From positions 62,001 to 126,000 of the forward strand of contig JAIQFZ010000006.1 in NCBI GenBank assembly GCA_020073015.1: a stretch of DNA of 64,000 bases, read 5' to 3'. Positions 1-64,000 of the stretch are shown one piece after another. The notes beneath the pieces were generated by a model. That model was not told the DNA's origin. It did no database searches and saw only the letters and a list, made by a program, of their open reading frames with translations. The DNA is from Terriglobia bacterium. GTDB lineage: Bacteria; Acidobacteriota; Terriglobia; Terriglobales; Acidobacteriaceae. A program made the position numbers and the translations under genes. Every line of letters begins with the position of its first letter. The stretch's first letter is position 1.

Positions 1-120
1 GTGGGGCGTGGATACGGCAGAGTTTGCCGGGGCATCCTGAGCGAACACAAGCGCGGTCAGCATCAGGACAGCGCACAGCCAGAAAACCAGCCGACAGGAC
101 ATACCGCAGACACGACTCAT
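1..120 (-). CDS. N-terminus of a secreted protein (cut by window edge)
   Basis: Reading leftward from an ATG at 118-120, the frame stays open to the window edge. It encodes 40 residues beginning MSRVCGMSCRLVFWLCAV, then a hydrophobic run and LVFAQDAPA, which is a typical signal peptide with an Ala-x-Ala-like cleavage region. The protein is therefore probably exported. Only the leader is visible, so no function can be given. The gene runs in the same direction as recR but lies downstream of it, separated by a repeat-filled gap. Confidence 0.6.
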   Translation of the reverse strand, partial: MSRVCGMSCRLVFWLCAVLMLTALVFAQDAPANSAVSTPH

Positions 121-261
121 GGGCCCGATTCCTCGAGGACGTTGGAATTGCGGTCAATTATACGCAGGCGCGTTTCCTGTCATCTAGTGACCAACGGGAG
201 CCGTCTCGGGGTTCCTGCCGGACGGTTCTTGAACTGGTGTGTGCTGTTCAGGGTTGAGAAA

Positions 262-345
262 AGCGACCCTTAGGGGCTAAAGCCCACATTTTTGGCGGCT
301 CTCAGTGGCACGGCTAAAGCCGTGCCCTTCCCAAAACCTATTTGT
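262..345. repeat. Palindromic 'GGCTAAAGCC' intergenic repeat, copy 1
   Basis: This stretch has GGGGCTAAAGCCC followed by GGCACGGCTAAAGCCGTGCC and then CTTCCCAAA. The second half is an almost perfect palindrome. A near-identical unit with the same order and spacing lies at 50708-50800, which identifies it as a dispersed repeat. It fills most of the gap between the signal-peptide gene and recR. Nothing else is seen in 121-398. Confidence 0.75.
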
Positions 346-398
346 GAAACCAGTAACCAGGTTTAGTTGGGTTCGGCGTTAGCGGGGGAGAGACGAAT

Positions 399-998
399 CT
401 ACACTTCCCGGCGGCCTTCCATGGCTTTGAGCATGGTGACTTCGTCGGTGTATTCGATGTCACTGCCGACCGGGATGCCCATGGCGATGCGGGTTACGCG
501 CAGTCCCTGTCGTTTGAGTTGCTGGGCGAGGTAGGTGGCGGTGGCTTCGCCTTCCACCGTGGGATTGGTGGCGAGGATCACTTCCTCAATTTGTCCGGTG
601 GCGACGCGGCTGATCAGGTTGCTGATGCGCAGTTGCTCGGGGCCGACTCCGTGGAGCGGAGAAATCGAGCCGTGCAGCACATGATAGACGCCATTGAAGT
701 GGCGCGTCTTTTCGATGGCGGCAATGTTGGTGGGCTCTTCGACCACGCAGACGAGTTTTTGATTGCGGGTGGGATTGCTGCAGTAGACGCAAGGGTCCAC
801 GTCGGTGATGTTGTTGCAGATTGAGCACAGGCGCAGCTTGGCCTTGACGTCGCGCACGGCCGAGGCGAGGGCTTCGGCATCGTCCTCGCTGGAGCGAAGA
901 ATGTGAAACGCGAGCCGCTGGGCGCTCTTGCTGCCGATGCCGGGCAGCTTCTTGAGTTCGTCGATGAGCCGGGTCATCGGCTCGGCAAACTTGGACAT
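399..998 (-). CDS. recR: Recombination mediator protein RecR
   Basis: RecR works with RecF and RecO to load RecA onto gapped DNA covered by single-strand binding protein. The 199-residue product has the family length. It has an N-terminal helix-hairpin-helix region ([18 protein letters not shown]), a four-cysteine zinc finger around residues 57-72 (CSICNN...CVYC), and a Toprim domain starting with KLVCVVEEP and containing [10 protein letters not shown]. It is the last gene of a dnaX-ybaB-recR order on the minus strand, a widely conserved arrangement. recO lies far away at 61.3 kb. The start is the ATG that gives [20 protein letters not shown]. Confidence 0.96.
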
Positions 999-1001
999 TT
1001 T

Positions 1002-1140
1002 GTAATTTTATAATCGGATAATTTGGTAATTTGAAGAGCCCGTCAGCGTATTTGCCGCTCCCAACTGCAGATCCCTCGCTACGCTCGGGATGACAATTCC
1101 TATAGAGACTCTTCAAATTACCAAATTAACAATTACCAAA
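1002..1140. repeat. AT-rich 'AATTACCAAATTAC' repeats flanking a GATCCCTCGC repeat
   Basis: The gap between ybaB and recR holds AT-rich words (TTTGTAATTT, TTTGGTAATTTGAAG) on the left and their reverse complements (TTCAAATTACCAAATTA, ATTACCAAATTACAAA) on the right. These enclose a 'gatccctcgctacgctcgggatgaca' type unit, split here as GATCCCTCGC-TACGCTCGGGATGACA. The arms could pair over about 130 bases. Both motifs recur elsewhere in the window. Confidence 0.6.
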
Positions 1141-1443
1141 TTACAAAATCCCCCCGAGTCCTCCCAGCATTCCGCCCATGCTGGCCTGCATTTCCTGATC
1201 GACTTTGCGGCTGGCTTCGTTCAGGGCGGCCATCACGAGGTCCTGCAGCATTTCGACATCGCCAGCCTTGATGGCCTCGGGGTCGATGTGGATGGCGAGC
1301 ACTTGCTTGCGGCCATCCATCTTCACCGTGACCGTACCCCCGCCGGCGGAAGCTTCGACGACGGTCTGCTGCATCTTCTTCTGCAGCGTTTCATAGTGCT
1401 GCTTGGCTTGCGACATCAGGTCTTGCAAGTTAAATCCGGGCAT
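1141..1443 (-). CDS. YbaB/EbfC family nucleoid-associated protein
   Basis: YbaB/EbfC proteins form small dimers that bind DNA and are associated with the nucleoid. The 100-residue product begins MPGFNLQDLMSQAKQHYETL, continues with the family's helical segment, and has the conserved VTVKMDGRKQVLAIHIDPE strand and LQDLVMAALNEA helix, ending in a Gly/Met-rich tail (MGGMLGGLGGIL). The frame is open further upstream, but the ATG at 1441-1443 gives the family N-terminus, and the upstream stretch is AT-rich repeat. It sits between dnaX and recR, the classical position. Confidence 0.93.
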   Translation of the reverse strand: MPGFNLQDLMSQAKQHYETLQKKMQQTVVEASAGGGTVTVKMDGRKQVLAIHIDPEAIKAGDVEMLQDLVMAALNEASRKVDQEMQASMGGMLGGLGGIL

Positions 1444-1445
1444 AG

Positions 1446-1540
1446 GGAAAATTTGTAATTGGTAATTTGTAATTGGTAATTTAACGTGCGCGCCAACGCG
1501 TAATGGGCTTTTCAATTACAAATTATCAAATTACAGATCA
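1446..1540. repeat. AT-rich 'TTGGTAATTTGTAA' repeat unit
   Basis: Between dnaX and ybaB are several copies of TTTGTAATTGGTAATTTG on the left and AATTACAAATTATCAAATTAC on the right, the same word family as 1002-1140 and 39783-39812. These AT-rich words stand out against the GC-rich coding sequence and could fold as a long hairpin inside the operon transcript. Confidence 0.55.
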
Positions 1541-1543
1541 GCT

Positions 1544-3331
1544 TCATCCTTTCTCCCGGTAGTCAATCACGGTTCGGATCTCGGCGCCGAATTTTTCCTG
1601 CATGCGGCGGACCACAGGGTCTTGTTCAGCGCGGCTGCGTGCACTCCCATTCGATGATGAGCGGCGGACTGGGGATGCTGCCTGCGGCGTGCCACCGGGC
1701 TGCACCAGCATCTTGATCGGTCTTCCGGCCAAGCCGCTGGCGGCGGCTGAGGCGACGCGGCGCGCATCCGCAGTGAATGACATTTCGATCATGGTGTTCG
1801 AGGCTGACACTTTGGCTACCAGGGAGTTGCCTTCGAGCGACCACTGGGCAGCTTCCAGCATGGAAGCGAGCATCGGTTGCTGACTCAGGGCGGAAAGAAC
1901 ACATTCACGCAAAGCGTCAGCGGTCGCCGTGGCCGCAGGAGAAGCCGCTGGTTCGGGTGAAATTTCCGAAACGGCCGGTGCGGCCGAGCCCATGATGACG
2001 AGGTTGGCTCCCGTTGCAACGGAGGGTACCGGGTGTGCCGCTGCCGGGGCATCGCTCTGCAATTCCGCTTTGGGTGTGTTCTTGCGGGCAGAGTCGGCCG
2101 CGAACGGCGACACGAAATTTGATCGGGCAGGGGCGGGCGGTTCAGCTCGTCGAACCTCGGAGGACGCTGCCAGGACCGGCCTGGCCGTAGTTCGCGCCGC
2201 GGCGGCATCGCTCAGCAGTTGTTCGATCGGCAGCAGACGCTGCGCATGCGCCATTTTTAGCAGGCCGAGTTCCAGATGGAAGCGCTGCTCCTGGCGGTAG
2301 CCGAGTTCTCCGTGGGTGCGCAGCATGATCTGGAGGTGTCGCGCCAAGTCCTCTTCACTGAACAGAACGGCAACCCGGCCAACGCGGGCCCGTTCATCGG
2401 ACGAAATCTGCAGCAAGGCGGAATCTTTGCCGGCGATTTTCGCGACGGTGGCGTTGCGCAGGAAACGGACCAGTTGGCGCGCAAAATGAGTGGGACTGTG
2501 TCCTTCGTTGAGCAGTTCGTCGACGAGCCGGAGGACGGTCTCGCTCGCGCTCTCGGCGACGGCCTGCATCACGCTCTCGAGCACGCCCGCGGGCGCCGCG
2601 CCGATCAGCGCGCGGACCGATTCGAGGGTCAGGTGATCGGCGGTGGAAGCGATGGCCTGGTCGAGAATGGACAAAGCATCGCGCATGGAGCCGTCGCCGG
2701 CTTCGGCCAGCAAGGCAAGCGCATCTTCGTCGGCCGAGAGTTTTTCCTTGCCCATGATGTCGCGCAACTGGCCCATAATGCCTTCAAACTTGACGGCTCG
2801 AAAGCTGAAGTGCTGGCAACGCGAGCGGATGGTCTGCGGGAAATCTTCCGGTTGCGTGGTGGCCAGCATGAAAATCACGTGGCTGGGCGGTTCCTCCAGC
2901 GTCTTGAGCAGGGCGTTGAAGGCGGCGTCGGTGATCTGGTGGGCCTCGTCGAGGATGTAGATCTTGAAGCGGTCGCGCGCGGGACGATAGCGCGCGGCCT
3001 CGCGCAGTTCGCGGATCTCGTCAATGCCGCGATTGGTGGCGGCGTCGATTTCGATCACGTCCACCGAGTTGCCGGCGCGGATCTCGGTGCAGGAATCGCA
3101 GACGCCGCAGGGCTCGGGTACCGGCTTCTGCGAAGAGCGGCAATTCAGCGCCATGGCCAGGATGCGGGCGACGGTGGTTTTGCCGATCCCGCGGTGGCCG
3201 CTGAAGATGTAGCCGTGCGCAATGCGCTCCTGCTCGATGGCATTAGTGAGCGTGCGGGTGACGTGCTCCTGACCGATCACATCGGAGAACTTCTGCGGAC
3301 GATACTTGCGGGCCAGGACCTGGTAGCTCAT
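1544..3331 (-). CDS. dnaX: DNA polymerase III subunit gamma/tau
   Basis: DnaX is the clamp-loader ATPase of the replicative polymerase. The 595-residue product starts MSYQVLARKYRPQKFSDVIG, with Walker A GHRGIGKTT near residue 45, a zinc-binding cysteine group (C65, then CGVCDSC), Walker B YILDEAH and the sensor region LEEPPSHVIFMLATT. After about residue 370 the sequence becomes Ala/Pro-rich, as in the tau linker, and ends with a C-terminal domain (EKFGAEIRTVIDYREK). The first gene of the dnaX-ybaB-recR order. I saw no obvious slippery heptamer for a programmed gamma frameshift, though I did not check exhaustively. Confidence 0.97.
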   Translation of the reverse strand: MSYQVLARKYRPQKFSDVIGQEHVTRTLTNAIEQERIAHGYIFSGHRGIGKTTVARILAMALNCRSSQKPVPEPCGVCDSCTEIRAGNSVDVIEIDAATNRGIDEIRELREAARYRPARDRFKIYILDEAHQITDAAFNALLKTLEEPPSHVIFMLATTQPEDFPQTIRSRCQHFSFRAVKFEGIMGQLRDIMGKEKLSADEDALALLAEAGDGSMRDALSILDQAIASTADHLTLESVRALIGAAPAGVLESVMQAVAESASETVLRLVDELLNEGHSPTHFARQLVRFLRNATVAKIAGKDSALLQISSDERARVGRVAVLFSEEDLARHLQIMLRTHGELGYRQEQRFHLELGLLKMAHAQRLLPIEQLLSDAAAARTTARPVLAASSEVRRAEPPAPARSNFVSPFAADSARKNTPKAELQSDAPAAAHPVPSVATGANLVIMGSAAPAVSEISPEPAASPAATATADALRECVLSALSQQPMLASMLEAAQWSLEGNSLVAKVSASNTMIEMSFTADARRVASAAASGLAGRPIKMLVQPGGTPQAASPVRRSSSNGSARSRAEQDPVVRRMQEKFGAEIRTVIDYREKG

Positions 3332-3439
3332 GCGAGATTCCTGATTATACAGGCTGGGAAAGAGGTGTTTTGCTCACGGGTTGAGAGCATAAGGTTAACG
3401 CGGAGCGTGCTTGCAAGGCGTGTTCGGGCAGGGTAGGCT

Positions 3440-3561
3440 AGCAGGCTGCGGAAAAAGTCGAGTCGGTGACCTCAGGGGCTAGAAGCCGCTGGTGGAAACA
3501 AAGCCTTTATCGCAGCGCTAACAGCGCTGCGCCACCCCAGACCAGACTTTTTCCTCAGGCT
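3440..3561. mobile_element. MITE-like element, copy 1 (no transposase)
   Basis: The element starts with AGCAGGCTGCGGAAAAAGTC and ends with GACTTTTTCCTCAGGCTCC, which are imperfect terminal inverted repeats. Inside are GGGGCTAGAAGCC and CGCAGCGCTAACAGCGCTGCGCCACCCC. The same order of parts appears at 9351-9500. No reading frame for a transposase fits in about 120 bases, so it would be non-autonomous. No convincing target-site duplication is visible at this copy. Confidence 0.55.
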
Positions 3562-3602
3562 CCGAGCTTGGGTTGGGCTGTTTTTCCAGAGTGGAGGCAT
3601 TC

Positions 3603-3956
3603 ATGCAACTGCGAATGAGCACGCGGGCCCTGGAAGGGGCAATGGTAGTGGATTGCAGCGGCCGGATCGTCTTCGGCGAAGAGTCCGCCACGCTGCGCGA
3701 CACTGTGAAGAAGGTGCTGACGCAAAGCCCGAGGGTGGTGCTCAACCTGGCCGAAGTGAACTACATTGATAGCGGCGGGCTTGGAACGCTGGTTTCGCTG
3801 TACACGACGGCCCGCAACGCTGGTGGCGCCATGAAACTCGCGCGCCTGACCCAACACGTGGGTGACCTTCTGCAACTCACCAAGTTGGTCAGCATTTTTG
3901 AGGTGTTCGAGAGCGAGCAGTCGGCGGCGCAGTCTTTCAAGAAGGATGCTGCCTAG
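3603..3956 (+). CDS. STAS-domain anti-sigma factor antagonist
   Basis: Proteins of the SpoIIAA/RsbV type bind and titrate anti-sigma kinases and are switched by phosphorylation of a serine. The 117-residue product is one STAS domain: strand RALEGAMVVDCSGRIVFGEE, the conserved VVLNLAEVNYIDSGGLGTL segment with the expected phosphorylatable serine in IDSGGLG, and a C-terminal helix (LTKLVSIFEVFESEQSAAQSF). The ATG at 3603 was chosen because GGAGG lies 6-10 bases upstream, and the frame opens only ten codons earlier. No sigma factor or RsbW-type kinase is next to it, so its partner is unknown. Confidence 0.88.
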   Translation: MQLRMSTRALEGAMVVDCSGRIVFGEESATLRDTVKKVLTQSPRVVLNLAEVNYIDSGGLGTLVSLYTTARNAGGAMKLARLTQHVGDLLQLTKLVSIFEVFESEQSAAQSFKKDAA

Positions 3957-4006
3957 GCAGCAGGAGCGCCGGATTCGGTAACCACGGGCCTCCTGGTCCA
4001 TCGTGA

Positions 4007-4735
4007 CTAGTTCAGATCATTCAACACCAATGGAGTCGATGACATCGATCCCCCGTTGAGGACGTCGACAAGGACATAGGTGCGAATTTGTCCGCTGGAG
4101 AAGGACTGGTTTTGGTCATCGATATTGATTGCCTTGAAGCCAGCTGGGGTGATCAGGATGTCATACGCCCCCGCAGGAACACTCAGGTAAGTGCTTGCAC
4201 TTGGGTACGCAACACTGGAAATCGAAGGCGAAATGCCGCTGATATCGGTCGTGCCCGGTGCGACCAGGTAAATGTCCACCGACTGAAGGCTGCTCAGGCC
4301 GCTCGGTGAGGCCTGAATAAAGCGCAGTCCCGCATTGCCGGATGTGGGCGCGGTGTTGTTGTCGGTAAAGAGTGGCGCCACGATGGTGTTGCTGGCTGCG
4401 GACCCAGTTGCCGTAACCGTATAATCGGTTCCGCTGTTGAGGCTGACATTCCCGTCGAAATAAGCGCCGGTGGTGGTTCCCGTCGGAAACAGCTGCAAAT
4501 GGCGGCTGCCGGACGACACGGAAAGGTATCCGCTGGCAGGGGTGACGCTGTCGAAGTTAACAGCGGTCTCCACCACTTTTCCGTCGATGAGAACATCGAA
4601 TGGCGGATTGCCAGGAATGTCAGGAATTGCGTTGACCAGTCGAAACTTTGCACTACTCGATCCACCGCAGGCGGTGATGATGCTCAAGGCGGCTAGCGCA
4701 AGTGTGAAAGGCAGGGTTCTCAGCATGCGAAACAT
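4007..4735 (-). CDS. DUF4397 domain lipoprotein
   Basis: The 242-residue product begins MFRMLRTLPFTLALAALSI and has a lipobox ending ITAC, so the mature protein should be anchored by Cys to a membrane. The rest matches the DUF4397 pattern of two related beta-rich segments: KFRLVNAIPDIPGNPPFDVLIDG with SGYLSVSSGSRHLQLFP, then GLRFIQASPSGLSSLQSVDIYL with STYLSVPAGAYDILITPAG. Its role is unknown. The ATG at 4733-4735 was chosen because the signal sequence starts there. It is transcribed away from the ATL gene at 4868. Confidence 0.85.
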   Translation of the reverse strand: MFRMLRTLPFTLALAALSIITACGGSSSAKFRLVNAIPDIPGNPPFDVLIDGKVVETAVNFDSVTPASGYLSVSSGSRHLQLFPTGTTTGAYFDGNVSLNSGTDYTVTATGSAASNTIVAPLFTDNNTAPTSGNAGLRFIQASPSGLSSLQSVDIYLVAPGTTDISGISPSISSVAYPSASTYLSVPAGAYDILITPAGFKAINIDDQNQSFSSGQIRTYVLVDVLNGGSMSSTPLVLNDLN

Positions 4736-4867
4736 GGTTTTCTCCGGAAGCAGATTTCGGGCAAGTAACCTCGTAGGATGCACCCATCATAAGCGCGGGT
4801 TTGATTCGCTTTGTAAAGGTTTGTATGTACCGCGGTCTTCGCGCGACGACATTAATATGAAGGAATC

Positions 4868-5197
4868 ATGAATCGGTCGTCGCCATCCGGAACGCTGGAG
4901 AAACGGGAGCGCATCATTCGCTGTATTCGCAGCCTGCCCCACGGGACGGTCGCAAGTTATGGAGCGGTGGCCGCCGCGGCCGGATGGCCGGGTGCAGCGC
5001 GGCAAGTGGTGCGGGTCTTGAACCAGGTTCCAGGATTGCCGTGGCATCGCGTGGTGGGCGCCGGGGGAGCCATCAAGTTGCCCGGGGAGAACGGCGCCGA
5101 GCAGAGATTCCGCTTGCGCATGGAAGGCGTCACGTTCCGCGGCGCGCGCGTGGACATGGCTAAGTACGAACATCGCTTCCTGAGGGCGCGACGGTAG
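4868..5197 (+). CDS. Alkyltransferase-like (ATL) DNA-binding protein
   Basis: ATL proteins resemble O6-alkylguanine DNA alkyltransferase but cannot transfer the alkyl group. They bind alkylated bases and hand them to nucleotide excision repair. The 109-residue product covers the DNA-binding domain only: IRSLPHGTVASYGAVAAAAG, GAARQVVRVLNQ, and the active-site motif as PWHRVVGAGGAI. The usual sequence is PCHRV, so tryptophan replaces the alkyl-accepting cysteine, which is the ATL signature. The arginine-finger helix is GAARQVVRVL. AAGGAA just upstream of the ATG at 4868 supports the start. Confidence 0.92.
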   Translation: MNRSSPSGTLEKRERIIRCIRSLPHGTVASYGAVAAAAGWPGAARQVVRVLNQVPGLPWHRVVGAGGAIKLPGENGAEQRFRLRMEGVTFRGARVDMAKYEHRFLRARR

Positions 5198-5249
5198 ACG
5201 AATCCTGATGTGAACACGGTCGCTCCGCGCAGTTCCAAACAACTGCAGA

Positions 5250-5322
5250 TTCCTCCCGCCCCACCCCATCGCGCCAAAAGCGGGAGCGCTGGGGACCTCG
5301 GTCCGCTCGGAATGACAATCGG
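5250..5322. repeat. Dispersed repeat ending in TCGGAATGACAATCG
   Basis: Between the ATL gene and hemQ lies CTGCAGATTCCTCCC on the left and GGTCCGCTCGGAATGACAA on the right. This is a member of the family that appears as 'gatccctcgc...gggatgacaa' near 1073, 37248, 41966 and 53287. The ends are partly inverted, consistent with a hairpin. Confidence 0.5.
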
Positions 5323-5350
5323 GTTGGAGGGTCACAAAATTCTGTAAGCC

Positions 5351-6226
5351 TCAGGCGCCGGTGTGCTGCGGCAGCGTTCCCTCCAGCAACTCGTGCAGGC
5401 TGTTGGCGGGGCAGCGCAAGCCGACATAGAAGGTACCGAACAGTGCATAGACGGCGCTGACCTCATCGAATCGCATTTCGTAGATCAGTTTCTTGAAAAC
5501 AATGGGATCGTCGGCAAACAGGTCCACGCCCCACTCCCAATCGTCGAAGCCGATCGAGCCGGTGATGATCTGTTTGACCTCTCCGGCATAGCGGCGTCCG
5601 ACCATGCCGTGCTCATTCATCTGCCGCTGTCGTTCCTCCATGGGGAGCGTGTACCAGTTCTTGTCCTCGCCGCGCTTACGGTCCATGGGATAAAAACAGA
5701 GGTAGCGGCTCTTTGGCATGGGAGGGAACAGGCGCGGCTTCATGGCTTCTTTCTGGCGCGCGATGGTTTCCCGGATCGCTTGATTCCATTCCTCGGAATG
5801 CGGTTCTATGCCTCGTTCGGCGAGTGATTTGTAGGTTTTCAGCGTGGATTCATAGAGGCCCAGTTCGATGACCGACAGATAGGACGTGGTGGGCTCTAGA
5901 TAGTCGCTCAACGGCAGGCGCGCGAGCGCGAGTTCGACCTGATTCAGTTCGTCGAAAGTTTCGCGGAAGTGAACCAGCATCAGGTCACCCTTGTGCCCCA
6001 GAAGCGAGAACAGCGCCGATTGCCCGCCTGCTCTTGCTTCCATCTCGGCGAGCAGTTGCCCTGCCTCTGCGCTGATCTGGCGGCGCTTGGGTTCATCCAG
6101 CGCGCGCCATGCGCTCCAGCGAAAGCGCATCATCTGGTGCAGGCAGGCATAGCCCTCGATGGTCAGAGGCACTGCGGGAAGCTGTCCGGCAGTAGCAGGA
6201 GCGGTTACGGGGTGGGTTGGATTCAT
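5351..6226 (-). CDS. hemQ: Coproheme decarboxylase HemQ (chlorite dismutase family)
   Basis: HemQ oxidatively decarboxylates coproheme III to heme b, the last step of the coproporphyrin-dependent pathway used by many non-proteobacteria. The 291-residue product matches the family in length and sequence: FSLLGHKGDLMLVHFRETFDELNQ (split here at 20 residues: FSLLGHKGDLMLVHF and RETFDELNQ), TTSYLSVIELGLYE, SRYLCFYPMDRKRGEDKNWY with the conserved YPMDRKR around the catalytic tyrosine, MNEHGMVGRRYAGEVKQIIT with the likely proximal histidine, and GFDDWEWGVDLFADDP. The first 20 residues are an extra tail. No other heme genes are adjacent. Confidence 0.93.
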   Translation of the reverse strand: MNPTHPVTAPATAGQLPAVPLTIEGYACLHQMMRFRWSAWRALDEPKRRQISAEAGQLLAEMEARAGGQSALFSLLGHKGDLMLVHFRETFDELNQVELALARLPLSDYLEPTTSYLSVIELGLYESTLKTYKSLAERGIEPHSEEWNQAIRETIARQKEAMKPRLFPPMPKSRYLCFYPMDRKRGEDKNWYTLPMEERQRQMNEHGMVGRRYAGEVKQIITGSIGFDDWEWGVDLFADDPIVFKKLIYEMRFDEVSAVYALFGTFYVGLRCPANSLHELLEGTLPQHTGA

Positions 6227-6345
6227 GAAATTTACCCTGGAGCATTATTGTAAATCGAGTACCGGGAGCCCATCGACGCGAACGTACCCTGGCCGCCACG
6301 GGGCCGAGATTGCTACCAGATGCTCCGGTGTGCTACAAGCGCTAT

Positions 6346-7176
6346 ATGCGTAAATGGATGCGCGAGCGCATGGAGCGCCGCAAGAAGGGTGGAGAAGCCC
6401 GGCCTCGGGAGCAGGCGAACGCGCCGACACCGCTACAGCCTGATTTTTATAGCGAGCCGCCGGAGGCGTCTGCTGCACCGGTAGTGGATTCTCAGCCGCA
6501 GCCAGAACCGGAGGCCGCACCGGAACCTTCCGCAGGCAGCACGGAACCTCAGCCCAAGACACGGATTTCTCGCCGTCGCCGTGGACGCGGAGGACGATCC
6601 CGCCCGCGGCCAGTTGCTGCTGCAGCGCCGGCGGCGGAAGCTGAACCGCCTGCGGCGGAACTGACGCCGGTACCGCAGTCCGTGGCCGAAGTGGCCGCTG
6701 CGCCTGCACGCGCCAGCAAGGGGACCGTAGTCCTGGCGATCGGTTTGCCAGGATCGGGCAAGAGCTCCTGGTTCAAGCGGCACGACATTCGTCCACTTTC
6801 GAGCGACCTGTTGCGCGAGCTCCTGTTCGACGATGCTGAGGAACAGCGCTTTCAGGATCTGGTTTTTTCTAACTTGCGCTCCATGCTCAAAGCACGGCTG
6901 ATCGCGCGCCGGCCGATGAGCTACGTGGACGCCACCAATCTCACGCCCCACGACCGCCAAAGCTGGATCAAGCTCGCCAAGGATTACGGCTACGACGTGC
7001 AAGGCGTATTCTTCGATGTGCCGCTGGAGGTGTGCCTGGAGCGGCACCATCGCCGGAACCGCGTGGTTTCCGAAGACGTCATGCGCAAGATGGCGGCGAA
7101 GCTGAAACCTCCCACGTTTGAGGAGGGCTTCTCGAAGCTCACGGTCGTGCGGGTGAAGCAAAAAGAGCAGGAGTAA
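6346..7176 (+). CDS. Polynucleotide-kinase-like P-loop protein with basic disordered N-terminus
   Basis: The C-terminal 140 residues form an AAA_33-type kinase fold like T4 polynucleotide kinase. It has Walker A GLPGSGKSSW, LSSDLLRELLFDD, the DATNLTPHDRQSW motif, a lid RHHRRNRVVSEDVMRKMAAKL and a closing FEEGFSKLTVVR. The family phosphorylates 5' ends of nucleic acids or small substrates. The first 130 residues are Pro/Ala/Glu-rich and contain ISRRRRGRGGRSRPRP, a run that suggests nucleic-acid binding. The start was set at the ATG giving MRKWMRERMERRKKG; the frame opens 12 codons earlier. The target is unknown. Confidence 0.82.
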   Translation: MRKWMRERMERRKKGGEARPREQANAPTPLQPDFYSEPPEASAAPVVDSQPQPEPEAAPEPSAGSTEPQPKTRISRRRRGRGGRSRPRPVAAAAPAAEAEPPAAELTPVPQSVAEVAAAPARASKGTVVLAIGLPGSGKSSWFKRHDIRPLSSDLLRELLFDDAEEQRFQDLVFSNLRSMLKARLIARRPMSYVDATNLTPHDRQSWIKLAKDYGYDVQGVFFDVPLEVCLERHHRRNRVVSEDVMRKMAAKLKPPTFEEGFSKLTVVRVKQKEQE

Positions 7177-7224
7177 GGGAGCCGCTTCGAGGGCGTCGAT
7201 GCCGCCCGCAGCCTAGCCGACGGA

Positions 7225-7830
7225 TCAACCTTTCAAATAAGGCAGCAACTCTTTGAATGCCGGCGAGCCTGACGAGCGCAGCAATTCGTAGGTCACCATT
7301 TCTGTGGAAGAAATGACCGCTCCGGCTGCGCGCATGCGGTCCAATCCGATCCGCCAGTTTGATTCCGTGCGCGAACTGATGGCGTCCGACGCCACGTGCA
7401 CCAGGTAACCTTCGCGCAGGGCTGCCAACGCGGTCTGCATCACACAAATGTGCGCTTCCATGCCGCAGAGCAAGATGGTCGTTCGCTGACCAGGAAGGCG
7501 TTTCAGCAGCGAGCAGAACACATCGCTGCCGAAGCAGGAAAACATCAGCTTGTCGATGGGCTGACATTCCGGGAGCAGGGCAGCGATTTCCGGTACGGTA
7601 TTGCCCAGCCCTTTGGCGTACTGCGTGGTCACGATGGCCGGGATCTTCAGAATACCCGCCAGCCGGATCAGCAACTGCGAGTTCCGGATGAACTGTTCCT
7701 TCTGCCAGATTGGTGGCAGCAGCTTCTCCTGAATGTCCACGACAATGAGCGCGCACTGCTCAGCCTCGAGCGGGCGGCGAGCGATTTCGGAATAGTCGGT
7801 CTCGATCTGAATGCTACCGGTGGTAACCAT
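7225..7830 (-). CDS. Isochorismatase-family cysteine hydrolase
   Basis: Members of this family hydrolyse amides or vinyl ethers with an Asp-Lys-Cys triad. In this 201-residue product the three are visible: Asp in ALIVVDIQEKLLP, Lys in QPIDKLMFSCF, and Cys in LLCGMEAHICVMQTAL. The Tyr-Ala pattern VTTQYAKGLGNTV is also typical. The length fits the YcaC/nicotinamidase-like group, but the true substrate cannot be read from sequence. ATG at 7828-7830 gives the family N-terminus. The open frame upstream to 8028 has no family similarity. It converges on the kinase-like gene, with 48 bases between them. Confidence 0.85.
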   Translation of the reverse strand: MVTTGSIQIETDYSEIARRPLEAEQCALIVVDIQEKLLPPIWQKEQFIRNSQLLIRLAGILKIPAIVTTQYAKGLGNTVPEIAALLPECQPIDKLMFSCFGSDVFCSLLKRLPGQRTTILLCGMEAHICVMQTALAALREGYLVHVASDAISSRTESNWRIGLDRMRAAGAVISSTEMVTYELLRSSGSPAFKELLPYLKG

Positions 7831-8035
7831 AGAGCGTGTCCTCAACTGTGACGTGATTGTAACTCTAGTGCGAGACTTTTCTGGCGAAACCTGCCGCCCA
7901 AGACTAAGGACCGATGGTGTGGGGAAGAGCGGATCCGCTTTTAGGCTCGCGCGCCTGGTTGACCAAGCCCTCGTCGATCCATAGAATCGAAACAGCCGGA
8001 CGGGAGTTGTTTTTCCGTCGCGGCGCAACCCGCGC

Positions 8036-8110
8036 TGCCCCCTCGTTCAACGGCTAGGACACCTGCCTCTGGAGCAGGTTATCGGGGTTCGAATCCCTGG
8101 GGGGCAGCCA
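8036..8110 (+). tRNA. tRNA-Gln (anticodon CTG), CCA encoded
   Basis: A full cloverleaf can be drawn. The acceptor stem TGCCCCC pairs with GGGGGCA, the D-stem GTTC with GGAC, the anticodon stem CCTGC with GCAGG around the loop CTCTGGA, and the T-stem CGGGG with CCCTG around TTCGAAT. The anticodon CTG reads the glutamine codon CAG. The discriminator base is G and CCA is encoded in the DNA. It is the only tRNA gene I found. Confidence 0.95.
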
Positions 8111-8171
8111 AATTGGGCACCCGCTTTACAACCATTTCTTGCATTCACCCAGGTGGACAGGCAATCGCACC

Positions 8172-9231
8172 TTACCTATCCACCGCCGCCAGCACATAGT
8201 CCGTCAGAATCTTGTCCGTCTGCTCGTGCATGCCGCGTGTGTTGTAGTTGGTGCTGGTGATCACGACTACCATGTCCAGTGCTGGGATCGCCACCACCTT
8301 ATTTCCGCCATTTCCCGACATGTACCATGCCGGATAACTTTTCTCGCCACTCTTGAACGACTTCAACCACCACAAATATCCATAGTCAGTCGTTTCGTCG
8401 ATCTGCGCATGCGGCCCCGCCGTCGAGATAAAGCTGTGCGATCTTCAGCAAGTCAGGGCTCGTCAGCCGCAACCCGCCGCCCGTCTGCGGGACGTTCGTG
8501 GGCGAATACACCCACTCCACGCTCGTGATCCCGAGCGGTGCGAACAATTTCTCGCGCGCGTAGCGGTCCGTGCGCTTGCCGGTTACTTTCTCCAGAACCT
8601 CGCTCAGTGTGAACACTCCGCCGGTGCAATAGCTGAAGTAGCGGCCGTAGCGCGGCGGCTCCACCTTCTCACCCAGATGCATGCGCCCGCGAATGGGCAG
8701 ATCGAGAATGAACTGCGCCCAATCCTCGACCACATACATCCGCTCCTCGTTGCCGCGCGACGCGTCGTTCCAGTCGTCGCACTCGAGCAGAGAACTCATG
8801 GTCAGGAAATCCTCGACTGTAATTTCTGCCTTGCGTGGATCGGGATTCTGAATCCTGCGGGCGCGCTCGGGAAGAAGCGAGAGTACCCGGGCATCGACGC
8901 CGCTCAACTTGTGTTCATCGATGGCGATGCCTAGCAGAATATCCGTGATGGATTTGGTGGCCGATCGCGTATCGCGCAGCGTCCCGGCATCGCCCTCGAA
9001 ATAGCCCTCATAGGCCAGCTTGCCGTGCCGCGCAATCAGCACGCTCCCAATTTTCTTGAATTCTCCAGACCGAACGGCAGCGTCCAGTGCGCGTAGCCTG
9101 GCTTCCGAAAGTCCAGCGTCGGTAGCGGAAGCCCGGGGCCAATCTGCATTCGAAATTTGTGCCTGGGCATCCAGAGGAACGAGGGAGCAGAGCAGTGTCC
9201 CGACAAGAAGAATCGAATGGGCTTGGGCCAT
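8172..9231 (-). pseudogene. Decayed serine hydrolase (beta-lactamase family), internal deletion with frameshift
   Basis: The 5' part (9231 down to 8386) encodes a signal peptide (MAQAHSILLVGTLLCSLVPL) and a class-C-type serine hydrolase domain. The SxxK motif is SATKS, followed by EDFLTMSSLLECDDWND and YFSYCTGGVFTLSEVLEKV. After LKIAQLYLDGG the frame runs into a stop. The next frame then carries PHAQIDETTDYGYLWWLKSF, a GNGGNKVVAIP motif and the usual C-terminal helix, ending at 8172. In intact relatives about 20 residues (typically '...GKRILSEEWV...') lie between the two blocks. A short deletion that shifted the frame is more likely than a single base error. Both halves are otherwise well conserved, so the decay is recent. 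Confidence 0.8.
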
Positions 9232-9350
9232 GGCGATACCTCGCTCGGTTAGACGGGAGAAGACCGGCGGCGTTACCAGCAGCCGGCGGCAGAACCGTTG
9301 TCAAGCCGAGCAACGAACAATGCGAACAGGCCGCCGGTCTTCAGTCGTTA

Positions 9351-9500
9351 GATCAGGCAGGCTGCTGAAAAAGTGCTTTGCTGCGCAGCAGTCTGACCGC
9401 AGCGGCTAAAGCCGGTCCTGAAAACAAGCTAGCTATCGCAGCGCTGAAGCGCTGCGCCACCCAAAATCAGGCGCGAAATCTATTTCTTCAGCAGCCTGCT
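9351..9500. mobile_element. MITE-like element, copy 2, with 8-bp target duplication
   Basis: The element is bounded by AGTCGTTA at 9343-9350 and again at 9501-9508, an exact 8-bp direct repeat. Its ends are inverted: GCAGGCTGCTGAAAAAG on the left, CTTCAGCAGCCTGC on the right. Inside are GCGGCTAAAGCC and CGCAGCGCTGAAGCGCTGCG. It has no room for a transposase. It sits exactly at the stop codon of the hydrolase remnant at 9499-9603. The upstream part of this 409-base gap (9232-9342) holds no gene I can support. Confidence 0.75.
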
Positions 9501-9603
9501 AGTCGTTAATTGCCTGGTATGCCAACGCATGCACGGCGTGGTCAAGTGTCAGATCTCCAGTCGGATGGAGCTGCGCCATGAAGATCACAATCATCTGGGG
9601 TCG
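9499..9603 (-). pseudogene. C-terminal fragment of a second serine hydrolase
   Basis: On the minus strand the frame from 9603 to 9499 reads PQMIVIFMAQLHPTGDL and then HALAYQAIND before a stop. This resembles the last strand and helix of class-C serine hydrolases ('VVVFMTQL...LVYQAL'). No upstream part of such a gene remains before cmk. If the MITE is removed, the sequence still gives QAIND followed by TGA, so this is the natural C-terminus and the element landed on the stop codon. The assignment rests on about 30 residues. Confidence 0.4.
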
Positions 9604-9640
9604 AAGACCGGAAACAAGAAACAAGCAATGGTGAAACCAG

Positions 9641-10333
9641 CTACTCGCGCGTTGCCGCGAGCTTCTCGTTCACCAGCGCCTCGATCCGCTCCAGTACCTC
9701 GTCCTCGCTCAAGTGCGTGGAATCCACCAGCACCGCATCCGGCGCTGGCGCCAGCGGAGAAGCCGCCCGGGTCCGGTCGCGCCGGTCGCGCTCACGAAGT
9801 TCGGCCGCCATCGCCTCCGCGGGTGCGCCCTTGACTCTCTGTTGGTCGAGCCGCCGCTGCTCGCGAATTACTGGATCGGCCTCCAGAAAAATCTTCAGGT
9901 CGGCATCCGGAAAGACTTTCGTCCCGATGTCGCGCCCTTCCATGACCACGCCGCCGCCGATGCCCATCTCGCGCTGTCGAGCTACCATCCACGCGCGTAC
10001 CTTGGAGTGCACCGACACCTTCGAGGCCGCTTCCGTGACATCGCGTTCACGAATTCGGGCAGAGACGTCGCTCTTGTCAAGCAGCACGCGGTTCCCGCCG
10101 ATGGTCGGCTCCAGCGCGATGCGCGAATCGTGGGCCATTTTCAGCAATGCCTCTTCGTCGTCGAACGACTCGTCCCACAGGATCGCCTTCAGCGCCAGCG
10201 CCCGGTACATGGCTCCGCTTTCCAGGTTTACGTAGCCGAGCTTGCGAGCCAACCGCGAAGCGATGGTGCTCTTGCCTGCTCCGGCTGGGCCATCAATGGC
10301 AATGATTAGTTTGCGTGGAGAAGGGGCGGTCAT
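9641..10333 (-). CDS. cmk: Cytidylate kinase
   Basis: Cmk phosphorylates CMP and dCMP in pyrimidine nucleotide supply. The 230-residue product has Walker A IAIDGPAGAGKSTIASRLA, the CMP-binding segment LGYVNLESGAMYRALALKA, VSVHSKVRAWMVARQREMG, the GGVVMEGRDIGTKVFPDA motif and the lid RRLDQQRVKG. The end is LAATRE. The ATG at 10331-10333 gives MTAPSPRKLIIAIDGP; the frame is open further upstream but without family similarity. Neither rpsA nor aroA, frequent neighbours elsewhere, is next to it here. Confidence 0.95.
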   Translation of the reverse strand: MTAPSPRKLIIAIDGPAGAGKSTIASRLARKLGYVNLESGAMYRALALKAILWDESFDDEEALLKMAHDSRIALEPTIGGNRVLLDKSDVSARIRERDVTEAASKVSVHSKVRAWMVARQREMGIGGGVVMEGRDIGTKVFPDADLKIFLEADPVIREQRRLDQQRVKGAPAEAMAAELRERDRRDRTRAASPLAPAPDAVLVDSTHLSEDEVLERIEALVNEKLAATRE

Positions 10334-10424
10334 CGTGCGAAGAAAGCATTGTACACGGTGCGTGCGAGCTTCAGCACTGAGGGCACGAAGGAACAAAGAA
10401 TCAGGTGGACGTGCGAAACTGTGC

Positions 10425-10967
10425 TCAAAAACCTAGCTTGTGCCGAATGCCGGAAAAGAAACGCGCCACCGGATTCCGGCGCGGAACCGGCGAGTGTGTG
10501 ACCTTGCCGGGGGATGGATCGGGAGGTAGTCGGTTTTCGAGTGATGACGTAGTCGTCGGAACGTCGCAGGAGGTACAAGTAACCGGGCCACCTCCTCCCC
10601 TGTACAAGGGCAGCATCACCCTGATTACGCGGTGAGTAGGTACATCCACAGACAGTCTTACGGTCTTGAATCCCTTCGACTCAACAAGCACCGCATAACT
10701 CCCCGCAGGCTGGTTCGGGAAACGGACTCGGCCGTTTGAATCGGTGACACTGTTCAGCACTCTATTGCCGTCTGGGTCGATCAGAGTCACCTTCGCGTTC
10801 AGAATTAAGGCTCCGACCGGATCCACAACCTCAACCTCGATTCCAGCCGTGGCCGGTTCAAGCTGCACTGGCGAAGAAAATGTCGGAGTATTCTGCGCGG
10901 CGGCAAAAATCAGGCCCATGGCCGCCGCAAGCGACACTGCTGCCGTAAAACGAACCCTGCATGACAT
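10425..10967 (-). CDS. Secreted carboxypeptidase-regulatory-like domain protein
   Basis: The 180-residue product has a signal peptide (MSCRVRFTAAVSLAAAMGLI, cleaved near FAAAQ) and one carboxypeptidase-regulatory-like beta-sandwich: GIEVEVVDPVGALILNAKV, DSNGRVRFPNQPAGSYAVLV and ESKGFKTVRLSVDVP. The domain is common in exported acidobacterial proteins, usually at the N-terminus of TonB receptors or alone. Residues 127-180 are Pro/Ser-rich with VTCTSCDVP and a basic tail. No enzymatic part is present. Function unknown. Confidence 0.8.
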   Translation of the reverse strand: MSCRVRFTAAVSLAAAMGLIFAAAQNTPTFSSPVQLEPATAGIEVEVVDPVGALILNAKVTLIDPDGNRVLNSVTDSNGRVRFPNQPAGSYAVLVESKGFKTVRLSVDVPTHRVIRVMLPLYRGGGGPVTCTSCDVPTTTSSLENRLPPDPSPGKVTHSPVPRRNPVARFFSGIRHKLGF

Positions 10968-11045
10968 TTAAGCTGATGTTATGCGCAATGGAGTCGCGCC
11001 ACAAGGTTGATCCGGGAGTACTGCCTGGGCGCGCTTACGTGGCTT

Positions 11046-11073
11046 GGACGGGCGAGGGCACCCGTCCCTACAC
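11046..11073. repeat. Palindromic GGACGGG...CCCGTCC repeat
   Basis: GGACGGG-CGAGGGCA-CCCGTCC followed by CTACAC lies between the 10967 and 11078 gene ends. The inverted arms and the CCTACAC tail match the family found inside the aconitase gene at 57038-57064 and resemble the unit at 31023-31042. This copy is intergenic. Confidence 0.6.
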
Positions 11074-11077
11074 AACC

Positions 11078-11956
11078 TTACGTTACTCGCTCCGGGCGGG
11101 GCTTGGGGACATAGACTTGCTTCGGCGGCGTCACCTGCAGCAGGGACTTACTGCCCACATGCGCGAAGCTCAACTCCCGCGCCGAAAGCAGCGCGTTGAT
11201 CGACTCTTTCACGCGCGACCGCGGAACGAAATTTGAGAAGAAGTTCTCCACCTCTGCTTGCTCCATCGCCACCACGCAGTCCAGATACTTTGAGAGCAGG
11301 GCCGAAAGTGCCTCCGGGACGGAGATGCCCACGCCCTCGCGCACCACGTCCGGCGCCCAGCGCGACAGTTCGTCCCACACCGAGCCTTCCGCTTCCGTGT
11401 AATCGACGCGAGTAATCCGCAACCTCGCCCACAGTTCGCTCAGAGCGCGGTCCAGGCCCGAGACCGAAAGCGCTCCGCCCAGCATCTCTCCCAGCTTGGT
11501 CTTTGAAATCGGCCCGCGTCGCCGGATGATTTCGAAAGCGTCACACGCCAGCGGAGAATAGGGAGACCGGGGCCCGGTTGCAGGCGGCTGCTTGGGATTG
11601 CGCTCGCCGACAAGCGAATAAAAATACGGAAACACCGAGGCCGACAGCAGGAAGGCATTGTTCTCGTCAAACAGCGGAGCCTCATAGGCTGCTTTGTCCC
11701 GCAACCCACGCACCATGAGTTCGGTGGCATCCTTGGCCCGCGGATCGGAAAACGCATGCTGCCAATTGGGTAACCGGTCGTCCGCTCCCACCCATGCGCC
11801 CACGAAAGTCGGCACCAGCACCGCCGGCCGCAGCGGATACATCAGGCAAAATCCCACCGACTCGAGAAATGAGCGAGCCTCGTCGAGCGTACGCACCGCA
11901 CGCCCATCCAGATGCCACTTCTGCTCGCGCGCGTGCTGGAGTTCGGAATCGGTCAT
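11078..11956 (-). CDS. Winged-helix protein, AlkZ/YcaQ-related
   Basis: The 292-residue product has an N-terminal segment ending LESVGFCLMYPLRPAVLVPT, a central AFEIIRRRGPISKTKLGEML helix-turn-helix and LDRALSELWARLRITRVDY, which resembles the winged-helix layout of the AlkZ/YcaQ family of DNA glycosylases that unhook crosslinks. The catalytic Gln-x-Gln/Asp motif of AlkZ is not evident, so glycosylase activity is doubtful. The final 40 residues hold a second basic segment (VPRSRVKESINALLSARELSF). The gene lies just downstream of mutL in the same direction, separated by a heptad repeat. Confidence 0.55.
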   Translation of the reverse strand: MTDSELQHAREQKWHLDGRAVRTLDEARSFLESVGFCLMYPLRPAVLVPTFVGAWVGADDRLPNWQHAFSDPRAKDATELMVRGLRDKAAYEAPLFDENNAFLLSASVFPYFYSLVGERNPKQPPATGPRSPYSPLACDAFEIIRRRGPISKTKLGEMLGGALSVSGLDRALSELWARLRITRVDYTEAEGSVWDELSRWAPDVVREGVGISVPEALSALLSKYLDCVVAMEQAEVENFFSNFVPRSRVKESINALLSARELSFAHVGSKSLLQVTPPKQVYVPKPRPERVT

Positions 11957-11993
11957 TGCTTCTGATTAGAACACAGGTTAAGAGCTGACAGGC

Positions 11994-12028
11994 GCCAAGA
12001 GCCAAGAGCCAAGAGCCAAGAGCCAAGA
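11994..12028. repeat. Five tandem copies of GCCAAGA
   Basis: The 7-base unit GCCAAGA occurs five times without interruption and ends in GCTAAAT, just beyond the mutL stop. Similar words (CCAAGAGCCAAAGTCCAAAG) recur at 55441-55493. Copy number in such an array may vary between strains. There are no unique spacers, so it is not a CRISPR. Confidence 0.85.
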
Positions 12029-12029
12029 G

Positions 12030-14006
12030 CTAAATCCTCTTGAACGCCTTCTGAATATCCTGCATGGAGTAGCGCAACACGACTGGTCTCCCATGGGGAC
12101 AGGTCATGGGGTGTTGCGTTTTGGCGAGTTCGGCCAGCAGCCACTCCATTTTGTTCTGCTCGAGCGGCATGTTGACCTTGATCGCCGCATGGCAGGCGAT
12201 TGACGCCGCAATGCGCGCGCGCACTGCCTCCAGATTGATGGCTTGATCTTCGCGCGTGAGCTGCTCGAAAATTTCGTTCAGCATGTGCTCGATCTGCGAC
12301 GCATCCACTCCCGCCGGGGCAATCTTGACGGCCACGTTGCGCGAGCCGAACGGTTCTGCTTCGAAGCCATTGTGCGTCAACTCGTCGGCGATCTCGCTGA
12401 AAATGGCCTGCTGTGCCGGAGTCAGTTCGATCACCAGCGGCATCAGCAGGCGCTGGCTCTCGACTTGCTGCGCCGCCCGCTGCCGCAACACCTTTTCAAA
12501 CAGCACGCGTTCATGCGCCACGTGCTGGTCGATGATCCATAGCCCATCTTCATTGACCGCAAGAATGAACGAGTTCCGAATCTGACCCAGGGGCTTCAAC
12601 GTGCGCAACGATTCCAGCGTCGGCGGCGTGTGCGGCTCCTGCTCAATCGGCGGCGCGCAGCCGTGATCGGGAATCGCTGTCTCCGGCGCCCTCGCCAGCG
12701 AAACTGCTGCGTTGGCCTCGACCGGAATCCCACCCTCAAATTGAAGATGTGCAGTGGAAGTTGGAATCGAAGGTGCCTGCAGCGCAAAGCCCGTCGCGGC
12801 CGGTTCGTATAAATCACGCCACGGAGCCCGCTGCGCGCCGTCCCCTCCGCGAGTTCCGGGCGTGAGCGCCGAAGTCGCCGTCGGCTGCGCATGGATCTCC
12901 GCCAGAAACTGTGGCACCGGACGGGCTTTCATCAGCGCCGCCCGTACCGCTTCGCGCACGAAATCGTGCACCACCGTCCCCTGGCGGAATCGCACCTCCG
13001 TCTTCGACGGATGCACATTGACGTCAACCTCCGCCGTCGGCATCTCCAGAAACAGCAGCACCACCGGATAGACCGTGGGCGGCAGGATATTTCGATACGC
13101 CTCGGTCAGTCCATGTTGAATGAGCCGGTCCCGAATCAGCCGCCCGTTGACGAAGATAAAAATCGAATTGCGATTCAGCTTCTGGATTTCCGGCTTGGAA
13201 ACGAACCCATGCAGCCGCAGCTCGCCAAAATCGTGTGGCGCGGGCATTCCTGCCCGCGCAGCGTCGTCCTTCTCATGTCTGCGCCAGGGCGGAGGCTGCG
13301 GCAGTCCCACGCGTTCGAGTGGCTGCATGGCCGCCAGCGGAATCAACTGCTCCAGCGTCTCGCGCCCAAATACCTGGTACACACGCTCGCGATGGTCAGC
13401 CACCGGCGGCGCTACCAGCAGCGCGTTGGTCGCCGAGTGCAACTCGAAATGCTTATCGGGATGCGCGAGCGCATAGTGCGTTACCAGCGACGCAATATGC
13501 GACAGTTCCGTCGATTCGGACTTCAGGAATTTCTTGCGCGCCGGCGTATTAAAGAAGAGATCGCGAATGGTGATCGAAGTTCCCAGTGGCAGGCCCGCTT
13601 CTTCCACCCGGATCATCTTGCCGCCGTTGATCTCGATCATTGTCCCGGCGGCTTCTTCTTCCGCACGCGTCTCCAGATGCAGCCGCGCTACGGAAGCGAT
13701 CGAGGGCAGCGCCTCGCCGCGAAACCCCAGAGTCGCCACGCTCAACAGGTCGTCGGTATCTTTGATTTTTGAAGTTGCGTGCCTCTCGAACGCCAGCATG
13801 GCATCATCGCGCACCATGCCGCAGCCGTTGTCGGTGATCTGGATCAGTTTTTTCCCGCCCGCCTCGACAAGAATGCGAATGCGCGTGGAACCCGCATCCA
13901 GCGCGTTCTCCAGCAGTTCCTTCACCACCGACGCCGGACGCTCCACCACCTCGCCCGCGGCGATCTGATTCGCAACTCGTTCCGGAAGAACGTGAATCTT
14001 GCCCAT
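12030..14006 (-). CDS. mutL: DNA mismatch repair protein MutL
   Basis: MutL couples MutS mismatch recognition to strand incision. The 658-residue product has the GHKL ATPase motifs: MGKIHVLPERVANQIAAGEV, VKELLENALDAGSTRI, ITDNGCGMVRDDAMLAFERH, LGFRGEALPSIASVA and LGTSITIRDLFFNTPARKKF. The transducer domain follows, with HPSKTEVRFRQGTVVHDFV. The C-terminal dimerisation domain has the endonuclease-type motif DQHVAHERVLFEKV and ends with CPHGRPVVLRYSMQDIQKAF; I did not confirm every catalytic residue. The ATG at 14004-14006 gives the canonical N-terminus. A palindromic repeat lies in frame between the ATPase and transducer regions. Confidence 0.96.
   Translation of the reverse strand: MGKIHVLPERVANQIAAGEVVERPASVVKELLENALDAGSTRIRILVEAGGKKLIQITDNGCGMVRDDAMLAFERHATSKIKDTDDLLSVATLGFRGEALPSIASVARLHLETRAEEEAAGTMIEINGGKMIRVEEAGLPLGTSITIRDLFFNTPARKKFLKSESTELSHIASLVTHYALAHPDKHFELHSATNALLVAPPVADHRERVYQVFGRETLEQLIPLAAMQPLERVGLPQPPPWRRHEKDDAARAGMPAPHDFGELRLHGFVSKPEIQKLNRNSIFIFVNGRLIRDRLIQHGLTEAYRNILPPTVYPVVLLFLEMPTAEVDVNVHPSKTEVRFRQGTVVHDFVREAVRAALMKARPVPQFLAEIHAQPTATSALTPGTRGGDGAQRAPWRDLYEPAATGFALQAPSIPTSTAHLQFEGGIPVEANAAVSLARAPETAIPDHGCAPPIEQEPHTPPTLESLRTLKPLGQIRNSFILAVNEDGLWIIDQHVAHERVLFEKVLRQRAAQQVESQRLLMPLVIELTPAQQAIFSEIADELTHNGFEAEPFGSRNVAVKIAPAGVDASQIEHMLNEIFEQLTREDQAINLEAVRARIAASIACHAAIKVNMPLEQNKMEWLLAELAKTQHPMTCPHGRPVVLRYSMQDIQKAFKRI
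13238..13259. repeat. Palindromic repeat inserted in frame within mutL
   Basis: GCGCGGGCA, loop TTCC, TGCCCGCGC is a perfect 9-base inverted repeat inside mutL. On the coding strand it gives part of DDAARAGMPAPHDFG, a stretch that does not resemble the family and precedes the conserved LRLHGFVSKPE segment. Its arms-plus-loop shape matches the copy in the aconitase gene (GGGCGGACA/TGTCCGCCC). Confidence 0.65.
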
Positions 14007-14094
14007 GAGAGTGGTCAGCCGCCAGTGTGACAGATCAGAACTGGGAACGTAAAGCCGTGTCGGGTAAGCTACTTGTTTCACGGAGGCCGCGCCG

Positions 14095-15621
14095 ATGACT
14101 CCGATTTCGCGCCGCGCATTCTTAATACGATCCGGGATGGCAGCTGCCGCCACCATGCTGCCAGCCGGTTCACGCGCCTCGGACCCCACGGATCTTCGCA
14201 CCCGTCTCGCGCACGATCCCCTGCGCCCGCAATACCACCTCATGCCAGCCGCCAACTGGATGAACGATCCCAACGGCCCCATCTTCTATAAAGGCCGCTA
14301 CCACATGTTTTTCCAGTACAACCCCAACGCCTCCGTCTGGGGAGATATGCACTGGGCCCACTCCAGCAGTCCCGACATGATCCACTGGCAACAGCAGCCT
14401 GTCGCCATCGCGCCCACACCGAACGGCTGGGATCGCGACGGTGTCTTCAGTGGCTGCGTTGTGCTCGATGGCGCAACTCCGACCGCGATTTACACTGGCG
14501 TCCTGCCGCCTGACACGCCCGCCGACGCGACGCTGAAAGACGGTCAGCACACCTGGCGCGAAATGCAATGCCTCGCTACCTCGCACGACGCCGATCTCCG
14601 CACGTGGCAGAAGTTACCCGCGCCGATCATCGCGCGTCCTCCCGCCGGACTTACAGTCACCGGTTTTCGTGATCCCTGCGTCTGGCGCGAAGGCAACGAG
14701 TGGCGCATGGCGTTAGGCTCCGGCTTCGCAGGCAAAGGCGGCGCGATTCTACTCTACAGTTCTCCCGATCTCCGACAATGGACTTACCTTAACCCTCTCG
14801 TCGAAGGCCACAGCGCCGGCCAGACAGGAACCAACCCGGTTGATACTGGCGACATGTGGGAGTGTCCCGACTTCTTCCCGCTCGGCGATCGCCATGTGTT
14901 ACTCATCTCGACCATGGGAAAAGTGTTCTGGAGGTCCGGCCATTACGATGGCAAACATTTCACCGCCGCAAAAGAAGGCGTCGTTGATTACGGCGCTTAC
15001 TATGCCGAGCGCAGCATGCTCGACCGCGACGGCAAGCGCGTGCTCTGGGGATGGATTCCTGAGCGCCGTCCCGAGGCCAAGCACCGTGCCGCCGGGTGGG
15101 CCGGCGTGATGAGCTTGCCACGGGTGCTTTCACTCGACGCGGGCGGACAACTCGAGATGGTTGCGGCGGCGACGGTCCAGATGCTGCGCGGGAAACGGTC
15201 GAGCGTTCGTGGTTCCGAAGCCGATGCCAAGAAAAAGTTGGATGCGCTGCGAATTCACAATCTTGCTGCAGAACTGCACGTGGAGTGTGCGCCCGATCGG
15301 CCGTTCACTCTCGAACTGAAGTCCGACTCCGGCGCCCGCTTTGCCGAAGTTGCCTACGATCCTGCGGTCACCGGCAGTGAACTCAGAATCAACAACACAC
15401 GCGCTACGGTGACCACACCCAGAACGGAAGCCCTCCACCTCCAACTCTTTGTGGATGCATCAGTCATCGAAGTCTTCGCTAACCGCACTACCTCTATCAC
15501 CGAGCGCATCTACACCACACCGCAAGGGGCGCTCCGCATTTCGATTTCGGATGTGTCGTCCCTCCGTGCGCTCGACCTCTGGCCGATCTCGCCAATCTCC
15601 AAGGACCGGCTAACCAGCTGA
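14095..15621 (+). CDS. Glycoside hydrolase family 32 (levanase/fructanase-like), Tat-exported
   Basis: GH32 enzymes cleave beta-fructosides such as sucrose, inulin or levan. The 508-residue product begins MTPISRRAFLIRSGMAAAAT, a twin-arginine leader. The three catalytic motifs are present: the nucleophile in ANWMNDPNGPIFY, the transition-state Asp in GFRDPCVW, and the acid/base Glu in DMWECPDFFPL. FFQYNPNASVWGDMHWAHSS is the usual second motif. The C-terminal beta-sandwich ends with LHLQLFVDASVIEVFANRTT. No fructose transporter or kinase is adjacent. It is transcribed away from mutL with 88 bases between starts. Confidence 0.95.
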   Translation: MTPISRRAFLIRSGMAAAATMLPAGSRASDPTDLRTRLAHDPLRPQYHLMPAANWMNDPNGPIFYKGRYHMFFQYNPNASVWGDMHWAHSSSPDMIHWQQQPVAIAPTPNGWDRDGVFSGCVVLDGATPTAIYTGVLPPDTPADATLKDGQHTWREMQCLATSHDADLRTWQKLPAPIIARPPAGLTVTGFRDPCVWREGNEWRMALGSGFAGKGGAILLYSSPDLRQWTYLNPLVEGHSAGQTGTNPVDTGDMWECPDFFPLGDRHVLLISTMGKVFWRSGHYDGKHFTAAKEGVVDYGAYYAERSMLDRDGKRVLWGWIPERRPEAKHRAAGWAGVMSLPRVLSLDAGGQLEMVAAATVQMLRGKRSSVRGSEADAKKKLDALRIHNLAAELHVECAPDRPFTLELKSDSGARFAEVAYDPAVTGSELRINNTRATVTTPRTEALHLQLFVDASVIEVFANRTTSITERIYTTPQGALRISISDVSSLRALDLWPISPISKDRLTS

Positions 15622-15668
15622 GACACACTATACGAAAGACAATAAGGATCAAGCGAAGATCGGTGCGG

Positions 15669-16172
15669 CTACGCGGCTAGCTTCTTAGGTAGAGAGGCCG
15701 TCAGGGAACTTACATCGAGATACCGGTCGGCGATTCTGCTCGAGGGAGACAGGAGTGTGGGACAAATCATGGTTACGTTTAATTTCAAGAGCGACAATGC
15801 GCACCACAATTTCAACTGGAACGCACGATGGACGACATCGAGTCCCGCAGCCGCAGTTTCCGCGTCCGGATGAGCACTCACAGACCGGCCAATGACAACC
15901 AGCCTGCCAGCGTTCTGGGAGATGACGGAGAGGTAGGCCCCCGCGGCACGCAGGCGCATTCGTTGAATCCTTCTGAACTCCTTTGGCGACAGGTTGACTC
16001 GAAGGAAGTGCACCTCTTCGGGGTCGGTCAGGTTCCGGAAGGCCTCCAAATCCACCGGCGAGAGGTTCTCGATTTCCCCTGTTGTGCTCGACTGCCACCA
16101 GACCTGATACGACAGAAAGAGCAAAAAGGCCACAGCCGCTGTGGCTAAAACAATAACTGGGATCATGACCAT
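15669..16172 (-). CDS. Small single-pass membrane protein, unknown
   Basis: The 167-residue product has one strong membrane segment near the start (MIPVIVLATAAVAFLLFLSY) followed by a soluble part with LSPVDLEAFRNLTDPEEVHF and LSPKEFRRIQRMRLRAAGAY. The start at 16172 is supported by GGGGAG 7 bases upstream. I do not recognise a characterised family. It overlaps the end of the gene at 16163-16915 by 10 bases, so the two are translationally linked. Confidence 0.7.
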   Translation of the reverse strand: MVMIPVIVLATAAVAFLLFLSYQVWWQSSTTGEIENLSPVDLEAFRNLTDPEEVHFLRVNLSPKEFRRIQRMRLRAAGAYLSVISQNAGRLVVIGRSVSAHPDAETAAAGLDVVHRAFQLKLWCALSLLKLNVTMICPTLLSPSSRIADRYLDVSSLTASLPKKLAA

Positions 16173-16915
16173 AGGAATCTCCCCAGTTCTACAGCCCACT
16201 TACGGGCATCCGGAAAAGAAACAACCGCGGAGTCTGAAGGGAACGCTTCTTGTACTATCGCGAAGTACAACCAGATCAGCACCGAAACGTGGTAGGCCCC
16301 CATGCGCAGGAGATCCACGACGTGGGGATCCAGCGCTCGAAAATCCTTCAGGGCGTGCAGGAGAGGTTCAAGGCCGGCTACCAAACCGATGCCCAGCGCG
16401 ATGCCAACTACAAAATCCCGCATTTTGAGGCCCAGAAAGCGGTGCCACAGGAAAACGAATGCGAGCAGTCCGCACTGCAAGATATTGAGCGTCTGGTCAA
16501 TCGCGTAAGCGGGAACGATCATCTCGCGAAAACTCCAGGAATACACCGATCCTATGAAAACCAAAGCGAGCAAAGCGAGAACGGCTGCGGCGCACCTGAG
16601 CATTCGAGCTATGGTTTGGCGCAATGGCGCGCAGCGCGCAACCGATGCCTCTAACATCTCCTGAATCATGCCAAAGCGAAAGGCAATGCTTCCGGCGCGA
16701 CCAAGCAGGTCGACCTCCTTATAACTCGATACCTGCCACTCAAGACGGTCCATTAGGAAGAGTATGCAAAACTGCAAGATTTCGAATAGAAGGTAACTGA
16801 AGAAAACCGGGAATTCTCTGTACCGCCGGCTCCGAAGCATGACAGCCGCCACTACGGCGAGCAGCACATGGGGGGCTACCCAGAGATAGAACTTGATGAG
16901 GTGCAGCGAAATCAT
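16163..16915 (-). CDS. Multi-pass membrane protein, unknown
   Basis: The 250-residue product has about seven hydrophobic segments, including FYLWVAPHVLLAVVAAVML, PVFFSYLLFEILQFCILFL, AAAVLALLALVFIGSVYSW, LQCGLLAFVFLWH and FVVGIALGIGLVAGLEPLL. I see no known transporter or enzyme motif. The ATG at 16913-16915 begins MISLHLIKFYLWVAPHV. It shares 10 bases with the start of the downstream single-pass gene, so both are likely made together. Confidence 0.72.
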   Translation of the reverse strand: MISLHLIKFYLWVAPHVLLAVVAAVMLRSRRYREFPVFFSYLLFEILQFCILFLMDRLEWQVSSYKEVDLLGRAGSIAFRFGMIQEMLEASVARCAPLRQTIARMLRCAAAVLALLALVFIGSVYSWSFREMIVPAYAIDQTLNILQCGLLAFVFLWHRFLGLKMRDFVVGIALGIGLVAGLEPLLHALKDFRALDPHVVDLLRMGAYHVSVLIWLYFAIVQEAFPSDSAVVSFPDARKWAVELGRFLWS

Positions 16916-17251
16916 ACGCCTGAGTGCTACCGTCTCAGAAATGTACACCCGAGTCCGGCAGCGCTCAAGCGGGATCTTGCTTGCCGTGCACAGGCTACAA
17001 TAGGCAGACTCTGCCGTTGCAGGTTGGGGTCGGATTCCCATCCGCTCGAAGCTCCATTGGAAGAGTTGTTAAAGTTGTAAGTACAAGCAGAAGTAGGGTA
17101 ATCTTTGTCAGTGTTTTCACAGGCTGTCCTCTTTTCGTCAAAAGCAGAAATTTGGTAGGGACAGTCTTGTGCGGCGGGCTGACTTGGTAGCAGGGACTTG
17201 AACGAACCGAGCTTTCCGGAATTTGTAGCGGAAGGCGAAAGGGTGCGGAGT

Positions 17252-17668
17252 ATGACGCTTAAGTCTGCTTACGACGACCTTCGTCAAAGAACCGTGGAGA
17301 AAATTCCTGGAACCTGGGGAAAATTGAAATACGTTGCGGGACTACGCGGCTCGACAGGCGGCTACGAACACTGGGGATTGGAGCGGGCGCACGGATCTGG
17401 GGCTGCGCAGGATGCGTTCGCAGAGGTCCATAAGACGTTGCTTAATACGATCCTACGGACTCGATTGAGTTCTTTGCGGGAGGAACTGGGGCAATCCAGC
17501 GCGGCCGAGGGAACTAGCCCGACGTCTTACGCCTCGACACTGAATGGGAGTCTAAGCCAGCTGCTGCCCTCAGGCTGTCCAAAGGAGGCGCAGTTGCATC
17601 TGATTTCGATCCTGCAAACCTTAACGATTCTTGCGGCTCGGCAGAACGCAGGTTCCCGATCCTCATAG
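17252..17668 (+). CDS. Hypothetical protein, conserved-looking small soluble protein
   Basis: From the ATG at 17252 the product is 138 residues, beginning MTLKSAYDDLRQRTVEKIPG and continuing KLKYVAGLRGSTGGYEHWGL. The segment resembles small hypothetical proteins I associate with acidobacterial genomes, but I cannot name a family. AAGGG lies 8 bases before this ATG. An in-frame TTG at 17198 would add 18 residues. It reads into the end of the oppositely oriented regulator gene for 155 bases. Confidence 0.55.
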   Translation: MTLKSAYDDLRQRTVEKIPGTWGKLKYVAGLRGSTGGYEHWGLERAHGSGAAQDAFAEVHKTLLNTILRTRLSSLREELGQSSAAEGTSPTSYASTLNGSLSQLLPSGCPKEAQLHLISILQTLTILAARQNAGSRSS

Positions 17669-18404
17669 CGGCTCCCACGACTTGCCCGATCACTTCGGCC
17701 TCTTGGGGGTGTTTGAGAACTCGCACCGGCGTTGGAGAAAGAGGGTGTGGCTGCAAGACGAGCGAGTTGAGCCGCAGTGAACACCAAGCGCAAGCGAATC
17801 CCTCACGGGTCTCCACAAAGTAGATCGGGCGCTCATACTCTGATCGCCATTGGTGTTCCACCACCGACCTCTTCGATTCGTCCACCTGAACAAATGAGCC
17901 CGGCTGGAGGATTGGATACATGGTGAAGTCTTCGCTGCCAATGAAAGCGTAGGTGTAATTCTGGGAAGCCAATTGCCCCAGCAAGGAGAATGGGACCGTG
18001 CCCCACTGCTGCACCATGCGTCCCAGGTCCGAGGTCACGCGCAAATCGAATCCCGGATCCAGCTTGACGGGCATTCGGCACACCCCCCGTTCGCTCTCTA
18101 GAGTCACCAGGTGTGAGCTGGCTGGGTGCGAGGTATCCCAATCGGCACGTGTTCCTTCCAACTCGATCCCATAAAGCTGCAGCAGTTCCCCTACTGGTTG
18201 ATGGTAGATAGCCGCCAAGCAATAGAGGCGGAACACGCTCGGAACAACGCCCTTTGTTTCTATGTCGGAGAGTCTGCTCGGGGGGATCAGGTATTCCTGG
18301 CTGCCGTGTCGCTGCGAAACGATTGCACTGGCGTTCTCGACATCCCTCATGGTGAGGTTCAGGGAATCGCGAATCTTGCGTAAAGCCATTCCAGCGGACA
18401 ACAC
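17514..18404 (-). CDS. XRE-type helix-turn-helix regulator
   Basis: The 296-residue product has an N-terminal DNA-binding segment (MALRKIRDSLNLTMRDVENA, then IPPSRLSDIETKGVVPSVFR), matching the XRE/HTH_3 layout. The middle (YTYAFIGSEDFTMYPILQPG, then GSFVQVDES) resembles the LexA/S24-like fold seen in such regulators. The last 45 residues look unstructured, overlap the convergent gene, and may be a read-through of an original stop near GAAMRIGN. GTG at 18404 is preceded by AGGAG at 6 bases. The target is unknown; its own upstream region contains candidate repeats. Confidence 0.75.
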   Translation of the reverse strand: MLSAGMALRKIRDSLNLTMRDVENASAIVSQRHGSQEYLIPPSRLSDIETKGVVPSVFRLYCLAAIYHQPVGELLQLYGIELEGTRADWDTSHPASSHLVTLESERGVCRMPVKLDPGFDLRVTSDLGRMVQQWGTVPFSLLGQLASQNYTYAFIGSEDFTMYPILQPGSFVQVDESKRSVVEHQWRSEYERPIYFVETREGFACAWCSLRLNSLVLQPHPLSPTPVRVLKHPQEAEVIGQVVGAAMRIGNLRSAEPQESLRFAGSKSDATAPPLDSLRAAAGLDSHSVSRRKTSG

Positions 18405-18857
18405 ATCACGCTCCTGGTAATTGAGCGAAAATATCTACCATGAACCGCCATCGCCATCAAGCCGGGATACTTCAGCGATCATCTCTGCTATCGATCGTTG
18501 CCACATCCCGACCTGATCGCTCTGCGGACGAGATTGCGTACACGTCCACTCGCCTCATACCAACTGCTTGGTTGTTCGGATTTCGTAACAGAAAGACGTC
18601 CTCCGGGTTCGTACTTTCACATTCGGATTCCACCGAGCCTCCGGGACTTCTTTAAGGCAGCTCGAAAAATTGAGGGGTTCCGGTTTCGGAATTCGTAAAC
18701 GCCGGGACCTCACCACACAAATTCTTTGCTCATATTGTAGCTTACGTTGCAGCCTTCTTGATGGCTAAACCAATGGTGTCGAGAATGTGCTCCGGGGCTC
18801 AAGATCTCCGAAACGGGGACGGGATCCGGGACCACCCGTGCAGCCACTGGAGCAAGT
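18405..18857. other. 453-base gap upstream of the sigma-54 activator
   Basis: No gene is supported here. The gap contains a 14-base direct repeat with one mismatch, TTCGGATTTCGTAA at 18575-18588 and TTCGGAATTCGTAA at 18685-18698. The second copy overlaps TTCCG-GTTT-CGGAA at 18678-18691. These are candidate protein-binding sites between the XRE regulator and the sigma-54 activator. I saw no convincing TGGCAC-N5-TTGC (-24/-12) promoter. Confidence 0.4.
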
Positions 18858-21434
18858 ATGAGTTCGAAGCCCGTGCAAGGTAAGGGCCCTCTTTCTGAAC
18901 AAAGGCAAATCCGACTGGACCCAATTCAGTGGGCCCTCCAAGAAAACAATCTGGATTGGTATCGGGAGTTAGTGGAATACAGCCGCGATTTGCTGTGCAT
19001 TCACGATTTGCAAGGGCGTCTGCTCTCCGTGAATCCGGTGCCCGCGCGCTTGCTGGGATACAGCGTAGAAGAAATGCTGCAGATCCCGATGCGGGAAATG
19101 ATTGTCCCCGAGTACCGCAACGAATTCGATTTGTACCTTAAACAGATCGAGCGCGACGGCGAAGCGCACGGGTTGATGATCGTGGTGGGCCGGTCGGGGG
19201 AGCGGCGGATCTGGGAATTTCACAACACTCTGCGAACCACGGGGGTGGCGGCGCCGATTGTGCTCGGCCTCGCTCACGACATCACCGAAAAAAGGCAGGC
19301 GGAGGCGAAGTTCCAGGAACTGCTGGAGGCGGCTCCGGACGCCATGGTGGTGGTCGACGCGGAAGCGCGGATCATGCTGGTGAACGCCCAAGTCGAAGGG
19401 ATGTTTGGTTACCCGCGGGAAGAATTACTGGGACAGAGAATCGAGATGCTCGTGCCGGAACGGTTGCGGGAACGGTACGGCGAACTACGCAGCGATTTTC
19501 TCCGCGCGCCCTATGACATGCCCATGCGGAATGAGCGGGAGTTCCTCGGCTTACATAAGGATGGGCACGAGTTTGCCGTCGAGATCAATTTGAATCCTCT
19601 GCAGACCGTGGAAGGATTGCTGGTGACCAGCGCGATCCGCGACATCACGCAGCGGAAACGGGCCGAACAGGACCTGCGGGCCAGTGAAGAGCGGCTGCGG
19701 TTGGCGCAGGAAGTGGCCAAGATCGGCACGTTCGAGCGCAATCTCCAGACCGGCGAGAGCCGCTGGACACCTGAGATGGAAGCGATGTACGGTTTGCCGC
19801 CGGGAGGATTTCCGAGATCCGTCGAGGCTTTCCTGGAGCTAGTGCATGGAGAGGATCGGCCCCACGTTGCGCGCCGGATCGAGCAATCAAATAATACCGG
19901 TGATGCAGAGGGCGAATGGCGCGTGGTCTGGCCCGACGGAACAGTGCACTGGATTGCCGGGCGGTGGAGGGTCTTCAAAGACGAGCACGGACGTCCTTTG
20001 CGGGTGCTGGGCGTAGATTTCGACATCAGCGACCGCAAGGGGACGGAGGAGGCACTGCGCACCAGCGAAGAACGGCTCCGGATCGCACTCAAGAGCGCCC
20101 CAATCAAGGTCTTCAACCAGGACCGCGATCTCCGCTACACATGGGCGCATAATCTCTCGGGCGGATGGGCAGAAGGGGACTTCTTAGGCAAGACCGACGA
20201 GGAGATCTTCGAACCAGAGACGGCCGCGCGGATGAGGACGCTCAAGCAGTCGGTGTTGGAGACGGGCAACGGGAAACGGGAGGTGATGACTCTCACTGGC
20301 CACGGGGAAATCTCGCATTGCGATATAACCGCTGAGCCGCTTCGAGATGCGGCGGGCAGAGCGGTGGGCGTGAGTTCGGCGTGCATGGACGTAACCCAAC
20401 TGCAGCAGATGGCCGAAGACCTGCGGCAAGCCAAGGAAAAACTGGCGGAAGAGAAGTTTTATCTGGAGCAGGAAATCGATACTGAGCTTGGGTTCAAAGA
20501 AATTGTTGGGAAGAGCGCGGCTCTGAAGGAAGTGATGGAACAGGTCGGGAAGGTGGCGGCCAGCGACGCGAACGTGCTGCTGCTGGGCGAGACCGGAACG
20601 GGCAAGGAACTGGTGGCGCGCGCCTTGCACCGATTGAGCCGGCGCGCGGGTAACAGTTTTATCAAGATGAACTGCGCCGCGATTCCGTCCGGGCTGCTGG
20701 AAAGCGAGTTGTTCGGCTACGAGAAAGGGGCGTTCACTGGGGCAGTCAGCAAGAAACTCGGTCGCCTGGAGTTGGCCGACAAAGGGACGCTGTTTCTAGA
20801 CGAGATCGGGGAGGTTCCGCTGTCGTTACAGCCCAAGCTGCTGCGGGTTTTGCAGGATCAGGAGTTCGAGCGACTGGGGGGAACGCAGACGCTGAAAGTG
20901 GATTTCCGGTTGATTGCGGCCACCAACCGCGACTTGGCAGAGAGCGTCAGGAAGAACGAGTTTCGCAGCGATCTGTATTACCGCTTGAATGTGTTTCCCG
21001 TGCGGGTGCCACCGCTGCGCGAACGACGCGAGGACGTCCGCTTGTTGGTCGAACATTTCGTGCAGAAGTGCGCCATGCGGATGAACAAGAAGATCACGAG
21101 TATTCCCAAGAAGACCATTGATGCGCTGATGCAGTGGAACTGGCCGGGGAATGTGCGGGAGCTGGAAAATTTTGTCGAACGGTCGGTGATCTTGACGCAC
21201 GGCTCAGTGCTGGTGGCGCCGCTGAGCGAGTTGAAGTCCGCCTCCGAGATTGCCTTGAACGACACACTGGAAGCGGCGGAACGCGAACACATCCTGCGGG
21301 CGCTGCGGGAAAGCCATGGGCAGATTGGCGGGCCGCGTGGCGCCGCAGCACGACTGGGATTGAAACGGACGACCCTGCAGTCGAAACTGAAGCAGATGAG
21401 AATCGCTCGGCGCCCTCCGGCGGCCGGACATTAG
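18858..21434 (+). CDS. Sigma-54-dependent transcriptional activator with four PAS domains
   Basis: The 858-residue product has four PAS/PAC modules at about 35-145, 155-270, 280-395 and 405-515. They are recognisable by [13 protein letters not shown]-type endings such as [28 protein letters not shown] and [14 protein letters not shown] coiled-coil ([20 protein letters not shown]) leads to a sigma-54 AAA+ domain with Walker [10 protein letters not shown], the sigma-54 contact loop GAFTGA, Walker [10 protein letters not shown] and [13 protein letters not shown]. The Fis-type helix-turn-helix is at the end ([20 protein letters not shown]). There is no receiver domain, so it senses directly through PAS or by partners. 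Target genes are not evident. Confidence 0.95.
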
Positions 21435-21477
21435 TCGCTACGCAAGCGGAACACCCGTGTTCCCGGAGGCGTGCCGG

Positions 21478-22476
21478 TCACGACACACGTAACACACCGG
21501 CCCCACGGATCGCACTCTTCTTGAGGGCTTGTAAGGCCAGGTTGGCTTCGCTAAGGTCGAAAATCTGGACTTCCGTTTTTATCGGAATTTCGCCGGCGAG
21601 GGCAAGGAACTCATGCGCATCCTGTCGGGTGCTATTGGCGACGCTGCGAACCACTTTCTCATGGTAAAGAAGCGAGTAGTCGAGGGCGGGAATCTGGGAC
21701 ATGGTGATTCCGGCCAGAACTACCCTTCCCGCCTTGTGCAGCACGCGCAACGCTTGGGGTACAAGGCTTCCGGCGGGCGCGAAGATGATGGCGGCATGAA
21801 GCGGCTCGGGTGGCGTGTCTTCGGCGTGGCCAGTCCAAACCGCGCCCAGCTCGCAAGCCAGTGCGCGATGGGCTTCGTTGCGGGTGAAGACGAAGACATT
21901 GCACTTCTGATGACGCGCGCACTGGATGACCAGGTGTGCCGAAGCCCCGAAGCCATAGAGCCCAAGATTTTCGCCGGCGCGGACAGCCGTGCTGCGGTAG
22001 GAGCGATATCCGATGATACCGGCGCAGAGCAGGGGAGCGGCGTTTTCGTCGGAGAAGATAGCCGGGATGGGATAGCAGAAGCCGGCAAGAGCGAGCGCGT
22101 ATTCGGCGTAGCCCCCGTCGACGTCGTAGCCAGTGAAACGGGCGCTAGGGCAGAGGTTTTCCAGTCCGCCGCGGCAATATTCGCAGGTGCCATCGGTGGA
22201 GTGCAGCCAGGGCACTCCGACGCGATCCCCTTCTGTGTGCGTGGTAACCCCGCTGCCGAGGGCGTCGATAACCCCTACGATCTGGTGACCAGGGACGACC
22301 GGGCACTTGTGCGCAGGGAGGTCGCCTTCGACGGTGTGCAGGTCGGTGTGGCAGAGTCCGCACGTTTGAACCTTGATGCGCACCTCGCCCGGTCCGGGAG
22401 TCGGGATCGGAAGATTGGCCTCGCGCAGCGGGTTCTCTTCGACGGGACGCGCATGCTCGAGAATCAAGGCTCGCAT
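21478..22476 (-). CDS. Zinc-dependent alcohol dehydrogenase (MDR family)
   Basis: The 332-residue product is a medium-chain dehydrogenase. The catalytic zinc site is VQTCGLCHTDLHTVEGD and VPGHQIVG, and the structural zinc site is STDGTCEYCRGGLENLCPSA. The nucleotide-binding turn is LGLYGFGASAHLVIQ, a variant of GxGxxG. The sequence resembles the AdhA/AdhP-type alcohol dehydrogenases. Which alcohol is oxidised is unknown. ATG at 22474-22476 gives MRALILEHARPVEENP; the longer open frame is repeat DNA. Confidence 0.92.
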   Translation of the reverse strand: MRALILEHARPVEENPLREANLPIPTPGPGEVRIKVQTCGLCHTDLHTVEGDLPAHKCPVVPGHQIVGVIDALGSGVTTHTEGDRVGVPWLHSTDGTCEYCRGGLENLCPSARFTGYDVDGGYAEYALALAGFCYPIPAIFSDENAAPLLCAGIIGYRSYRSTAVRAGENLGLYGFGASAHLVIQCARHQKCNVFVFTRNEAHRALACELGAVWTGHAEDTPPEPLHAAIIFAPAGSLVPQALRVLHKAGRVVLAGITMSQIPALDYSLLYHEKVVRSVANSTRQDAHEFLALAGEIPIKTEVQIFDLSEANLALQALKKSAIRGAGVLRVS

Positions 22477-22499
22477 GAGACCTATTCTAGGTGAGGGAG

Positions 22500-22585
22500 C
22501 AAATCTGTCTGCTGGCCGCGCTGCCCGCCCACCTGCGAGGGCAAGTTGCCCTCGCGACAGCCGGCAAGGTGTCGGCGCTACAAGC
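22500..22585. repeat. Repeat with GCGAGGGCAA hairpin and GCCGGCAAGGTGTCGGCGCTAC unit
   Basis: A perfect 10-base inverted repeat, GCGAGGGCAA-G-TTGCCCTCGC (22535-22555), is followed by GCCGGCAAGGTG-TCGGCGCTAC. The second unit recurs at 25500-25555, 48221-48246 and 63177-63222. It lies between the alcohol dehydrogenase and the monooxygenase gene. Confidence 0.7.
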
Positions 22586-22592
22586 CTGGGTC

Positions 22593-22922
22593 TCACCGGC
22601 CAGACTTGGCAGGCGCTTCTTCGAATTCGCCGACCATCGCTTCGCCCTCGGTCAGGCCTTCGCATTGCTTATCCAGGGTCTCGTACTCGGCGGCGTGCGC
22701 TTGCTTGAAGGTGTGGAAGGCTTCGCGAGAAGACCAGGAGTCGAGCGTGAGATAGCGTCCGGGGCGAGTGAGGTCGCAGAGGAGTTTCGTTCCGAGATAG
22801 TCCGGGCTTTGACGGAAGAGTTGTGCCCAAGCTCCGTCAGGTCCGTAGACTTCCTCAAATTGCGCGCGGCAGTCGGCTTTGATCTCAAATTCCCAAATTG
22901 CGAGATAAGGGCAGCCCTTCAT
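22593..22922 (-). CDS. Antibiotic-biosynthesis-monooxygenase-like (ABM) domain protein
   Basis: The 109-residue product is a single dimeric alpha/beta barrel domain of the ABM kind: YLAIWEFEIKADCRAQFEEV, LGTKLLCDLTRPGRYLTLDS and WSSREAFHTFKQAHAAEYETL (split: WSSREAFHTF and KQAHAAEYETL). These small proteins oxidise small molecules or degrade heme, but most are uncharacterised. Its start is 12 bases after the stop of the ClC channel gene and it runs in the same direction, so it may be co-transcribed. Confidence 0.75.
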   Translation of the reverse strand: MKGCPYLAIWEFEIKADCRAQFEEVYGPDGAWAQLFRQSPDYLGTKLLCDLTRPGRYLTLDSWSSREAFHTFKQAHAAEYETLDKQCEGLTEGEAMVGEFEEAPAKSGR

Positions 22923-22934
22923 CGAAGGTGCCGT

Positions 22935-24758
22935 TCAACTTTCCTGGCTGACGCCATAGGATTCCAGAACATCGCGCAGCGACACGACGCCTAACAACTG
23001 GTGTACATCGGCACGGCTCACGACCGGCAGAATTTCGATCCGGTTTGCCCCCATGCGTTCGAGAGCCAAATTGAGCCCCTGATCGGGGTGAACGTGCGGA
23101 AAGTCGCGGCCATCCACGATCTCCCTCAACTGCCTGGCTGCATCCGCGGCTGACTCTCGCTCGAGTGTAGGGAGGTTGACCACGCCCGCCAGTCCGCGGC
23201 GATCGATGACCAGCCATGTCCGAGCGCTACTGGAGCGGACCCGCTCAAGCGCTTCTTGAACCGTTATTTCGCTGGGCAACGCCTCGGTGACAGCGCGCAT
23301 GGCCGTGATCACCTGGCGCTGGCTCTGCCGCTGGCGCGTTTCTGCGGTCGGCAGATGGATGCCATCCTGGGAGGCCAGTTCTTCGTAGATCGGCTTTCGC
23401 TGCAATCGCGAGGCAATGAACAGGCTGACCAGATTCGCAATCATCAGCGGGACAATCACCGCATAGTCCTGCGTCATTTCAAAGATCATGAGGACGGAGG
23501 TCATGGGAGCGCGCACAATCCCCGCGAAAACCGCCCCCATCCCGACCAGCGCATACGCTCCCGGCGTGGCCGTATAGGCGGGGAAGAACCGATGGGCAAA
23601 GGTCCCCACGGTCCCCCCTAACATGGCGCCGATGAACAGCGACGGACCGAAAATACCGCCCGCGTTGCCGGCAGCATAACTTACGGTGACCGCCAGCAGC
23701 TTCAGAACGATGAGCCAAAACATCAATTTGAGCGCCATGGTTCCATTCAAGGCATCGCCCACAAAACTGTAGCCCACGCCCAGAACCTGGGGCACGAACC
23801 ATCCCATCGCACCTACTAACAGTCCGCCCGCGACCGGCTGAAACCAGGTGGTCTTTCCCGGCAGGAGCAGAAATCGTTGGCGCATGCCCAGCAGGAGTTT
23901 GGTGAAGGCCACGGAAACCAGGCCGCCCGCGATGCCCAGCACCGCATAGACCGCAAATTCGAGCGGATGGACGAGTTGATACTGCGGCACCTTGAACAGC
24001 GGGTTATTGCCGAGCAGGAGCCGGAGTACCATCCACGAAGTCGCGGACGCCAGGACCACCGATCCAAGCACGGGCGCATGCAGGTCTCCGACAATCTCTT
24101 CGAGCGAAAACAACACCGCCGCAAGCGGCGTATTGAAGGCAGCTGCGATTGCGGCCGCGGCACCGACTGGAAGAAGCGCTTTCACCTTTTCGGGACGCAA
24201 TCCCAGGAGGCGTCCCAGCACCGAAGCGATGCCGGCTCCCACCTGGACTGAGGGCCCTTCGCGTCCCAGCGGGATGCCGCAGGCCAGGGTGGCCGACGTG
24301 CAGAAGAATTTTCCCAGCACGGTGCGCAGGGTGATGCGGCCTTCCCTCGCATATAGCGCGGCCTTGGTCTGTGGGACACCGCTGCCGCGCGCATAGGGGA
24401 AATAGCGGAAGAGCAGATAGCCGATGCTGAGGGAACCGAGGGCCGGGAATAGCAAACGGCGCCACGGGCTGCCGCCCGGCGGATACAACCGCATCCCCAA
24501 CCGTTCCGTCAGCACGATAAAAGCGACCACCGTGAGGCCAGTGAAGGCGCCGATCACCAGCGCGAGAACCAGGAATACCTGCTCCTCGCGTTCCTGCAAT
24601 GCCGCGAAGCGATGCAGCAGCGGAGTTCTCCACTCGCTGCCCGGCGTCTGACTGGTTTCAGGGATTCCCATGCCGAGAGGATGCTCGTCGATAAGCATAT
24701 CGCACGGGATTGAAGTCAGCGATAACTGGGTGAGGTGAGATGCCGAAGCGCGGGACAT
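22935..24758 (-). CDS. ClC-family chloride channel/transporter with CBS pair
   Basis: ClC proteins move chloride, often as Cl-/H+ exchangers. The 607-residue product has the three signature motifs: GSGVPQTKAAL, GREGPSVQVGAGIASVLG with the gating glutamate, and GNAGGIFGPSLFIGAMLGG. Many membrane segments lie between residues 60 and 430. Two CBS domains follow, with MRAVTEALPSEITVQEALER and HPDQGLNLALERMGANRIEI. The first 50 residues are an unusual cytoplasmic extension; later in-frame ATGs at 24698 and 24671 are possible starts. It is transcribed away from the esterase gene. Confidence 0.93.
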   Translation of the reverse strand: MSRASASHLTQLSLTSIPCDMLIDEHPLGMGIPETSQTPGSEWRTPLLHRFAALQEREEQVFLVLALVIGAFTGLTVVAFIVLTERLGMRLYPPGGSPWRRLLFPALGSLSIGYLLFRYFPYARGSGVPQTKAALYAREGRITLRTVLGKFFCTSATLACGIPLGREGPSVQVGAGIASVLGRLLGLRPEKVKALLPVGAAAAIAAAFNTPLAAVLFSLEEIVGDLHAPVLGSVVLASATSWMVLRLLLGNNPLFKVPQYQLVHPLEFAVYAVLGIAGGLVSVAFTKLLLGMRQRFLLLPGKTTWFQPVAGGLLVGAMGWFVPQVLGVGYSFVGDALNGTMALKLMFWLIVLKLLAVTVSYAAGNAGGIFGPSLFIGAMLGGTVGTFAHRFFPAYTATPGAYALVGMGAVFAGIVRAPMTSVLMIFEMTQDYAVIVPLMIANLVSLFIASRLQRKPIYEELASQDGIHLPTAETRQRQSQRQVITAMRAVTEALPSEITVQEALERVRSSSARTWLVIDRRGLAGVVNLPTLERESAADAARQLREIVDGRDFPHVHPDQGLNLALERMGANRIEILPVVSRADVHQLLGVVSLRDVLESYGVSQES

Positions 24759-24779
24759 CGGTTACAATCCTCGCGCAGC

Positions 24780-26555
24780 ATGAACCGTGAATACCACAAG
24801 AACTACAGCCACGAACTGCAACGCGACATGGAAGCGCTGGTCTTTGGACACGCGGGGCAGCCGATGCTGGTGTTCCCGACGTCGATGGGACGGTTCTTCG
24901 AGTATGAAGACTCGGGAATGATCCGTGCGCTGACCGGTAAGATTGACGCCGGGCAACTGCAGGTGTTCTGCGTGGACGGCGTGGACGGCGAAAGTTGGTA
25001 CAACAAAAGCGCCCATCCGGGGGCGCGCATCTGGCGGCATGTGCAGTACGAGCGGTACGTGCTGCATGAATTCTTGCCCTTCTTGAAGTGGAAGAACTGG
25101 ACGCCGCAAATCTTCGTCACAGGCTGCAGTTTCGGTGGCTATCACGCGCTGAATTTTTCCATGAAGCATCCCGATCTGGTTTCCTCGTGCGTGACCATGA
25201 GCGGGTCATTCGATATCAAGAATTTTCTGGATGGGTATTATGACGATAACTGTTACTTCAACAACCCTCCGGATTACCTGCCGCGCGTGGGCGATGACTG
25301 GTTTCTGAGCCGCTACCGGCAGATGAAGATCGTGCTCGGCTCCTCGGACTGGGACATGTGCCTGGATGCTAATGTGAGGATGGGAGTCATTCTGCAGGAG
25401 CGGGGAATTCCGCACTGGCTCGATATCTGGAACGACAACAGCAAGCACGACTGGCCGCTCTGGCAGCGCATGGCGGGAAAATACGTCACGGCGGCTGTCG
25501 TGGGGGCGTCCCGCCGCCACCTGGCGAGGCCGGCAAGATGCCGGCGCTACCTTCAAGGAGAAGTTGCAGTGAAAACCATCGGCATCATCTTCGGCATGGA
25601 AAACACCTTCCCGCCGGCGTTGGTCGAAAAGATCAACTCGATGCAAGTTGACGGCGTCAGCGCGGAGTTCGTCAAGATCGGCGGCATCCGCATGGATGAG
25701 CCTAAGAGATACGACGTCATCATCGACCGCATCTCGCAGGACATTCCGTTCTATCGCGCCTACCTGAAAAACGCCGTGTTGCACGGGACGATCGTTATCA
25801 ACAACCCGTTCTGGTGGACGGCCGACGACAAGTTCTTCAATTACGCGCTGGCGCACAAGTTGGGCGTCGCGATTCCGCCGACGGTGATCCTGCCGCATCA
25901 GAAGCATCCGCCCGACACGACCGATCAGTCCATGCGGAACCTGATCTACCCCCTGAATTGGGAAGAAGTGTTCGCCTATGTCGGGTTTCCCGCTTTTCTA
26001 AAACCGTATGCCGGCGGCGGGTGGAAGCATGTGTATAAGGTCCACAATGCCGAGGAGTTCTTTCATAACTACAACCAGACCGGCGATCTGTGCATGACCC
26101 TGCAGCATGGAGTAGAGTTCGAAGACTATTACCGGTGTTATGTCGTCGGGCAGGAGAAAGTGCACATCATGAAGTACGATCCGAAGGCGCCGCATCACGA
26201 GCGTTATGTGAAGGGGAATCCCTCGCCCCCTGCGAAGTTGAAGGAGCGAATCGAGAAAGACGCGCTCACCTTATGCCGGGCGCTCGGCTACGACCTGAAC
26301 ACGGTAGAGTTTGCCGTGGAAGGCGGCGTTCCCTTCGCCATTGACTTCATGAATCCGGCGCCCGATGCGGAAGTCACTTCGGTGGGCCAGGACAACTTTG
26401 ACTGGGTCGTGAATGCGGTTGCGGAAATGGCGGTGAAGAAGGTGTTGAGCGGGGAGAATCCGGTGGAGGAATTGAGATGGGCGGCTTTCTTGAGCGGCCC
26501 GAAGTGGGTGGATATCCGGACGCCAAAACCGCGCAAGAAAAAGATGGCGGAATGA
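24780..26555 (+). CDS. Esterase / ATP-grasp ligase fusion created by a repeat
   Basis: One open frame of 591 codons carries what are normally two genes. Residues 1-238 are a COG4947-type alpha/beta hydrolase with the nucleophile elbow VTGCSFGGYHALNF and catalytic-region HDWPLWQRM. Residues 239-263 are encoded by a palindromic repeat (ASRRHLARPARCRRYLQG). From residue 264 the sequence VKTIGIIFGMENTFPPALVE starts an ATP-grasp domain with FLKPYAGGGWKHVYKV and NTVEFAVEGGVPFAIDFMN, as in RimK-like ligases. AAGGAG lies 7 bases before a GTG at 25569, so the ligase can also be made alone. The substrate is unknown. The start at 24780 is the ATG giving MNREYHKNYSHELQ. Confidence 0.85.
   Translation: MNREYHKNYSHELQRDMEALVFGHAGQPMLVFPTSMGRFFEYEDSGMIRALTGKIDAGQLQVFCVDGVDGESWYNKSAHPGARIWRHVQYERYVLHEFLPFLKWKNWTPQIFVTGCSFGGYHALNFSMKHPDLVSSCVTMSGSFDIKNFLDGYYDDNCYFNNPPDYLPRVGDDWFLSRYRQMKIVLGSSDWDMCLDANVRMGVILQERGIPHWLDIWNDNSKHDWPLWQRMAGKYVTAAVVGASRRHLARPARCRRYLQGEVAVKTIGIIFGMENTFPPALVEKINSMQVDGVSAEFVKIGGIRMDEPKRYDVIIDRISQDIPFYRAYLKNAVLHGTIVINNPFWWTADDKFFNYALAHKLGVAIPPTVILPHQKHPPDTTDQSMRNLIYPLNWEEVFAYVGFPAFLKPYAGGGWKHVYKVHNAEEFFHNYNQTGDLCMTLQHGVEFEDYYRCYVVGQEKVHIMKYDPKAPHHERYVKGNPSPPAKLKERIEKDALTLCRALGYDLNTVEFAVEGGVPFAIDFMNPAPDAEVTSVGQDNFDWVVNAVAEMAVKKVLSGENPVEELRWAAFLSGPKWVDIRTPKPRKKKMAE
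25500..25555. repeat. Palindromic repeat inside the esterase/ATP-grasp frame
   Basis: GCCGGCA-AGA-TGCCGGC with a trailing GCTACCT is the same unit as at 22565, 48225 and 63200. Here it lies between the hydrolase and ATP-grasp coding parts and has no stop in the reading frame used by both. The result is a 25-residue Arg/Ala-rich linker. Confidence 0.7.
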
Positions 26556-26615
26556 GCCGGTTCGGAACGGGAAGCGAATCGAGTGTAAGTGACAATCGAA
26601 CCTGGGAGGCGATTT

Positions 26616-27332
26616 ATGCGGGCCGCATTTTTTACTAGTGTTTTATTTCTTTCCTGCCTGGCGCAGGCCCAGCTTGGAGACATCCTTAAGAAGGCCGATG
26701 AGGCTCTGAACCAGCGCAACACGGCGGGGCTCAGTAACGACAAGATTATCGCGGGACTCAAAGAAGCATTGCAGGTCAGCACCGGCAAGGCGGTTGCGTT
26801 GACCGGGAAGCCGGATGGCTTTCTGAAGAATGAGGCCATCAAGATTCTGCTGCCGCCCAAACTGCAGACTGTCGGGAAGGGCATGCGGATGCTGGGCATG
26901 GGCGAGCAGGTGGACGAGTTGGAAGTGGGCATGAATCGCGCCGCCGAGCAGGCGACCCCGCAAGCGAAGCAGATCTTCATCGCGGCTGTGAAGAAGATGA
27001 CTTTTGACGATGCGCGCAAGATTCTGACCGGAAGCGATACGGCGGCCACCGAGTATTTCAAGCGGACCAGTTCGGCCGATCTGACGGCGGCCTTCTCGCC
27101 AATCGTAAAGCGCTCCATGCAGCGGGTTGGGGTGGTGCAACAGTACAATCGTGTGCTGGCGAGCGCCCCGGGCGGGAGCACCCTGGTGGGGCAGTTCGAT
27201 CTGAATAAGTACGTGGTCGGCAAGACGCTCGACGGACTGTTTCTGATGCTGGGAGAGGAAGAGAAGAAAATACGGAAAGATCCCGCGGCACAAACTACTT
27301 CGTTGCTGAAGGAAGTGTTTGGCAGGAAGTAA
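26616..27332 (+). CDS. DUF4197 family exported protein
   Basis: The 238-residue product has a signal peptide (MRAAFFTSVLFLSCLAQAQ) and then the DUF4197 pattern: GDILKKADEALNQ, LSNDKIIAGLKEALQVSTG, FLKNEAIKILLPPKLQTVGK, LEVGMNRAAEQATPQAKQIF, MTFDDARKILTGSDTAATEY and KRSMQRVGVVQQYNRVL. The function of the family is unknown. GGGAGG just upstream makes the ATG at 26616 the likely start, nine codons inside the open frame. Confidence 0.9.
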   Translation: MRAAFFTSVLFLSCLAQAQLGDILKKADEALNQRNTAGLSNDKIIAGLKEALQVSTGKAVALTGKPDGFLKNEAIKILLPPKLQTVGKGMRMLGMGEQVDELEVGMNRAAEQATPQAKQIFIAAVKKMTFDDARKILTGSDTAATEYFKRTSSADLTAAFSPIVKRSMQRVGVVQQYNRVLASAPGGSTLVGQFDLNKYVVGKTLDGLFLMLGEEEKKIRKDPAAQTTSLLKEVFGRK

Positions 27333-27434
27333 CTTTCACTTCCGAGCCGGTGAGCCTTCACCCTCAACCTCCCGCGGACAACCACTAGAATCGTGCCTTT
27401 TGTGGGCAATGGCGCAGAAAATTTCCGCTGAGAT

Positions 27435-28067
27435 ATGCTCCCAAGCATGCGTTCCCGCCGACTGCCCGTTGCGGACCGGGCACTGATTCAAATCGTGGAC
27501 GCGGCTCTGGCCGACGCTGCGCGCAAGAGCGGCGAGTGGCTGGCGTGCCGTCCGGGATGCACGCAGTGTTGCGTGGGCGTGTTTGCGATCAATTCACTCG
27601 ATGTGGTGCGGTTGCAGGCGGGGTTGGCTGAGCTGGAGAAGAGCGATCCGGAGCGGGCCGCGCGGATTCGGGAGCGGGCGCAGCAATCGCGGGCCCGGCT
27701 GACCGCGGATTTTCCTGGGAATCCACGGACCGGCGGGCTGGATGAGAGCGACGAGGCGAAGGAACGCTTTGCGGAATTCGGCAATGAAGAAGTTTGTCCC
27801 GTGCTCGATCCGCAGACGGGGCTGTGCGAATTGTACGATGCGCGTCCGATGACTTGCCGGACCTTCGGGCCTCCGGTGCAATCGGAAGAAGGACTCGGAG
27901 TGTGCGAGTTGTGCTATCACGGCGCGACCGACGAAGAGATTGCGGCGTGCGAGATGGTGGCGGATACCGACGATCTGGAGTCGGAGTTGGTGAGCAAGGT
28001 GGAGAAGGCGGGCGGTCCACGCGGGCGAATTATTGTGGCGTGGGCCTTGGGGAAAGCGAGGGGCTGA
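27435..28067 (+). CDS. YkgJ-family cysteine-cluster protein
   Basis: The family is thought to bind zinc or iron-sulfur through a cysteine cluster. The 210-residue product has CRPGCTQCCVGVF, then CPVLDPQTGLCELYDARPMTC (split: CPVLDPQTGLCEL and YDARPMTCRTFG) and CELCYHGATDEEIAACE, which are the usual cysteine positions. The stop TGA is immediately followed by the ATG of the GNAT gene. A second ATG five codons in (27447) is an alternative start. Confidence 0.85.
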   Translation: MLPSMRSRRLPVADRALIQIVDAALADAARKSGEWLACRPGCTQCCVGVFAINSLDVVRLQAGLAELEKSDPERAARIRERAQQSRARLTADFPGNPRTGGLDESDEAKERFAEFGNEEVCPVLDPQTGLCELYDARPMTCRTFGPPVQSEEGLGVCELCYHGATDEEIAACEMVADTDDLESELVSKVEKAGGPRGRIIVAWALGKARG

Positions 28068-28568
28068 ATGTCGGAGGTGCACATTCGTCCGGCGGCGCGT
28101 GCAGACTTGCCGCGGCTGACCGAGATCTATAACTACTACGTCGTCCATACTCCCGTGACGTTCGACGTGGAGCCGTATACGGTGGAGCGCCGGGAGGCGT
28201 GGTTTGCGCACTTCGGCACAGCGGGACGGTATCGGCTGCTGGTGGCGGACCGCGACGGCGGCGTGATTGGGTACGCAGGCACGACGCGGTTCCGTCCGAA
28301 GCCGGCGTACGAGACGACGGTGGAGACGACGATCTACTGCGCGCCGGATGCGGCAGGAAAAGGTGTTGGAAGCCGGTTGTATGCGGCGCTATTTGAGACG
28401 CTGCGCGGCGAGGACATTCACCGGTTTGTGGCCGGCTACGCGCTACCGAATCCGGCGACGGCTGCGATCCATGCCCGCTTCGGCTTCAAAGTGGTTGGAG
28501 TGTTCAGCGAGAACGGCCGCAAGTTCGGCAAGTATTGGGACGTGTGCTGGGTGGAGCGGGCCGCGTGA
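28068..28568 (+). CDS. GNAT N-acetyltransferase (phosphinothricin-type)
   Basis: The 166-residue product matches the Pat/YncA group of GNAT acetyltransferases, which acetylate small amines such as phosphinothricin or methionine sulfoximine with acetyl-CoA. Visible motifs are HIRPAARADLPRLTEIYNYY, VIGYAGTTRFRPKPAYETTV, and the acetyl-CoA loop as YCAPDAAGKGVGSRLYAALF, ending in IHARFGFKVVGVFSENGRKF. It starts directly after the stop of the YkgJ gene and overlaps the chromate transporter start by 4 bases, so the three are probably one transcript. The substrate is uncertain. Confidence 0.9.
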   Translation: MSEVHIRPAARADLPRLTEIYNYYVVHTPVTFDVEPYTVERREAWFAHFGTAGRYRLLVADRDGGVIGYAGTTRFRPKPAYETTVETTIYCAPDAAGKGVGSRLYAALFETLRGEDIHRFVAGYALPNPATAAIHARFGFKVVGVFSENGRKFGKYWDVCWVERAA

Positions 28569-29746
28569 GCGACCTGCGCGTGAACGATCACCGCCCGAGT
28601 GATCAGGGATCGATCCGGGAGGCGTCGCTGGGCGAGCTTGCGTTTGTCTTTCTGAAGCTGGGAACGGTTGCGTTCGGCGGCCCGGCGGCGCATCTGGCGA
28701 TGATGGAGGAAGAATTCGTGCGGCGGCGGCGCTGGATTACAGAAGCTGAATTCCTAGACCGGCTGGCGGCGGCGAATCTGATCCCGGGGCCGAGTTCGAC
28801 AGAAGTCGCGATCTTTGTGGGCCAACTCAAGCGTGGCTGGCGCGGACTGATTGTTGCCGGCTCCTGCTTCATCATTCCCGCAGCCGTGATTGTCTCGTTG
28901 ATTGCATGGGCCTATGTGCGGTATGGCACGCTGCCGCAGGCCGCGGGTGTTCTGTATGCGATCAAGCCGGTGGTGGTGGCGATCGTGATCCAGGCGCTGG
29001 GGAAGCTGGCGCGGACGGGAGTGCGCACCAGTCTGCTCGCGGGGATTGCGGGTTTCGCGGCGGCGCTTTGGTTCCTGGGAGTGAGCCCGATTGCGGTGCT
29101 GGGGGTTGCGGGAATCGTTTCGGCCACGTCAGTGGCGACGAAGAACCGGTTGATGGCGCTATCGGTTTTCGGGACGCCAGGAATGCTTGCGGTGCCCGCG
29201 CTGTTGGTGACGACGGGAGCGGCGGTGTCGTTCGGGTTAGGGCGACTTTTCTTGTCGTTTCTCAAGATCGGGGCGGTGGTGTTTGGTAGCGGTTACGTGC
29301 TGTTGCCGTTCGTGCAGGCAGAGTTCGTGGAGCGCTTGCACTGGCTGACCGACAGGCAGTTGATGGACGCGGTCGCCGTCGGTCAGTTCACACCCGGTCC
29401 GCTGTTCACGACGGCGACGTTCATTGGCTATGTGGTCGGCGGATGGATGGGTGCGGCGGTGGCAACGGTGGGGATCTTTCTGCCGGGATTCGTACTGGTG
29501 GCGGTGAGTGGTCCGGTGATTCCGCGGATACGACGGTCTGCGCTGGCGTCGGCCGCGCTCGACGGCGTGATTGCCGGTTCGCTTGCGCTGATGGCGGTCG
29601 TGACCTGGCAGCTCGGGAAAACGGCCATTGTCGATCGCATCACGCTGGTTGTGTTTTTGCTGAGCGCGTTTGTGCTGCTGCGATTCCGGATCAATTCGGC
29701 GTGGCTGATCGGCGCGGCGGCGGTGGCGGGATGGGTGATGCGATAA
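28565..29746 (+). CDS. chrA: Chromate transporter ChrA (two-domain)
   Basis: ChrA exports chromate and gives resistance. The 393-residue product has two homologous halves of the family. The first has FLKLGTVAFGGPAAHLAMME and EFLDRLAAANLIPGPSSTEV, the second FLKIGAVVFGSGYVLLPFVQ and DAVAVGQFTPGPLFTTATF. Both contain the GGP/GSG and PGP motifs. The GTG at 28565 overlaps the preceding stop as GTGA and was preferred to an ATG 10 codons earlier, which lies inside the GNAT gene. About 10 membrane segments are expected. There is no ChrB regulator nearby. Confidence 0.88.
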   Translation: MSDLRVNDHRPSDQGSIREASLGELAFVFLKLGTVAFGGPAAHLAMMEEEFVRRRRWITEAEFLDRLAAANLIPGPSSTEVAIFVGQLKRGWRGLIVAGSCFIIPAAVIVSLIAWAYVRYGTLPQAAGVLYAIKPVVVAIVIQALGKLARTGVRTSLLAGIAGFAAALWFLGVSPIAVLGVAGIVSATSVATKNRLMALSVFGTPGMLAVPALLVTTGAAVSFGLGRLFLSFLKIGAVVFGSGYVLLPFVQAEFVERLHWLTDRQLMDAVAVGQFTPGPLFTTATFIGYVVGGWMGAAVATVGIFLPGFVLVAVSGPVIPRIRRSALASAALDGVIAGSLALMAVVTWQLGKTAIVDRITLVVFLLSAFVLLRFRINSAWLIGAAAVAGWVMR

Positions 29747-29819
29747 AGTCAGTATACGGGATGAGATTGCTCGTGAGCACTCGGCAACCCGATACCGAAG
29801 ATCGTGTGGAGGGAAACTC

Positions 29820-31004
29820 ATGCGTGTGATTCAGCGGATGGCCGGGTTCGCAGTCTTCGCGCTGCTTCCAAGCGCGCCGTTGCAGGCACAACCTGTGTCG
29901 CTGCAGGCGCTGGTGACGCCTTCCACGACGATTGTGAAAGATGGGCATGTGGTCCCATTTGCGGTTCATGGCTTCATCGAATTCAAGTCGCTGGCCGAGT
30001 TGTTCCCGTACATCGAGTCGCAAACGCAGCGCTGGAATGTTCCTGGAGGACTGAATGACGCGCAGCGCCACGAGTTGGCCAAAGACCTGCTTCGCCGTGG
30101 GATCGAGAGCCGCGTTGTGTCAATGGCCGATGAAAGCCCGCTGGAGAGGTTGCTAACGCACACCAGCGACGAGTTACAACAGGCGCTCTCCCACGTGAAG
30201 GCACCAGTACCGTCCGGCTATGCCGAGGCCTTTCTGGCGGTGCAGGAAAAATGGAAACATGCGCTGAACTGCTGGAGCGCGTCGCCCTCCATTCCCGGGC
30301 GCGTGCTCTCGAACTGGTACCCGATTGAGGAAGGCATCCAGCTATACGGCGCGACTTATGATTCGACCGAGCATTTCTGGCAGGCCGTGAAGTATCACCC
30401 CGACATCACGTTAGGGGACCTGATCGAGTTGCTCCGTTTACTGGAACAGAGAGACTGGGTGCTGTGGCTCGCCCGCCTGGACGGAGATCCGAAGATCTAT
30501 TTGCCGAATGCGTATGCGGTGGAGTTCCTTCGCCACAACCTCGCCAGAGAGCGCCTGCATTGGTTTCGTGAGGAACTGGGGCTCCATGGTTTGAACCCGG
30601 CCGACCATGCGCGCGTGGTGCAGCAGCATGGCACGACTCCGTTCCGTTTCAGTGCCTTCGAAGAGAAAGTTCTGTGGGGCGATTTGGCGGACTTGTTCCA
30701 CCTGGTGTATGCCTTCTCTCTTTCCGATGATTTGATTCGGAAGACGCTGGCGGCGCGGCGCTTTGACGCTGTTTACCTGGGTGATCGGCGGGTGGGTTTT
30801 ATCAGCGAGGACTTCCGATCGTTGATGCTGGAAATCTGGCAAGTGAAGTATCTGCAGATTCCCCGGTTCCGCGAAGTGATCCGCTCGATTCCGATGGAGA
30901 TCCGGCTGGAACACTTTCTGAATGACGGAGACTCGCCCGATATTCCGATCCCGGTGTATGTGGGGTACCTGAACCAGATGAGGGAGTTGGCGCGGGGGAA
31001 GTGA
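29820..31004 (+). CDS. Secreted NADAR (YbiA-superfamily)-like protein
   Basis: The 394-residue product has a signal peptide (MRVIQRMAGFAVFALLPSAP, cut near LQAQ). Residues 164-191 read SNWYP...GATYDSTEHFWQAVK, which matches the NADAR core pattern (FSN.SP ... G..Y.T.EH..QA.K). Residues 325-385 (SLMLEIWQVKYLQIPRFREV and NQMRELAR) match the family's C-terminal part, with a long insert between. Cytoplasmic NADAR proteins act on ADP-ribose or riboflavin-pathway intermediates. An exported copy is unexpected, and the rest of the C-terminal active-site region differs. Assignment by motif only. Confidence 0.6.
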   Translation: MRVIQRMAGFAVFALLPSAPLQAQPVSLQALVTPSTTIVKDGHVVPFAVHGFIEFKSLAELFPYIESQTQRWNVPGGLNDAQRHELAKDLLRRGIESRVVSMADESPLERLLTHTSDELQQALSHVKAPVPSGYAEAFLAVQEKWKHALNCWSASPSIPGRVLSNWYPIEEGIQLYGATYDSTEHFWQAVKYHPDITLGDLIELLRLLEQRDWVLWLARLDGDPKIYLPNAYAVEFLRHNLARERLHWFREELGLHGLNPADHARVVQQHGTTPFRFSAFEEKVLWGDLADLFHLVYAFSLSDDLIRKTLAARRFDAVYLGDRRVGFISEDFRSLMLEIWQVKYLQIPRFREVIRSIPMEIRLEHFLNDGDSPDIPIPVYVGYLNQMRELARGK

Positions 31005-31458
31005 AGTATCTAGCCGATGGAGCGACGGGCGTCCTCGCCCGTCTGGGTGATCGCAGTGTCCAACCGACCCGGTGGTGTCACGGGTCCAAAATCAATGACT
31101 TACAAAACTATATCATATAGATATAATTAAGGGCAAAGCAAACTGCGATCTCGCCTTGTCGATTCCCGATCCGGCCGCCGTCTAGAATGCCCCTGTAATC
31201 GCCTAGGACGCTCGTACGTCGACGATCTGGCCTCCGGACGGCCCAAGGAGGGGGCACCGCGAGGCTTACGATCGCTCTAATCGTATCCCAGGAGGTGTGC
31301 TATCGCTTCCGGCTATTGCTGAGATGACCCTTGGGGTGTTGAAGTTGTCATCCTGATCGAAGCGAAAGACCTGTGCATCGCGAATTCAAATACACAGGTC
31401 CTTCGCTTCGCTCAGGATGACAGCGTGGACTTACGCCCCGAGCCTGCGGGACACTACG
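31005..31458. other. 454-base gap with an AT-rich palindrome and a long hairpin
   Basis: The gap holds three things. GACGGGCG-TCCT-CGCCCGTC at 31023-31042 is a member of the palindromic repeat family. TATATC-ATATA-GATATA at 31109-31125 is a perfect 6-base inverted repeat in an AT-rich stretch. A hairpin-forming repeat fills 31347-31421. AGGAGG near 31290 precedes a 19-codon frame that I do not support as a gene. Confidence 0.55.
31347..31421. repeat. Long hairpin repeat GTCATCCTGA...TCAGGATGAC
   Basis: The left arm GTCATCCTGATCGAAGCGAA with AGACCTGTG pairs with CACAGGTCC and TTCGCTTCGCTCAGGATGAC on the right, giving about 27 paired bases with a few mismatches. Versions of the same word family occur at 5250, 37248, 41966 and 53287. 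It lies between the NADAR-like gene and the DinB gene, which converge, and could end transcription of both. Confidence 0.75.
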
Positions 31459-31971
31459 CTAGAAGGAGGTTTGCTCGTCCGCCGATGGACCGTACAGCCC
31501 GGGCACAGGTACGTTCAGCAGCCGGAGATACAAGGTTAGCTGTCCGCGATGGTGGATGATGTGGTTGAACACCATACGGCGGAGTACGGCACTGCGCGGT
31601 TCGCTGAACAACTGCTTGCCCCCCATGAGCAGGGCCCAGGGTCGGGCGTAGGTCGCGTCGTCGCCGGCGGCCAGAGCAGCGCGCGCCTCAGCACGGTTCT
31701 TGTCGAAGATTTCGAGCAACTCTTTGCGGTTGGCAGGCTTGGGCAGAACAAAGCTGGGGCCTTCGGCGGGCGCAATGTCCAGCGAGTCCTGCTGCATGGT
31801 GATCGTGGCCCAGTAGGGAAGGGTGGCGACGTGGCTGGCCATCCAGCCGAGCGTGCCGGACTTTTCGTGGGGCTTCCATCCGAATTTGTCGTCCGGGACG
31901 CGCTCGAGCGTACGGCGTGTGTTGTCCATTTCCATGTCGAATTCGGGAAGGAGGAGGTCTTTGATCGGCAT
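31459..31971 (-). CDS. DinB-family protein
   Basis: The 170-residue product is a four-helix DinB/YfiT-like protein. Three metal-binding histidines are expected; visible candidates are SHVATLPYWA near residue 46 and HIIHHRGQLTLYLRL near residue 137, the family's HxxxHRGQ pattern. EFDMEMDNTRRTLERVPDDK is the usual first helix. Such proteins act as metal-dependent thiol transferases or are of unknown role. It lies alone on the minus strand. Confidence 0.85.
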   Translation of the reverse strand: MPIKDLLLPEFDMEMDNTRRTLERVPDDKFGWKPHEKSGTLGWMASHVATLPYWATITMQQDSLDIAPAEGPSFVLPKPANRKELLEIFDKNRAEARAALAAGDDATYARPWALLMGGKQLFSEPRSAVLRRMVFNHIIHHRGQLTLYLRLLNVPVPGLYGPSADEQTSF

Positions 31972-32163
31972 TGATTTCTTGCTCCTGAAGATGGCGATTG
32001 GCTTTTAAGTTCCAGTTGTTTACGACGACATTCTATCTGAGGTGGGTGCCTTCCGAGGGGAAGCAACGGCGCCAATAAGTTGGATTTCGCCCTTTGGCCA
32101 GGATTGGTTAAAATAGCTGATTCGGCCCTTTCGCTTGGGGGCGCTGTCAGCTGAGAGAACGGC

Positions 32164-34506
32164 TTGTCGCAGATCAACTCAAATCCCGTGAATGGCCGCC
32201 CCGCCTCGCCGGTTTATTGGCGCGTTGAAGGCAGTCTGCTGGAACTGACCACCGTCCGGCCGATCGCCTTCTTTGCCTGGAACAGCCAGACCTATGGATC
32301 GCGCTTAGTGCGCCGCGCCCTGGTGCTGTCGATGGCGCTGCTGCGTCCGTTTTTGTACGCGGCCAATCGGAAGGCGGCGACGCGGATCGTTTATGCGGTG
32401 TTGCGTGGTATTACCCGCGACCGGCTCGATCTGCTGGGCGAAGAAGAATTCGAATACAAACTGAAGCCGTTGCTGAAACCGGAAGGCGTGCGGCAACTGA
32501 AGGCGCTGCAGGCGACGGGCGCCAATGTGGTGCTGGTGAGCCAGGGGCTGGAGCATGTGATGCGTCCGCTGGCGCGGCATTTGGGGGTGCGCTGGATTAT
32601 CGCCAACCGGCTGGATTTTCGCGACGGCGTTTCGACGGGACGGCTGATGAGTCCGGTGATCCGGCCGCGAGGGTTGTTTGCGCGGATTCGCGAGGCGGGG
32701 CCGGATGGTCAGCAAAGTCCGGCGCGCTGGGTGCGGGCGCTCGGCCTGCGCGGACCGAAAGCGCTGGCCTCGGCGATTGTGCCGGTGGAGCGAGTGCAGC
32801 GAACACGGGTACGGCCGATTGTGTATTTCGACGAGCCGCGGCGGGCGGAGCCTCTTTCGGTGCGCAAAGCGCTGGAAGGAAAACGCGTGCTGCTGATCGG
32901 CGTCACAGGATTCATCGGCAAGGTGTGGTTGGCCAACACGCTGATGGATTTGCCGGAGATCGGAAAGCTGTACCTGCTGATCCGGCGACAGAAGACGAAT
33001 CCTGCTCAGAGCCGCTTCGAAAAGATGATCGAGGAGTCGCCGGTCTTCGATCCGCTGTTTGAGAAGTACGGCGATGGGCTGGGAGCTTTGCTGGCCGAGA
33101 AGATTGAGGTGATCGAGGGTGATGTTTCACAGCCCGGGATGGGTCTGGATGCGGAAACCACGACCCGGCTGCGCGCAGACCTCGATCTGGTTGTCAACAG
33201 TTCCGGGCTCACGGATTTCAATCCTGACTTGCGGGACGCGCTAGCAGTCAACGTCGATTCCACGTATCACCTGGTGGAATTCATTCGCGGATCTGAACAC
33301 GCGGCCCTGCTGCATCTTTCGACCTGCTACGTGGCTGGACAGCGGGATGGTGGCGTGGATGAGTGCGTGGTTCCGAATTACACGCCCTCGGGAGTGGCGG
33401 ACTTCGACGCGGAGAAAGAGTGGCACCGGCTGCATGAATTGGTGGAATCGGCGGAGGCTAGCGCCGAGGGGCCGGAAGTTACCGCGGAACTGACCAAGCA
33501 GGCCCTGGGCAAAGAGCACGCGGCGAAGGGTTTACACGGACAGGCGCTGGAGAACCAGGTTCGCAAGAATCGCATACGCTGGCTCAAGACGTATCTGACC
33601 GAAGCGGGCGTCAAGCGGGCCCAGGAACTGGGCTGGCCGAATACCTACACTTACACCAAGAGCCTGGCGGAGTCGCTGATCGCGAAGTACAGCAACGGGA
33701 TGCCGGTTGCCATTGTGCGTCCGGCGATTGTGGAAACTTCGGTTCAGAAGCCGTTCCGCGGGTGGAACGAAGGAATCAATACCTCGGCATCGCTCTCGTA
33801 CCTTCTGGGAACAGCGTTCCGGCAACTACCGTCAAACGAACGTAAGCGGCTCGACATCATTCCGGTCGATGCGGTCTGCGCGGGGATGACGTTGATTGCG
33901 GCGGCGCTGGTCGAGCGGCGGCACGATCCGGTGTATCAACTGGCAACCTCAGTAACGAATCCCTGCGACATGGGACGGTCGATCGAACTGACCTCGCTGG
34001 GACACCGCCGTCATTACCGCGCGCAGGAAGGATTGGAATGCTGGCTGCGGTTGCGCATGGATGCCATTCCGGTGTCCAAAATGCGCTACCGGCGGATGTC
34101 GGCGCCCGCGCAGAAACTGATCATCCAGTCGATTCAGCGGATCATGTCTCCGCTGCCGATGAAGAAGCCGCTCGCGAAGGCGGAACGCAACCTGGAGCGA
34201 GTGGAGAAACTGATCCAGTTGTTCGAGCCCTTCATTCTGCACAATGAGCATGACTTTATTGCCGATAATGTGGAGAAGCTCTCGCAGGCGCTGGTGCCCG
34301 AAGAAAAAGAAGCATTCGGGTACAACACGGCCAGCCTGGACTGGTGGGATTATTGGATCAACATTCACATTCCGGCATTGCGGCGGTGGACCTATCCACT
34401 GATTGAAGGGCGGCCGCTGGAAGCGCGGGCGCCGCGCGTGCTGCGGATGCCGGCAGCAGCGAATGGGGATGTCGTCAGGACCGGAACGAACGGGAGGACG
34501 TGGTGA
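32164..34506 (+). CDS. Fatty acyl reductase with degenerate HAD-IB N-domain
   Basis: The 780-residue product has two parts. Residues 1-210 resemble a SerB-like HAD-IB phosphatase: VVLVSQGLEHVMRPLARHLG matches motif II and its surroundings, and DGVSTGRL follows. Motif I, normally DxDGT, reads RVEGSLL, so the catalytic aspartate is missing. Residues 238-620 are an NAD-binding male-sterility (FAR) domain with VLLIGVTGFIGKVWLANTL, HLSTCYVAG and the YTYTKSLAE active site. A FAR C-terminal domain follows. FAR enzymes reduce acyl-CoA or acyl-ACP to fatty alcohol. The start is a TTG at 32164; an unusual choice, but no better codon precedes the homology. It opens a one-direction run of lipid-type genes. 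Confidence 0.88.
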   Translation: MSQINSNPVNGRPASPVYWRVEGSLLELTTVRPIAFFAWNSQTYGSRLVRRALVLSMALLRPFLYAANRKAATRIVYAVLRGITRDRLDLLGEEEFEYKLKPLLKPEGVRQLKALQATGANVVLVSQGLEHVMRPLARHLGVRWIIANRLDFRDGVSTGRLMSPVIRPRGLFARIREAGPDGQQSPARWVRALGLRGPKALASAIVPVERVQRTRVRPIVYFDEPRRAEPLSVRKALEGKRVLLIGVTGFIGKVWLANTLMDLPEIGKLYLLIRRQKTNPAQSRFEKMIEESPVFDPLFEKYGDGLGALLAEKIEVIEGDVSQPGMGLDAETTTRLRADLDLVVNSSGLTDFNPDLRDALAVNVDSTYHLVEFIRGSEHAALLHLSTCYVAGQRDGGVDECVVPNYTPSGVADFDAEKEWHRLHELVESAEASAEGPEVTAELTKQALGKEHAAKGLHGQALENQVRKNRIRWLKTYLTEAGVKRAQELGWPNTYTYTKSLAESLIAKYSNGMPVAIVRPAIVETSVQKPFRGWNEGINTSASLSYLLGTAFRQLPSNERKRLDIIPVDAVCAGMTLIAAALVERRHDPVYQLATSVTNPCDMGRSIELTSLGHRRHYRAQEGLECWLRLRMDAIPVSKMRYRRMSAPAQKLIIQSIQRIMSPLPMKKPLAKAERNLERVEKLIQLFEPFILHNEHDFIADNVEKLSQALVPEEKEAFGYNTASLDWWDYWINIHIPALRRWTYPLIEGRPLEARAPRVLRMPAAANGDVVRTGTNGRTW

Positions 34507-34552
34507 ACGTACTCATCTTCGGACTGAGTGTGCGTGATGGGTTCAGTCGTCC

Positions 34553-34625
34553 CTCCGCAGCAGGGCCCCAGTTGATCGATGCTGCTTACCGCAGCGCTGG
34601 ATGCGCTGTACCACCCAAACCTTTT
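34553..34625. repeat. Fragment of the CGCAGCGCTG repeat between two reductase genes
   Basis: GTCCCTCCGCAGCAGGGCCC and ACCGCAGCGCTGGATGCGCTGT with CCACCCAAA match the interior of the MITE-like elements at 3440 and 9351 but lack their ends. It separates the fatty acyl reductase gene from the second SDR gene and lies inside a short 47-codon frame (34503-34646) that I do not support. Confidence 0.5.
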
Positions 34626-34653
34626 ACTGAGCAACACGGGTTCTAAGTTCAAG

Positions 34654-35793
34654 ATGGCAATCTTCCTGACCGGGGCTACGGGCTACATCGGCGGACACGT
34701 GACCGCGAATCTGCTGGAGCGGCACGATGCGACGCTGAATCTGCTGGTGCGCGGGCGCGATCTGCATGACGCGGAAGTGCGGCTTTGGAACGCTCTCCAA
34801 CTCCACATGCCGTTCCCGACGTTTTATGAATACTTGCAGGCCAAGATCCGGATTTTTCTCGGGGACCTGACTGCTCCGCAGTTTGGCGTGGATCGAGACA
34901 GCTACGACCGCTTGGTGCACACGACCGATTCGATCATTCACTGCGCGGCGTCGCTGAACCGGAAATCGGAAAAAAGCTGTTTGAATGTGAATCTGCGCGG
35001 GACGCTGGAAGTCGTGCAGTTGGCGCGGCGTTCGCAGTACTACCACGGGTTGCGGCGCTTTTCGACTGTCAGCACGGTGGCGGTGGCGGGGAAGCGCAGC
35101 CACGAAGTTGTCACCGAAGACCGGTCGATTGAGTGGGAGCGGTCGGACTACGACCCCTACGCGCGCACGAAGAAGTTCTGCGAGCACATGGTGCGAGAGT
35201 TGCTCCCCGACATTCCGCTGACGATTTTCCGGCCCAGCATTGTACTGGGCGACAGCCGTTATCCGCAAACGACGCAGTTCGACATGGTGCGGTCGTTCGT
35301 GTTTCTCGCCGGTTTGCCGGTGCTGCCCTTTCGCTCGCACGACAAGATCGACATTGTGAATGTGGACTTCGTGGCGGATGCGATTTCCACGCTGCACATG
35401 AAGCCGAATCCACAGTACGATACGTATCATCTTTCCTCCGGCAACGGCTCGCAGACCTTTCAGGAATTGACGAAGGCGCTGGCCGCGGAGCAGAACGCGC
35501 GCGCGCCGCTGTTCATGCCAGTTCTGGAAGGCTCCTTCAGTGCAGTGGTCAATGCGCTCGCGAACGGCAAGGGGCGGGCCGGCCACGGCGCCGCGCTCTT
35601 GAAAGTGTTTCTGCCTTACCTGATCTGGAACACGGTGTTCGACAACACGCGCGTAACGGCCGAGTTGGGCAAACAGCCGGTGCCATTTTCGCAATACAGC
35701 TTTCCGCTGCTGCGCTTCAGCCGCCAGCACAATTTTCAATATCCCTACCAGGAGTGGCCCACCAGCACGAAGGCCGGAGGCTCCGCCGCATGA
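34654..35793 (+). CDS. Extended SDR reductase (thioester-reductase-like)
   Basis: The 379-residue product is an extended short-chain dehydrogenase: [20 protein letters not shown] with the nucleotide-binding TGxxGxx[27 protein letters not shown] and the catalytic [12 protein letters not shown]. The pattern resembles thioester reductase domains, which release an acyl chain from a carrier as an aldehyde or alcohol. ATG at 34654 gives the Rossmann start; upstream codons are repeat DNA. The stop overlaps the next start as ATGA. Substrate is inferred from the neighbouring acyl carrier protein and ligases. Confidence 0.85.
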
Positions 35794-37199
35794 TGGACTT
35801 TGTTTTGGAAGCCTGGGTCTCTACCATCATCGAGCAAAAGAAAGTGCAGTGGATGCTGGGGAAGCGACAGCCCTGGCAACCGGGCGAGAAACTCAAACTG
35901 CTGTTCGCGGGCTACAACGGCACCCGCAACACGGGCTCGGATGTGCGAGTGGAGGAAATGCTGCGGCAAGTCCGGCGTATTCTTGGTCCGGAGAATGTCG
36001 ATCTCAGCATGATGACGTTCAACTTCGACCGGTCGCGCGGATATTTCGAAGGAACATCACAGGTGCGGCTTCCGGATATTTTCCCGCCCTTCCTGGCGAA
36101 CGAAGTTCCGAAACATCATGGGGTGGTGGCGTGTGAAGGCTCGATGTTCAAGTCGAAGTTTGCGAATGCTCTGACGACCATGATGATTGGATCGTTGGGG
36201 ATCGCGGCGGCCGAAAATAAGCTCTCGATTGGGTACGGTGCAGAGGCGGGACTGATGGACCCGCTGGTGGCCAAGATGTGCGGGCGGTATTGCAGGAACT
36301 CGCTGGTGATCACGCGCAACGACGAGTCGCGGAAGATTCTTCGCGGGTTGGGTGTGCCTACAGAATTAGGCACCGACACGGCCTGGACGTTCGAGCCGCT
36401 GGGCGCGGAGTACGGACAGAAGGCTCTGCGCGATGTGGGCTGGGACGGGAAAACGCCGGTGCTGGCGGTTTGTCCGATCAATCCGTTTGAATGGCCGGTG
36501 AAGGCCTCGATCGGGAAGCTGGCGGTGCACAGCCTGACGGGTGTTTACAGGGAGAGCCACTATCGCGGGCCGTACTTCCACCATTCCGGCCCGGAGGCCG
36601 ATCGGGCCTACCAACATTATCTGACTTCGATTGCGAATGCGGTGGCGGCGTTCCGTCAGAGGAAGAACGTGTTCGTGATCATGGTGGCGACCGAGCGCAT
36701 GGACGCGCGTCCGTGCCGCAGGATTTCCGAGAAGCTGGGGGGCGTACCCGTGCTGACCTCCGACGACCACAACATGTATCAACTGGTCAGTATTCTGCGG
36801 GTTTGCCGGCTGATGGTTTCGTCGCGCTATCACGGGATCGTGACGTCGATGCCGGCGTTAGTACCTTCGGCCGGAATCACCATGGATGAACGCATCCGGA
36901 ACCTGATGAACGAGCGCGGGCACGAGGAGCTGCTGATGAATGTGACGGATGCCGATCTGGAAGAGCGGACGCTGGCGGCCCTGGAGATTCTGGAACGCGA
37001 CGGCGAGCGGATCGCCGATGGAATTGCTCGAACTGTGGTGCACAACTTGCGGCTCATGGCGCGCATGGGCGTGTACTTTGAGGAAGAAGTGCAGCGGCGG
37101 TATCCGGAATTTCCGACCCGGCGGGGAGAGTGGAGCTGGGAAGACTATCTGCCGCCGATGAGTGAGGGGCCGAAGCAGTTGGTCGCGGCGTACGGATAA
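35790..37199 (+). CDS. Polysaccharide pyruvyl transferase domain protein
   Basis: The family transfers pyruvate from phosphoenolpyruvate to a sugar, as CsaB does on cell-wall polymers. The 469-residue product has [58 protein letters not shown] and the C-terminal [25 protein letters not shown] lies 9 bases before the ATG at 35790, which overlaps the previous stop by 4 bases, so the two genes are translationally coupled. A pyruvyl transferase in a fatty-acid gene run is unexpected; either the lipid carries a sugar, or the enzyme has another acceptor. Confidence 0.85.
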
Positions 37200-37239
37200 C
37201 AGGGGCAGGGAGAACGCCGTGCTGCAACGGCGATCAGTT

Positions 37240-37313
37240 CAGCGTGTAGGGGTCCTTCGACTCCGTGGCCGATTCGCTTCGCAAATCAGCCACTCCGCTC
37301 AGGATGACAATCC
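37240..37313. repeat. Dispersed repeat TCCTTCGACTCCG...CTCAGGATGACAA
   Basis: GGGGTCCTTCGACTCCGTGG at the left and CCACTCCGCTCAGGATGACA at the right are partly inverted and belong to the 'ggatgacaa' family seen at 1073, 5250, 31347, 41966 and 53287. The repeat fills most of the gap before the first acyl-AMP ligase gene. Confidence 0.6.
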
Positions 37314-37323
37314 ATAAAAAGGG

Positions 37324-38979
37324 ATGACTTTTCTAGATCAAATCTTTGCCAGCCTGGAGAAGAGCGGCGACAACGTTGTTCTCCAGGAATTGCGTGATGG
37401 CGTGCCCACGGCGGTGACGGCGCGACAGTTGTTTGAGAAGGTGTTGGTGGCGCGGGCTTATCTGCGGCGCCTGCGGCTGAAGAAGGGCGATCGCTGCGGA
37501 CTTCTGGCGCAGAACTCAGTGCGATGGGTGGCCATCGACCTGGCCATCATGTCGGAAGGCCTGACGGCGGTTCCGCTTTACGCGCGCCAGGCTCCCGCCG
37601 AGCTGGTGGCGATGATGAAGGACTGCTGGCCATCGGTAATTGCGTGCGGCGACCCGTCGCTCGCCGATGCGATCCTCAAGGAGTGGCCGGAGGCGCCGCC
37701 GCTTTTTTGCTTCGAGAATGTCTTCACATCGTCGCGCGGGCCGGTGGAAAACCCTGCGCTCACAGTTGCCGACCAGAGCGTGGCGGCGATCATCTACACC
37801 TCCGGCACGTCGGGCGAGGCGAAAGGGGTGATGCTGTCGGCGGGCAATGTCGGCCACATGCTGGGCTGCACCTCGGGGCGGCTCGATCAATTGATGAAGG
37901 GGCGTCCGGGACAGGACGCAGTGTTCCACTACCTGCCATTTTGCTTCGCGGGCTCGTGGATCATGCTCCTCACGTGTTTATTGCGCGGCAGTAAAGTTAC
38001 GCTGAACACGGACCTGGGCAAAATTGCGGCCGACATGCGCTCGGCTGCGCCGGACTACTTCCTGAACGTTCCCGCGCTGCTGGAGCGGATGCGCAAGGCG
38101 GTCGACGAGCAACTCTGGAAGACGGGCGGCCTCCCGCTGAAGGTGTACCGCCAAGCGAAGGGCGCGTGGATGCGGCGGCAAGAAGGGAAGTCTCGCGCGG
38201 GGGATGGGCTGTGGCTGGCGCTGGCCAACCGCCTGGTGTTTCCCACGATCCGAAAGAAGATGATCGGTGGCCGGCTGCGTGCCCTGATTTGCGGCTCCGC
38301 TCCCCTGAATGTAGAAACGCAGCTGTTCTTTATGATGCTGGGCATCCCGGTGCTCCAGGTGTATGGCCTGACCGAGACGACGGCGATTTGCACGATGGAT
38401 GATCCCGACGGCGCGGTGGTGCCGGGGCGTGCGGGTCCGGCGATCGCCGGCATCGAGATGAAGGTTGGTGAAAACGAAGAGATCATCGTGCGCGGGCCGA
38501 ATATTTTTCCGGGCTACTGGAACCGTCCAGAGGAAACCGCGAAGGTGCTGCGCGACGGCTGGTTTCACACTGGAGATCAGGGTGAAGTGGACACGGTGGG
38601 GAACTGGAAGATCGTGGGGCGGATCAAGAACCTGATTATTCTGGGGTCAGGTCATAACATTGCGCCGGAACCGATTGAAGACAAGATTCTCCAACACGTG
38701 CCAGAGGCGAGCCAGGTGGTGGTGGTCGGCAATGCGCGCGGGTTTCTGACCGCGCTGGTCACAGGGAAGGTCAGAGGCGAGAAGGTGCAGGCCGCGCTTG
38801 ATGCGGTCAATCCGGACCTGCCGCACTACAAACAGGTGCGCGCGTTCCATATTGTGGACGAGGCCTTTACCATTGACAGCGGTTTGCTGACGGCGAACGG
38901 GAAGTTGAAGCGGGACTTGATTGCCGAGCGGTTTCGAAGCGAGATTGATGCAATGTACCGGACGGCGCAGACAGCATGA
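37324..38979 (+). CDS. Acyl-CoA/acyl-ACP synthetase (AMP-forming), first copy
   Basis: The 551-residue product is an ANL-superfamily ligase that activates a carboxylate as acyl-adenylate and passes it to a thiol. Motifs in order: AAIIYTSGTSGEAKGVMLS (P-loop), VLQVYGLTETTAICTM, GWFHTGDQGEVDTVGNWKIV and RIKNLIILGSGHNIAPEPIE. The catalytic lysine near the end is in TANGKLKRDLI. The sequence looks like long-chain acyl ligases. It overlaps the crotonase start by four bases (ATGA), so the two are coupled. Confidence 0.92.
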   Translation: MTFLDQIFASLEKSGDNVVLQELRDGVPTAVTARQLFEKVLVARAYLRRLRLKKGDRCGLLAQNSVRWVAIDLAIMSEGLTAVPLYARQAPAELVAMMKDCWPSVIACGDPSLADAILKEWPEAPPLFCFENVFTSSRGPVENPALTVADQSVAAIIYTSGTSGEAKGVMLSAGNVGHMLGCTSGRLDQLMKGRPGQDAVFHYLPFCFAGSWIMLLTCLLRGSKVTLNTDLGKIAADMRSAAPDYFLNVPALLERMRKAVDEQLWKTGGLPLKVYRQAKGAWMRRQEGKSRAGDGLWLALANRLVFPTIRKKMIGGRLRALICGSAPLNVETQLFFMMLGIPVLQVYGLTETTAICTMDDPDGAVVPGRAGPAIAGIEMKVGENEEIIVRGPNIFPGYWNRPEETAKVLRDGWFHTGDQGEVDTVGNWKIVGRIKNLIILGSGHNIAPEPIEDKILQHVPEASQVVVVGNARGFLTALVTGKVRGEKVQAALDAVNPDLPHYKQVRAFHIVDEAFTIDSGLLTANGKLKRDLIAERFRSEIDAMYRTAQTA

Positions 38980-39779
38980 GCGAGTTCAAAGGGAAAACGC
39001 TTTCGTGGCAAATCGTCAACGGTGCGGTGGAAGTCGCGCTGCATCGGGATCCCTGCAACGAGATTGGCTCGGCAACGCTGGAGGAGTTGGAGAAACTGGC
39101 GGCGGCGCTGCCGGAACTGTCCAAGGACGCGCATGCGGTGATTCTTTACTCGACCCTGAAGGCGGGATTTTCAGCCGGGGCGGATTTGCGCGAACTGTAT
39201 CAACGCATGCAGGGGATGGAGAAGGGCGCTGCGGTGCGCGGGGTGCGGGAGTTCCTGGAACGCATTCACCGTGTGATGAATACCTTGGATGCGGCGCCGC
39301 TGACGACGATTGCGGCCGTGCATGGGGTCACATTCGGAGGCGGGTTTGAGCTGGCACTGGTTTCGGACATCATCGTTGCGGATCGGATGGCGCGGTTTTG
39401 CTTTCCGGAATTGCGCTTGGGGTTGATCCCGGGTTTCGGCGGGATTCCCCGTCTGAAGCGGGATTTGGGAAATGCAGTGGTGCGCGACCTGCTGCTTACA
39501 GGACGCAGCTTCAACGTGATGAAGGCGCAGCAGATCGGGCTGGTCAGCCAGATTGCGGCGGAAGGGGAGGCGCTGAGAGTCGCGCGCGCTACGGCCAGCC
39601 AGGTGGGCAAGTTCGACCGGCGGACCGCGACGGCGGCGAAGGAATTCATGAAGCCGATTCCCTATGACGAACTGAAACGTGAGATCGAAATTTTCTGCGA
39701 CCTTTATTCGCGTCCCGCCGTCGAAGAAGGGCTGCGCAGGTTTGTAGAGAATGAGGGGCCCCAGCCGTACTTGCCCTAA
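38976..39779 (+). CDS. Enoyl-CoA hydratase/isomerase (crotonase) family
   Basis: The 267-residue product is a crotonase: oxyanion-hole segments STLKAGFSAGADLRELY and VHGVTFGGGFELALVSDI, and the catalytic-glutamate region FCFPELRLGLIPGFGGIPRL. The family hydrates, isomerises or decarboxylates acyl thioesters. The substrate cannot be deduced, but the position between an acyl ligase and an acyl carrier protein suggests a carrier-bound or CoA-bound chain. It starts within the stop of the ligase gene. Confidence 0.9.
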   Translation: MSEFKGKTLSWQIVNGAVEVALHRDPCNEIGSATLEELEKLAAALPELSKDAHAVILYSTLKAGFSAGADLRELYQRMQGMEKGAAVRGVREFLERIHRVMNTLDAAPLTTIAAVHGVTFGGGFELALVSDIIVADRMARFCFPELRLGLIPGFGGIPRLKRDLGNAVVRDLLLTGRSFNVMKAQQIGLVSQIAAEGEALRVARATASQVGKFDRRTATAAKEFMKPIPYDELKREIEIFCDLYSRPAVEEGLRRFVENEGPQPYLP

Positions 39780-39782
39780 TTT

Positions 39783-39812
39783 GTACTCGGTGATTGGAAA
39801 TTGGTAATTTGA
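39783..39812. repeat. AT-rich repeat word TTGGAAATTGGTAATTTG
   Basis: GTGATTGGAAATTGGTAATTTGAGAGG between the crotonase and the acyl carrier gene belongs to the word family found around ybaB (1002-1140, 1446-1540); the full word is given here in split form, GTGATTGGAAATTGG and TAATTTGAGAGG. Confidence 0.45.
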
Positions 39813-39826
39813 GAGGCGTCGCTTCT

Positions 39827-40075
39827 ATGTCCATGCCTACGACGGATCACACACTCGACGAAATCCTGAATCTTGCGGCTTCGCATTTTAAAGTGCCGCG
39901 GGAGAAACTCACTCCCGACGATGATTTTTTCAAGACGCTGGGCATTGACAGCCTGCAGGCGCTCGACTTACTCACACGCCTCGAGCACCACTTCCGCATC
40001 GAACTGCCGGATTACGAGCTGCAGGGGGTGTCGGATTTCCGGACGCTGGCGAGCCGAATCCAAGCGCGGCTATAG
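39827..40075 (+). CDS. Acyl carrier protein
   Basis: The 82-residue product is a stand-alone carrier protein: HTLDEILNLAASHFKVPREK, the phosphopantetheine-attachment motif LGIDSLQALDLLTRLEHHF with Ser in GIDSLQ, and IELPDYELQGVSDFRTLAS. It is not the primary AcpP, since no fatty-acid synthase genes are near. A dedicated carrier suggests the ligases and reductases of this run act on carrier-bound chains. ATG at 39827 or 39833 may be the start (MSMPTTDHTL). Confidence 0.92.
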   Translation: MSMPTTDHTLDEILNLAASHFKVPREKLTPDDDFFKTLGIDSLQALDLLTRLEHHFRIELPDYELQGVSDFRTLASRIQARL

Positions 40076-40078
40076 AAC

Positions 40079-40218
40079 TGGTCTTTCACCACAGAGACAC
40101 AGAGAGAACTTCTTGCCTGTCCTGATGGCGTCACTGCTTTGCCCGTCCTTTGCTGACGTTACGTTCTGATAGACTTTTCTTTCTCTCTGTGCCTCTGTGT
40201 CTCTGTGGTGAGCAACGA
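40079..40218. repeat. Hairpin repeat CACCACAGAGACACAGAG
   Basis: CACCACAGAGACACAGAGAG on the left and CTCTCTGTGCCTCTGTGTCT-CTGTGGTG on the right form inverted arms around a unique middle. Relatives occur at 44857-44939 and 49646-49690. The arms could make a long stem between the carrier gene and the second ligase gene. Confidence 0.75.
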
Positions 40219-40223
40219 TCTGA

Positions 40224-41933
40224 ATGCTTGATCTCCGTCAATACTCCAGCCTGGGTGCAGCGCTCAAGGATGCGTTGGAGCGCTGGCCGAATGAAACTTG
40301 CTTGATTGAAGCTGATCGCGATCGCGAGAAGGTTCGGCTGGCTTACTCCGATTTCAAAGAGATGGCGCGGCCTTTGTGCCGAGCGCTCGAGGACGCCGAC
40401 TTCAAGGCAGGGGACCGGGCGGCGATCATCATGACGAATCAGTCGAAGTGGCTGATTTCGGCGTACTCGATTTTCTTCTGCGGAGGCGTGCTGGTTCCGC
40501 TCGATTACAAGCTGACGGCGGCGGAACACTTGCAGTTACTGGCCCACTCGAAGGCGCGATTCCTGATTGTCGAATACTACTTGTGGCGGGCGATCACGCA
40601 GTCTCCGGAGTTTTCGAAGCTGACGACGGAGATTGTTCTGGTGACCGAGGCCCCGGTGGGCGCGGAGTTGCGGGGCGCGTACCGATGGGAGGAGTTCCGG
40701 CGCAAGGGGGAGCCGCAGTTCGTGGCGCGGCAGCGGGAGGACACAGCTTGCATTGTGTACTCGTCGGGTACGGGTGGGCGCCCGAAGGGGTGCGTGCTGA
40801 CCCATGACAACTACCTTGAGCAGTGTGCGGCGCTGACGGCGTGGTATCCGTTCTGGCCGGGCGTGCGATATTTGAGCATTCTGCCGACGAATCATGCGAT
40901 CGACTTCATGGTGGGATTCATCGGGCCGTTTGTGTGCGGGGCCTGTGTGGTGCATCTGCGGACGCTGCGTCCGGAGTTTGTGCGCGACGCGTTTGTGCGG
41001 TATCGCATCACGTATGTGGGCCTAGTACCGATGGTGCTGAAGAACCTGGAGCGCGGGCTGCGGGCGAAGTTTGACGAACTGAAGCCGAAGAAGCGATGGA
41101 TGCTCGACCGGCTGATTGCGCTGAACAAGATGCTGACCAAGAAGCGTCCGCGGGTACAACTGAGTCGGAGGCTGCTGCCGCAGGTGCACAAAGCGTTTGG
41201 CGGGGAACTGCTGGCCTTGATTGTGGGCGGCGCGTTCACGGACCCTTCGACCTTGCAGTTCTTTTACGATCTGGGTATTCCCGTGACTTGCGGGTACGGG
41301 CTGACGGAGGCTTGCACGGCGGTGACGCTCAACGATCTGAAGCCGTTTCGCGCCAACACGGTGGGGAAGCCGCTGCCGGGGAGCGAAGTGCGGATCCTGA
41401 GTCCAGATGGCGACGGGATTGGAGAAGTAGCGGTGCGAAGCCGGGCGGTGATGTCGCACTATCTGGATGATCCGGAGTTGACGGCGCAGACGATTGTCGA
41501 AGGCTGGCTGCTGACGGACGATCAGGGACGTTTCGAAGAGCACGGCCACTTGCAGTTGTTCGGGCGCAAGAAGAACATGATCGTCACCGAGGGCGGGAAG
41601 AACATTTATCCCGAGGATATTGAGGCGGTGTTCGATGGCCTGCCGGTGAAGGAGTACTGCGTTTTTGCCGCGAATTACGTGTGGCCGCAGAAGTCGCTGG
41701 GGAAAGAAATGCTGATGCTGGTGGTTCGGCTGGAACAGAATCAGCAGTTTGACGACCGCTTGCGCGAGGAAATTGTGGCACGGAACCGGCGGCTGGCGGA
41801 CTTTAAGCGCGTGGGCGGGTATCTGGTTTGGGAGAGGGATTTTCCGCGAACGGCGTCGTTGAAGATCAAGCGCGGGGAGTTGGCAGAGCAGCTTGGGAAG
41901 GGTGGGGGGCGGGATAGCGTGGTGGAAATCTAG
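40224..41933 (+). CDS. Acyl-AMP ligase, second copy
   Basis: The 569-residue product is a second ANL ligase: [58 protein letters not shown] and [20 protein letters not shown]. The catalytic lysine lies in [11 protein letters not shown]. It differs clearly from the first ligase (different loop sequences), so they are not recent duplicates and probably load different acids or different acceptors. Next to it is the carrier gene, separated by a hairpin repeat. Confidence 0.92.
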
Positions 41934-41959
41934 AGTGAATTCTTGCTGGGCGCGGAGAG

Positions 41960-42052
41960 AACGCAAGGTCCCCTTCGGCAAGCTCAGGGCAGGCTCTCCA
42001 CTTGCGCTTAGTCGCTTCGCTCCTGCGCGCAGCGGTCGGGATGACAATCATA
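41960..42052. repeat. Dispersed repeat ending in GCGGTCGGGATGACAATC
   Basis: CTTCGGCAAGCTCAGGGCAG at the left and GTCGCTTCGCTCCTGC, then GGTCGGGATGACAATC at the right are in the 'ggatgacaa' family. It lies between the second ligase gene and the diacylglycerol-kinase-like gene. Confidence 0.5.
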
Positions 42053-42072
42053 AATGAGTCTGTCCTGCGGGC

Positions 42073-43047
42073 TTGGTGTGTGACTTGAACGAGACTTTTC
42101 TGGCCATCATTAATCCGGCGGCGGGCGGCGGGCGGTGCCGACAGATGGTGGGCGCGGCGCTCGCACGGCTGCGGGCGGCGGGGATTGTGATTGAGGCCGC
42201 TGAAACGAACGCGGCCGGTGAGGCTGCGCAGATTGCGCGCGAGGCGTACCGGCGCGGCTGTCGGAAGTTTCTGGCGGTTGGCGGGGACGGGACTTCCTAC
42301 GAAATTGTGAACGGGTTGTTTCCGGAGAGCGGGATTGAGGTCCTGGGTGGCAAGTCTCAGGGAGTTTCGGGTAGCGAGGACGAACGCATCCCGACGCTCG
42401 GATTTCTCCCGCTGGGGTCAGGCAATTCTTTTCTGCGCGATTTCAGCAGCCGGAATTCCAGCGATCATGGTCTGGAACACGCGATGCGTGCCATCGAGGC
42501 ACAGCGCTCGAGGGCTTGCGATGTTTTTCGGCTAACCCATCGAGACGGAATCATTCATTACATCAACCTGCTGAGTGTCGGTTTTGCTGCCGATGTGGCG
42601 ATGTTGCGGCACCGGCGGTTTCTCGGCCTGGGGCAGTTCGGATATCTGCTGTCAGTCTTCTTGTGTCTGGCGCGGCTGAACCGCCGTCCGTTTCCCATGC
42701 GGGTGGACGGGCAGGGCGAATTCGACGCGCGGCGTTGTCTGTTCCTGACATTCAACAACAGCAAGTTCACGGGCGGCACGATGATGATTGCGCCGGACGC
42801 GGTCACCGACGATGGCTTGATTGAATATGTGCGCTGGGGACCGATTGGGCGGTTGGGGCTGATCCGGAATTTGCCCAGACTTTATGACGGCACGCATACG
42901 CGGCATCCGCTGGCGGAGCGGCGCGCGGCGCGGCAGGTGGAATTTCAGCTGGAGGGACCGGTGGACCTGATGGTGGATGGAGAGGTGCTCACGCTGCACT
43001 GTGAGCGCATTGACGTGTTGCCGTCGGCGCTGAGGGTCATGGTATAA
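42073..43047 (+). CDS. Diacylglycerol kinase-like lipid kinase
   Basis: The 324-residue product is in the DagK/YegS catalytic-domain family. Motifs are ETFLAIINPAAGGGRCRQMV, KFLAVGGDGTSYEIVNGLF (the nucleotide-binding GGDGT), PLGSGNSFLRDF and INLLSVGFAADVAML. Members phosphorylate diacylglycerol, ceramide or other lipid alcohols with ATP. The insertion GGKSQGVSGSEDERIP before TLGFLPLG is unusual. The TTG at 42073 starts the frame; GTG at 42076 is an alternative. It runs in the same direction as the lipid genes upstream and may belong to that run. Confidence 0.9.
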   Translation: MVCDLNETFLAIINPAAGGGRCRQMVGAALARLRAAGIVIEAAETNAAGEAAQIAREAYRRGCRKFLAVGGDGTSYEIVNGLFPESGIEVLGGKSQGVSGSEDERIPTLGFLPLGSGNSFLRDFSSRNSSDHGLEHAMRAIEAQRSRACDVFRLTHRDGIIHYINLLSVGFAADVAMLRHRRFLGLGQFGYLLSVFLCLARLNRRPFPMRVDGQGEFDARRCLFLTFNNSKFTGGTMMIAPDAVTDDGLIEYVRWGPIGRLGLIRNLPRLYDGTHTRHPLAERRAARQVEFQLEGPVDLMVDGEVLTLHCERIDVLPSALRVMV

Positions 43048-43056
43048 GAAAACGTC

Positions 43057-43488
43057 ATGTCACAGAAAAGAAGAGAAAAGCAGAAAGAAAAGTCAGGGGA
43101 CAATGGGGCAGGCCGGAACTGGAAGCGTACGGCACTGTACGGCGTGCTGATCGTGGCGGCGTTCGGGTTGGCCTACTATCTGGGCCACCGCAGCCAGCAC
43201 AAATACGACGCGTTCGCGCGATGCCTGGGCGATCGGGGCGTGAAGATGTATGGCGCGTGGTGGTGTCCGCACTGCGTGGAACAGAAGGAAAAATTTGGCG
43301 CGTCGTTTGAATACGCTCCGTATGTGGAGTGCGGCGTCAAAGGCGACCTCAAGGGCCAGAATCCCGTTTGTAAAGACGAAGGCATCAAACATTTTCCGAC
43401 GTGGCAGTTCCCGCCAATGGGCGAGCGCGTCGAGCGGGTGTTCAGCTTGGAGGAATTGAGTGATCGGACGGGGTGCTCGCTGCCGTGA
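43057..43488 (+). CDS. Membrane-anchored thioredoxin-like protein
   Basis: The 143-residue product has a basic N-terminus, one membrane segment (TALYGVLIVAAFGLAYYLGH) and a thioredoxin-like domain with the redox motif WWCPHCVEQKEKF. The segment KHFPTWQFPPMGER follows at the usual place. It probably works outside the membrane as a partner for the VKOR encoded next, which overlaps its stop by 4 bases (GTGA). Two additional cysteines (YVECGV, NPVCKDEG) may form a structural disulfide. Confidence 0.85.
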   Translation: MSQKRREKQKEKSGDNGAGRNWKRTALYGVLIVAAFGLAYYLGHRSQHKYDAFARCLGDRGVKMYGAWWCPHCVEQKEKFGASFEYAPYVECGVKGDLKGQNPVCKDEGIKHFPTWQFPPMGERVERVFSLEELSDRTGCSLP

Positions 43489-43916
43489 GTGAAAACATGC
43501 GGCGTCTGATGAGCATCGTGGCGATTCTAGCGGTATGCGGGGTGATTGTCTCTTCGGTTTCGCTGCAGCATCACTACGCGACTTCCAAAACGGAATACTG
43601 CGATCTTGGCGAGACGTTCAACTGCGACATCGTGAATCGCAGCGAATACTCGTCGATCCTGGGCATTCCCGTGGCGCTGATTGGCATGCTGGGATACGCG
43701 GCGGTGGCAGGACTGGCGACCGTGTATCGCGAACGTCGGGACACGCCCGCGCTGCTTTTGGGCGGAGCGCTGGCGGGGTTCGCGTTCGCGCTCTATCTGA
43801 CGTACATCGAGGGGCGGGTGCTGGGGGCGTGGTGCATCTTGTGCTTGAGTTCGCTGGCGTTGATTACGAGCATCACCCCGCTGTCCTTCGTGGTTTGGGT
43901 TAGGAGTCGGGATTGA
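43485..43916 (+). CDS. Vitamin K epoxide reductase (VKOR) family protein
   Basis: Bacterial VKOR passes electrons from periplasmic disulfide-forming proteins to quinone, replacing DsbB. The 143-residue product has four membrane segments, the outer cysteine pair as YCDLGETFNCDIVNRSEYS, and the quinone-proximal CxxC as GAWCILCLSSLALI. The GTG at 43485 overlaps the stop of the thioredoxin-like gene (GTGA); an ATG at 43497 is an alternative. Together the two genes make a complete oxidative-folding relay. Confidence 0.92.
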   Translation: MSENMRRLMSIVAILAVCGVIVSSVSLQHHYATSKTEYCDLGETFNCDIVNRSEYSSILGIPVALIGMLGYAAVAGLATVYRERRDTPALLLGGALAGFAFALYLTYIEGRVLGAWCILCLSSLALITSITPLSFVVWVRSRD

Positions 43917-43983
43917 GAGTTCTCAGGTCTCAGGTGTTAGGTCTCAGGAAACCCCGCTACGGTTCGCACGTCACGGGTGCATA

Positions 43984-44856
43984 GTGACGGCGCAGAAATC
44001 CAATCCAAAACTGAAGAGTCCGCCTGCTCAGACCGCCCCGCCTCCGGTGGCCCGGGGCAGTTTGTGGCTGCATGAGCTGAGGAGTCGCGTATTCCGGAAC
44101 ACGCGGACGGTGCGAGTCTGGCTGCCGCCGGATTATGACGGTTGGGGCGAGACACGGTATCCGGTGCTCTATTTGAACGATGGGCAGAACCTGTTCGAGC
44201 CCACGACGGCTTTTGCCGGCGTGCACTGGCAGGTGGGGGAGACCGCGAGTCGGCTGATTGCCGAGGGGAAGATTGCGCCGCTCATTATTGTGGGCATCGA
44301 TAACACGGGAAGAAATCGGGTGAGGGAATACATTCCGTACCGGTCACTGGATCCGCGGGTGATCGGGCCGCAAGGGAAGCGCTATCCGGATTTTCTGCGG
44401 CGCGAAGTGATCCCTTTGATCGAGAAATACTATTCGGTAGCCAAGGGGCCGGAGAATACCGGTCTGGGTGGGTCGTCGCTGGGCGGGCTGATCACGTTGT
44501 ATACCCAACTGGCGGCACCGGGAGTGTTCGGACGATTGCTGATCGAGAGCCCATCACTGTTTGTGGCGGATCGCAGAATTCTGGAAGAGTGCCGGCGCTT
44601 TCGAGATTGGCCGTTCCGCGTCTATCTGGGGATGGGAACCCATGAAGTGGGCCAGGCTGAGAAAGACGAGAGGATCGTGAACGATGCGCGCGAACTGGGA
44701 ACCATTTTGCGCGGGGCGGGATTGGACACGCGGCGGCTGAGAATTCAGCTCGAGGAAGGCGCTTCCCACAGCGAGTCGGCGTGGGCGGCGCGGTTTCCAG
44801 CAGCGCTGGAGTTTTTGTATTCGGGGCTGTCTAAGGGGGCAGAGTCTCCTGATTAA
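43984..44856 (+). CDS. Esterase-D-like alpha/beta hydrolase
   Basis: The 290-residue product resembles enterochelin esterase/esterase D proteins. It has RTVRVWLPPDYDGWGETRYP, VLYLNDGQNLFEPTTAFAG, the nucleophile elbow GLGGSSLGGLITLYTQ and a final histidine region in GASHSESAWAARF. The substrate is not identifiable. GTG at 43984 starts the frame. An N-terminal Pro/Lys-rich tail has no signal peptide. Confidence 0.85.
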   Translation: MTAQKSNPKLKSPPAQTAPPPVARGSLWLHELRSRVFRNTRTVRVWLPPDYDGWGETRYPVLYLNDGQNLFEPTTAFAGVHWQVGETASRLIAEGKIAPLIIVGIDNTGRNRVREYIPYRSLDPRVIGPQGKRYPDFLRREVIPLIEKYYSVAKGPENTGLGGSSLGGLITLYTQLAAPGVFGRLLIESPSLFVADRRILEECRRFRDWPFRVYLGMGTHEVGQAEKDERIVNDARELGTILRGAGLDTRRLRIQLEEGASHSESAWAARFPAALEFLYSGLSKGAESPD

Positions 44857-44939
44857 CCACCAAGGACACAAAGGAGCACGAAGGAAATTCTCAGAGATTC
44901 AAACCTTTGTGTGACTTCGTGTCCTTTGTGGTTAATGAA
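44857..44939. repeat. Hairpin repeat TTAACCACCAAGGACAC
   Basis: TTAACCACCAAGGACACAAA with GGAGCACGAAGG on the left pairs with CTTCGTGTCCTTTGTGGTTAA on the right (split: CTTCGTGTCC and TTTGTGGTTAA). This is the same kind of unit as 40079-40218 with different bases. It lies just after the esterase gene and could also end transcription. Confidence 0.7.
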
Positions 44940-45025
44940 TTCAGGATATTGCGCAAGCCCGGCTCAGCATGACAGAGCAGGGCGGTGGAGTTACTATTAG
45001 CGTTCTCATTTCTGGAGGGACTTCC

Positions 45026-48000
45026 ATGAAAACTCGCCGTTATGCGGGGTGGTGTGTCTTGACCGTGGCGCTAGCGGTTTGCGCAGTGGCGCAACCGTAC
45101 AACGAAGCGCAGTTCAAGGGCTTGAAGTGGCGCGGCATCGGTCCGTATCGGGGCGGGCGCGTGCTGGCGGTCACGGGGATTCCAGGCAATCCATATACGT
45201 TTTACTTCGGCGGCGTGGCCGGCGGAGTTTGGCGCACGACGGACGGCGGGGTGAACTGGCAGCCCATCTCGGATAGAAGTGTGATCTCGTCGATTGGAGC
45301 GATCGCAGTAGCCGAGTCGAATCCCAATGTGATTTACGTGGGGACAGGCGAGTCGTGCATTCGTGGGAACATCTCGTATGGCGACGGAGTTTACAAGACA
45401 ACCGACGGCGGGAAGACGTGGCTGCACATCGGGCTGAATAACACACAGCACATTGCGCGGGTGTGGATCGATCCGCGGAACCCGGAGCACGTGTTGGTTG
45501 CCGCACTCGGGCACGCTTACGGGCCGAATGCGGATCGCGGCGTTTTCCGCACGACGGACGGCGGCAATACCTGGGAGAAGATCCTGTACAAAGACGATAA
45601 GACCGGGGCGATTGACCTGTCGGTCGATCCGCACAACCCGAACGTGATGTTCGCGGCCCTCTACCAGGTGCAGCGGACGCCGTGGAGTCTGGAGAGCGGC
45701 GGGCCGGGCAGCGGACTGTACCGTTCGAACGACGGCGGAAATTCCTGGAAGCACCTGGAGGGCAAGGGCCTGCCGGCGGGCATTCTGGGACGCATTGGGG
45801 TGAGCGTTTCGGGCGCGGACTCGAATCGCGTGTACGCGTTGATCGAGTCCAAAGAGAGCGGGTTGTACCGGTCGGAGGATGGCGGAGAAACATGGTCGCG
45901 CGTCAACGACGATCAACGCTTGACGCAACGCGCTTGGTATTTCACGCACATTTTTGCCGATCCTCGCAGCGCGGACACGGTGTACATGCTCAATACGGGT
46001 GCATTCCGTTCCTCGGATGGCGGCAAGACTTTGAACCTGCTACCGGCGCCGCATGGCGATCATCACGGATTCTGGATCGATCCGCAAAACCCGAATCGCA
46101 TGATCAACGGCAACGACGGTGGCGCGACGATCTCAGTGGATGGCGGCAAAAGCTGGTCGACCGAATACAACCAGCCGACTGCGCAGTTCTATCACGTGGC
46201 GGCGGACAACGAGTTTCTCTACAACGTGTATGGCGCGCAGCAGGACAATTCGACCGTGGGCATCGCGAGCCGGACCGATGACGGCTACGTGGGCCGCCAG
46301 CACTGGTTCGATGCGGGCGGCGGCGAAAGCGGATACATTGCGCCCGATCCACGGGACGCGAGCACGATTTATGCGGGCTCGGGCGAAGGGGCGATCACGC
46401 GGCTCGACCGGCACAGCAACCAACTGCAGGACATCACGGTGTGGCCGATGGAAAGCTCGGGACACGGCGCCGGCGACCTGAAGTACCGGCTGGGCTGGAC
46501 ACAACCGATTGTGATTTCACCGCACGACGCCAACGTCATTTACACGACCGCGGAGCGCGTCTTTAAGACGACCGACCAGGGACGGAACTGGACGGCCATC
46601 AGTCCCGACCTCACGCGCAATGACAAGAGCAAGCAGGTTTCTTCGGGTGGACCGCTGACCAAGGACAACACGACGGTCGAATACTACGACACGGTGTTTG
46701 CGATCGCAGAATCGCCGGTGCAGAAAGACCTGCTGTGGGCGGGAACCGATGACGGCCTGATTCACGTGACGCGCGACGGCGGGAAGAACTGGGCGAATGT
46801 CACCCCGAAGGGCATCCTGGAGTGGAGCTTAGTCAGTTTGATTGAGGCCTCTCCGCACGATGCGGGGACGGCATATGCGGCAGTGGATACACACAAACTG
46901 GACGACCTGAAGCCCTATATCTACAAGACGACAGACTTCGGCAAGACGTGGACGAAGATCACGAATGGCATCCCGGATGGAGCTTACACGCATGTGGTGC
47001 GGGAAGATCCAGCGCGGAAGAATTTGCTGTATGCGGGTACCGAAACCGGGATTTACGTTTCCTTTGATGGCGGCGCGAACTGGCAGTCACTGCAACTGAA
47101 CCTGCCGAATACGCCGATCCACGACTTGATCGTGAAAAATGACGACCTGGTGGTGGCGACGCACGGCCGGTCGTTCTGGATTCTTGATGATTTGACTCCG
47201 TTGCGGGCGGCGAGCGCGCAGGCCGCGGCAGGGCCGGTGCTGTTTAAGCCGCGGGTGACGTATCGCATGCGCTGGCCTGAATTTTTCGAGAGGCGGCAGC
47301 CAGTAGGAGAGAATCCGCCCAACGGCGCGATCGTTTACTACGATTTTCCGGCGGCTCCGAAGGGTGTGGTGACACTGGAATTTCTGGATGCGTCGGGAAA
47401 GATCGTGCGGCGCTACTCGAACGAAGAAAAGAAAGAAGCGGACACTCCGCCGGAATGGCCGGACCTGACGGCGCCCGAAGAGAAAATTCCGGCAGAGGCG
47501 GGTGGGAACCGCTTTACGTGGGACCTGCGGATGCAGGGAGCGACTCCGCTGGCGGGCGAGCCGGGCGCGGAGTTCCGCAATCGCGGACCGATGGTCGAGC
47601 CCGGCGCTTACCAGGTGCGGCTGACGGCAGAAGGGAAGTCGTACACGGCGCCGCTGGAGCTACAAGTGGATCCACGCGTAAAGATCTCGCACGAGGATCT
47701 GCAAAAGCAGAACGAACTGGCACGCATGATTGTGGCGCAGGTTTCAGAGATTCACGCGGCGGTGGGTACGATCCGCGAGGTACGGTCGCAGATCCGCGGG
47801 CTCGATAAGAGGTTTGGCGAAGATTCGCATTTTGCGCAGATCGTGTCAGCAGCGAAAGAGTTCGACAAGAAGAGTCTGGATATCGAGTCGCAACTTCTGC
47901 AGGTCAACGCGAAAAGTTCGGAAGCCAATCTGAACTTTCCGGTGCTGATCGACGAGCGGCTGCATTCGTTGTTGTTTAGCGTCGATGCAGGCGACAACCC

Positions 48001-48160
48001 TCCCACGAAACAGCAGTATGAGGTCTTCGAGGAACTGCAGAAGCAAGCACAACCGCTGCTGGCGCAGTGTCGCGAACTGATGTCGAAAGACCTGGCCTCG
48101 TTGAATGAGATGGTCAGCAAGCAGAATGTTCCGGTGCTCTACGTGCCAGCGAAGAAGTAG
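45026..48160 (+). CDS. Large exported BNR/VPS10-type beta-propeller protein
   Basis: The 1044-residue product has a signal peptide (MKTRRYAGWCVLTVALAVCA, cut near VAQ) and many BNR-type Asp-box turns, for example GVWRTTDGGVNWQPIS, GVYKTTDGGKTWLHIG, GVFRTTDGGNTWEKIL, GLYRSNDGGNSWKHLE and GLYRSEDGGETWSRVN. These build one or two beta-propellers covering residues 30-750. The last 300 residues contain a beta domain and a helical part. Family members in acidobacteria are often called glycosyl hydrolases, but no hydrolase residues are evident. GGAGGG precedes the ATG at 45026. Confidence 0.9.
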   Translation: MKTRRYAGWCVLTVALAVCAVAQPYNEAQFKGLKWRGIGPYRGGRVLAVTGIPGNPYTFYFGGVAGGVWRTTDGGVNWQPISDRSVISSIGAIAVAESNPNVIYVGTGESCIRGNISYGDGVYKTTDGGKTWLHIGLNNTQHIARVWIDPRNPEHVLVAALGHAYGPNADRGVFRTTDGGNTWEKILYKDDKTGAIDLSVDPHNPNVMFAALYQVQRTPWSLESGGPGSGLYRSNDGGNSWKHLEGKGLPAGILGRIGVSVSGADSNRVYALIESKESGLYRSEDGGETWSRVNDDQRLTQRAWYFTHIFADPRSADTVYMLNTGAFRSSDGGKTLNLLPAPHGDHHGFWIDPQNPNRMINGNDGGATISVDGGKSWSTEYNQPTAQFYHVAADNEFLYNVYGAQQDNSTVGIASRTDDGYVGRQHWFDAGGGESGYIAPDPRDASTIYAGSGEGAITRLDRHSNQLQDITVWPMESSGHGAGDLKYRLGWTQPIVISPHDANVIYTTAERVFKTTDQGRNWTAISPDLTRNDKSKQVSSGGPLTKDNTTVEYYDTVFAIAESPVQKDLLWAGTDDGLIHVTRDGGKNWANVTPKGILEWSLVSLIEASPHDAGTAYAAVDTHKLDDLKPYIYKTTDFGKTWTKITNGIPDGAYTHVVREDPARKNLLYAGTETGIYVSFDGGANWQSLQLNLPNTPIHDLIVKNDDLVVATHGRSFWILDDLTPLRAASAQAAAGPVLFKPRVTYRMRWPEFFERRQPVGENPPNGAIVYYDFPAAPKGVVTLEFLDASGKIVRRYSNEEKKEADTPPEWPDLTAPEEKIPAEAGGNRFTWDLRMQGATPLAGEPGAEFRNRGPMVEPGAYQVRLTAEGKSYTAPLELQVDPRVKISHEDLQKQNELARMIVAQVSEIHAAVGTIREVRSQIRGLDKRFGEDSHFAQIVSAAKEFDKKSLDIESQLLQVNAKSSEANLNFPVLIDERLHSLLFSVDAGDNPPTKQQYEVFEELQKQAQPLLAQCRELMSKDLASLNEMVSKQNVPVLYVPAKK

Positions 48161-48197
48161 GCTGTCGGGAGACGAGAGAGTGTGGAAACGCCGGGCG

Positions 48198-48220
48198 GGA
48201 ACGCTCGGCGTTCCTTTTTT
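48198..48220 (+). terminator. Rho-independent terminator after the BNR gene
   Basis: GGAACGC-TCG-GCGTTCC forms a 7-base stem with a 3-base loop and is followed by six Ts at 48215-48220. It starts 37 bases after the stop codon of the BNR protein. Confidence 0.88.
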
Positions 48221-48246
48221 GCCGGCGGGGTGTCGGCGCTACCTTT
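48221..48246. repeat. Short copy of GCCGGCGGGGTGTCGGCGCTACC
   Basis: GCCGGCGGGGTG-TCGGCGCTACC resembles the family found at 22500, 25500 and 63177. It lies between the terminator and the end of the superoxide dismutase gene. Confidence 0.6.
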
Positions 48247-48247
48247 G

Positions 48248-48760
48248 CTACTGCGTGATCACGCCGCAAGCGATGCGGTCGCCCGCGTTGCCGGCCGGAT
48301 CTGTTTTCTGATCGTCGGCTTTCGCGTGAATGACGAGTGAAGTGCCACCGCTGCTGAAGAGCGAGTGACTGTCGTTGCCAAGGGTGACATCGTTATTCAC
48401 CATTGAGAATTTTGCTTTGCCTTTGGCCCCGACGGTGAAGTTGGGGTTATCGCCGTTGTGGTGTCCTTCCGGATTTTGCAATCCATGCTTCTTTAAGTCG
48501 GGATTGAAGTGCGGGCCGGCAGACTTGAAGTCCGGGGCATCGCACTTAGGTTCGCGGTGAAAGTGGATGGCGTGCTCGCCGGGCGGAAGGTTTTCCAGGT
48601 GAGCTTTGATCTCCACACCCTTCTTGTGTTCGGAAAGGGTAACGGTGCCAACGCTCTTGCCTTGGGCATCCGCGAGCTTGACCACCGTCTTGGCCGCGCT
48701 AGCTGCCGTGAGAGCGACGACGAGCAGGAGTGCGAGGGGAAACAAGCTGGTCGGTTTCAT
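48248..48760 (-). CDS. sodC: Cu/Zn superoxide dismutase
   Basis: SodC converts superoxide outside the cytoplasm. The 170-residue product has a signal peptide (MKPTSLFPLALLLVVALTAA, cut near ASA), copper ligands in HAIHFHREPKC, a zinc-region GPHFNPDLKKHG and HHNGDNPNF, and the later copper histidine in LVIHAKADD. The disulfide pair is KCD and IACGVI. ATG at 48758-48760 gives the leader; the open frame continues upstream without similarity. It converges on the BNR gene. Confidence 0.95.
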   Translation of the reverse strand: MKPTSLFPLALLLVVALTAASAAKTVVKLADAQGKSVGTVTLSEHKKGVEIKAHLENLPPGEHAIHFHREPKCDAPDFKSAGPHFNPDLKKHGLQNPEGHHNGDNPNFTVGAKGKAKFSMVNNDVTLGNDSHSLFSSGGTSLVIHAKADDQKTDPAGNAGDRIACGVITQ

Positions 48761-48919
48761 GGACGGATTATAAACAAAGTCAAGAATTCTCACCTTGCGC
48801 TCCGCAGCCTGCAAAGCTGAGGCCTGGAGTTCTCACGGGATCAACCCGAAGGGGCCGATGGTGCATCGGTCCCGCGCCGATTTTGCGGAGGGATCACAAG
48901 GCTTCGGTAGAATGACAGG

Positions 48920-49624
48920 ATGAAAGAGCAAGGGACGAACGCGGCGAAAACACTAGCCCAGGCGGGGTTGTTCACGGGACTTTCAGACGCAGAGCTGACC
49001 TTTCTTGCCCAGCGTGCGGTGCCACGGAAATTCTCCGGAGGCGAAATCGTATTTAGTGAAGGAGATCCCTGTGCCGGAATGTATGTGGTTGAATCCGGAC
49101 ACGTGCGGATTTTCAAGACCTCTCCCGGTGGACGTGAGCAAGTGCTGAGCATTGATGGCCCGGGCGGGTCGATTGCGGAATTGCCGGTGTTCGATGGAGG
49201 TAATTACCCGGCATCGGTTTCTGCCATGGAAGACTCGACGCTCTTGTTCATCAGTAAACAGGATTTTCAGGCGCTGTGCATGACGCACCCGCAGGTGGCG
49301 CTCAAGGTGCTGAGGGTGGTGGGCGCGCGGCTCAGAAAGCTCGTGGGGATCATCGAAGAGTTGTCGTTCACCACGGTCCGGCACCGGCTGGCGGCGTTCC
49401 TGGTGCGGATGGCGCAGAAGGAAGGCCAGCGTCTGAGCGAGGGCATTGAGATCACGTTGCCGGCCAGCAATCAGGAACTGGCGTCGCAGATCGGGACCGT
49501 GCGGGAACTCGTCTCGCGCAACCTCAGCCGTTTTCAGTCGGAGAAACTCATCCAGATGGATGGGCGGCGAATCGTCATTCCCAATCTCAAAGCACTTGAG
49601 GCGGAACTCGACGGCGCCGAGTAG
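48920..49624 (+). CDS. Crp/Fnr-family transcriptional regulator
   Basis: The 234-residue product has a cyclic-nucleotide-binding-type domain (EIVFSEGDPCAGMYVVESG, then GSIAELPVFDGGNYPASVSA) and a C-terminal Crp-type helix-turn-helix (SNQELASQIGTVRELVSRNL). Fnr's N-terminal iron-sulfur cysteines are absent. The protein may sense a small ligand, nitric oxide or heme. It is followed by the ScdA/YtfE iron-sulfur repair gene, and TGAC-AAAA-GTCA between them is a candidate site for it or a relative. Confidence 0.92.
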   Translation: MKEQGTNAAKTLAQAGLFTGLSDAELTFLAQRAVPRKFSGGEIVFSEGDPCAGMYVVESGHVRIFKTSPGGREQVLSIDGPGGSIAELPVFDGGNYPASVSAMEDSTLLFISKQDFQALCMTHPQVALKVLRVVGARLRKLVGIIEELSFTTVRHRLAAFLVRMAQKEGQRLSEGIEITLPASNQELASQIGTVRELVSRNLSRFQSEKLIQMDGRRIVIPNLKALEAELDGAE

Positions 49625-49645
49625 GGGGCCTTCTCCGAAGCGATC

Positions 49646-49690
49646 ACCACCGAGGGCACAGAGGGAGCCTGAGCTCTTTGTGGTTCTAAC
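49646..49690. repeat. Partial CACCACCGAGGGCACAGAGG repeat
   Basis: ATCACCACCGAGGGCACAGA-GGGAGCC and CTCTTTGTGGTTC are a shorter member of the family at 40079 and 44857. It lies just downstream of the Crp/Fnr-type gene. Confidence 0.45.
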
Positions 49691-49716
49691 GCCTTTCCTG
49701 CCTTATTTTCGTGGCG

Positions 49717-49728
49717 TGACAAAAGTCA
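49717..49728. promoter_or_regulatory. TGAC-N4-GTCA inverted repeat, candidate Crp/Fnr-type operator
   Basis: TGAC-AAAA-GTCA is a perfect palindrome 66 bases upstream of the ScdA/YtfE start. Crp/Fnr-family boxes often have two short inverted halves with a four-base spacer (TTGAT-N4-ATCAA for Fnr/NnrR). The halves here differ from those, so any link is inferred from position next to a Crp/Fnr-type gene. Confidence 0.4.
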
Positions 49729-49794
49729 TCGGCAGCAGTTGCCCCTTCCCCTAGAGTCACATGTGAGGCAGCCTTGAGCTGCGAGGAGACGCTG

Positions 49795-50526
49795 ATGACT
49801 GTGACGATCACCAAGAACGTTCGAGACTACGCGATTGAGACACCTCAGACGATCCCGGTTTTTGAGAAGCTGGGAATTGACTTCTGCTGTGGGGGAAACC
49901 GCCCGCTGGAAGAAGCGTGTGCGGCAGCAAACCTCAATCTGGATGAGGTGCTGAAGTCGCTGGAGGCGGCGCTGGCGGAACCGGCGCGCCCGAGCGACCG
50001 TAAACTCCGGTCGGGCTCACTGGCGGAACTGATCTCGCATATCGTGAAGACCCACCACGCTTACGTGCGGACGCAGATTCCGGAGGTGGAGCGGCTGATG
50101 GAGAAGGTTTACTCGAAGCATGGTCCGAACCATCCAGAACTGGCCCATATCCGCAGCGTGTTCCACGGGCTGGGACAGGAATTGAAGACGCATCTGATGA
50201 AGGAAGAGAACATTCTGTTTCCGTACATCGAGCGCATGGAAGAGTCCGTGGTTCAGCATGACCCAATTCTTCCGCCGCCGTTCGGAACGGTGGCGAATCC
50301 GGTACGCATGATGGAGCACGAGCACGACGATGCGGGCGCGGCACTCAAGGCGCTGCGCGAAACGAGCGCGGGCTACACGCCTCCAGCGGATGCGTGCACC
50401 AGCTTCCAGGCGCTGTACACGGCCCTGGAGAACTTCGAGAAAGACTTACACCAGCACATTCATCTTGAAAACAATGTTTTGTTCCCACGCGCGCAGCAAA
50501 TGGAAGCCAGCCACCAGCAGGCCTAG
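49795..50526 (+). CDS. Iron-sulfur cluster repair di-iron protein ScdA/YtfE
   Basis: ScdA/YtfE (Ric) proteins repair iron-sulfur clusters damaged by nitric oxide or oxidants. The 243-residue product has an N-terminal ScdA domain with GIDFCCGGNRPLEEAC, then a hemerythrin-like four-helix di-iron domain: SHIVKTHHAYVRTQIPEVER, HGLGQELKTHLMKEENILFP, MMEHEHDDAGAALKALRE and DLHQHIHLENNVLFPRAQQM. ATG at 49795 is preceded by GAGGAG. It lies directly downstream of a Crp/Fnr-type regulator. Confidence 0.93.
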   Translation: MTVTITKNVRDYAIETPQTIPVFEKLGIDFCCGGNRPLEEACAAANLNLDEVLKSLEAALAEPARPSDRKLRSGSLAELISHIVKTHHAYVRTQIPEVERLMEKVYSKHGPNHPELAHIRSVFHGLGQELKTHLMKEENILFPYIERMEESVVQHDPILPPPFGTVANPVRMMEHEHDDAGAALKALRETSAGYTPPADACTSFQALYTALENFEKDLHQHIHLENNVLFPRAQQMEASHQQA

Positions 50527-50541
50527 AAACGCGCAGACACC

Positions 50542-50570
50542 GGGCCGCCCGAGTCGGGGCGGCCCTTTTT
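50542..50570 (+). terminator. Rho-independent terminator after scdA/ytfE
   Basis: GGGCCGCCC-GAGTCG-GGGCGGCCC forms a 9-base stem with a 6-base loop and is followed by TTTTT and ATT. It begins 16 bases after the stop codon. Confidence 0.9.
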
Positions 50571-50707
50571 ATTGATCTCGATTCGCGTGCGGGAGTTCCG
50601 TCTAGCCGCGCAGAAGCTGTTGCAAAGCCGGCACCGGCGCAATAGAGTACCAGCTTGACGGCAAATCCATCTTTGTCCATAGAATTGGTTTCAACAGTCG
50701 ATTCAGA

Positions 50708-50800
50708 GGGCGAAGAAAGCAACCTAAGGGGCTAAAGCCCGTATTTTCTTCGGCTCTGAGCGGCACGGCTAAAGCCGTGCCCTTCCCAAAGCCGTTTCTT
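50708..50800. repeat. Palindromic 'GGCTAAAGCC' intergenic repeat, copy 2
   Basis: GGGGCTAAAGCCC, then GGCTCTGAGC, GGCACGGCTAAAGCCGTGCC and CTTCCCAAAGC match the unit at 262-345 in order and spacing. It lies between the ScdA/YtfE terminator and the Rrf2 gene, in an otherwise empty gap (50571-50874) apart from an upstream region for Rrf2. Confidence 0.75.
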
Positions 50801-50874
50801 GCAGCCAGTTGTGGAGATGGGACTTGCGGTAGAGATACTATGATCACGGCCGGATACTCCTAGAGGACACGAGA

Positions 50875-51369
50875 TTGAAGATTTCGCAAAAGGGACTCTA
50901 TGCGTTGCAGGCAATGATGACGCTGGGACGCCAGTATGGCAGCGAAACCGTCAAGATTCGGGATATCGCTTCGGACAGCGACCTGCCGGAAAAGTTTCTT
51001 GAACTGATTCTGCTGGAGCTCAAGAATGCCCGCATTCTAGAAAGCGTGCGGGGCGCCAAGGGCGGCTATCGTTTGCGGCGCCCGCCGTCGGAGATCCGGC
51101 TCAGTGAAATCATTCGCTTGCTCGACGGACCGTTGGCCCCATTTGCGGACGCCGAGCATCTCCGGAGCCTGATCGCTACCGATCCCGATCATCGCTCGCT
51201 CTACCAGGTGTTTCTGGACGTGCGCGACGCAGCCGCGAAGATCCTGGAGAGCACAACGGTCGCTGATATCATTGCCTCGCCCTCAGGATCGGGCAAACGC
51301 ACGCGCCGCAACCGGAAACACGGTACGAGCGGTCGTCCGATGATCGTTGAGAGTGGCGCGAAGAGTTAG
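50875..51369 (+). CDS. Rrf2-family transcriptional regulator without cysteines
   Basis: The 164-residue product has the Rrf2 winged helix: MKISQKGLYALQAMMTLGRQ, IRDIASDSDLPEKFLELILL, NARILESVRGAKGGYRLRRP and IRLSEIIRLLDGPLAPFADA. IscR, NsrR and RsrR use three cysteines to hold an iron-sulfur cluster; this protein contains no cysteine at all. It therefore does not sense through such a cluster. TTG is the start, preceded by GAGG. Its neighbours are ScdA/YtfE upstream and an ABC-F gene downstream, which begins 17 bases after its stop. Confidence 0.9.
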   Translation: MKISQKGLYALQAMMTLGRQYGSETVKIRDIASDSDLPEKFLELILLELKNARILESVRGAKGGYRLRRPPSEIRLSEIIRLLDGPLAPFADAEHLRSLIATDPDHRSLYQVFLDVRDAAAKILESTTVADIIASPSGSGKRTRRNRKHGTSGRPMIVESGAKS

Positions 51370-51386
51370 AGCCGGAGCCTGACGAG

Positions 51387-53195
51387 TTGCCGCCCATCAT
51401 CAATGCCCAGGGGATGTCGAAAGCCTTTGGGGCCAGTCCACTCTTTCAAAACCTTTCCTTCACCATTTCTGAACAAGACCGGATCGGACTCATTGGTCCA
51501 AACGGCTCGGGAAAATCCACGCTCCTGCGCATTCTTGCCGGCGAGATCGAGCCCGACTCCGGGGAAGTCGCAGTCCGGAAGCGAGTCCGCCTCACCTATG
51601 TCGAGCAGGATTCCCAGTTCCATGCGGGGGATACGGTTCGCTCAGTCGTAGAGCGAGCATTGGAGCGCTCCGCCGTGCCCGCGGCGGAGCAAGGTACCCG
51701 TTTTGCGGAGACGCTGGGGCGGGCTGGCTTCGAGAACTTCGATGTGCTTGCCGCCGAGTTGTCCGGCGGTTGGCAGAAGCGTCTGGCGATTGTGGAGGCG
51801 CTGGTGCAGGGGCCGGACATCCTCCTGCTTGACGAGCCTACCAATCATCTCGATCTGCCGGGAATCGAGTGGCTGGAAGCGTTGTTGGTGCAAGCGGCAT
51901 TCGCCAGCGTCATCGTCAGCCACGACCGCTATTTTCTCGAAAATATCGCAACCGATATGGTGGAGATCAGCCGCAGCTATCCGGACGGTTTGCTGCGCAT
52001 CCACGGTACCTACACCGCGTTCCTCGAAAAGAAGGAGGAATTCCTGCACGCACAGTCCCGGCGGCAGGAAGCGCTGGAGAACCTGGTTCATCGGGAAATC
52101 GAATGGCTCCGCCGTGGTCCCAAGGCCCGGACCACCAAGTCCAAAGCGCGGATCGACCGGGCGGGAGAGTTGATAGGTGAGCTGGCCGACCTGAATGCGC
52201 GCACCCGAACGGACACGACGCAGATCGATTTCTCGGCCACGGAAAGGAAGACGAAGCGGCTGATTGAGTTGGAAGAGACTGCGTTCAGCATAGGGGATCG
52301 GACTCTCTTCGAGGGGCTCAATTTCATCCTGGCCGCCGGTATGCGCGTGGGGCTGGTGGGACCGAATGGCAGCGGCAAGACGACCCTTCTGCGCCTGCTG
52401 CGCGGCGAATTGACCGCCACCGGCGGAACCATTCGCCGCGCAGAATGGCTGCGCATCGTGTACTTCGACCAGACGCGGGCGCTCGATCCAGACGTCACCC
52501 TGCGCCGGGCGTTGGCGCCGGACGGCGATTCGGTCATCTACCGGGATCGAGTGATTCATGTGGCCGGGTGGGCCGCGCGATTTCTTTTCACCGCCGAACA
52601 ACTCAACCAGCCAGTCAGTCGCCTATCCGGTGGTGAGCGGGCGCGGGTGCTGATTGCTCAACTCATGCTCCAACCAGCGGACGTGCTTCTGCTTGATGAG
52701 CCGACCAACGATCTCGACATTCCCACGCTCGAAATCCTCGAAGAGAGTCTGCTCGAATTTCCGGGCTCGCTGGTACTGGTGACGCATGATCGCTATATGC
52801 TCGATCGCGTGTCGAATATCGTCCTCGGCCTGGACGGGAATGGCGCCGCCGAGAGCTTTGCCGACTATTCGCAATGGGAGGCTTGGCAGGCATCGCGTGA
52901 GCGGGCATCGGAGGCGAAAGCAGCCGCGAATGTACCGGCCCCGCCGGCGACCAAGCCGCCGGCGCCGGGAAAAAAGAAGCTCTCCTACCTGGAAGCACGC
53001 GAATATGCGGGCATGGAACAACGTATTGCGGAGGCTGAGCAACTCGCGCAAACGCGGCAAGCGGAACTGGAAGACCCGGCTATTGCGACCGACGCTCATC
53101 GTCTGCTTAGTGCGCAGGCCGGGTTCGAAGAGGCACACAAGAGTTTGGATGCTCTGTATGCCAGGTGGGCGGAACTGGAAGAGAAGAATGGCTGA
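51387..53195 (+). CDS. uup: ABC-F family ATPase (Uup-like)
   Basis: ABC-F proteins act on the ribosome rather than in transport. The 602-residue product has two ATPase cassettes: Walker A GPNGSGKST with LSGGWQKRLAIVEAL and DEPTNHLDLPGIEW, then GPNGSGKTTLL with LSGGERARVLIAQLM and DEPTNDLDIPTLE. A C-terminal coiled-coil (YLEAREYAGMEQRIAEAEQL) is the Uup-type extension. Start is TTG at 51387. It is followed by a second ABC-F gene. Confidence 0.9.
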   Translation: MPPIINAQGMSKAFGASPLFQNLSFTISEQDRIGLIGPNGSGKSTLLRILAGEIEPDSGEVAVRKRVRLTYVEQDSQFHAGDTVRSVVERALERSAVPAAEQGTRFAETLGRAGFENFDVLAAELSGGWQKRLAIVEALVQGPDILLLDEPTNHLDLPGIEWLEALLVQAAFASVIVSHDRYFLENIATDMVEISRSYPDGLLRIHGTYTAFLEKKEEFLHAQSRRQEALENLVHREIEWLRRGPKARTTKSKARIDRAGELIGELADLNARTRTDTTQIDFSATERKTKRLIELEETAFSIGDRTLFEGLNFILAAGMRVGLVGPNGSGKTTLLRLLRGELTATGGTIRRAEWLRIVYFDQTRALDPDVTLRRALAPDGDSVIYRDRVIHVAGWAARFLFTAEQLNQPVSRLSGGERARVLIAQLMLQPADVLLLDEPTNDLDIPTLEILEESLLEFPGSLVLVTHDRYMLDRVSNIVLGLDGNGAAESFADYSQWEAWQASRERASEAKAAANVPAPPATKPPAPGKKKLSYLEAREYAGMEQRIAEAEQLAQTRQAELEDPAIATDAHRLLSAQAGFEEAHKSLDALYARWAELEEKNG

Positions 53196-53488
53196 GAACG
53201 GCTTGCACTATGGAGTGCGGGGGCCGCGCTAACGGGCCTTGGCGAGAGTGAGAACTCGCTATTCAACTCTCAATCCGCCAGAATTTGTCATCCCGAACCG
53301 AGCGAGGGATCTGTAGTTCGCCGCAAGATAAGGAGATCTGAGTCCTGAAAGCCTATTACGGTGTTGTTACGAGCGATTTGCGTGCCGCTCATCGGGATTC
53401 TGTCTGTACCGGAGCTCGTGATATTCTAATAACAGCAGCTGCGACCCCCTCCTTAATTGGACAATTTCCCGCAGTTCCATAAAACAAC
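53196..53488. other. Gap between the two ABC-F genes with a dispersed repeat
   Basis: 53285-53322 has GTCATCCCGAACCGAGCGAG and GGATCTG, a member of the 'ggatgacaa' repeat family (reverse orientation). The remainder has AATAACAGC near 53430 but no RNA motif or gene that I recognise. Confidence 0.45.
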
Positions 53489-55117
53489 ATGATTTCTGTA
53501 AGCAATGTGTCGATGCGCTACGGCGCCAAAGTACTGTTTGACGAAGTTTCCACCAGCTTTACGCCGGGGAAGCGCTACGGCCTGACCGGTCCGAACGGCG
53601 CGGGCAAGTCCACGTTCATGAATCTGCTCACGGGCGAGTTGGACCCTCAAAAGGGAAGTGTCGTCCGCCCGCGAAAACTCGGCGTTCTAAGTCAGGATCA
53701 ATTCGCCTACGATCAACATCGCGTGCTCGATACGGTGATCATGGGCAACAAGCGCCTCTGGGCGGCGCTTGTGGAGCGCGACGAAATTTACGCCAAGGCG
53801 GAAATGACGGACGCCGACGGCATGAAGCTCGGCGAACTGGAAGGCGTTGTCGGCGAAGAAGACGGCTATACCGCAGAAGCGGACGCTGCCATCCTGCTGC
53901 AGGGGCTCGATATTCCGCAGGAATGCCATGAGCGAAAAATGGGTGAGTTGCAGGGTGGTCAGAAAGTTCGCGTCCTGCTGGCCCAGGCTCTATTCGGGCA
54001 TCCGCAGGCTCTGCTGCTTGACGAGCCTACCAACCACCTTGACCTCGATTCGATTCACTGGCTGAAAAGTTTCCTGAACGACTATGAAGGTGTGCTGATC
54101 GTGATTTCGCACGACCGCCATTTCCTGAACGGAATCTGTACGCACATCGCCGATATCGACTACGAGACCATCATTACTTATACGGGCACGTACGATGACA
54201 TGGTGGTCGCAAAAACGCAGATTCGTTCACAGATCGAAGGTCAGAACGCGCAACGCGAAAAGAAAATTGCCCAGCTCAACGATTTCATCGCGCGCTTTTC
54301 GGCCGGGACCCGCTCCAGCCAGGTGCAGTCACGCCGCAAGGAAGTGGAACGCCTGCAGGTTACGGAACTGGCCAAGTCCAACATTCAGCGCCCGTTTCTG
54401 AAGTTCGAACAGAAGCGGCCTTCGGGCAAACACATTCTAGAAGTGGAAGGTGTAACGAAGTCCTACGGCGAGACCGAAGTGATCCGCAGCTTCACCGCGA
54501 GCGTAAGCCGGGGAGAAAGAATCGCTTTGATGGGCCGCAACGGGGCTGGGAAGACGACGCTGCTGAATGCGCTTCTAGCGAATGCTCCTACCGTTTCTGA
54601 GACCGAACTTCGCAAGACGAGTGGCTACCATGGGCCATTTGTGAGCGGTGGCAAAGTCATCTGGGGACACGAGGCCGCCGTCGGATTCTTTGCGCAAGAC
54701 CACAGGGCACTGATCCAGCCCGGCATGAAAGTTCTCGAATGGCTGCACCAGTGGGATCCGTCCGCGAGTACCGAAGAGATCCGGGGCCTGCTCGGCCAGA
54801 TGCTGTTTCCGCGCGACGACGCCGACAAGCGCACCGACGTTCTCTCCGGGGGAGAGGCCGCGCGCTTGCTCTTCTGCAAATTGATGCTACAGAAACCCAA
54901 CGTCCTAGTGCTCGATGAGCCGACCAACCACCTCGATCTGGAGTCGATTAACGCCCTCAACATCGCGCTACAGCGCTACCAGGGCACGGTGCTGCTGGTC
55001 ACGCACGACGAGGACCTGATCGATGAAGTGGCCACCCGGATCTGGCATTTTGAGGGCAGCCACGTCATTACTGACTTCAAGGGCGCCTATGAGGAATACG
55101 AAGCGGCGCTCGTCTAA
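53489..55117 (+). CDS. ABC-F family ATPase (YbiT-like)
   Basis: The 542-residue product has two cassettes: MISVSNVSMRYGAKVLFDEV with GPNGAGKSTFM, LQGGQKVRVLLAQAL and DEPTNHLDLDSIHW, and the second with GRNGAGKTTLLNAL, LSGGEAARLLFCKL and DEPTNHLDLESINAL. The arrangement, with no long C-terminal coil, is that of YbiT. Its ribosomal role is known only by family. It is not a copy of the preceding Uup-like gene. Confidence 0.92.
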   Translation: MISVSNVSMRYGAKVLFDEVSTSFTPGKRYGLTGPNGAGKSTFMNLLTGELDPQKGSVVRPRKLGVLSQDQFAYDQHRVLDTVIMGNKRLWAALVERDEIYAKAEMTDADGMKLGELEGVVGEEDGYTAEADAAILLQGLDIPQECHERKMGELQGGQKVRVLLAQALFGHPQALLLDEPTNHLDLDSIHWLKSFLNDYEGVLIVISHDRHFLNGICTHIADIDYETIITYTGTYDDMVVAKTQIRSQIEGQNAQREKKIAQLNDFIARFSAGTRSSQVQSRRKEVERLQVTELAKSNIQRPFLKFEQKRPSGKHILEVEGVTKSYGETEVIRSFTASVSRGERIALMGRNGAGKTTLLNALLANAPTVSETELRKTSGYHGPFVSGGKVIWGHEAAVGFFAQDHRALIQPGMKVLEWLHQWDPSASTEEIRGLLGQMLFPRDDADKRTDVLSGGEAARLLFCKLMLQKPNVLVLDEPTNHLDLESINALNIALQRYQGTVLLVTHDEDLIDEVATRIWHFEGSHVITDFKGAYEEYEAALV

Positions 55118-55170
55118 ACCATCCTGCGTTCGGTGATGTGGCGCTACGGCTCCTTATGTAGAATGTCCCT

Positions 55171-55434
55171 ATGCCATTCCAGACCGGCAGTCCCAATTTT
55201 GGCAAGAAGCGTCCTCCCCCTCCCGACGAGACCTTCGAAGAGGCGACCTACCTGAAGGCGCTGGGAGACAAGCAAAAGGTCGTAAGTCTCAAGCTAGCGG
55301 ACGGCGAAGTCGTGCGTGGATGGATCGAGTACTACGACAAAAATATGGTCAGGGTGACGCGCGAGGATGGCCCCAACCTTTTTATCTTCAAGCACGAGAT
55401 CATGTACATCGCCGAAGACGGCAAGAAAAAGTGA
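55171..55434 (+). CDS. Hfq/Sm-like RNA-binding protein
   Basis: The 87-residue product has an Sm-type fold near residues 25-80: EEATYLKALGDKQKVVSLKL, then ADGEVVRGWIEYYDKNMVRV and a final IFKHEIMYIAE. The last block resembles the Hfq Sm2 motif (YKHAI). Canonical Hfq residues such as the N-terminal Q8 are not obvious. It may be a divergent Hfq or an LSm-like relative of unknown partners. The gene precedes suhB, with a repeat in between. Confidence 0.65.
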   Translation: MPFQTGSPNFGKKRPPPPDETFEEATYLKALGDKQKVVSLKLADGEVVRGWIEYYDKNMVRVTREDGPNLFIFKHEIMYIAEDGKKK

Positions 55435-55440
55435 TCGTCC

Positions 55441-55493
55441 CTAAACCCAAGAGCCAAAGTCCAAAGCCTACGGCCTAAAGCCTAAAGCCTAAT
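55441..55493. repeat. CCTAAAG/CCAAGAG short-word repeats
   Basis: CCCAAGAGCCAAAGTCCAAAG and CCTACGGCCTAAAGCCTAAAG (split as given, each about 20 bases) fill the gap between the Sm-like gene and suhB. The words are like those in 11994-12028. Confidence 0.55.
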
Positions 55494-56324
55494 ATGAATC
55501 TAGTCCCCGCCATGCAGTCGATCGCCCGTGAGGCCGGAGCCTTGCTCATGGGCTACTTCCGTGCGCGGGTCACGATCGAATACAAAGGCGATGCCGACCT
55601 GGTCACTGTGGCCGATCGCAAGTCGGAGGCCTGCATCCTGGAGCGCATCCGCCAGCAATTTCCCATGCACGACGTCATGGGGGAAGAGGGAACTCGCATC
55701 GAGTCCGGTAGCGACTACAAGTGGTACGTCGATCCACTGGACGGTACCACGAACTTCGCTCACGGATTCCCCGTGTTCTGCGTTTCACTCGCGGTGGAAT
55801 ACCGGGGCCAGCGCGTCGCAGCTGTCATCTACGATCCAACGCGAGACGAACTATTCTCGGCCGAAAAGGGCGGCGGTGCTCAATTGAACGGCGGGCCCAT
55901 CCACGTTTCTGTGACGGCCAATCTGGGCGAGTGCCTGGTAGCTACCGGATTCCCCAGCCACAAGCGCCACAAGAGTCCTAACATTTATTTCTACCATCAG
56001 CTCACGCTACGCACGCACGGTGTGCGTCGCGCCGGATCGGCGGCCCTGGATCTGTGCAACGTAGCGGCCGGACGATTCGATGGCTTTTGGGAATTCAATC
56101 TCAATCCGTGGGACACGGCTGCCGGTGTGCTCATTGTGGAAGAAGCCGGCGGCCGCGTGACCGACTTCTCCGGCGGCCCCTTTCAGATCGCCAGCCAGGA
56201 AACACTGGCCTCCAACGGATTAGTACACGACGCCCTGATCCACGAATTCCAGCAGATCTTCGCCGGACGAGGGTTGGAAGAGTTGGCGAGCCCGGTAGCC
56301 TACGCGAAAGATCGCTCGCTCTAA
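55494..56324 (+). CDS. suhB: Inositol monophosphatase family protein (SuhB-like)
   Basis: The 276-residue product has the metal- and phosphate-binding motifs: VTVADRKSEACILERI, MGEEGTRIE, WYVDPLDGTTNFAHGFPVF and FNLNPWDTAAGVLIVEEAGG. The ATG at 55494 starts MNLVPAMQSIAREAGALLMG. SuhB hydrolyses inositol phosphates and also has RNA-related roles; the substrate here is not proven. It precedes the aconitase-family gene. Confidence 0.9.
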   Translation: MNLVPAMQSIAREAGALLMGYFRARVTIEYKGDADLVTVADRKSEACILERIRQQFPMHDVMGEEGTRIESGSDYKWYVDPLDGTTNFAHGFPVFCVSLAVEYRGQRVAAVIYDPTRDELFSAEKGGGAQLNGGPIHVSVTANLGECLVATGFPSHKRHKSPNIYFYHQLTLRTHGVRRAGSAALDLCNVAAGRFDGFWEFNLNPWDTAAGVLIVEEAGGRVTDFSGGPFQIASQETLASNGLVHDALIHEFQQIFAGRGLEELASPVAYAKDRSL

Positions 56325-56409
56325 GCAGTACAATGAAGGACGATGTGGGGCCTTGGGATTTCTCGGGTGACCCTCTGTGGTTGAACGACTTTAGGCAGCG
56401 AAAACGCAC

Positions 56410-58461
56410 GTGGCCAACCCACTTCTGGAACGCCAAGTCGAAAAGCGCCCCGGCAAAGTCCGCCTGCAAGGCCGTATCCTCTTTCTCACCGAAGACCCCG
56501 AACTGATCAGGAAACAGCTAACCGGATGGGATCTGCCGTGGGACACAAAGAATTCAGCCAAGAACCCAAAGCTCCGAGACGATATCTCAACCGACGAGAT
56601 CACGCCTGCTCACTACTGCTTCTACTTTGACCAGACGCTGGGCGAGATTCCTTATCTTGGTCTCAAATGCGGGGGCGTCGTTCCTATTGGCCGCGGCGAG
56701 GTGAAGAAAGGGGGCTTCGTCTGCTCGGTCAGCGGCAAGCGCCGCGGTAAAGGTTCGAGCCGCGAACAGTCCCCATACGCCGAAATGTGTGCCGGCATCC
56801 AGGTGGTGATCGCCGAGAACATCGAGCGCATCTACAAACAGAATTGCCAGAACCTGGGCCTGCTTACCTCGATGGACTTTTCGCTGATTGACCGCATTCG
56901 GGGCGGGGAAGAGATTGCACTCAGCGATTTCACCACCGGCGAGGATGAAATCACCAGGCAAGTCATCGAATACGGTGGTCTGTTTCCTTTCAATGTGGCA
57001 CGTTTGCAGAAGAAGGTGTTCCTGCCGCCGATCAAAGGGGCGGACAGGAGTGTCCGCCCTACACGGGCAATGACGCTGGCTGAGAAGATCTTCGCGCGGC
57101 ACATGGCGGCACCAGATGGCACCGTTGGAGTTGCTGCGGTCCGCCCCAGCGACACCGGCTTTACTCGCGTCGACCTCCGCTTCAGCCATGAATACGTCAC
57201 TCCGATGGCTGCCATTTTCTATGAGCAGTACGTTGGCAAAGATGTCCCAGTGAATGACGCCTCGAGCATTCGCTTTTTCCGCGACCATCTCACGTTCCTC
57301 GACGAGGTCATCTCCGAAGAAAAAAAGAAGATTGGGCTGCTCGATCTGGCCACGCAACTCAAGATCAAGCAGCAGGACTTCGCCCGGCAACAGGGGATCA
57401 AGCTGCACGGCGAACTTACCGACCGCAAGGGCTCCGAAGGGATCTGCCACTCGGTGATGCTGGAAACTTACGCGCTTCCGGGACAAGTCAACGTCGGCTC
57501 CGACTCGCACACGCCCCACGTCGGCGCCATTGGATGCATCGCCTTCGGCATTGGCACTACCGACGTCTTCAATTCCTGGATTACGAAGGACGTTCGCGTC
57601 AGGATTCCGGAATCCGTAAAGATTGTTATCGCGGGAAAGCGGCATGCCAACGTCACCGCCAAGGACTTCATCCTGAAGATTCTCTCGCTCGACTATGTCC
57701 GCAGCGGGAAGGCACTCGCGAAAGTCATGGAATATGCCGGGGAAGCGGTCGAAGCGTTGAGCGTCGACGAGCGTGCCACCATGACCAACATGGCGGCTGA
57801 GATCGGAGGCTTCACCGGCATCGTGGCGCCCGACGAAAAGGTGGTCGAGTTCCTGGTCGAGCGCCGCGGCATGAGGCGCGCCGAAGCCGAGAAGATGATC
57901 GAAGGGCTGCAGAGCGATCCCGACGCCGAGTATTCCGAGGTTATCGAACTCGATGCCGCCGAGATCACCCCCATGGTCGCCACCCCCGGCGATCCCGGCA
58001 ACGGCAAGCACATTCGCGATCTCAACACGCCCGTCCCCATCGAAATCGCCTACGGCGGAACCTGCACAGCCGGCAAAAACGAGGATATGGATATGTATGC
58101 CGCCGTCCTAGCCGACGCCCTGAAGCAAGGCAAGCGCGTGGCGGAAGGTGTCCAGTTTTGGATACAGTTCGGTTCGCAGGAGACGCGCGAGTACTCCAAG
58201 GGCAAAGGCTATCTGGAGATCTTCGAAAAGGCTGGTGCCCGCGTCATTGAGCCCAGCTGCGGAGCCTGCATCAACGCAGGGCCCGGCGTCTCCGCCCGCC
58301 CCGACCAGATCGTCATCAGCGCCCAGAATCGTAACTTTCCCGGCCGCAGCGGGCCGGGGCAGATGTATTTGGCTTCGCCGCTGACGGTCGCTGCCAGCGC
58401 AGTGGCTGGGTACATCGTGGTCTACCATCCCTCGAGTGCAAATGAGTACATATCGGCATAG
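56410..58461 (+). CDS. Aconitase-family protein, compact form with N-terminal swivel domain
   Basis: The 683-residue product has a LeuD-like swivel domain first (RDDISTDEITPAHYCF, KGSSREQSPYAE) and then a LeuC-like catalytic part: LETYALPGQVNVGSDSHTPH, YGGTCTAGKNEDMDMYA and EPSCGACINAGPG, where cysteines for the [4Fe-4S] cluster lie. The order is the one in AcnB, but AcnB has an extra N-terminal HEAT-like domain (about 160 residues) that is absent here. It could be an aconitase or a homoaconitase-like enzyme. GTG at 56410 is the start. A palindromic repeat lies in frame between the two domains. Confidence 0.85.
   Translation: MANPLLERQVEKRPGKVRLQGRILFLTEDPELIRKQLTGWDLPWDTKNSAKNPKLRDDISTDEITPAHYCFYFDQTLGEIPYLGLKCGGVVPIGRGEVKKGGFVCSVSGKRRGKGSSREQSPYAEMCAGIQVVIAENIERIYKQNCQNLGLLTSMDFSLIDRIRGGEEIALSDFTTGEDEITRQVIEYGGLFPFNVARLQKKVFLPPIKGADRSVRPTRAMTLAEKIFARHMAAPDGTVGVAAVRPSDTGFTRVDLRFSHEYVTPMAAIFYEQYVGKDVPVNDASSIRFFRDHLTFLDEVISEEKKKIGLLDLATQLKIKQQDFARQQGIKLHGELTDRKGSEGICHSVMLETYALPGQVNVGSDSHTPHVGAIGCIAFGIGTTDVFNSWITKDVRVRIPESVKIVIAGKRHANVTAKDFILKILSLDYVRSGKALAKVMEYAGEAVEALSVDERATMTNMAAEIGGFTGIVAPDEKVVEFLVERRGMRRAEAEKMIEGLQSDPDAEYSEVIELDAAEITPMVATPGDPGNGKHIRDLNTPVPIEIAYGGTCTAGKNEDMDMYAAVLADALKQGKRVAEGVQFWIQFGSQETREYSKGKGYLEIFEKAGARVIEPSCGACINAGPGVSARPDQIVISAQNRNFPGRSGPGQMYLASPLTVAASAVAGYIVVYHPSSANEYISA
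57038..57059. repeat. Palindromic repeat inserted in frame within the aconitase gene
   Basis: GGGCGGACA, loop GGAG, TGTCCGCCC is a perfect 9-base inverted repeat followed by TACACGGG. It encodes KGADRSVRPTRA between the LeuD-like and LeuC-like domains. It is a sequence relative of the unit at 11046-11073 and of the one in mutL. Confidence 0.7.
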
Positions 58462-58564
58462 AGCTCCGGGTGTACAATGCGCGGCGCCGGTCTGGCGTCG
58501 CTGATTTCTTCCCCGCGGTTAAGCAGGCAGTAAAGAGCTGTTTTGCGGAATCGTGAGAGAAATC

Positions 58565-60151
58565 ATGAGAATCCTTCTCTACAACCCTGATAACGGCGTA
58601 ACGCGCAATTTCATGCCGCATCTCTGGATGTTTCTGCTTCAGGCGCTCACTCCGTCTGGTCATGAGGTGCTGTTGGTGGATGGCAACGCCCAACCGATGG
58701 ACGAAGTGGGGATCGCGCAGTTTGTGCGTGAGAAGAAGATTGGACTGGTCGGGATCGGCGCCATGACCAGAATGATCGCCAAGGCGTATCGCATGGCGGA
58801 CGCGGTTCGGGGGGCGGGAGTCCCAGTGGTGATGGGCGGACCGCACGTGACGGAAATGGCCGATGAGGCCTTGGGTCGAGATGGGGGTCCGCGCCACGCC
58901 GATGCCGTCGCCCTGGGGGAAGCGGATGAAACCTGGCCGCGGATTGTTGAAGATGCTGCGCGTGGCCAGCTTAAGGACGTCTATGCGCCGGTCGACGCCT
59001 TTGGTCAGGAGAGCAAGCCCTCGCTGAAGGAATACCCGGCGATTCCGTGGCAGTCGATCGATCTCGACCAGTTCAATCTGGTGCCGAGAGCCGCAACCGC
59101 CCTACTGCAAAAAATAGGAGAAGGCTGGGGAACGTTTCGCATTGTCCCGGTCGAATCCGGGCGAGGTTGTCCTTACGGCTGCGAGTTCTGCACCGTAACC
59201 GGATTTTTCGGAGACTCGATTCGTTTCCGCACCAACGAGAGTGTCGTGAATGAACTGCTGCGGTTGAAGGCCCGCGCCCGCAGCGAGAAGGGCCAGATGG
59301 CGGTGTTTTTTATCGACGACAATTTCGCCATCAACCTCAAGCGCACGAAGTCGCTGCTGCGCGACATCATTGCCGCCGGCGCGCAGGTCCATTGGGTGGC
59401 GCAGATCAGCGCCAATTTGTTGCGCGACGAGGAACTGGTGGACCTGATCGCAGCGTCCGGAGGCAAGTGGATCTTTATCGGCATGGAGTCCATCGACCCG
59501 GCAAACCTGAAAGACGTGAACAAGGGATTCAACAAGCCGGGTGAGTATGCAGCAGTTCTGGAGCGGCTGGCGCAGCGCAATGTGTACGCCATCACGTCGT
59601 TTATTTTTGGCATGGACAATGACACGACTGGAGTGGCCGAGCGCACGCTCGAACAGGTTCGGACCTGGCCTCCCGGTCTGCCCATCTTTGGCCTGCTGAC
59701 TCCATTGCCGGCGACGCCGCTTTATAAGCGGCTGGAGAAGGCCGGGCGGCTGACGCGGCCCAAGCACTGGCAAGAGTTCATCCCGTTTGCCATGGCGCAT
59801 ACGCCGTTGAAGATGACGATTGAAGAAGCGCATGCCGAGGTGAATCACGGCTGGGCCCACGCTTATAGCCCGGAGGCGCTGGCGCAGGCGGTCGAGTCGC
59901 TGAACGACCAGCCTTTGGGCTATCGCATCAATATCTTTCTGGCACGCCTGTGCTTCCGCGGCATCTATTTCCCCATGCTGGGGAAAATGGCGTGGGTGAA
60001 GGTGATTGCCCAGAATTGGCGAACCATCTACAAACTCGTACGGGAGGGGTTCAGGCCCGGGGCTTGGCGCGGCGCGCCTGCAAGGATTCCCGCCATGCCC
60101 GTGCAGCAGGTGGAGTCGATCGAAGCGATTGCACCAGCGGCCGAGGGGTGA
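58565..60151 (+). CDS. B12-binding domain radical SAM protein
   Basis: The 528-residue product begins MRILLYNPDNGVTRNFMPHL with a cobalamin-binding-type Rossmann region (residues 1-140, VVMGGPHVTEMADEAL) and then a radical SAM domain with the cluster motif CPYGCEFC. It resembles Fe-S/B12 oxidoreductases such as the HpnP/HpnJ group and others of unknown role. The substrate is unknown. A GTG at 58553 is an earlier in-frame start. No hopanoid gene is near. Confidence 0.88.
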   Translation: MRILLYNPDNGVTRNFMPHLWMFLLQALTPSGHEVLLVDGNAQPMDEVGIAQFVREKKIGLVGIGAMTRMIAKAYRMADAVRGAGVPVVMGGPHVTEMADEALGRDGGPRHADAVALGEADETWPRIVEDAARGQLKDVYAPVDAFGQESKPSLKEYPAIPWQSIDLDQFNLVPRAATALLQKIGEGWGTFRIVPVESGRGCPYGCEFCTVTGFFGDSIRFRTNESVVNELLRLKARARSEKGQMAVFFIDDNFAINLKRTKSLLRDIIAAGAQVHWVAQISANLLRDEELVDLIAASGGKWIFIGMESIDPANLKDVNKGFNKPGEYAAVLERLAQRNVYAITSFIFGMDNDTTGVAERTLEQVRTWPPGLPIFGLLTPLPATPLYKRLEKAGRLTRPKHWQEFIPFAMAHTPLKMTIEEAHAEVNHGWAHAYSPEALAQAVESLNDQPLGYRINIFLARLCFRGIYFPMLGKMAWVKVIAQNWRTIYKLVREGFRPGAWRGAPARIPAMPVQQVESIEAIAPAAEG

Positions 60152-60183
60152 GGGGGGCGTAGAGCGAGCCTGTTTTCTCTGAT

Positions 60184-60564
60184 TTATTTTTTGGCTGCGC
60201 TTTTGACCTCTACCAGAATGAAGCCCATGGGCTCCTTGCCGACATTCTCGGAAGTGTGCGGCCCTTCGGCCTCCATCCATCCAGCCTCACCCGCCGTGGC
60301 TTCCCAGGTTTCAACCTTGCCATCGGCGCGGACGATCTTCATGGTGCCCGGTTTCGTAACGTAGTACCAGCCTGCGGGATGTGTGTGCATGGGGTCTTTT
60401 TCGCCCGGGCCCAGGATATTTTCGACTACCCGTACGTGATCATTTTCGACCCTGACCTTGTAATGGTCGGCGGCGACCTTCATCACGTCTTGAGCAAGGC
60501 ACAATCCCGAGCACAGCAACAGCGATCCAATTACGAGCACGGTGGCCAGCGCGGTTCGACTCAT
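60184..60564 (-). CDS. Exported cupin-domain protein
   Basis: The 126-residue product has a signal peptide (MSRTALATVLVIGSLLLCSG, cut near CLAQ) and one cupin fold: YKVRVENDHVRVVENILGPG, KDPMHTHPAGWYYV with metal-binding-type histidines and GPHTSENVGKEPMGFILVEV. The cupin's enzymatic or sensing role is unknown. ATG at 60562-60564 gives the leader; the frame is open further upstream. It converges on the radical SAM gene. Confidence 0.85.
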   Translation of the reverse strand: MSRTALATVLVIGSLLLCSGLCLAQDVMKVAADHYKVRVENDHVRVVENILGPGEKDPMHTHPAGWYYVTKPGTMKIVRADGKVETWEATAGEAGWMEAEGPHTSENVGKEPMGFILVEVKSAAKK

Positions 60565-60802
60565 TCTGCAGTTCCTCGGTATAAGGTTTGGTGGAGCGAA
60601 ACATGAGAAGCCTAACACGGTCTTTGGCTGGCGCCAGGAGTGGGAACCACAGTCAAAAAGGGGGCAGCGGAGATACTATGAGCCGCCGGTTCGCGCAGGA
60701 TTGGGGTTTGAGCGCCCCGTGCTCTGTGTACCCAACGAGCTATTCCTGCTACAATTTCGAGTTCAGTTAACCCTCCCGACACCTGAGGAGCCCTGAGAGT
60801 TT

Positions 60803-61063
60803 ATGGCCTACGTCATTGCCGAACCCTGCATCGGAACCAAAGACACCGCCTGCGTAGACGCCTGCCCGGTGGATTGCATTCACCCCAAGAAAGATTCTGA
60901 GAAGTACGCCACCGAAGAGATGCTGTACATTGACCCGGTCGAGTGCATCGACTGCGGCGCGTGCGTGCCCGTTTGCCCGGTCTCGGCCATCTTCGCCCTC
61001 GACGATCTGCCGGAAAAGTGGAAAGAGTACACCGAGCGCAACGCGAAGTACTTCGGGCGGTAG
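60803..61063 (+). CDS. Ferredoxin (7Fe/8Fe type)
   Basis: The 86-residue product has C-x7-C-x3-C-x3-C (CIGTKDTACVDACPVDC) and CIDCGACVPVCPV, which fit two clusters, one probably a [3Fe-4S] and the other [4Fe-4S], as in 7Fe ferredoxins. The protein carries electrons at low potential. A downstream terminator at 61124 ends its transcript, so it is likely monocistronic. It is not next to a known redox partner. Confidence 0.92.
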   Translation: MAYVIAEPCIGTKDTACVDACPVDCIHPKKDSEKYATEEMLYIDPVECIDCGACVPVCPVSAIFALDDLPEKWKEYTERNAKYFGR

Positions 61064-61095
61064 GACAGCTTTCAGCCGTCAGCCGTCAGTAAAAC
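61064..61095. repeat. CAGCCGTCAGCCGTCAG short-word repeat
   Basis: ACAGCTTTCAGCCGTCAGCC and GTCAGTAAAAC follow the ferredoxin stop. The word (CAGCCGTCAG) recurs inverted at 61157-61220. Confidence 0.5.
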
Positions 61096-61123
61096 CAGTT
61101 TCGCACTCGGCATCGAATTGAGA

Positions 61124-61154
61124 GGCGCACGCCAATAAAAGGCGTGCGCCTTTT
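61124..61154 (+). terminator. Rho-independent terminator after ferredoxin
   Basis: GGCGCACGCC-AATAAAA-GGCGTGCGCC is a perfect 10-base stem followed by TTTTGCTTT, 60 bases after the ferredoxin stop codon. Confidence 0.9.
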
Positions 61155-61156
61155 GC

Positions 61157-61220
61157 TTTGAGCTGTCTTTCAGCCCTCAGAAGCACCTAACTGACAGCTG
61201 ATGGCTGACGGCTGATAGCT
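61157..61220. repeat. AGCTGTC...GACAGCTGATGGCTGACGGCTGA repeat
   Basis: GAGCTGTCTTTCAGCCCTCAG and GACAGCTGATGGCTGACGGC (each about 20 bases) form partly inverted arms between the terminator and recO. The 'gctgacggctga' words also appear, inverted, at 61064-61095 and resemble those at 62002-62140. Confidence 0.55.
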
Positions 61221-61257
61221 CCTTCCGTTACAATCATTAATTACCTTGTAGCTCTCC

Positions 61258-62001
61258 ATGGCGCTGAAGGAGTCGGAAGCGATCGTCCTGCGCACCTATC
61301 CGTTGCGCGAGTCCGACCTGCTGGTCACTCTCTTCACTCGCCTGGAAGGGAAGGTGAAGGGTGTTGCGCGCGCGGCCAAGAAGTCGAAACGCCGCTTTGG
61401 GGGCGCGCTTGAGCCGCTCACTTATGTGCGGGCGTTTTACGACGACCGCGAGCGGCAAGAACTGGCGCGGCTCGATTCCTGCGAAGTGATCGAGTCGCCG
61501 ATGGCGACGGAGATCAGTTATTCGCGGGCGGTGGCGCTCGGGCATGTGGCAGAGTTGTTAGACGAGTTGCTGCCGGATCGCGAAGCGAGCGATGCGGTCT
61601 TCCGGCTGAGTCTGGCAGTCTTGCGGGAGCTGCGCGGGGCGGCGCTGTGGATGCCGATCACCTACTTTGAGCTGTGGATGACGCGGCTCATGGGGTTTCT
61701 GCCGGAGTTTACGGAGTGCGTGGTTTGCGGAAGGTCACTCGAAGGCAGCCGAGCTTTTTATCACGCGCTCGTCGACGGTTTGATGTGCCGGGACGATAAG
61801 CGCGTGGCGTCATCGGAGTTGTCGCCCGAATCGAGAAAAATTGCGGCGCAGATGCTGCGGTCACGAGTCTCGGAATTCGCCGAGATTGATTGGCCGAAAG
61901 CAGTGGGATCGGACCTGCGCAAGTTTCTTCTCCAGATATTGGAGCGGCATATTGAGAAGAAGCTGGTGACGGCGGGAATGCTGGAGAAAATCGGCTCCTA
62001 G
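61258..62001 (+). CDS. recO: DNA repair protein RecO
   Basis: RecO binds single-strand DNA and SSB and works with RecR and RecF. The 247-residue product has the family start (ALKESEAIVLRTYPLRESDL), an OB-fold (GKVKGVARAAKKSKRRFGGA), a helical C-terminal part, and a zinc-type pair (CVVCGR, with a later MCRDDK). The ATG at 61258 is clear. The gene is isolated from recR, which is 60 kb away. Confidence 0.94.
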   Translation: MALKESEAIVLRTYPLRESDLLVTLFTRLEGKVKGVARAAKKSKRRFGGALEPLTYVRAFYDDRERQELARLDSCEVIESPMATEISYSRAVALGHVAELLDELLPDREASDAVFRLSLAVLRELRGAALWMPITYFELWMTRLMGFLPEFTECVVCGRSLEGSRAFYHALVDGLMCRDDKRVASSELSPESRKIAAQMLRSRVSEFAEIDWPKAVGSDLRKFLLQILERHIEKKLVTAGMLEKIGS

Positions 62002-62140
62002 CTGCTAGCTACTGGCTGCTGGCAACTGACAGTCGAGATTGTTCTCAGGGTGGTTTTCAGCCATCGTTTGTGGCCCTCTCGAGGGAAAACGGAATCGATT
62101 CCGGGAAGCCAGGGGCTAGAAGCTAGGAGCTAGTAGCTGT
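62002..62140. repeat. GCTAGCTACT/AGCTAGGAGC repeats
   Basis: TAGCTGCTAGCTACTGGCTG on the left and GGCTAGAAGCTAGGAGCTAG on the right are inverted around a unique centre of about 80 bases. The arms could pair and they border the glyQ start. Confidence 0.6.
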
Positions 62141-62144
62141 TTTC

Positions 62145-63176
<1,032 letters not shown>

Positions 63177-63222
63177 TTGTAGCGCCGCCGACTCGGCGGC
63201 TGTCCGCCGGCGCTACTGTGAT
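63177..63222. repeat. GTAGCGCCG...CGGCGCTAC palindromic repeat between glyQ and glyS
   Basis: GTAGCGCCG pairs with CGGCGCTAC around a middle with GACTCGGCGGCTGTCCG. The end CGGCGCTAC is that of the repeats at 22500, 25500 and 48221. It occupies much of the 98-base gap and could attenuate glyS, though no T-run follows. Confidence 0.65.
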
Positions 63223-63274
63223 CCGGCTCACATTTACTTTGCTGTAATTTTGAGACCATAGACTGAATCGCCTG

Positions 63275-64000
63275 ATGCCAGACTTTCTACTTGAAATCGG
63301 CTGTGAAGAAATCCCCGCCAGAATGATCGAGGGCGCGTCCCAGGAACTGCAGGACCGCCTCAACGGACTTTTGAAACGCGAGCGTCTGGAACCTGCCGGC
63401 GCCATTACCCATCTCGATACCCCGCGGCGTCTGGCGGTTCTGGCGCCGGGCATTCCCACGGCACAGCCCGATGTCACCGAGCAGGTGACCGGCCCTTCGT
63501 CGCAGGTCGCATTCAAAGACGGGCAGCCCACCCCGGCGGCGCACGCGTTTGCCAGGAAAGTCGGCGTGGACGTTGGGAACCTGGAGAGGCTTACTACGCC
63601 GAAGGGCGAATACCTCGCTGCTACGGTCACGCGCAAAGGCCGAGCCGCCGCGGAAATTCTCGCCGAGACTCTTCCTAAAGAAATTGCCGCGCTCTACTGG
63701 CCCAAGAACATGTACTGGCGCAAGCGTGGAGAAGTGTTCGTCCGCCCGGTCCGCTGGCTGGTCGCTATGCTGGACGAACAAGTGGTGCCGCTGGAGTTGT
63801 TCGGCATCGCCGCCGGCAAGATTTCGCGCGGCCACCGCATCATCGGCGGCGATGCCGTCACGATCTCAAAGCCCGGCGCTTACGTCGAGGCTTTGCGGGG
63901 TACGAAAGTGCTCGGCGCTGCCGAGCGCGAGCAGGTCATCCGCAAGGCATTGGACGCAGCCACCCGCACAATCCCTGGTGGTCGCTGGCGGGAAGACAAG
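63275..64000 (+). CDS. glyS: Glycyl-tRNA synthetase beta subunit (cut by window edge)
   Basis: From the ATG at 63275 the frame stays open for 242 codons to the edge. It begins MPDFLLEIGCEEIPARMIEG, the family N-terminus, with TPRRLAVLAPGIP and KNMYWRKRGEVFVRPVRWLV later. GlyS carries the tRNA-binding part of the enzyme. It follows glyQ in the same direction, separated by a palindromic repeat. Confidence 0.95.
   Translation, partial: MPDFLLEIGCEEIPARMIEGASQELQDRLNGLLKRERLEPAGAITHLDTPRRLAVLAPGIPTAQPDVTEQVTGPSSQVAFKDGQPTPAAHAFARKVGVDVGNLERLTTPKGEYLAATVTRKGRAAAEILAETLPKEIAALYWPKNMYWRKRGEVFVRPVRWLVAMLDEQVVPLELFGIAAGKISRGHRIIGGDAVTISKPGAYVEALRGTKVLGAAEREQVIRKALDAATRTIPGGRWREDK

Follow-up and report, generated by a model that had tools for sequence, protein, structure and literature searches.

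Within the window, by which we mean the whole stretch of 64,000 nucleotides analysed, eight open reading frames lie on the plus strand between positions 32164 and 43047, and their families as assigned by Pfam agree with an original prediction of eight same-strand genes, made from the letters alone. The first gene (32164..34506) encodes a HAD-FAR fusion of 780 residues, recognised by Pfam, by its nearest solved structure and by conserved motifs. It is followed by the genes for a thioester-reductase-like SDR with an NAD_binding_4 domain and no FAR_C match (34579..35793, with a possible start at 34654); a divergent member of the polysaccharide pyruvyl transferase family (PYR, 35790..37199, PF04230), whose mechanical reading frame opens at 35133 and whose conserved start at 35790 yields 469 residues; an AMP-forming acyl ligase of 551 residues (ACS1, 37324..38979, PF00501 and AMP-binding_C_3); a crotonase/enoyl-CoA hydratase of 267 residues (ECH, 38976..39779), identified by Pfam and a catalytic Glu pair; a carrier protein with its phosphopantetheine serine (ACP, 39794..40075, PF00550); a second AMP-forming acyl ligase of 569 residues (ACS2, 40224..41933, PF00501); and a YegS/DAGK-type lipid kinase (LK, 42073..43047, PF19279 and PF00781). 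The 4-base overlaps that had been claimed at 35790-35793 and 38976-38979 are both borne out by the coordinates, as SDR ends at 35793 where PYR has started at 35790, and ACS1 ends at 38979 where ECH has started at 38976. Beyond LK, a glutaredoxin-like gene (43057-43488) and a VKOR gene (43473-43916), both on the plus strand, extend the co-oriented run through 43057-43916; this pair lies outside the core, and within the window's family only some members have it next to LK.

Active sites of the encoded proteins

In the HAD-FAR protein, a HAD-like domain (residues ~40-178) precedes NAD_binding_4 (245-573, 178 bits against a cut-off of 20.1) and FAR_C/Sterile (672-742, 39.8 bits against a cut-off of 35.4). 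The nearest solved relative is fatty acyl-CoA reductase 7eoz (E 1.1e-58, profile A2), and Y495 and K499 of the YxxxK motif are invariant in a 14-sequence alignment (A2), so that the combination of NAD_binding_4, FAR_C and YxxxK that marks an alcohol-forming FAR is present. Residues were counted only on matches of at least 45% identity, among 137 loci that are not all distinct genomes, and on this basis the first Asp of HAD motif I is replaced by Arg in 106 of 121 loci and by Ser in 3 (12 unread); judging from these replacements, the HAD-like domain is degenerate and without its nucleophile. SDR has the Tyr and Lys of the YxxxK motif in 125 of 127 loci (2 unread), its nearest solved relatives are the reductase domains of MxaA, PKS, CAR and NRPS proteins, and its best NCBIfam match is the thioester reductase model TIGR01746, at 130.4 bits still below the cut-off of 213.35. 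Position 34654 corresponds to Met26 of the listed SDR frame, and the lengths of 374-383 residues found in 15 of 20 relatives (L039-L058) agree with a start there, which may therefore be the true one. An OleABCD-like head-to-head condensation was considered and dropped, its sole hint being a 25.7-bit OleD match for SDR.

At E <= 0.001 the genome has no PF04230 match other than PYR. PYR scores 30.6 bits against this model, above the curated cut-off of 25.3, and 50.4 bits against the CsaB model TIGR03609, far under its cut-off of 213.1. Its sequence gave a single match to solved structures (E 0.31) and two weak ones to plasmids (25% identity across 32% of the query), and the fold of its predicted structure (pLDDT 79.5) is only GT-B-like, with epimerases and glycosyltransferases as top structure matches; the 50 matches listed by Foldseek and the 50 listed by VIA do not include 5ax7, the structure of Pvg1p from S. 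pombe, which excludes nothing. Residues R176, R346 and H348 are each kept in 129 of 129 loci and match, by motif-based mapping, R148, R306 and H308 of CsaB, whose roles we take from the available part of a published account (PMC10435577). The PEP-site residues also align with those of family members such as E. coli WcaK in the 10 of 12 comparison rows that could be read; the other two (L215 and L219) were left out as out of register. Where CsaB has K328, PYR has Arg at 128 of 129 loci (1 unread), a replacement with which CsaB is described as retaining part of its activity (PMC10435577), and the glycine-rich loop of PYR reads CEGS. The neighbours of two distant PYR relatives were uninformative, being patatin and MFS genes in one case (L167) and B12-binding and radical SAM genes in the other (L168). 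Members of this family usually pyruvylate glycans, and we know of no precedent for a simple aliphatic alcohol as the acceptor of a pyruvyl transferase.

ACS1 retains its C-terminal Lys in 118 of 125 loci (7 unread) and ACS2 its Lys in 104 of 109 (5 unread), while the phosphopantetheine Ser of ACP is found in 113 of 113 and the GGDGT Asp of LK, whose nearest solved structures are DgkB and YegS, in 101 of 101. ECH has the two catalytic Glu residues that characterise a crotonase hydratase, E125 in 116 and E145 in 114 of 118 loci (2 and 3 unread, respectively, and one stop). Each of the 11 operon genomes tested has an ECH orthologue (63-100% identity), which in 6 cases lies away from ACS1, and no ECH match at E <= 1e-40 was seen in any of the 4 operon-free genomes with elb-like FARs that formed our sole operon-free control set.

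Conservation of the gene set and its order

All eight genes were found in the 20 relatives first compared, collinear in 19. The gene maps of relatives are based on tblastn; a greedy choice of reading frames gives wrong labels at some GC-rich loci. Of 80 loci, 51 carry the full set in collinear order, in 24 a contig end truncates the run with no departure, and 5 depart from the order. This order is kept in the window's family and class and also in further families, often with gaps of less than 100 bases, and it is maintained between families whose proteins are ~50-70% identical. In the window itself, gaps of 70-150 bases are present at several junctions, and our promoter and terminator scan was uninformative, with 2 promoter-like and 8 terminator-like sites against higher shuffled means of 4.0 and 12.9. 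Such gaps and the lack of a clear promoter or terminator pattern could speak for an accidental grouping of unrelated genes; however, as relatives have these genes in this order, and at such levels of protein identity, we rejected this reading and give it a negligible probability. The gene-order comparison that the original prediction proposed thus finds the genes co-occurring in relatives. Many of the carriers are uncultured soil acidobacteria.

Outside the window's family, a PlsC acyltransferase is the ninth gene, directly 3' of LK in 25 of 26 loci; no PlsC follows LK in the window or in near relatives, and the window has no operon acyltransferase. The operon can also occur as two separate modules, HADFAR-SDR-PYR-ACS1 and ACP-ACS2-LK-PlsC, and four genomes (G552, G430, G385 and G377) retain both. 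No orthologue-level ACS1 match was found in the sampled families f6 and f97 or in 17 single-contig genomes of family f1, hence the operon cannot account for every ether-lipid producer. In two relatives a KASIII ketosynthase lies within the operon, so that the earlier statement that there is no ketosynthase holds for the window and fails for these two. Also missed at the time were the degenerate HAD, PlsC as ninth gene in other families, the likeness to elb, and KASIII in the two relatives.

A possible route to an ether-type phospholipid

The families encoded here fit the activation of an acyl chain, its loading onto a carrier, its reduction to a fatty alcohol and the phosphorylation of a lipid, as the original prediction had it, and the ether-type membrane lipid that it named would be, as far as sequence can tell, the best available product class. 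Its proposal of glycosylation fared worse, with no glycosyltransferase family match among the eight genes at E <= 0.001, and PYR need not decorate a sugar. We consider it rather likely that the product is an ether-type or other fatty-alcohol-derived phospholipid. The whole of our working model, in which the operon would be the source of an ether-type glycerophospholipid made from ordinary fatty acids, is quite possible, if somewhat short of probable.

What we observe is which genes are present, how they are conserved, to which families they belong and which residues they keep; from this we infer every substrate and step of the pathway as follows. A fatty acid would be activated and loaded by ACS2 with ACP, and then reduced by HAD-FAR to a fatty alcohol, onto which PYR would move the enolpyruvyl unit of PEP, creating the ether bond of a 2-alkoxyacrylate. 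ACS1 would convert the carboxylate of this compound to a thioester, and ECH would hydrate the terminal C=C to give a 2-O-alkylglyceroyl thioester, a step for which the addition of water to methacrylyl-CoA by crotonases is a precedent. The thioester-reductase-like SDR would reduce this intermediate to 2-O-alkylglycerol, LK would phosphorylate it, and acylation would be carried out by PlsC or, in the window's lineage, perhaps by a general acyltransferase. The place of PlsC directly after LK outside the window's family points to phosphatidic-acid-type finishing, and a lipid kinase would presumably be required only where the backbone arises unphosphorylated. The PEP route in particular is, in our opinion, doubtful, and we are equally hesitant about the claim that this is a new ether-lipid route in which PEP, and not glycerol 3-phosphate or dihydroxyacetone phosphate, is the source of the ether bond as well as of the carbons of glycerol. 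The distance of PYR from characterised pyruvyl transferases, its Arg in place of K328, its CEGS loop and its merely GT-B-like fold argue against the proposed pathway, and so do the lack of an operon PlsC in the window's lineage, the 5 of 80 loci that are out of order, and the DUF2229 and FAR-less ElbD-like proteins elsewhere in the genome.

Alternatively, these genes might make a fatty-alcohol or hydroxy-fatty-acid lipid with no ether bond, such as an alkyl lipid or glycolipid that bears pyruvate, the substrate of LK being diacylglycerol recycled from membranes. YegS/DAGK kinases and PlsC are able to recycle diacylglycerol or lysolipid, and these roles, along with that of the PYR family in glycan pyruvylation, favour such a product. 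The conserved genes, however, include no glycosyltransferase or exporter family, and PlsC sits tight behind LK outside the window's family, which leaves us to regard this option as distinctly unlikely. Fatty alcohol or wax-ester metabolism accompanied by unrelated neighbours would agree with the alcohol-forming domain content of FAR, but the gene set holds no wax synthase family match and the genes co-travel across several families, and we see very little chance of it.

A split elb-type pathway must be weighed as well. The elb genes of Myxococcus xanthus (elbA-elbE) have been linked to alkyl ether lipids, with ElbB described as a HAD protein, ElbD as FAR-ACS-ACP-AGPAT, and ElbE and ElbA as SDR proteins (PMC9131029). 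In a split version of this system, the ether bond would be made by a step yet to be recognised or by the genome's Ger-like protein, PYR would modify a hydroxyl elsewhere or the head group, and shaping the acyl chain would be all that is left to ECH and the second ligase. The domain content is indeed that of elb as described there, and elb-like loci lie close in the tree, one in the same class (L062, with a FAR, an ACP-ligase-acyltransferase and an intact HAD) and one in the same order (L059, with the four ElbD domains in one protein). The window's genome, moreover, encodes two FAR-less ElbD-like proteins and, outside the operon, two DUF2229 proteins of the Ger/PlsA kind, one of them combined with BcrAD_BadFG, which could be alternative ether-bond makers. 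Such a pathway, however, would have no essential task for ECH, ACS1 or the kinase, despite the presence of ECH in every operon genome tested; FAR is only ~30-34% identical to those of the elb-like loci compared (L059-L062), and the HAD nucleophile is lost here, while the separate HADs of elb-like loci L060-L062 retain DxDGT. We therefore think it unlikely, and we rejected elb membership as a full account, as neither a one-protein ElbD nor an active HAD is found in the operon.

If the operon does yield an ether-type glycerophospholipid, its odd parts would suggest a new way of forming the ether bond, and, were the PEP route true, the phospholipid backbone would not be drawn from glycerol 3-phosphate. 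2-O-monoalkyl glycerols are present in bacteria, and the formation of their ether bond was called unknown in 2017 in the available part of one report (PMC5552659). According to two others, as far as they were available (PMC11868695, PMC10087280), elb, ger and agps explain only part of the ether-lipid producers, and ether lipids with their derived tetraethers are used as temperature and pH proxies. We considered this operon as the source of tetraethers in Solibacter and dropped the idea. In the open-licence literature, judged mostly from listings, we found no published account of these genes as a set and none of an ether lipid based on PEP. The conserved nine-gene set, with its intact predicted active sites, is a concrete candidate for acidobacterial ether-lipid synthesis.

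Comparison with known systems

PYR is like CsaB, Pvg1p and WcaK in its family, PEP-site Arg and RxH motif, but it is distant from them, has Arg for K328 and a CEGS loop, and belongs to an operon without glycan genes. The AGPS/FAR1 plasmalogen route of animals and of the MXAN_1676 operon likewise has a FAR-made fatty alcohol as presumed ether precursor; our operon, however, includes no DHAP acyltransferase, and no AGPS-like protein was found in the genome, a 99% complete draft whose sole PF02913 (FAD-oxidase_C) match is fused to Fer4 and CCG Fe-S domains. Ger/PlsA ester-to-ether reductases are described as converting ester bonds to ether (PMC11868695), and the DUF2229 proteins of this kind are in the genome, yet not inside the operon. 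With the elbD-like NRPS-like clusters of sponge-associated Acidobacteriota and Poribacteria (PMC9426513), the operon has FAR, ligase, thiolation and acyltransferase parts as well as the phylum in common; those clusters, however, have one large core gene, and the available part of their description mentions no pyruvyl transferase, crotonase or kinase.

The elb operon, which we compared by its available description, likewise brings together HAD, FAR, an acyl ligase, ACP, an AGPAT-type acyltransferase and SDR, and, as to the ElbD domain functions, our operon encodes all of them outside the window's family, where PlsC follows LK, but in the window it lacks the acyltransferase. The ElbD domains, however, form one polypeptide, whereas here they are separate genes in the window and in its relatives, and ElbB is a HAD protein, whereas here HAD is fused to FAR and has lost its nucleophile. 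Finally, the operon reported here adds four components to those described for elb, namely PYR, ECH, another ligase and the lipid kinase.

Gene content and conservation of the operon

According to the window ORF map, 32164-43047 is occupied by eight open reading frames in one orientation, to which Pfam assigns, in order, HAD, NAD_binding_4 and Sterile domains (HAD-FAR), NAD_binding_4 (SDR), PS_pyruv_trans (PYR), AMP-binding (ACS1), ECH (ECH), PP-binding (ACP), AMP-binding again (ACS2) and DAGK/YegS_C (LK), the last being directly followed by a glutaredoxin-like gene and then a VKOR gene. Both of the 4-base overlaps that the original prediction had placed at gene junctions were confirmed, and the conserved start of PYR is 35790, as the ORF list places its opening too early. 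The contig belongs to a 5.5 Mb draft genome, whose near relatives are uncultured Terriglobia/Acidobacteriota. Elsewhere in the window (48248-51369), genes for a Cu/Zn superoxide dismutase, a Crp-type regulator, a ScdA_N/hemerythrin (RIC-type) protein and an Rrf2 regulator are clustered, and perhaps form a nitrosative/oxidative stress group.

The eight-gene grouping is a real unit. A search with HAD-FAR took in 61 genomes and found matches in 38, of which 34, including the window's own, were at least 52% identical and four (G048, G052, G053 and G060) were diverged and partial only. Of the 33 other genomes with a strong match, 20 were sampled for their loci; all eight genes were present in 20/20 and collinear in 19/20, the ACS2-LK part being inverted in locus L046. 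Rearranged operons with an inverted second part, whether real or an effect of assembly, were seen in L046/L077 and L135/L188; since the contigs of L046 and L077 are equal in length, as are those of L135 and L188, these probably represent two cases rather than four. In L047, ECH (9938-10640) matches as two pieces with 32 query residues unmatched, reflecting either a damaged gene or a sequence error in that draft genome. A PYR profile scan of named genomes yielded 322 confirmed stretches; among the best 80 of these, all from Acidobacteriota, 51 loci carry all eight genes in order, 24 are cut by a contig end without departing from it, and five depart, two being rearranged (L077 and L135), one missing the upstream SDR (L083), one missing the downstream ACS2 (L086) and one having no operon genes beyond ECH (L100). 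Across the phylum, PYR matches at E <= 1e-10 occurred in 14 of 396 sampled genomes, that of G188 being only a distant relative. Orthologue-level ACS1 matches (best E <= 1.3e-100), which by themselves are no proof of the operon, were counted by hand from the listing in 110 of 399 class genomes, belonging to families f7 (75), f1 (16), f9 (11), f8 (5), f99 (2) and f5 (1); no match of this level was found among the 399 in f2, f3, f4, f6, f10 or f97.

Active-site residues and the PYR family

Residues were counted in matches of at least 45% identity among 137 fetched loci, in which some genomes are counted twice. In PYR, R176, R346 and H348 were each present in 129/129 loci and R368 in 128/129, with one unread. 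The catalytic Glu pair of ECH was found in 116/118 and 114/118 loci (the rest unread except for one stop), the SDR Tyr and Lys in 125/127 and the ligase Lys in 118/125 and 104/109 (remainders unread), the ACP Ser in 113/113 and the LK Asp in 101/101. In the HAD domain, the first Asp of motif I is replaced by Arg in 106 of 121 loci and by Ser in three (12 unread); at the second Asp position, 106 loci have Glu and four have Asp (11 unread), so this domain is probably not a phosphatase.

The Pfam match of PYR to its family is modest, yet above the cut-off, and the CsaB model matches it weakly. When aligned with 10 readable family members, E. coli WcaK among them, PYR shares with all 10 an Arg ahead of the D/E-xx-S stretch; at its RxH motif, nine members have Arg and one Lys, and all have His, while PYR has Arg at a position where all 10 have Lys. 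In the accessible text of a study of CsaB mutants, R148 and H308 are important and K328R is partly active (PMC10435577); this numbering was mapped onto the family motifs by motif spacing. The AlphaFold model of PYR is GT-B-like (pLDDT 79.5), and a hydrophobic helix at its N-terminus would fit, albeit not prove, a membrane-bound acceptor. Next to patatin and MFS genes, genome G120 carries a second PYR relative, which has diverged (36% identity; L167:9985-11574).

Companion genes and a possible route to glycerol ethers

Among loci that belong to other families, 25 of the 26 with LK in view carry a PlsC-type acyltransferase immediately 3' of LK (L056-L058, L159, L189-L203, L205, L206, L232, L235, L238 and L239; PF01553 was assigned in L056, L057 and L159), the sole exception being L161, with about 2 kb of sequence beyond LK. 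No PlsC was found after LK in the window, in L039-L055 or L187-L188, or in the 80 best of the 322 named loci, many of which run into a contig end. The window's own genome has five PF01553 matches outside the operon, and the best of four compared reaches some 30% identity with the operon PlsC. Broken operons can separate into HADFAR-SDR-PYR-ACS1 and ACP-ACS2-LK-PlsC, with ECH accompanying either module or standing alone; the second module was not located for genomes G189 and G442. In two relatives a KASIII (FabH-like) gene lies between ECH and ACP (L161:8140-9129 and L166:11217-12218).

It is possible to propose a route in which the FAR, with its FAR_C domain, would make a fatty alcohol and PYR, if it acts like its family, would transfer the C3 unit of PEP to the hydroxyl, giving an ether in the form of a 2-alkoxyacrylate. 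The remaining genes are what conversion of this unit to glycerol would need: ACS1 would act on its carboxylate, ECH would hydrate the terminal double bond, a step for which crotonase hydration of methacrylyl-CoA is a precedent, and SDR, as a thioester reductase, would act on the carboxyl carbon. Because the proposed product would be unphosphorylated, LK would come next, and PlsC would complete the route. So hypothesized, the PEP route would use every operon gene, and the HAD domain alone is given no role.

Other ether routes and the elb operon

Among rival explanations, we give most weight to an elb-like pathway whose ether step is of another kind, PYR acting elsewhere. AGPS was not found in the window's own genome, which does encode two DUF2229 proteins of the Ger/PlsA kind (L207 and L208), one of them combining DUF2229 with BcrAD_BadFG, as well as two ElbD-like ligase-ACP-acyltransferase proteins without FAR (L181:6048-8585 and L182:8971-11595, both on the minus strand); these proteins make it less necessary for the operon to be the sole ether route. 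An ECH orthologue (63-100% identity) was present in each of the 11 operon genomes examined; of four genomes with elb-like FARs and without the operon, none gave an ECH match at E <= 1e-40.

No published account of this gene set was found in the open-licence literature. As described in the accessible text of the two sources, the myxobacterial elb operon comprises an SDR, a HAD, an uncharacterised protein, a FAR-ACS-ACP-AGPAT protein and an SDR (PMC9131029), and sponge Acidobacteriota carry elbD-like clusters (PMC9426513). Elb-like loci are found near the window in the tree: L059 encodes a FAR-ligase-ACP-acyltransferase of 1468 aa, and L062 has a FAR, an ACP-ligase-acyltransferase, PlsY and a HAD. 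In both L059, from the same order as the window's genome, and L062, from the same class, a gene for a LarA-like protein (Lar_N, PF09861; about 580-590 aa; L059:376-2154 and L062:14501-16237) adjoins the elb-like FAR/ligase/acyltransferase genes. The HAD proteins of elb-like loci L060-L062 retain DxDGT and, by eye, have in common a stretch around (N/S)xLEF...ATG. The window operon uses parts similar to those of elb, but it has neither the one-protein ElbD nor the active-HAD feature, and because these two features fail we set it apart from elb as a variant.
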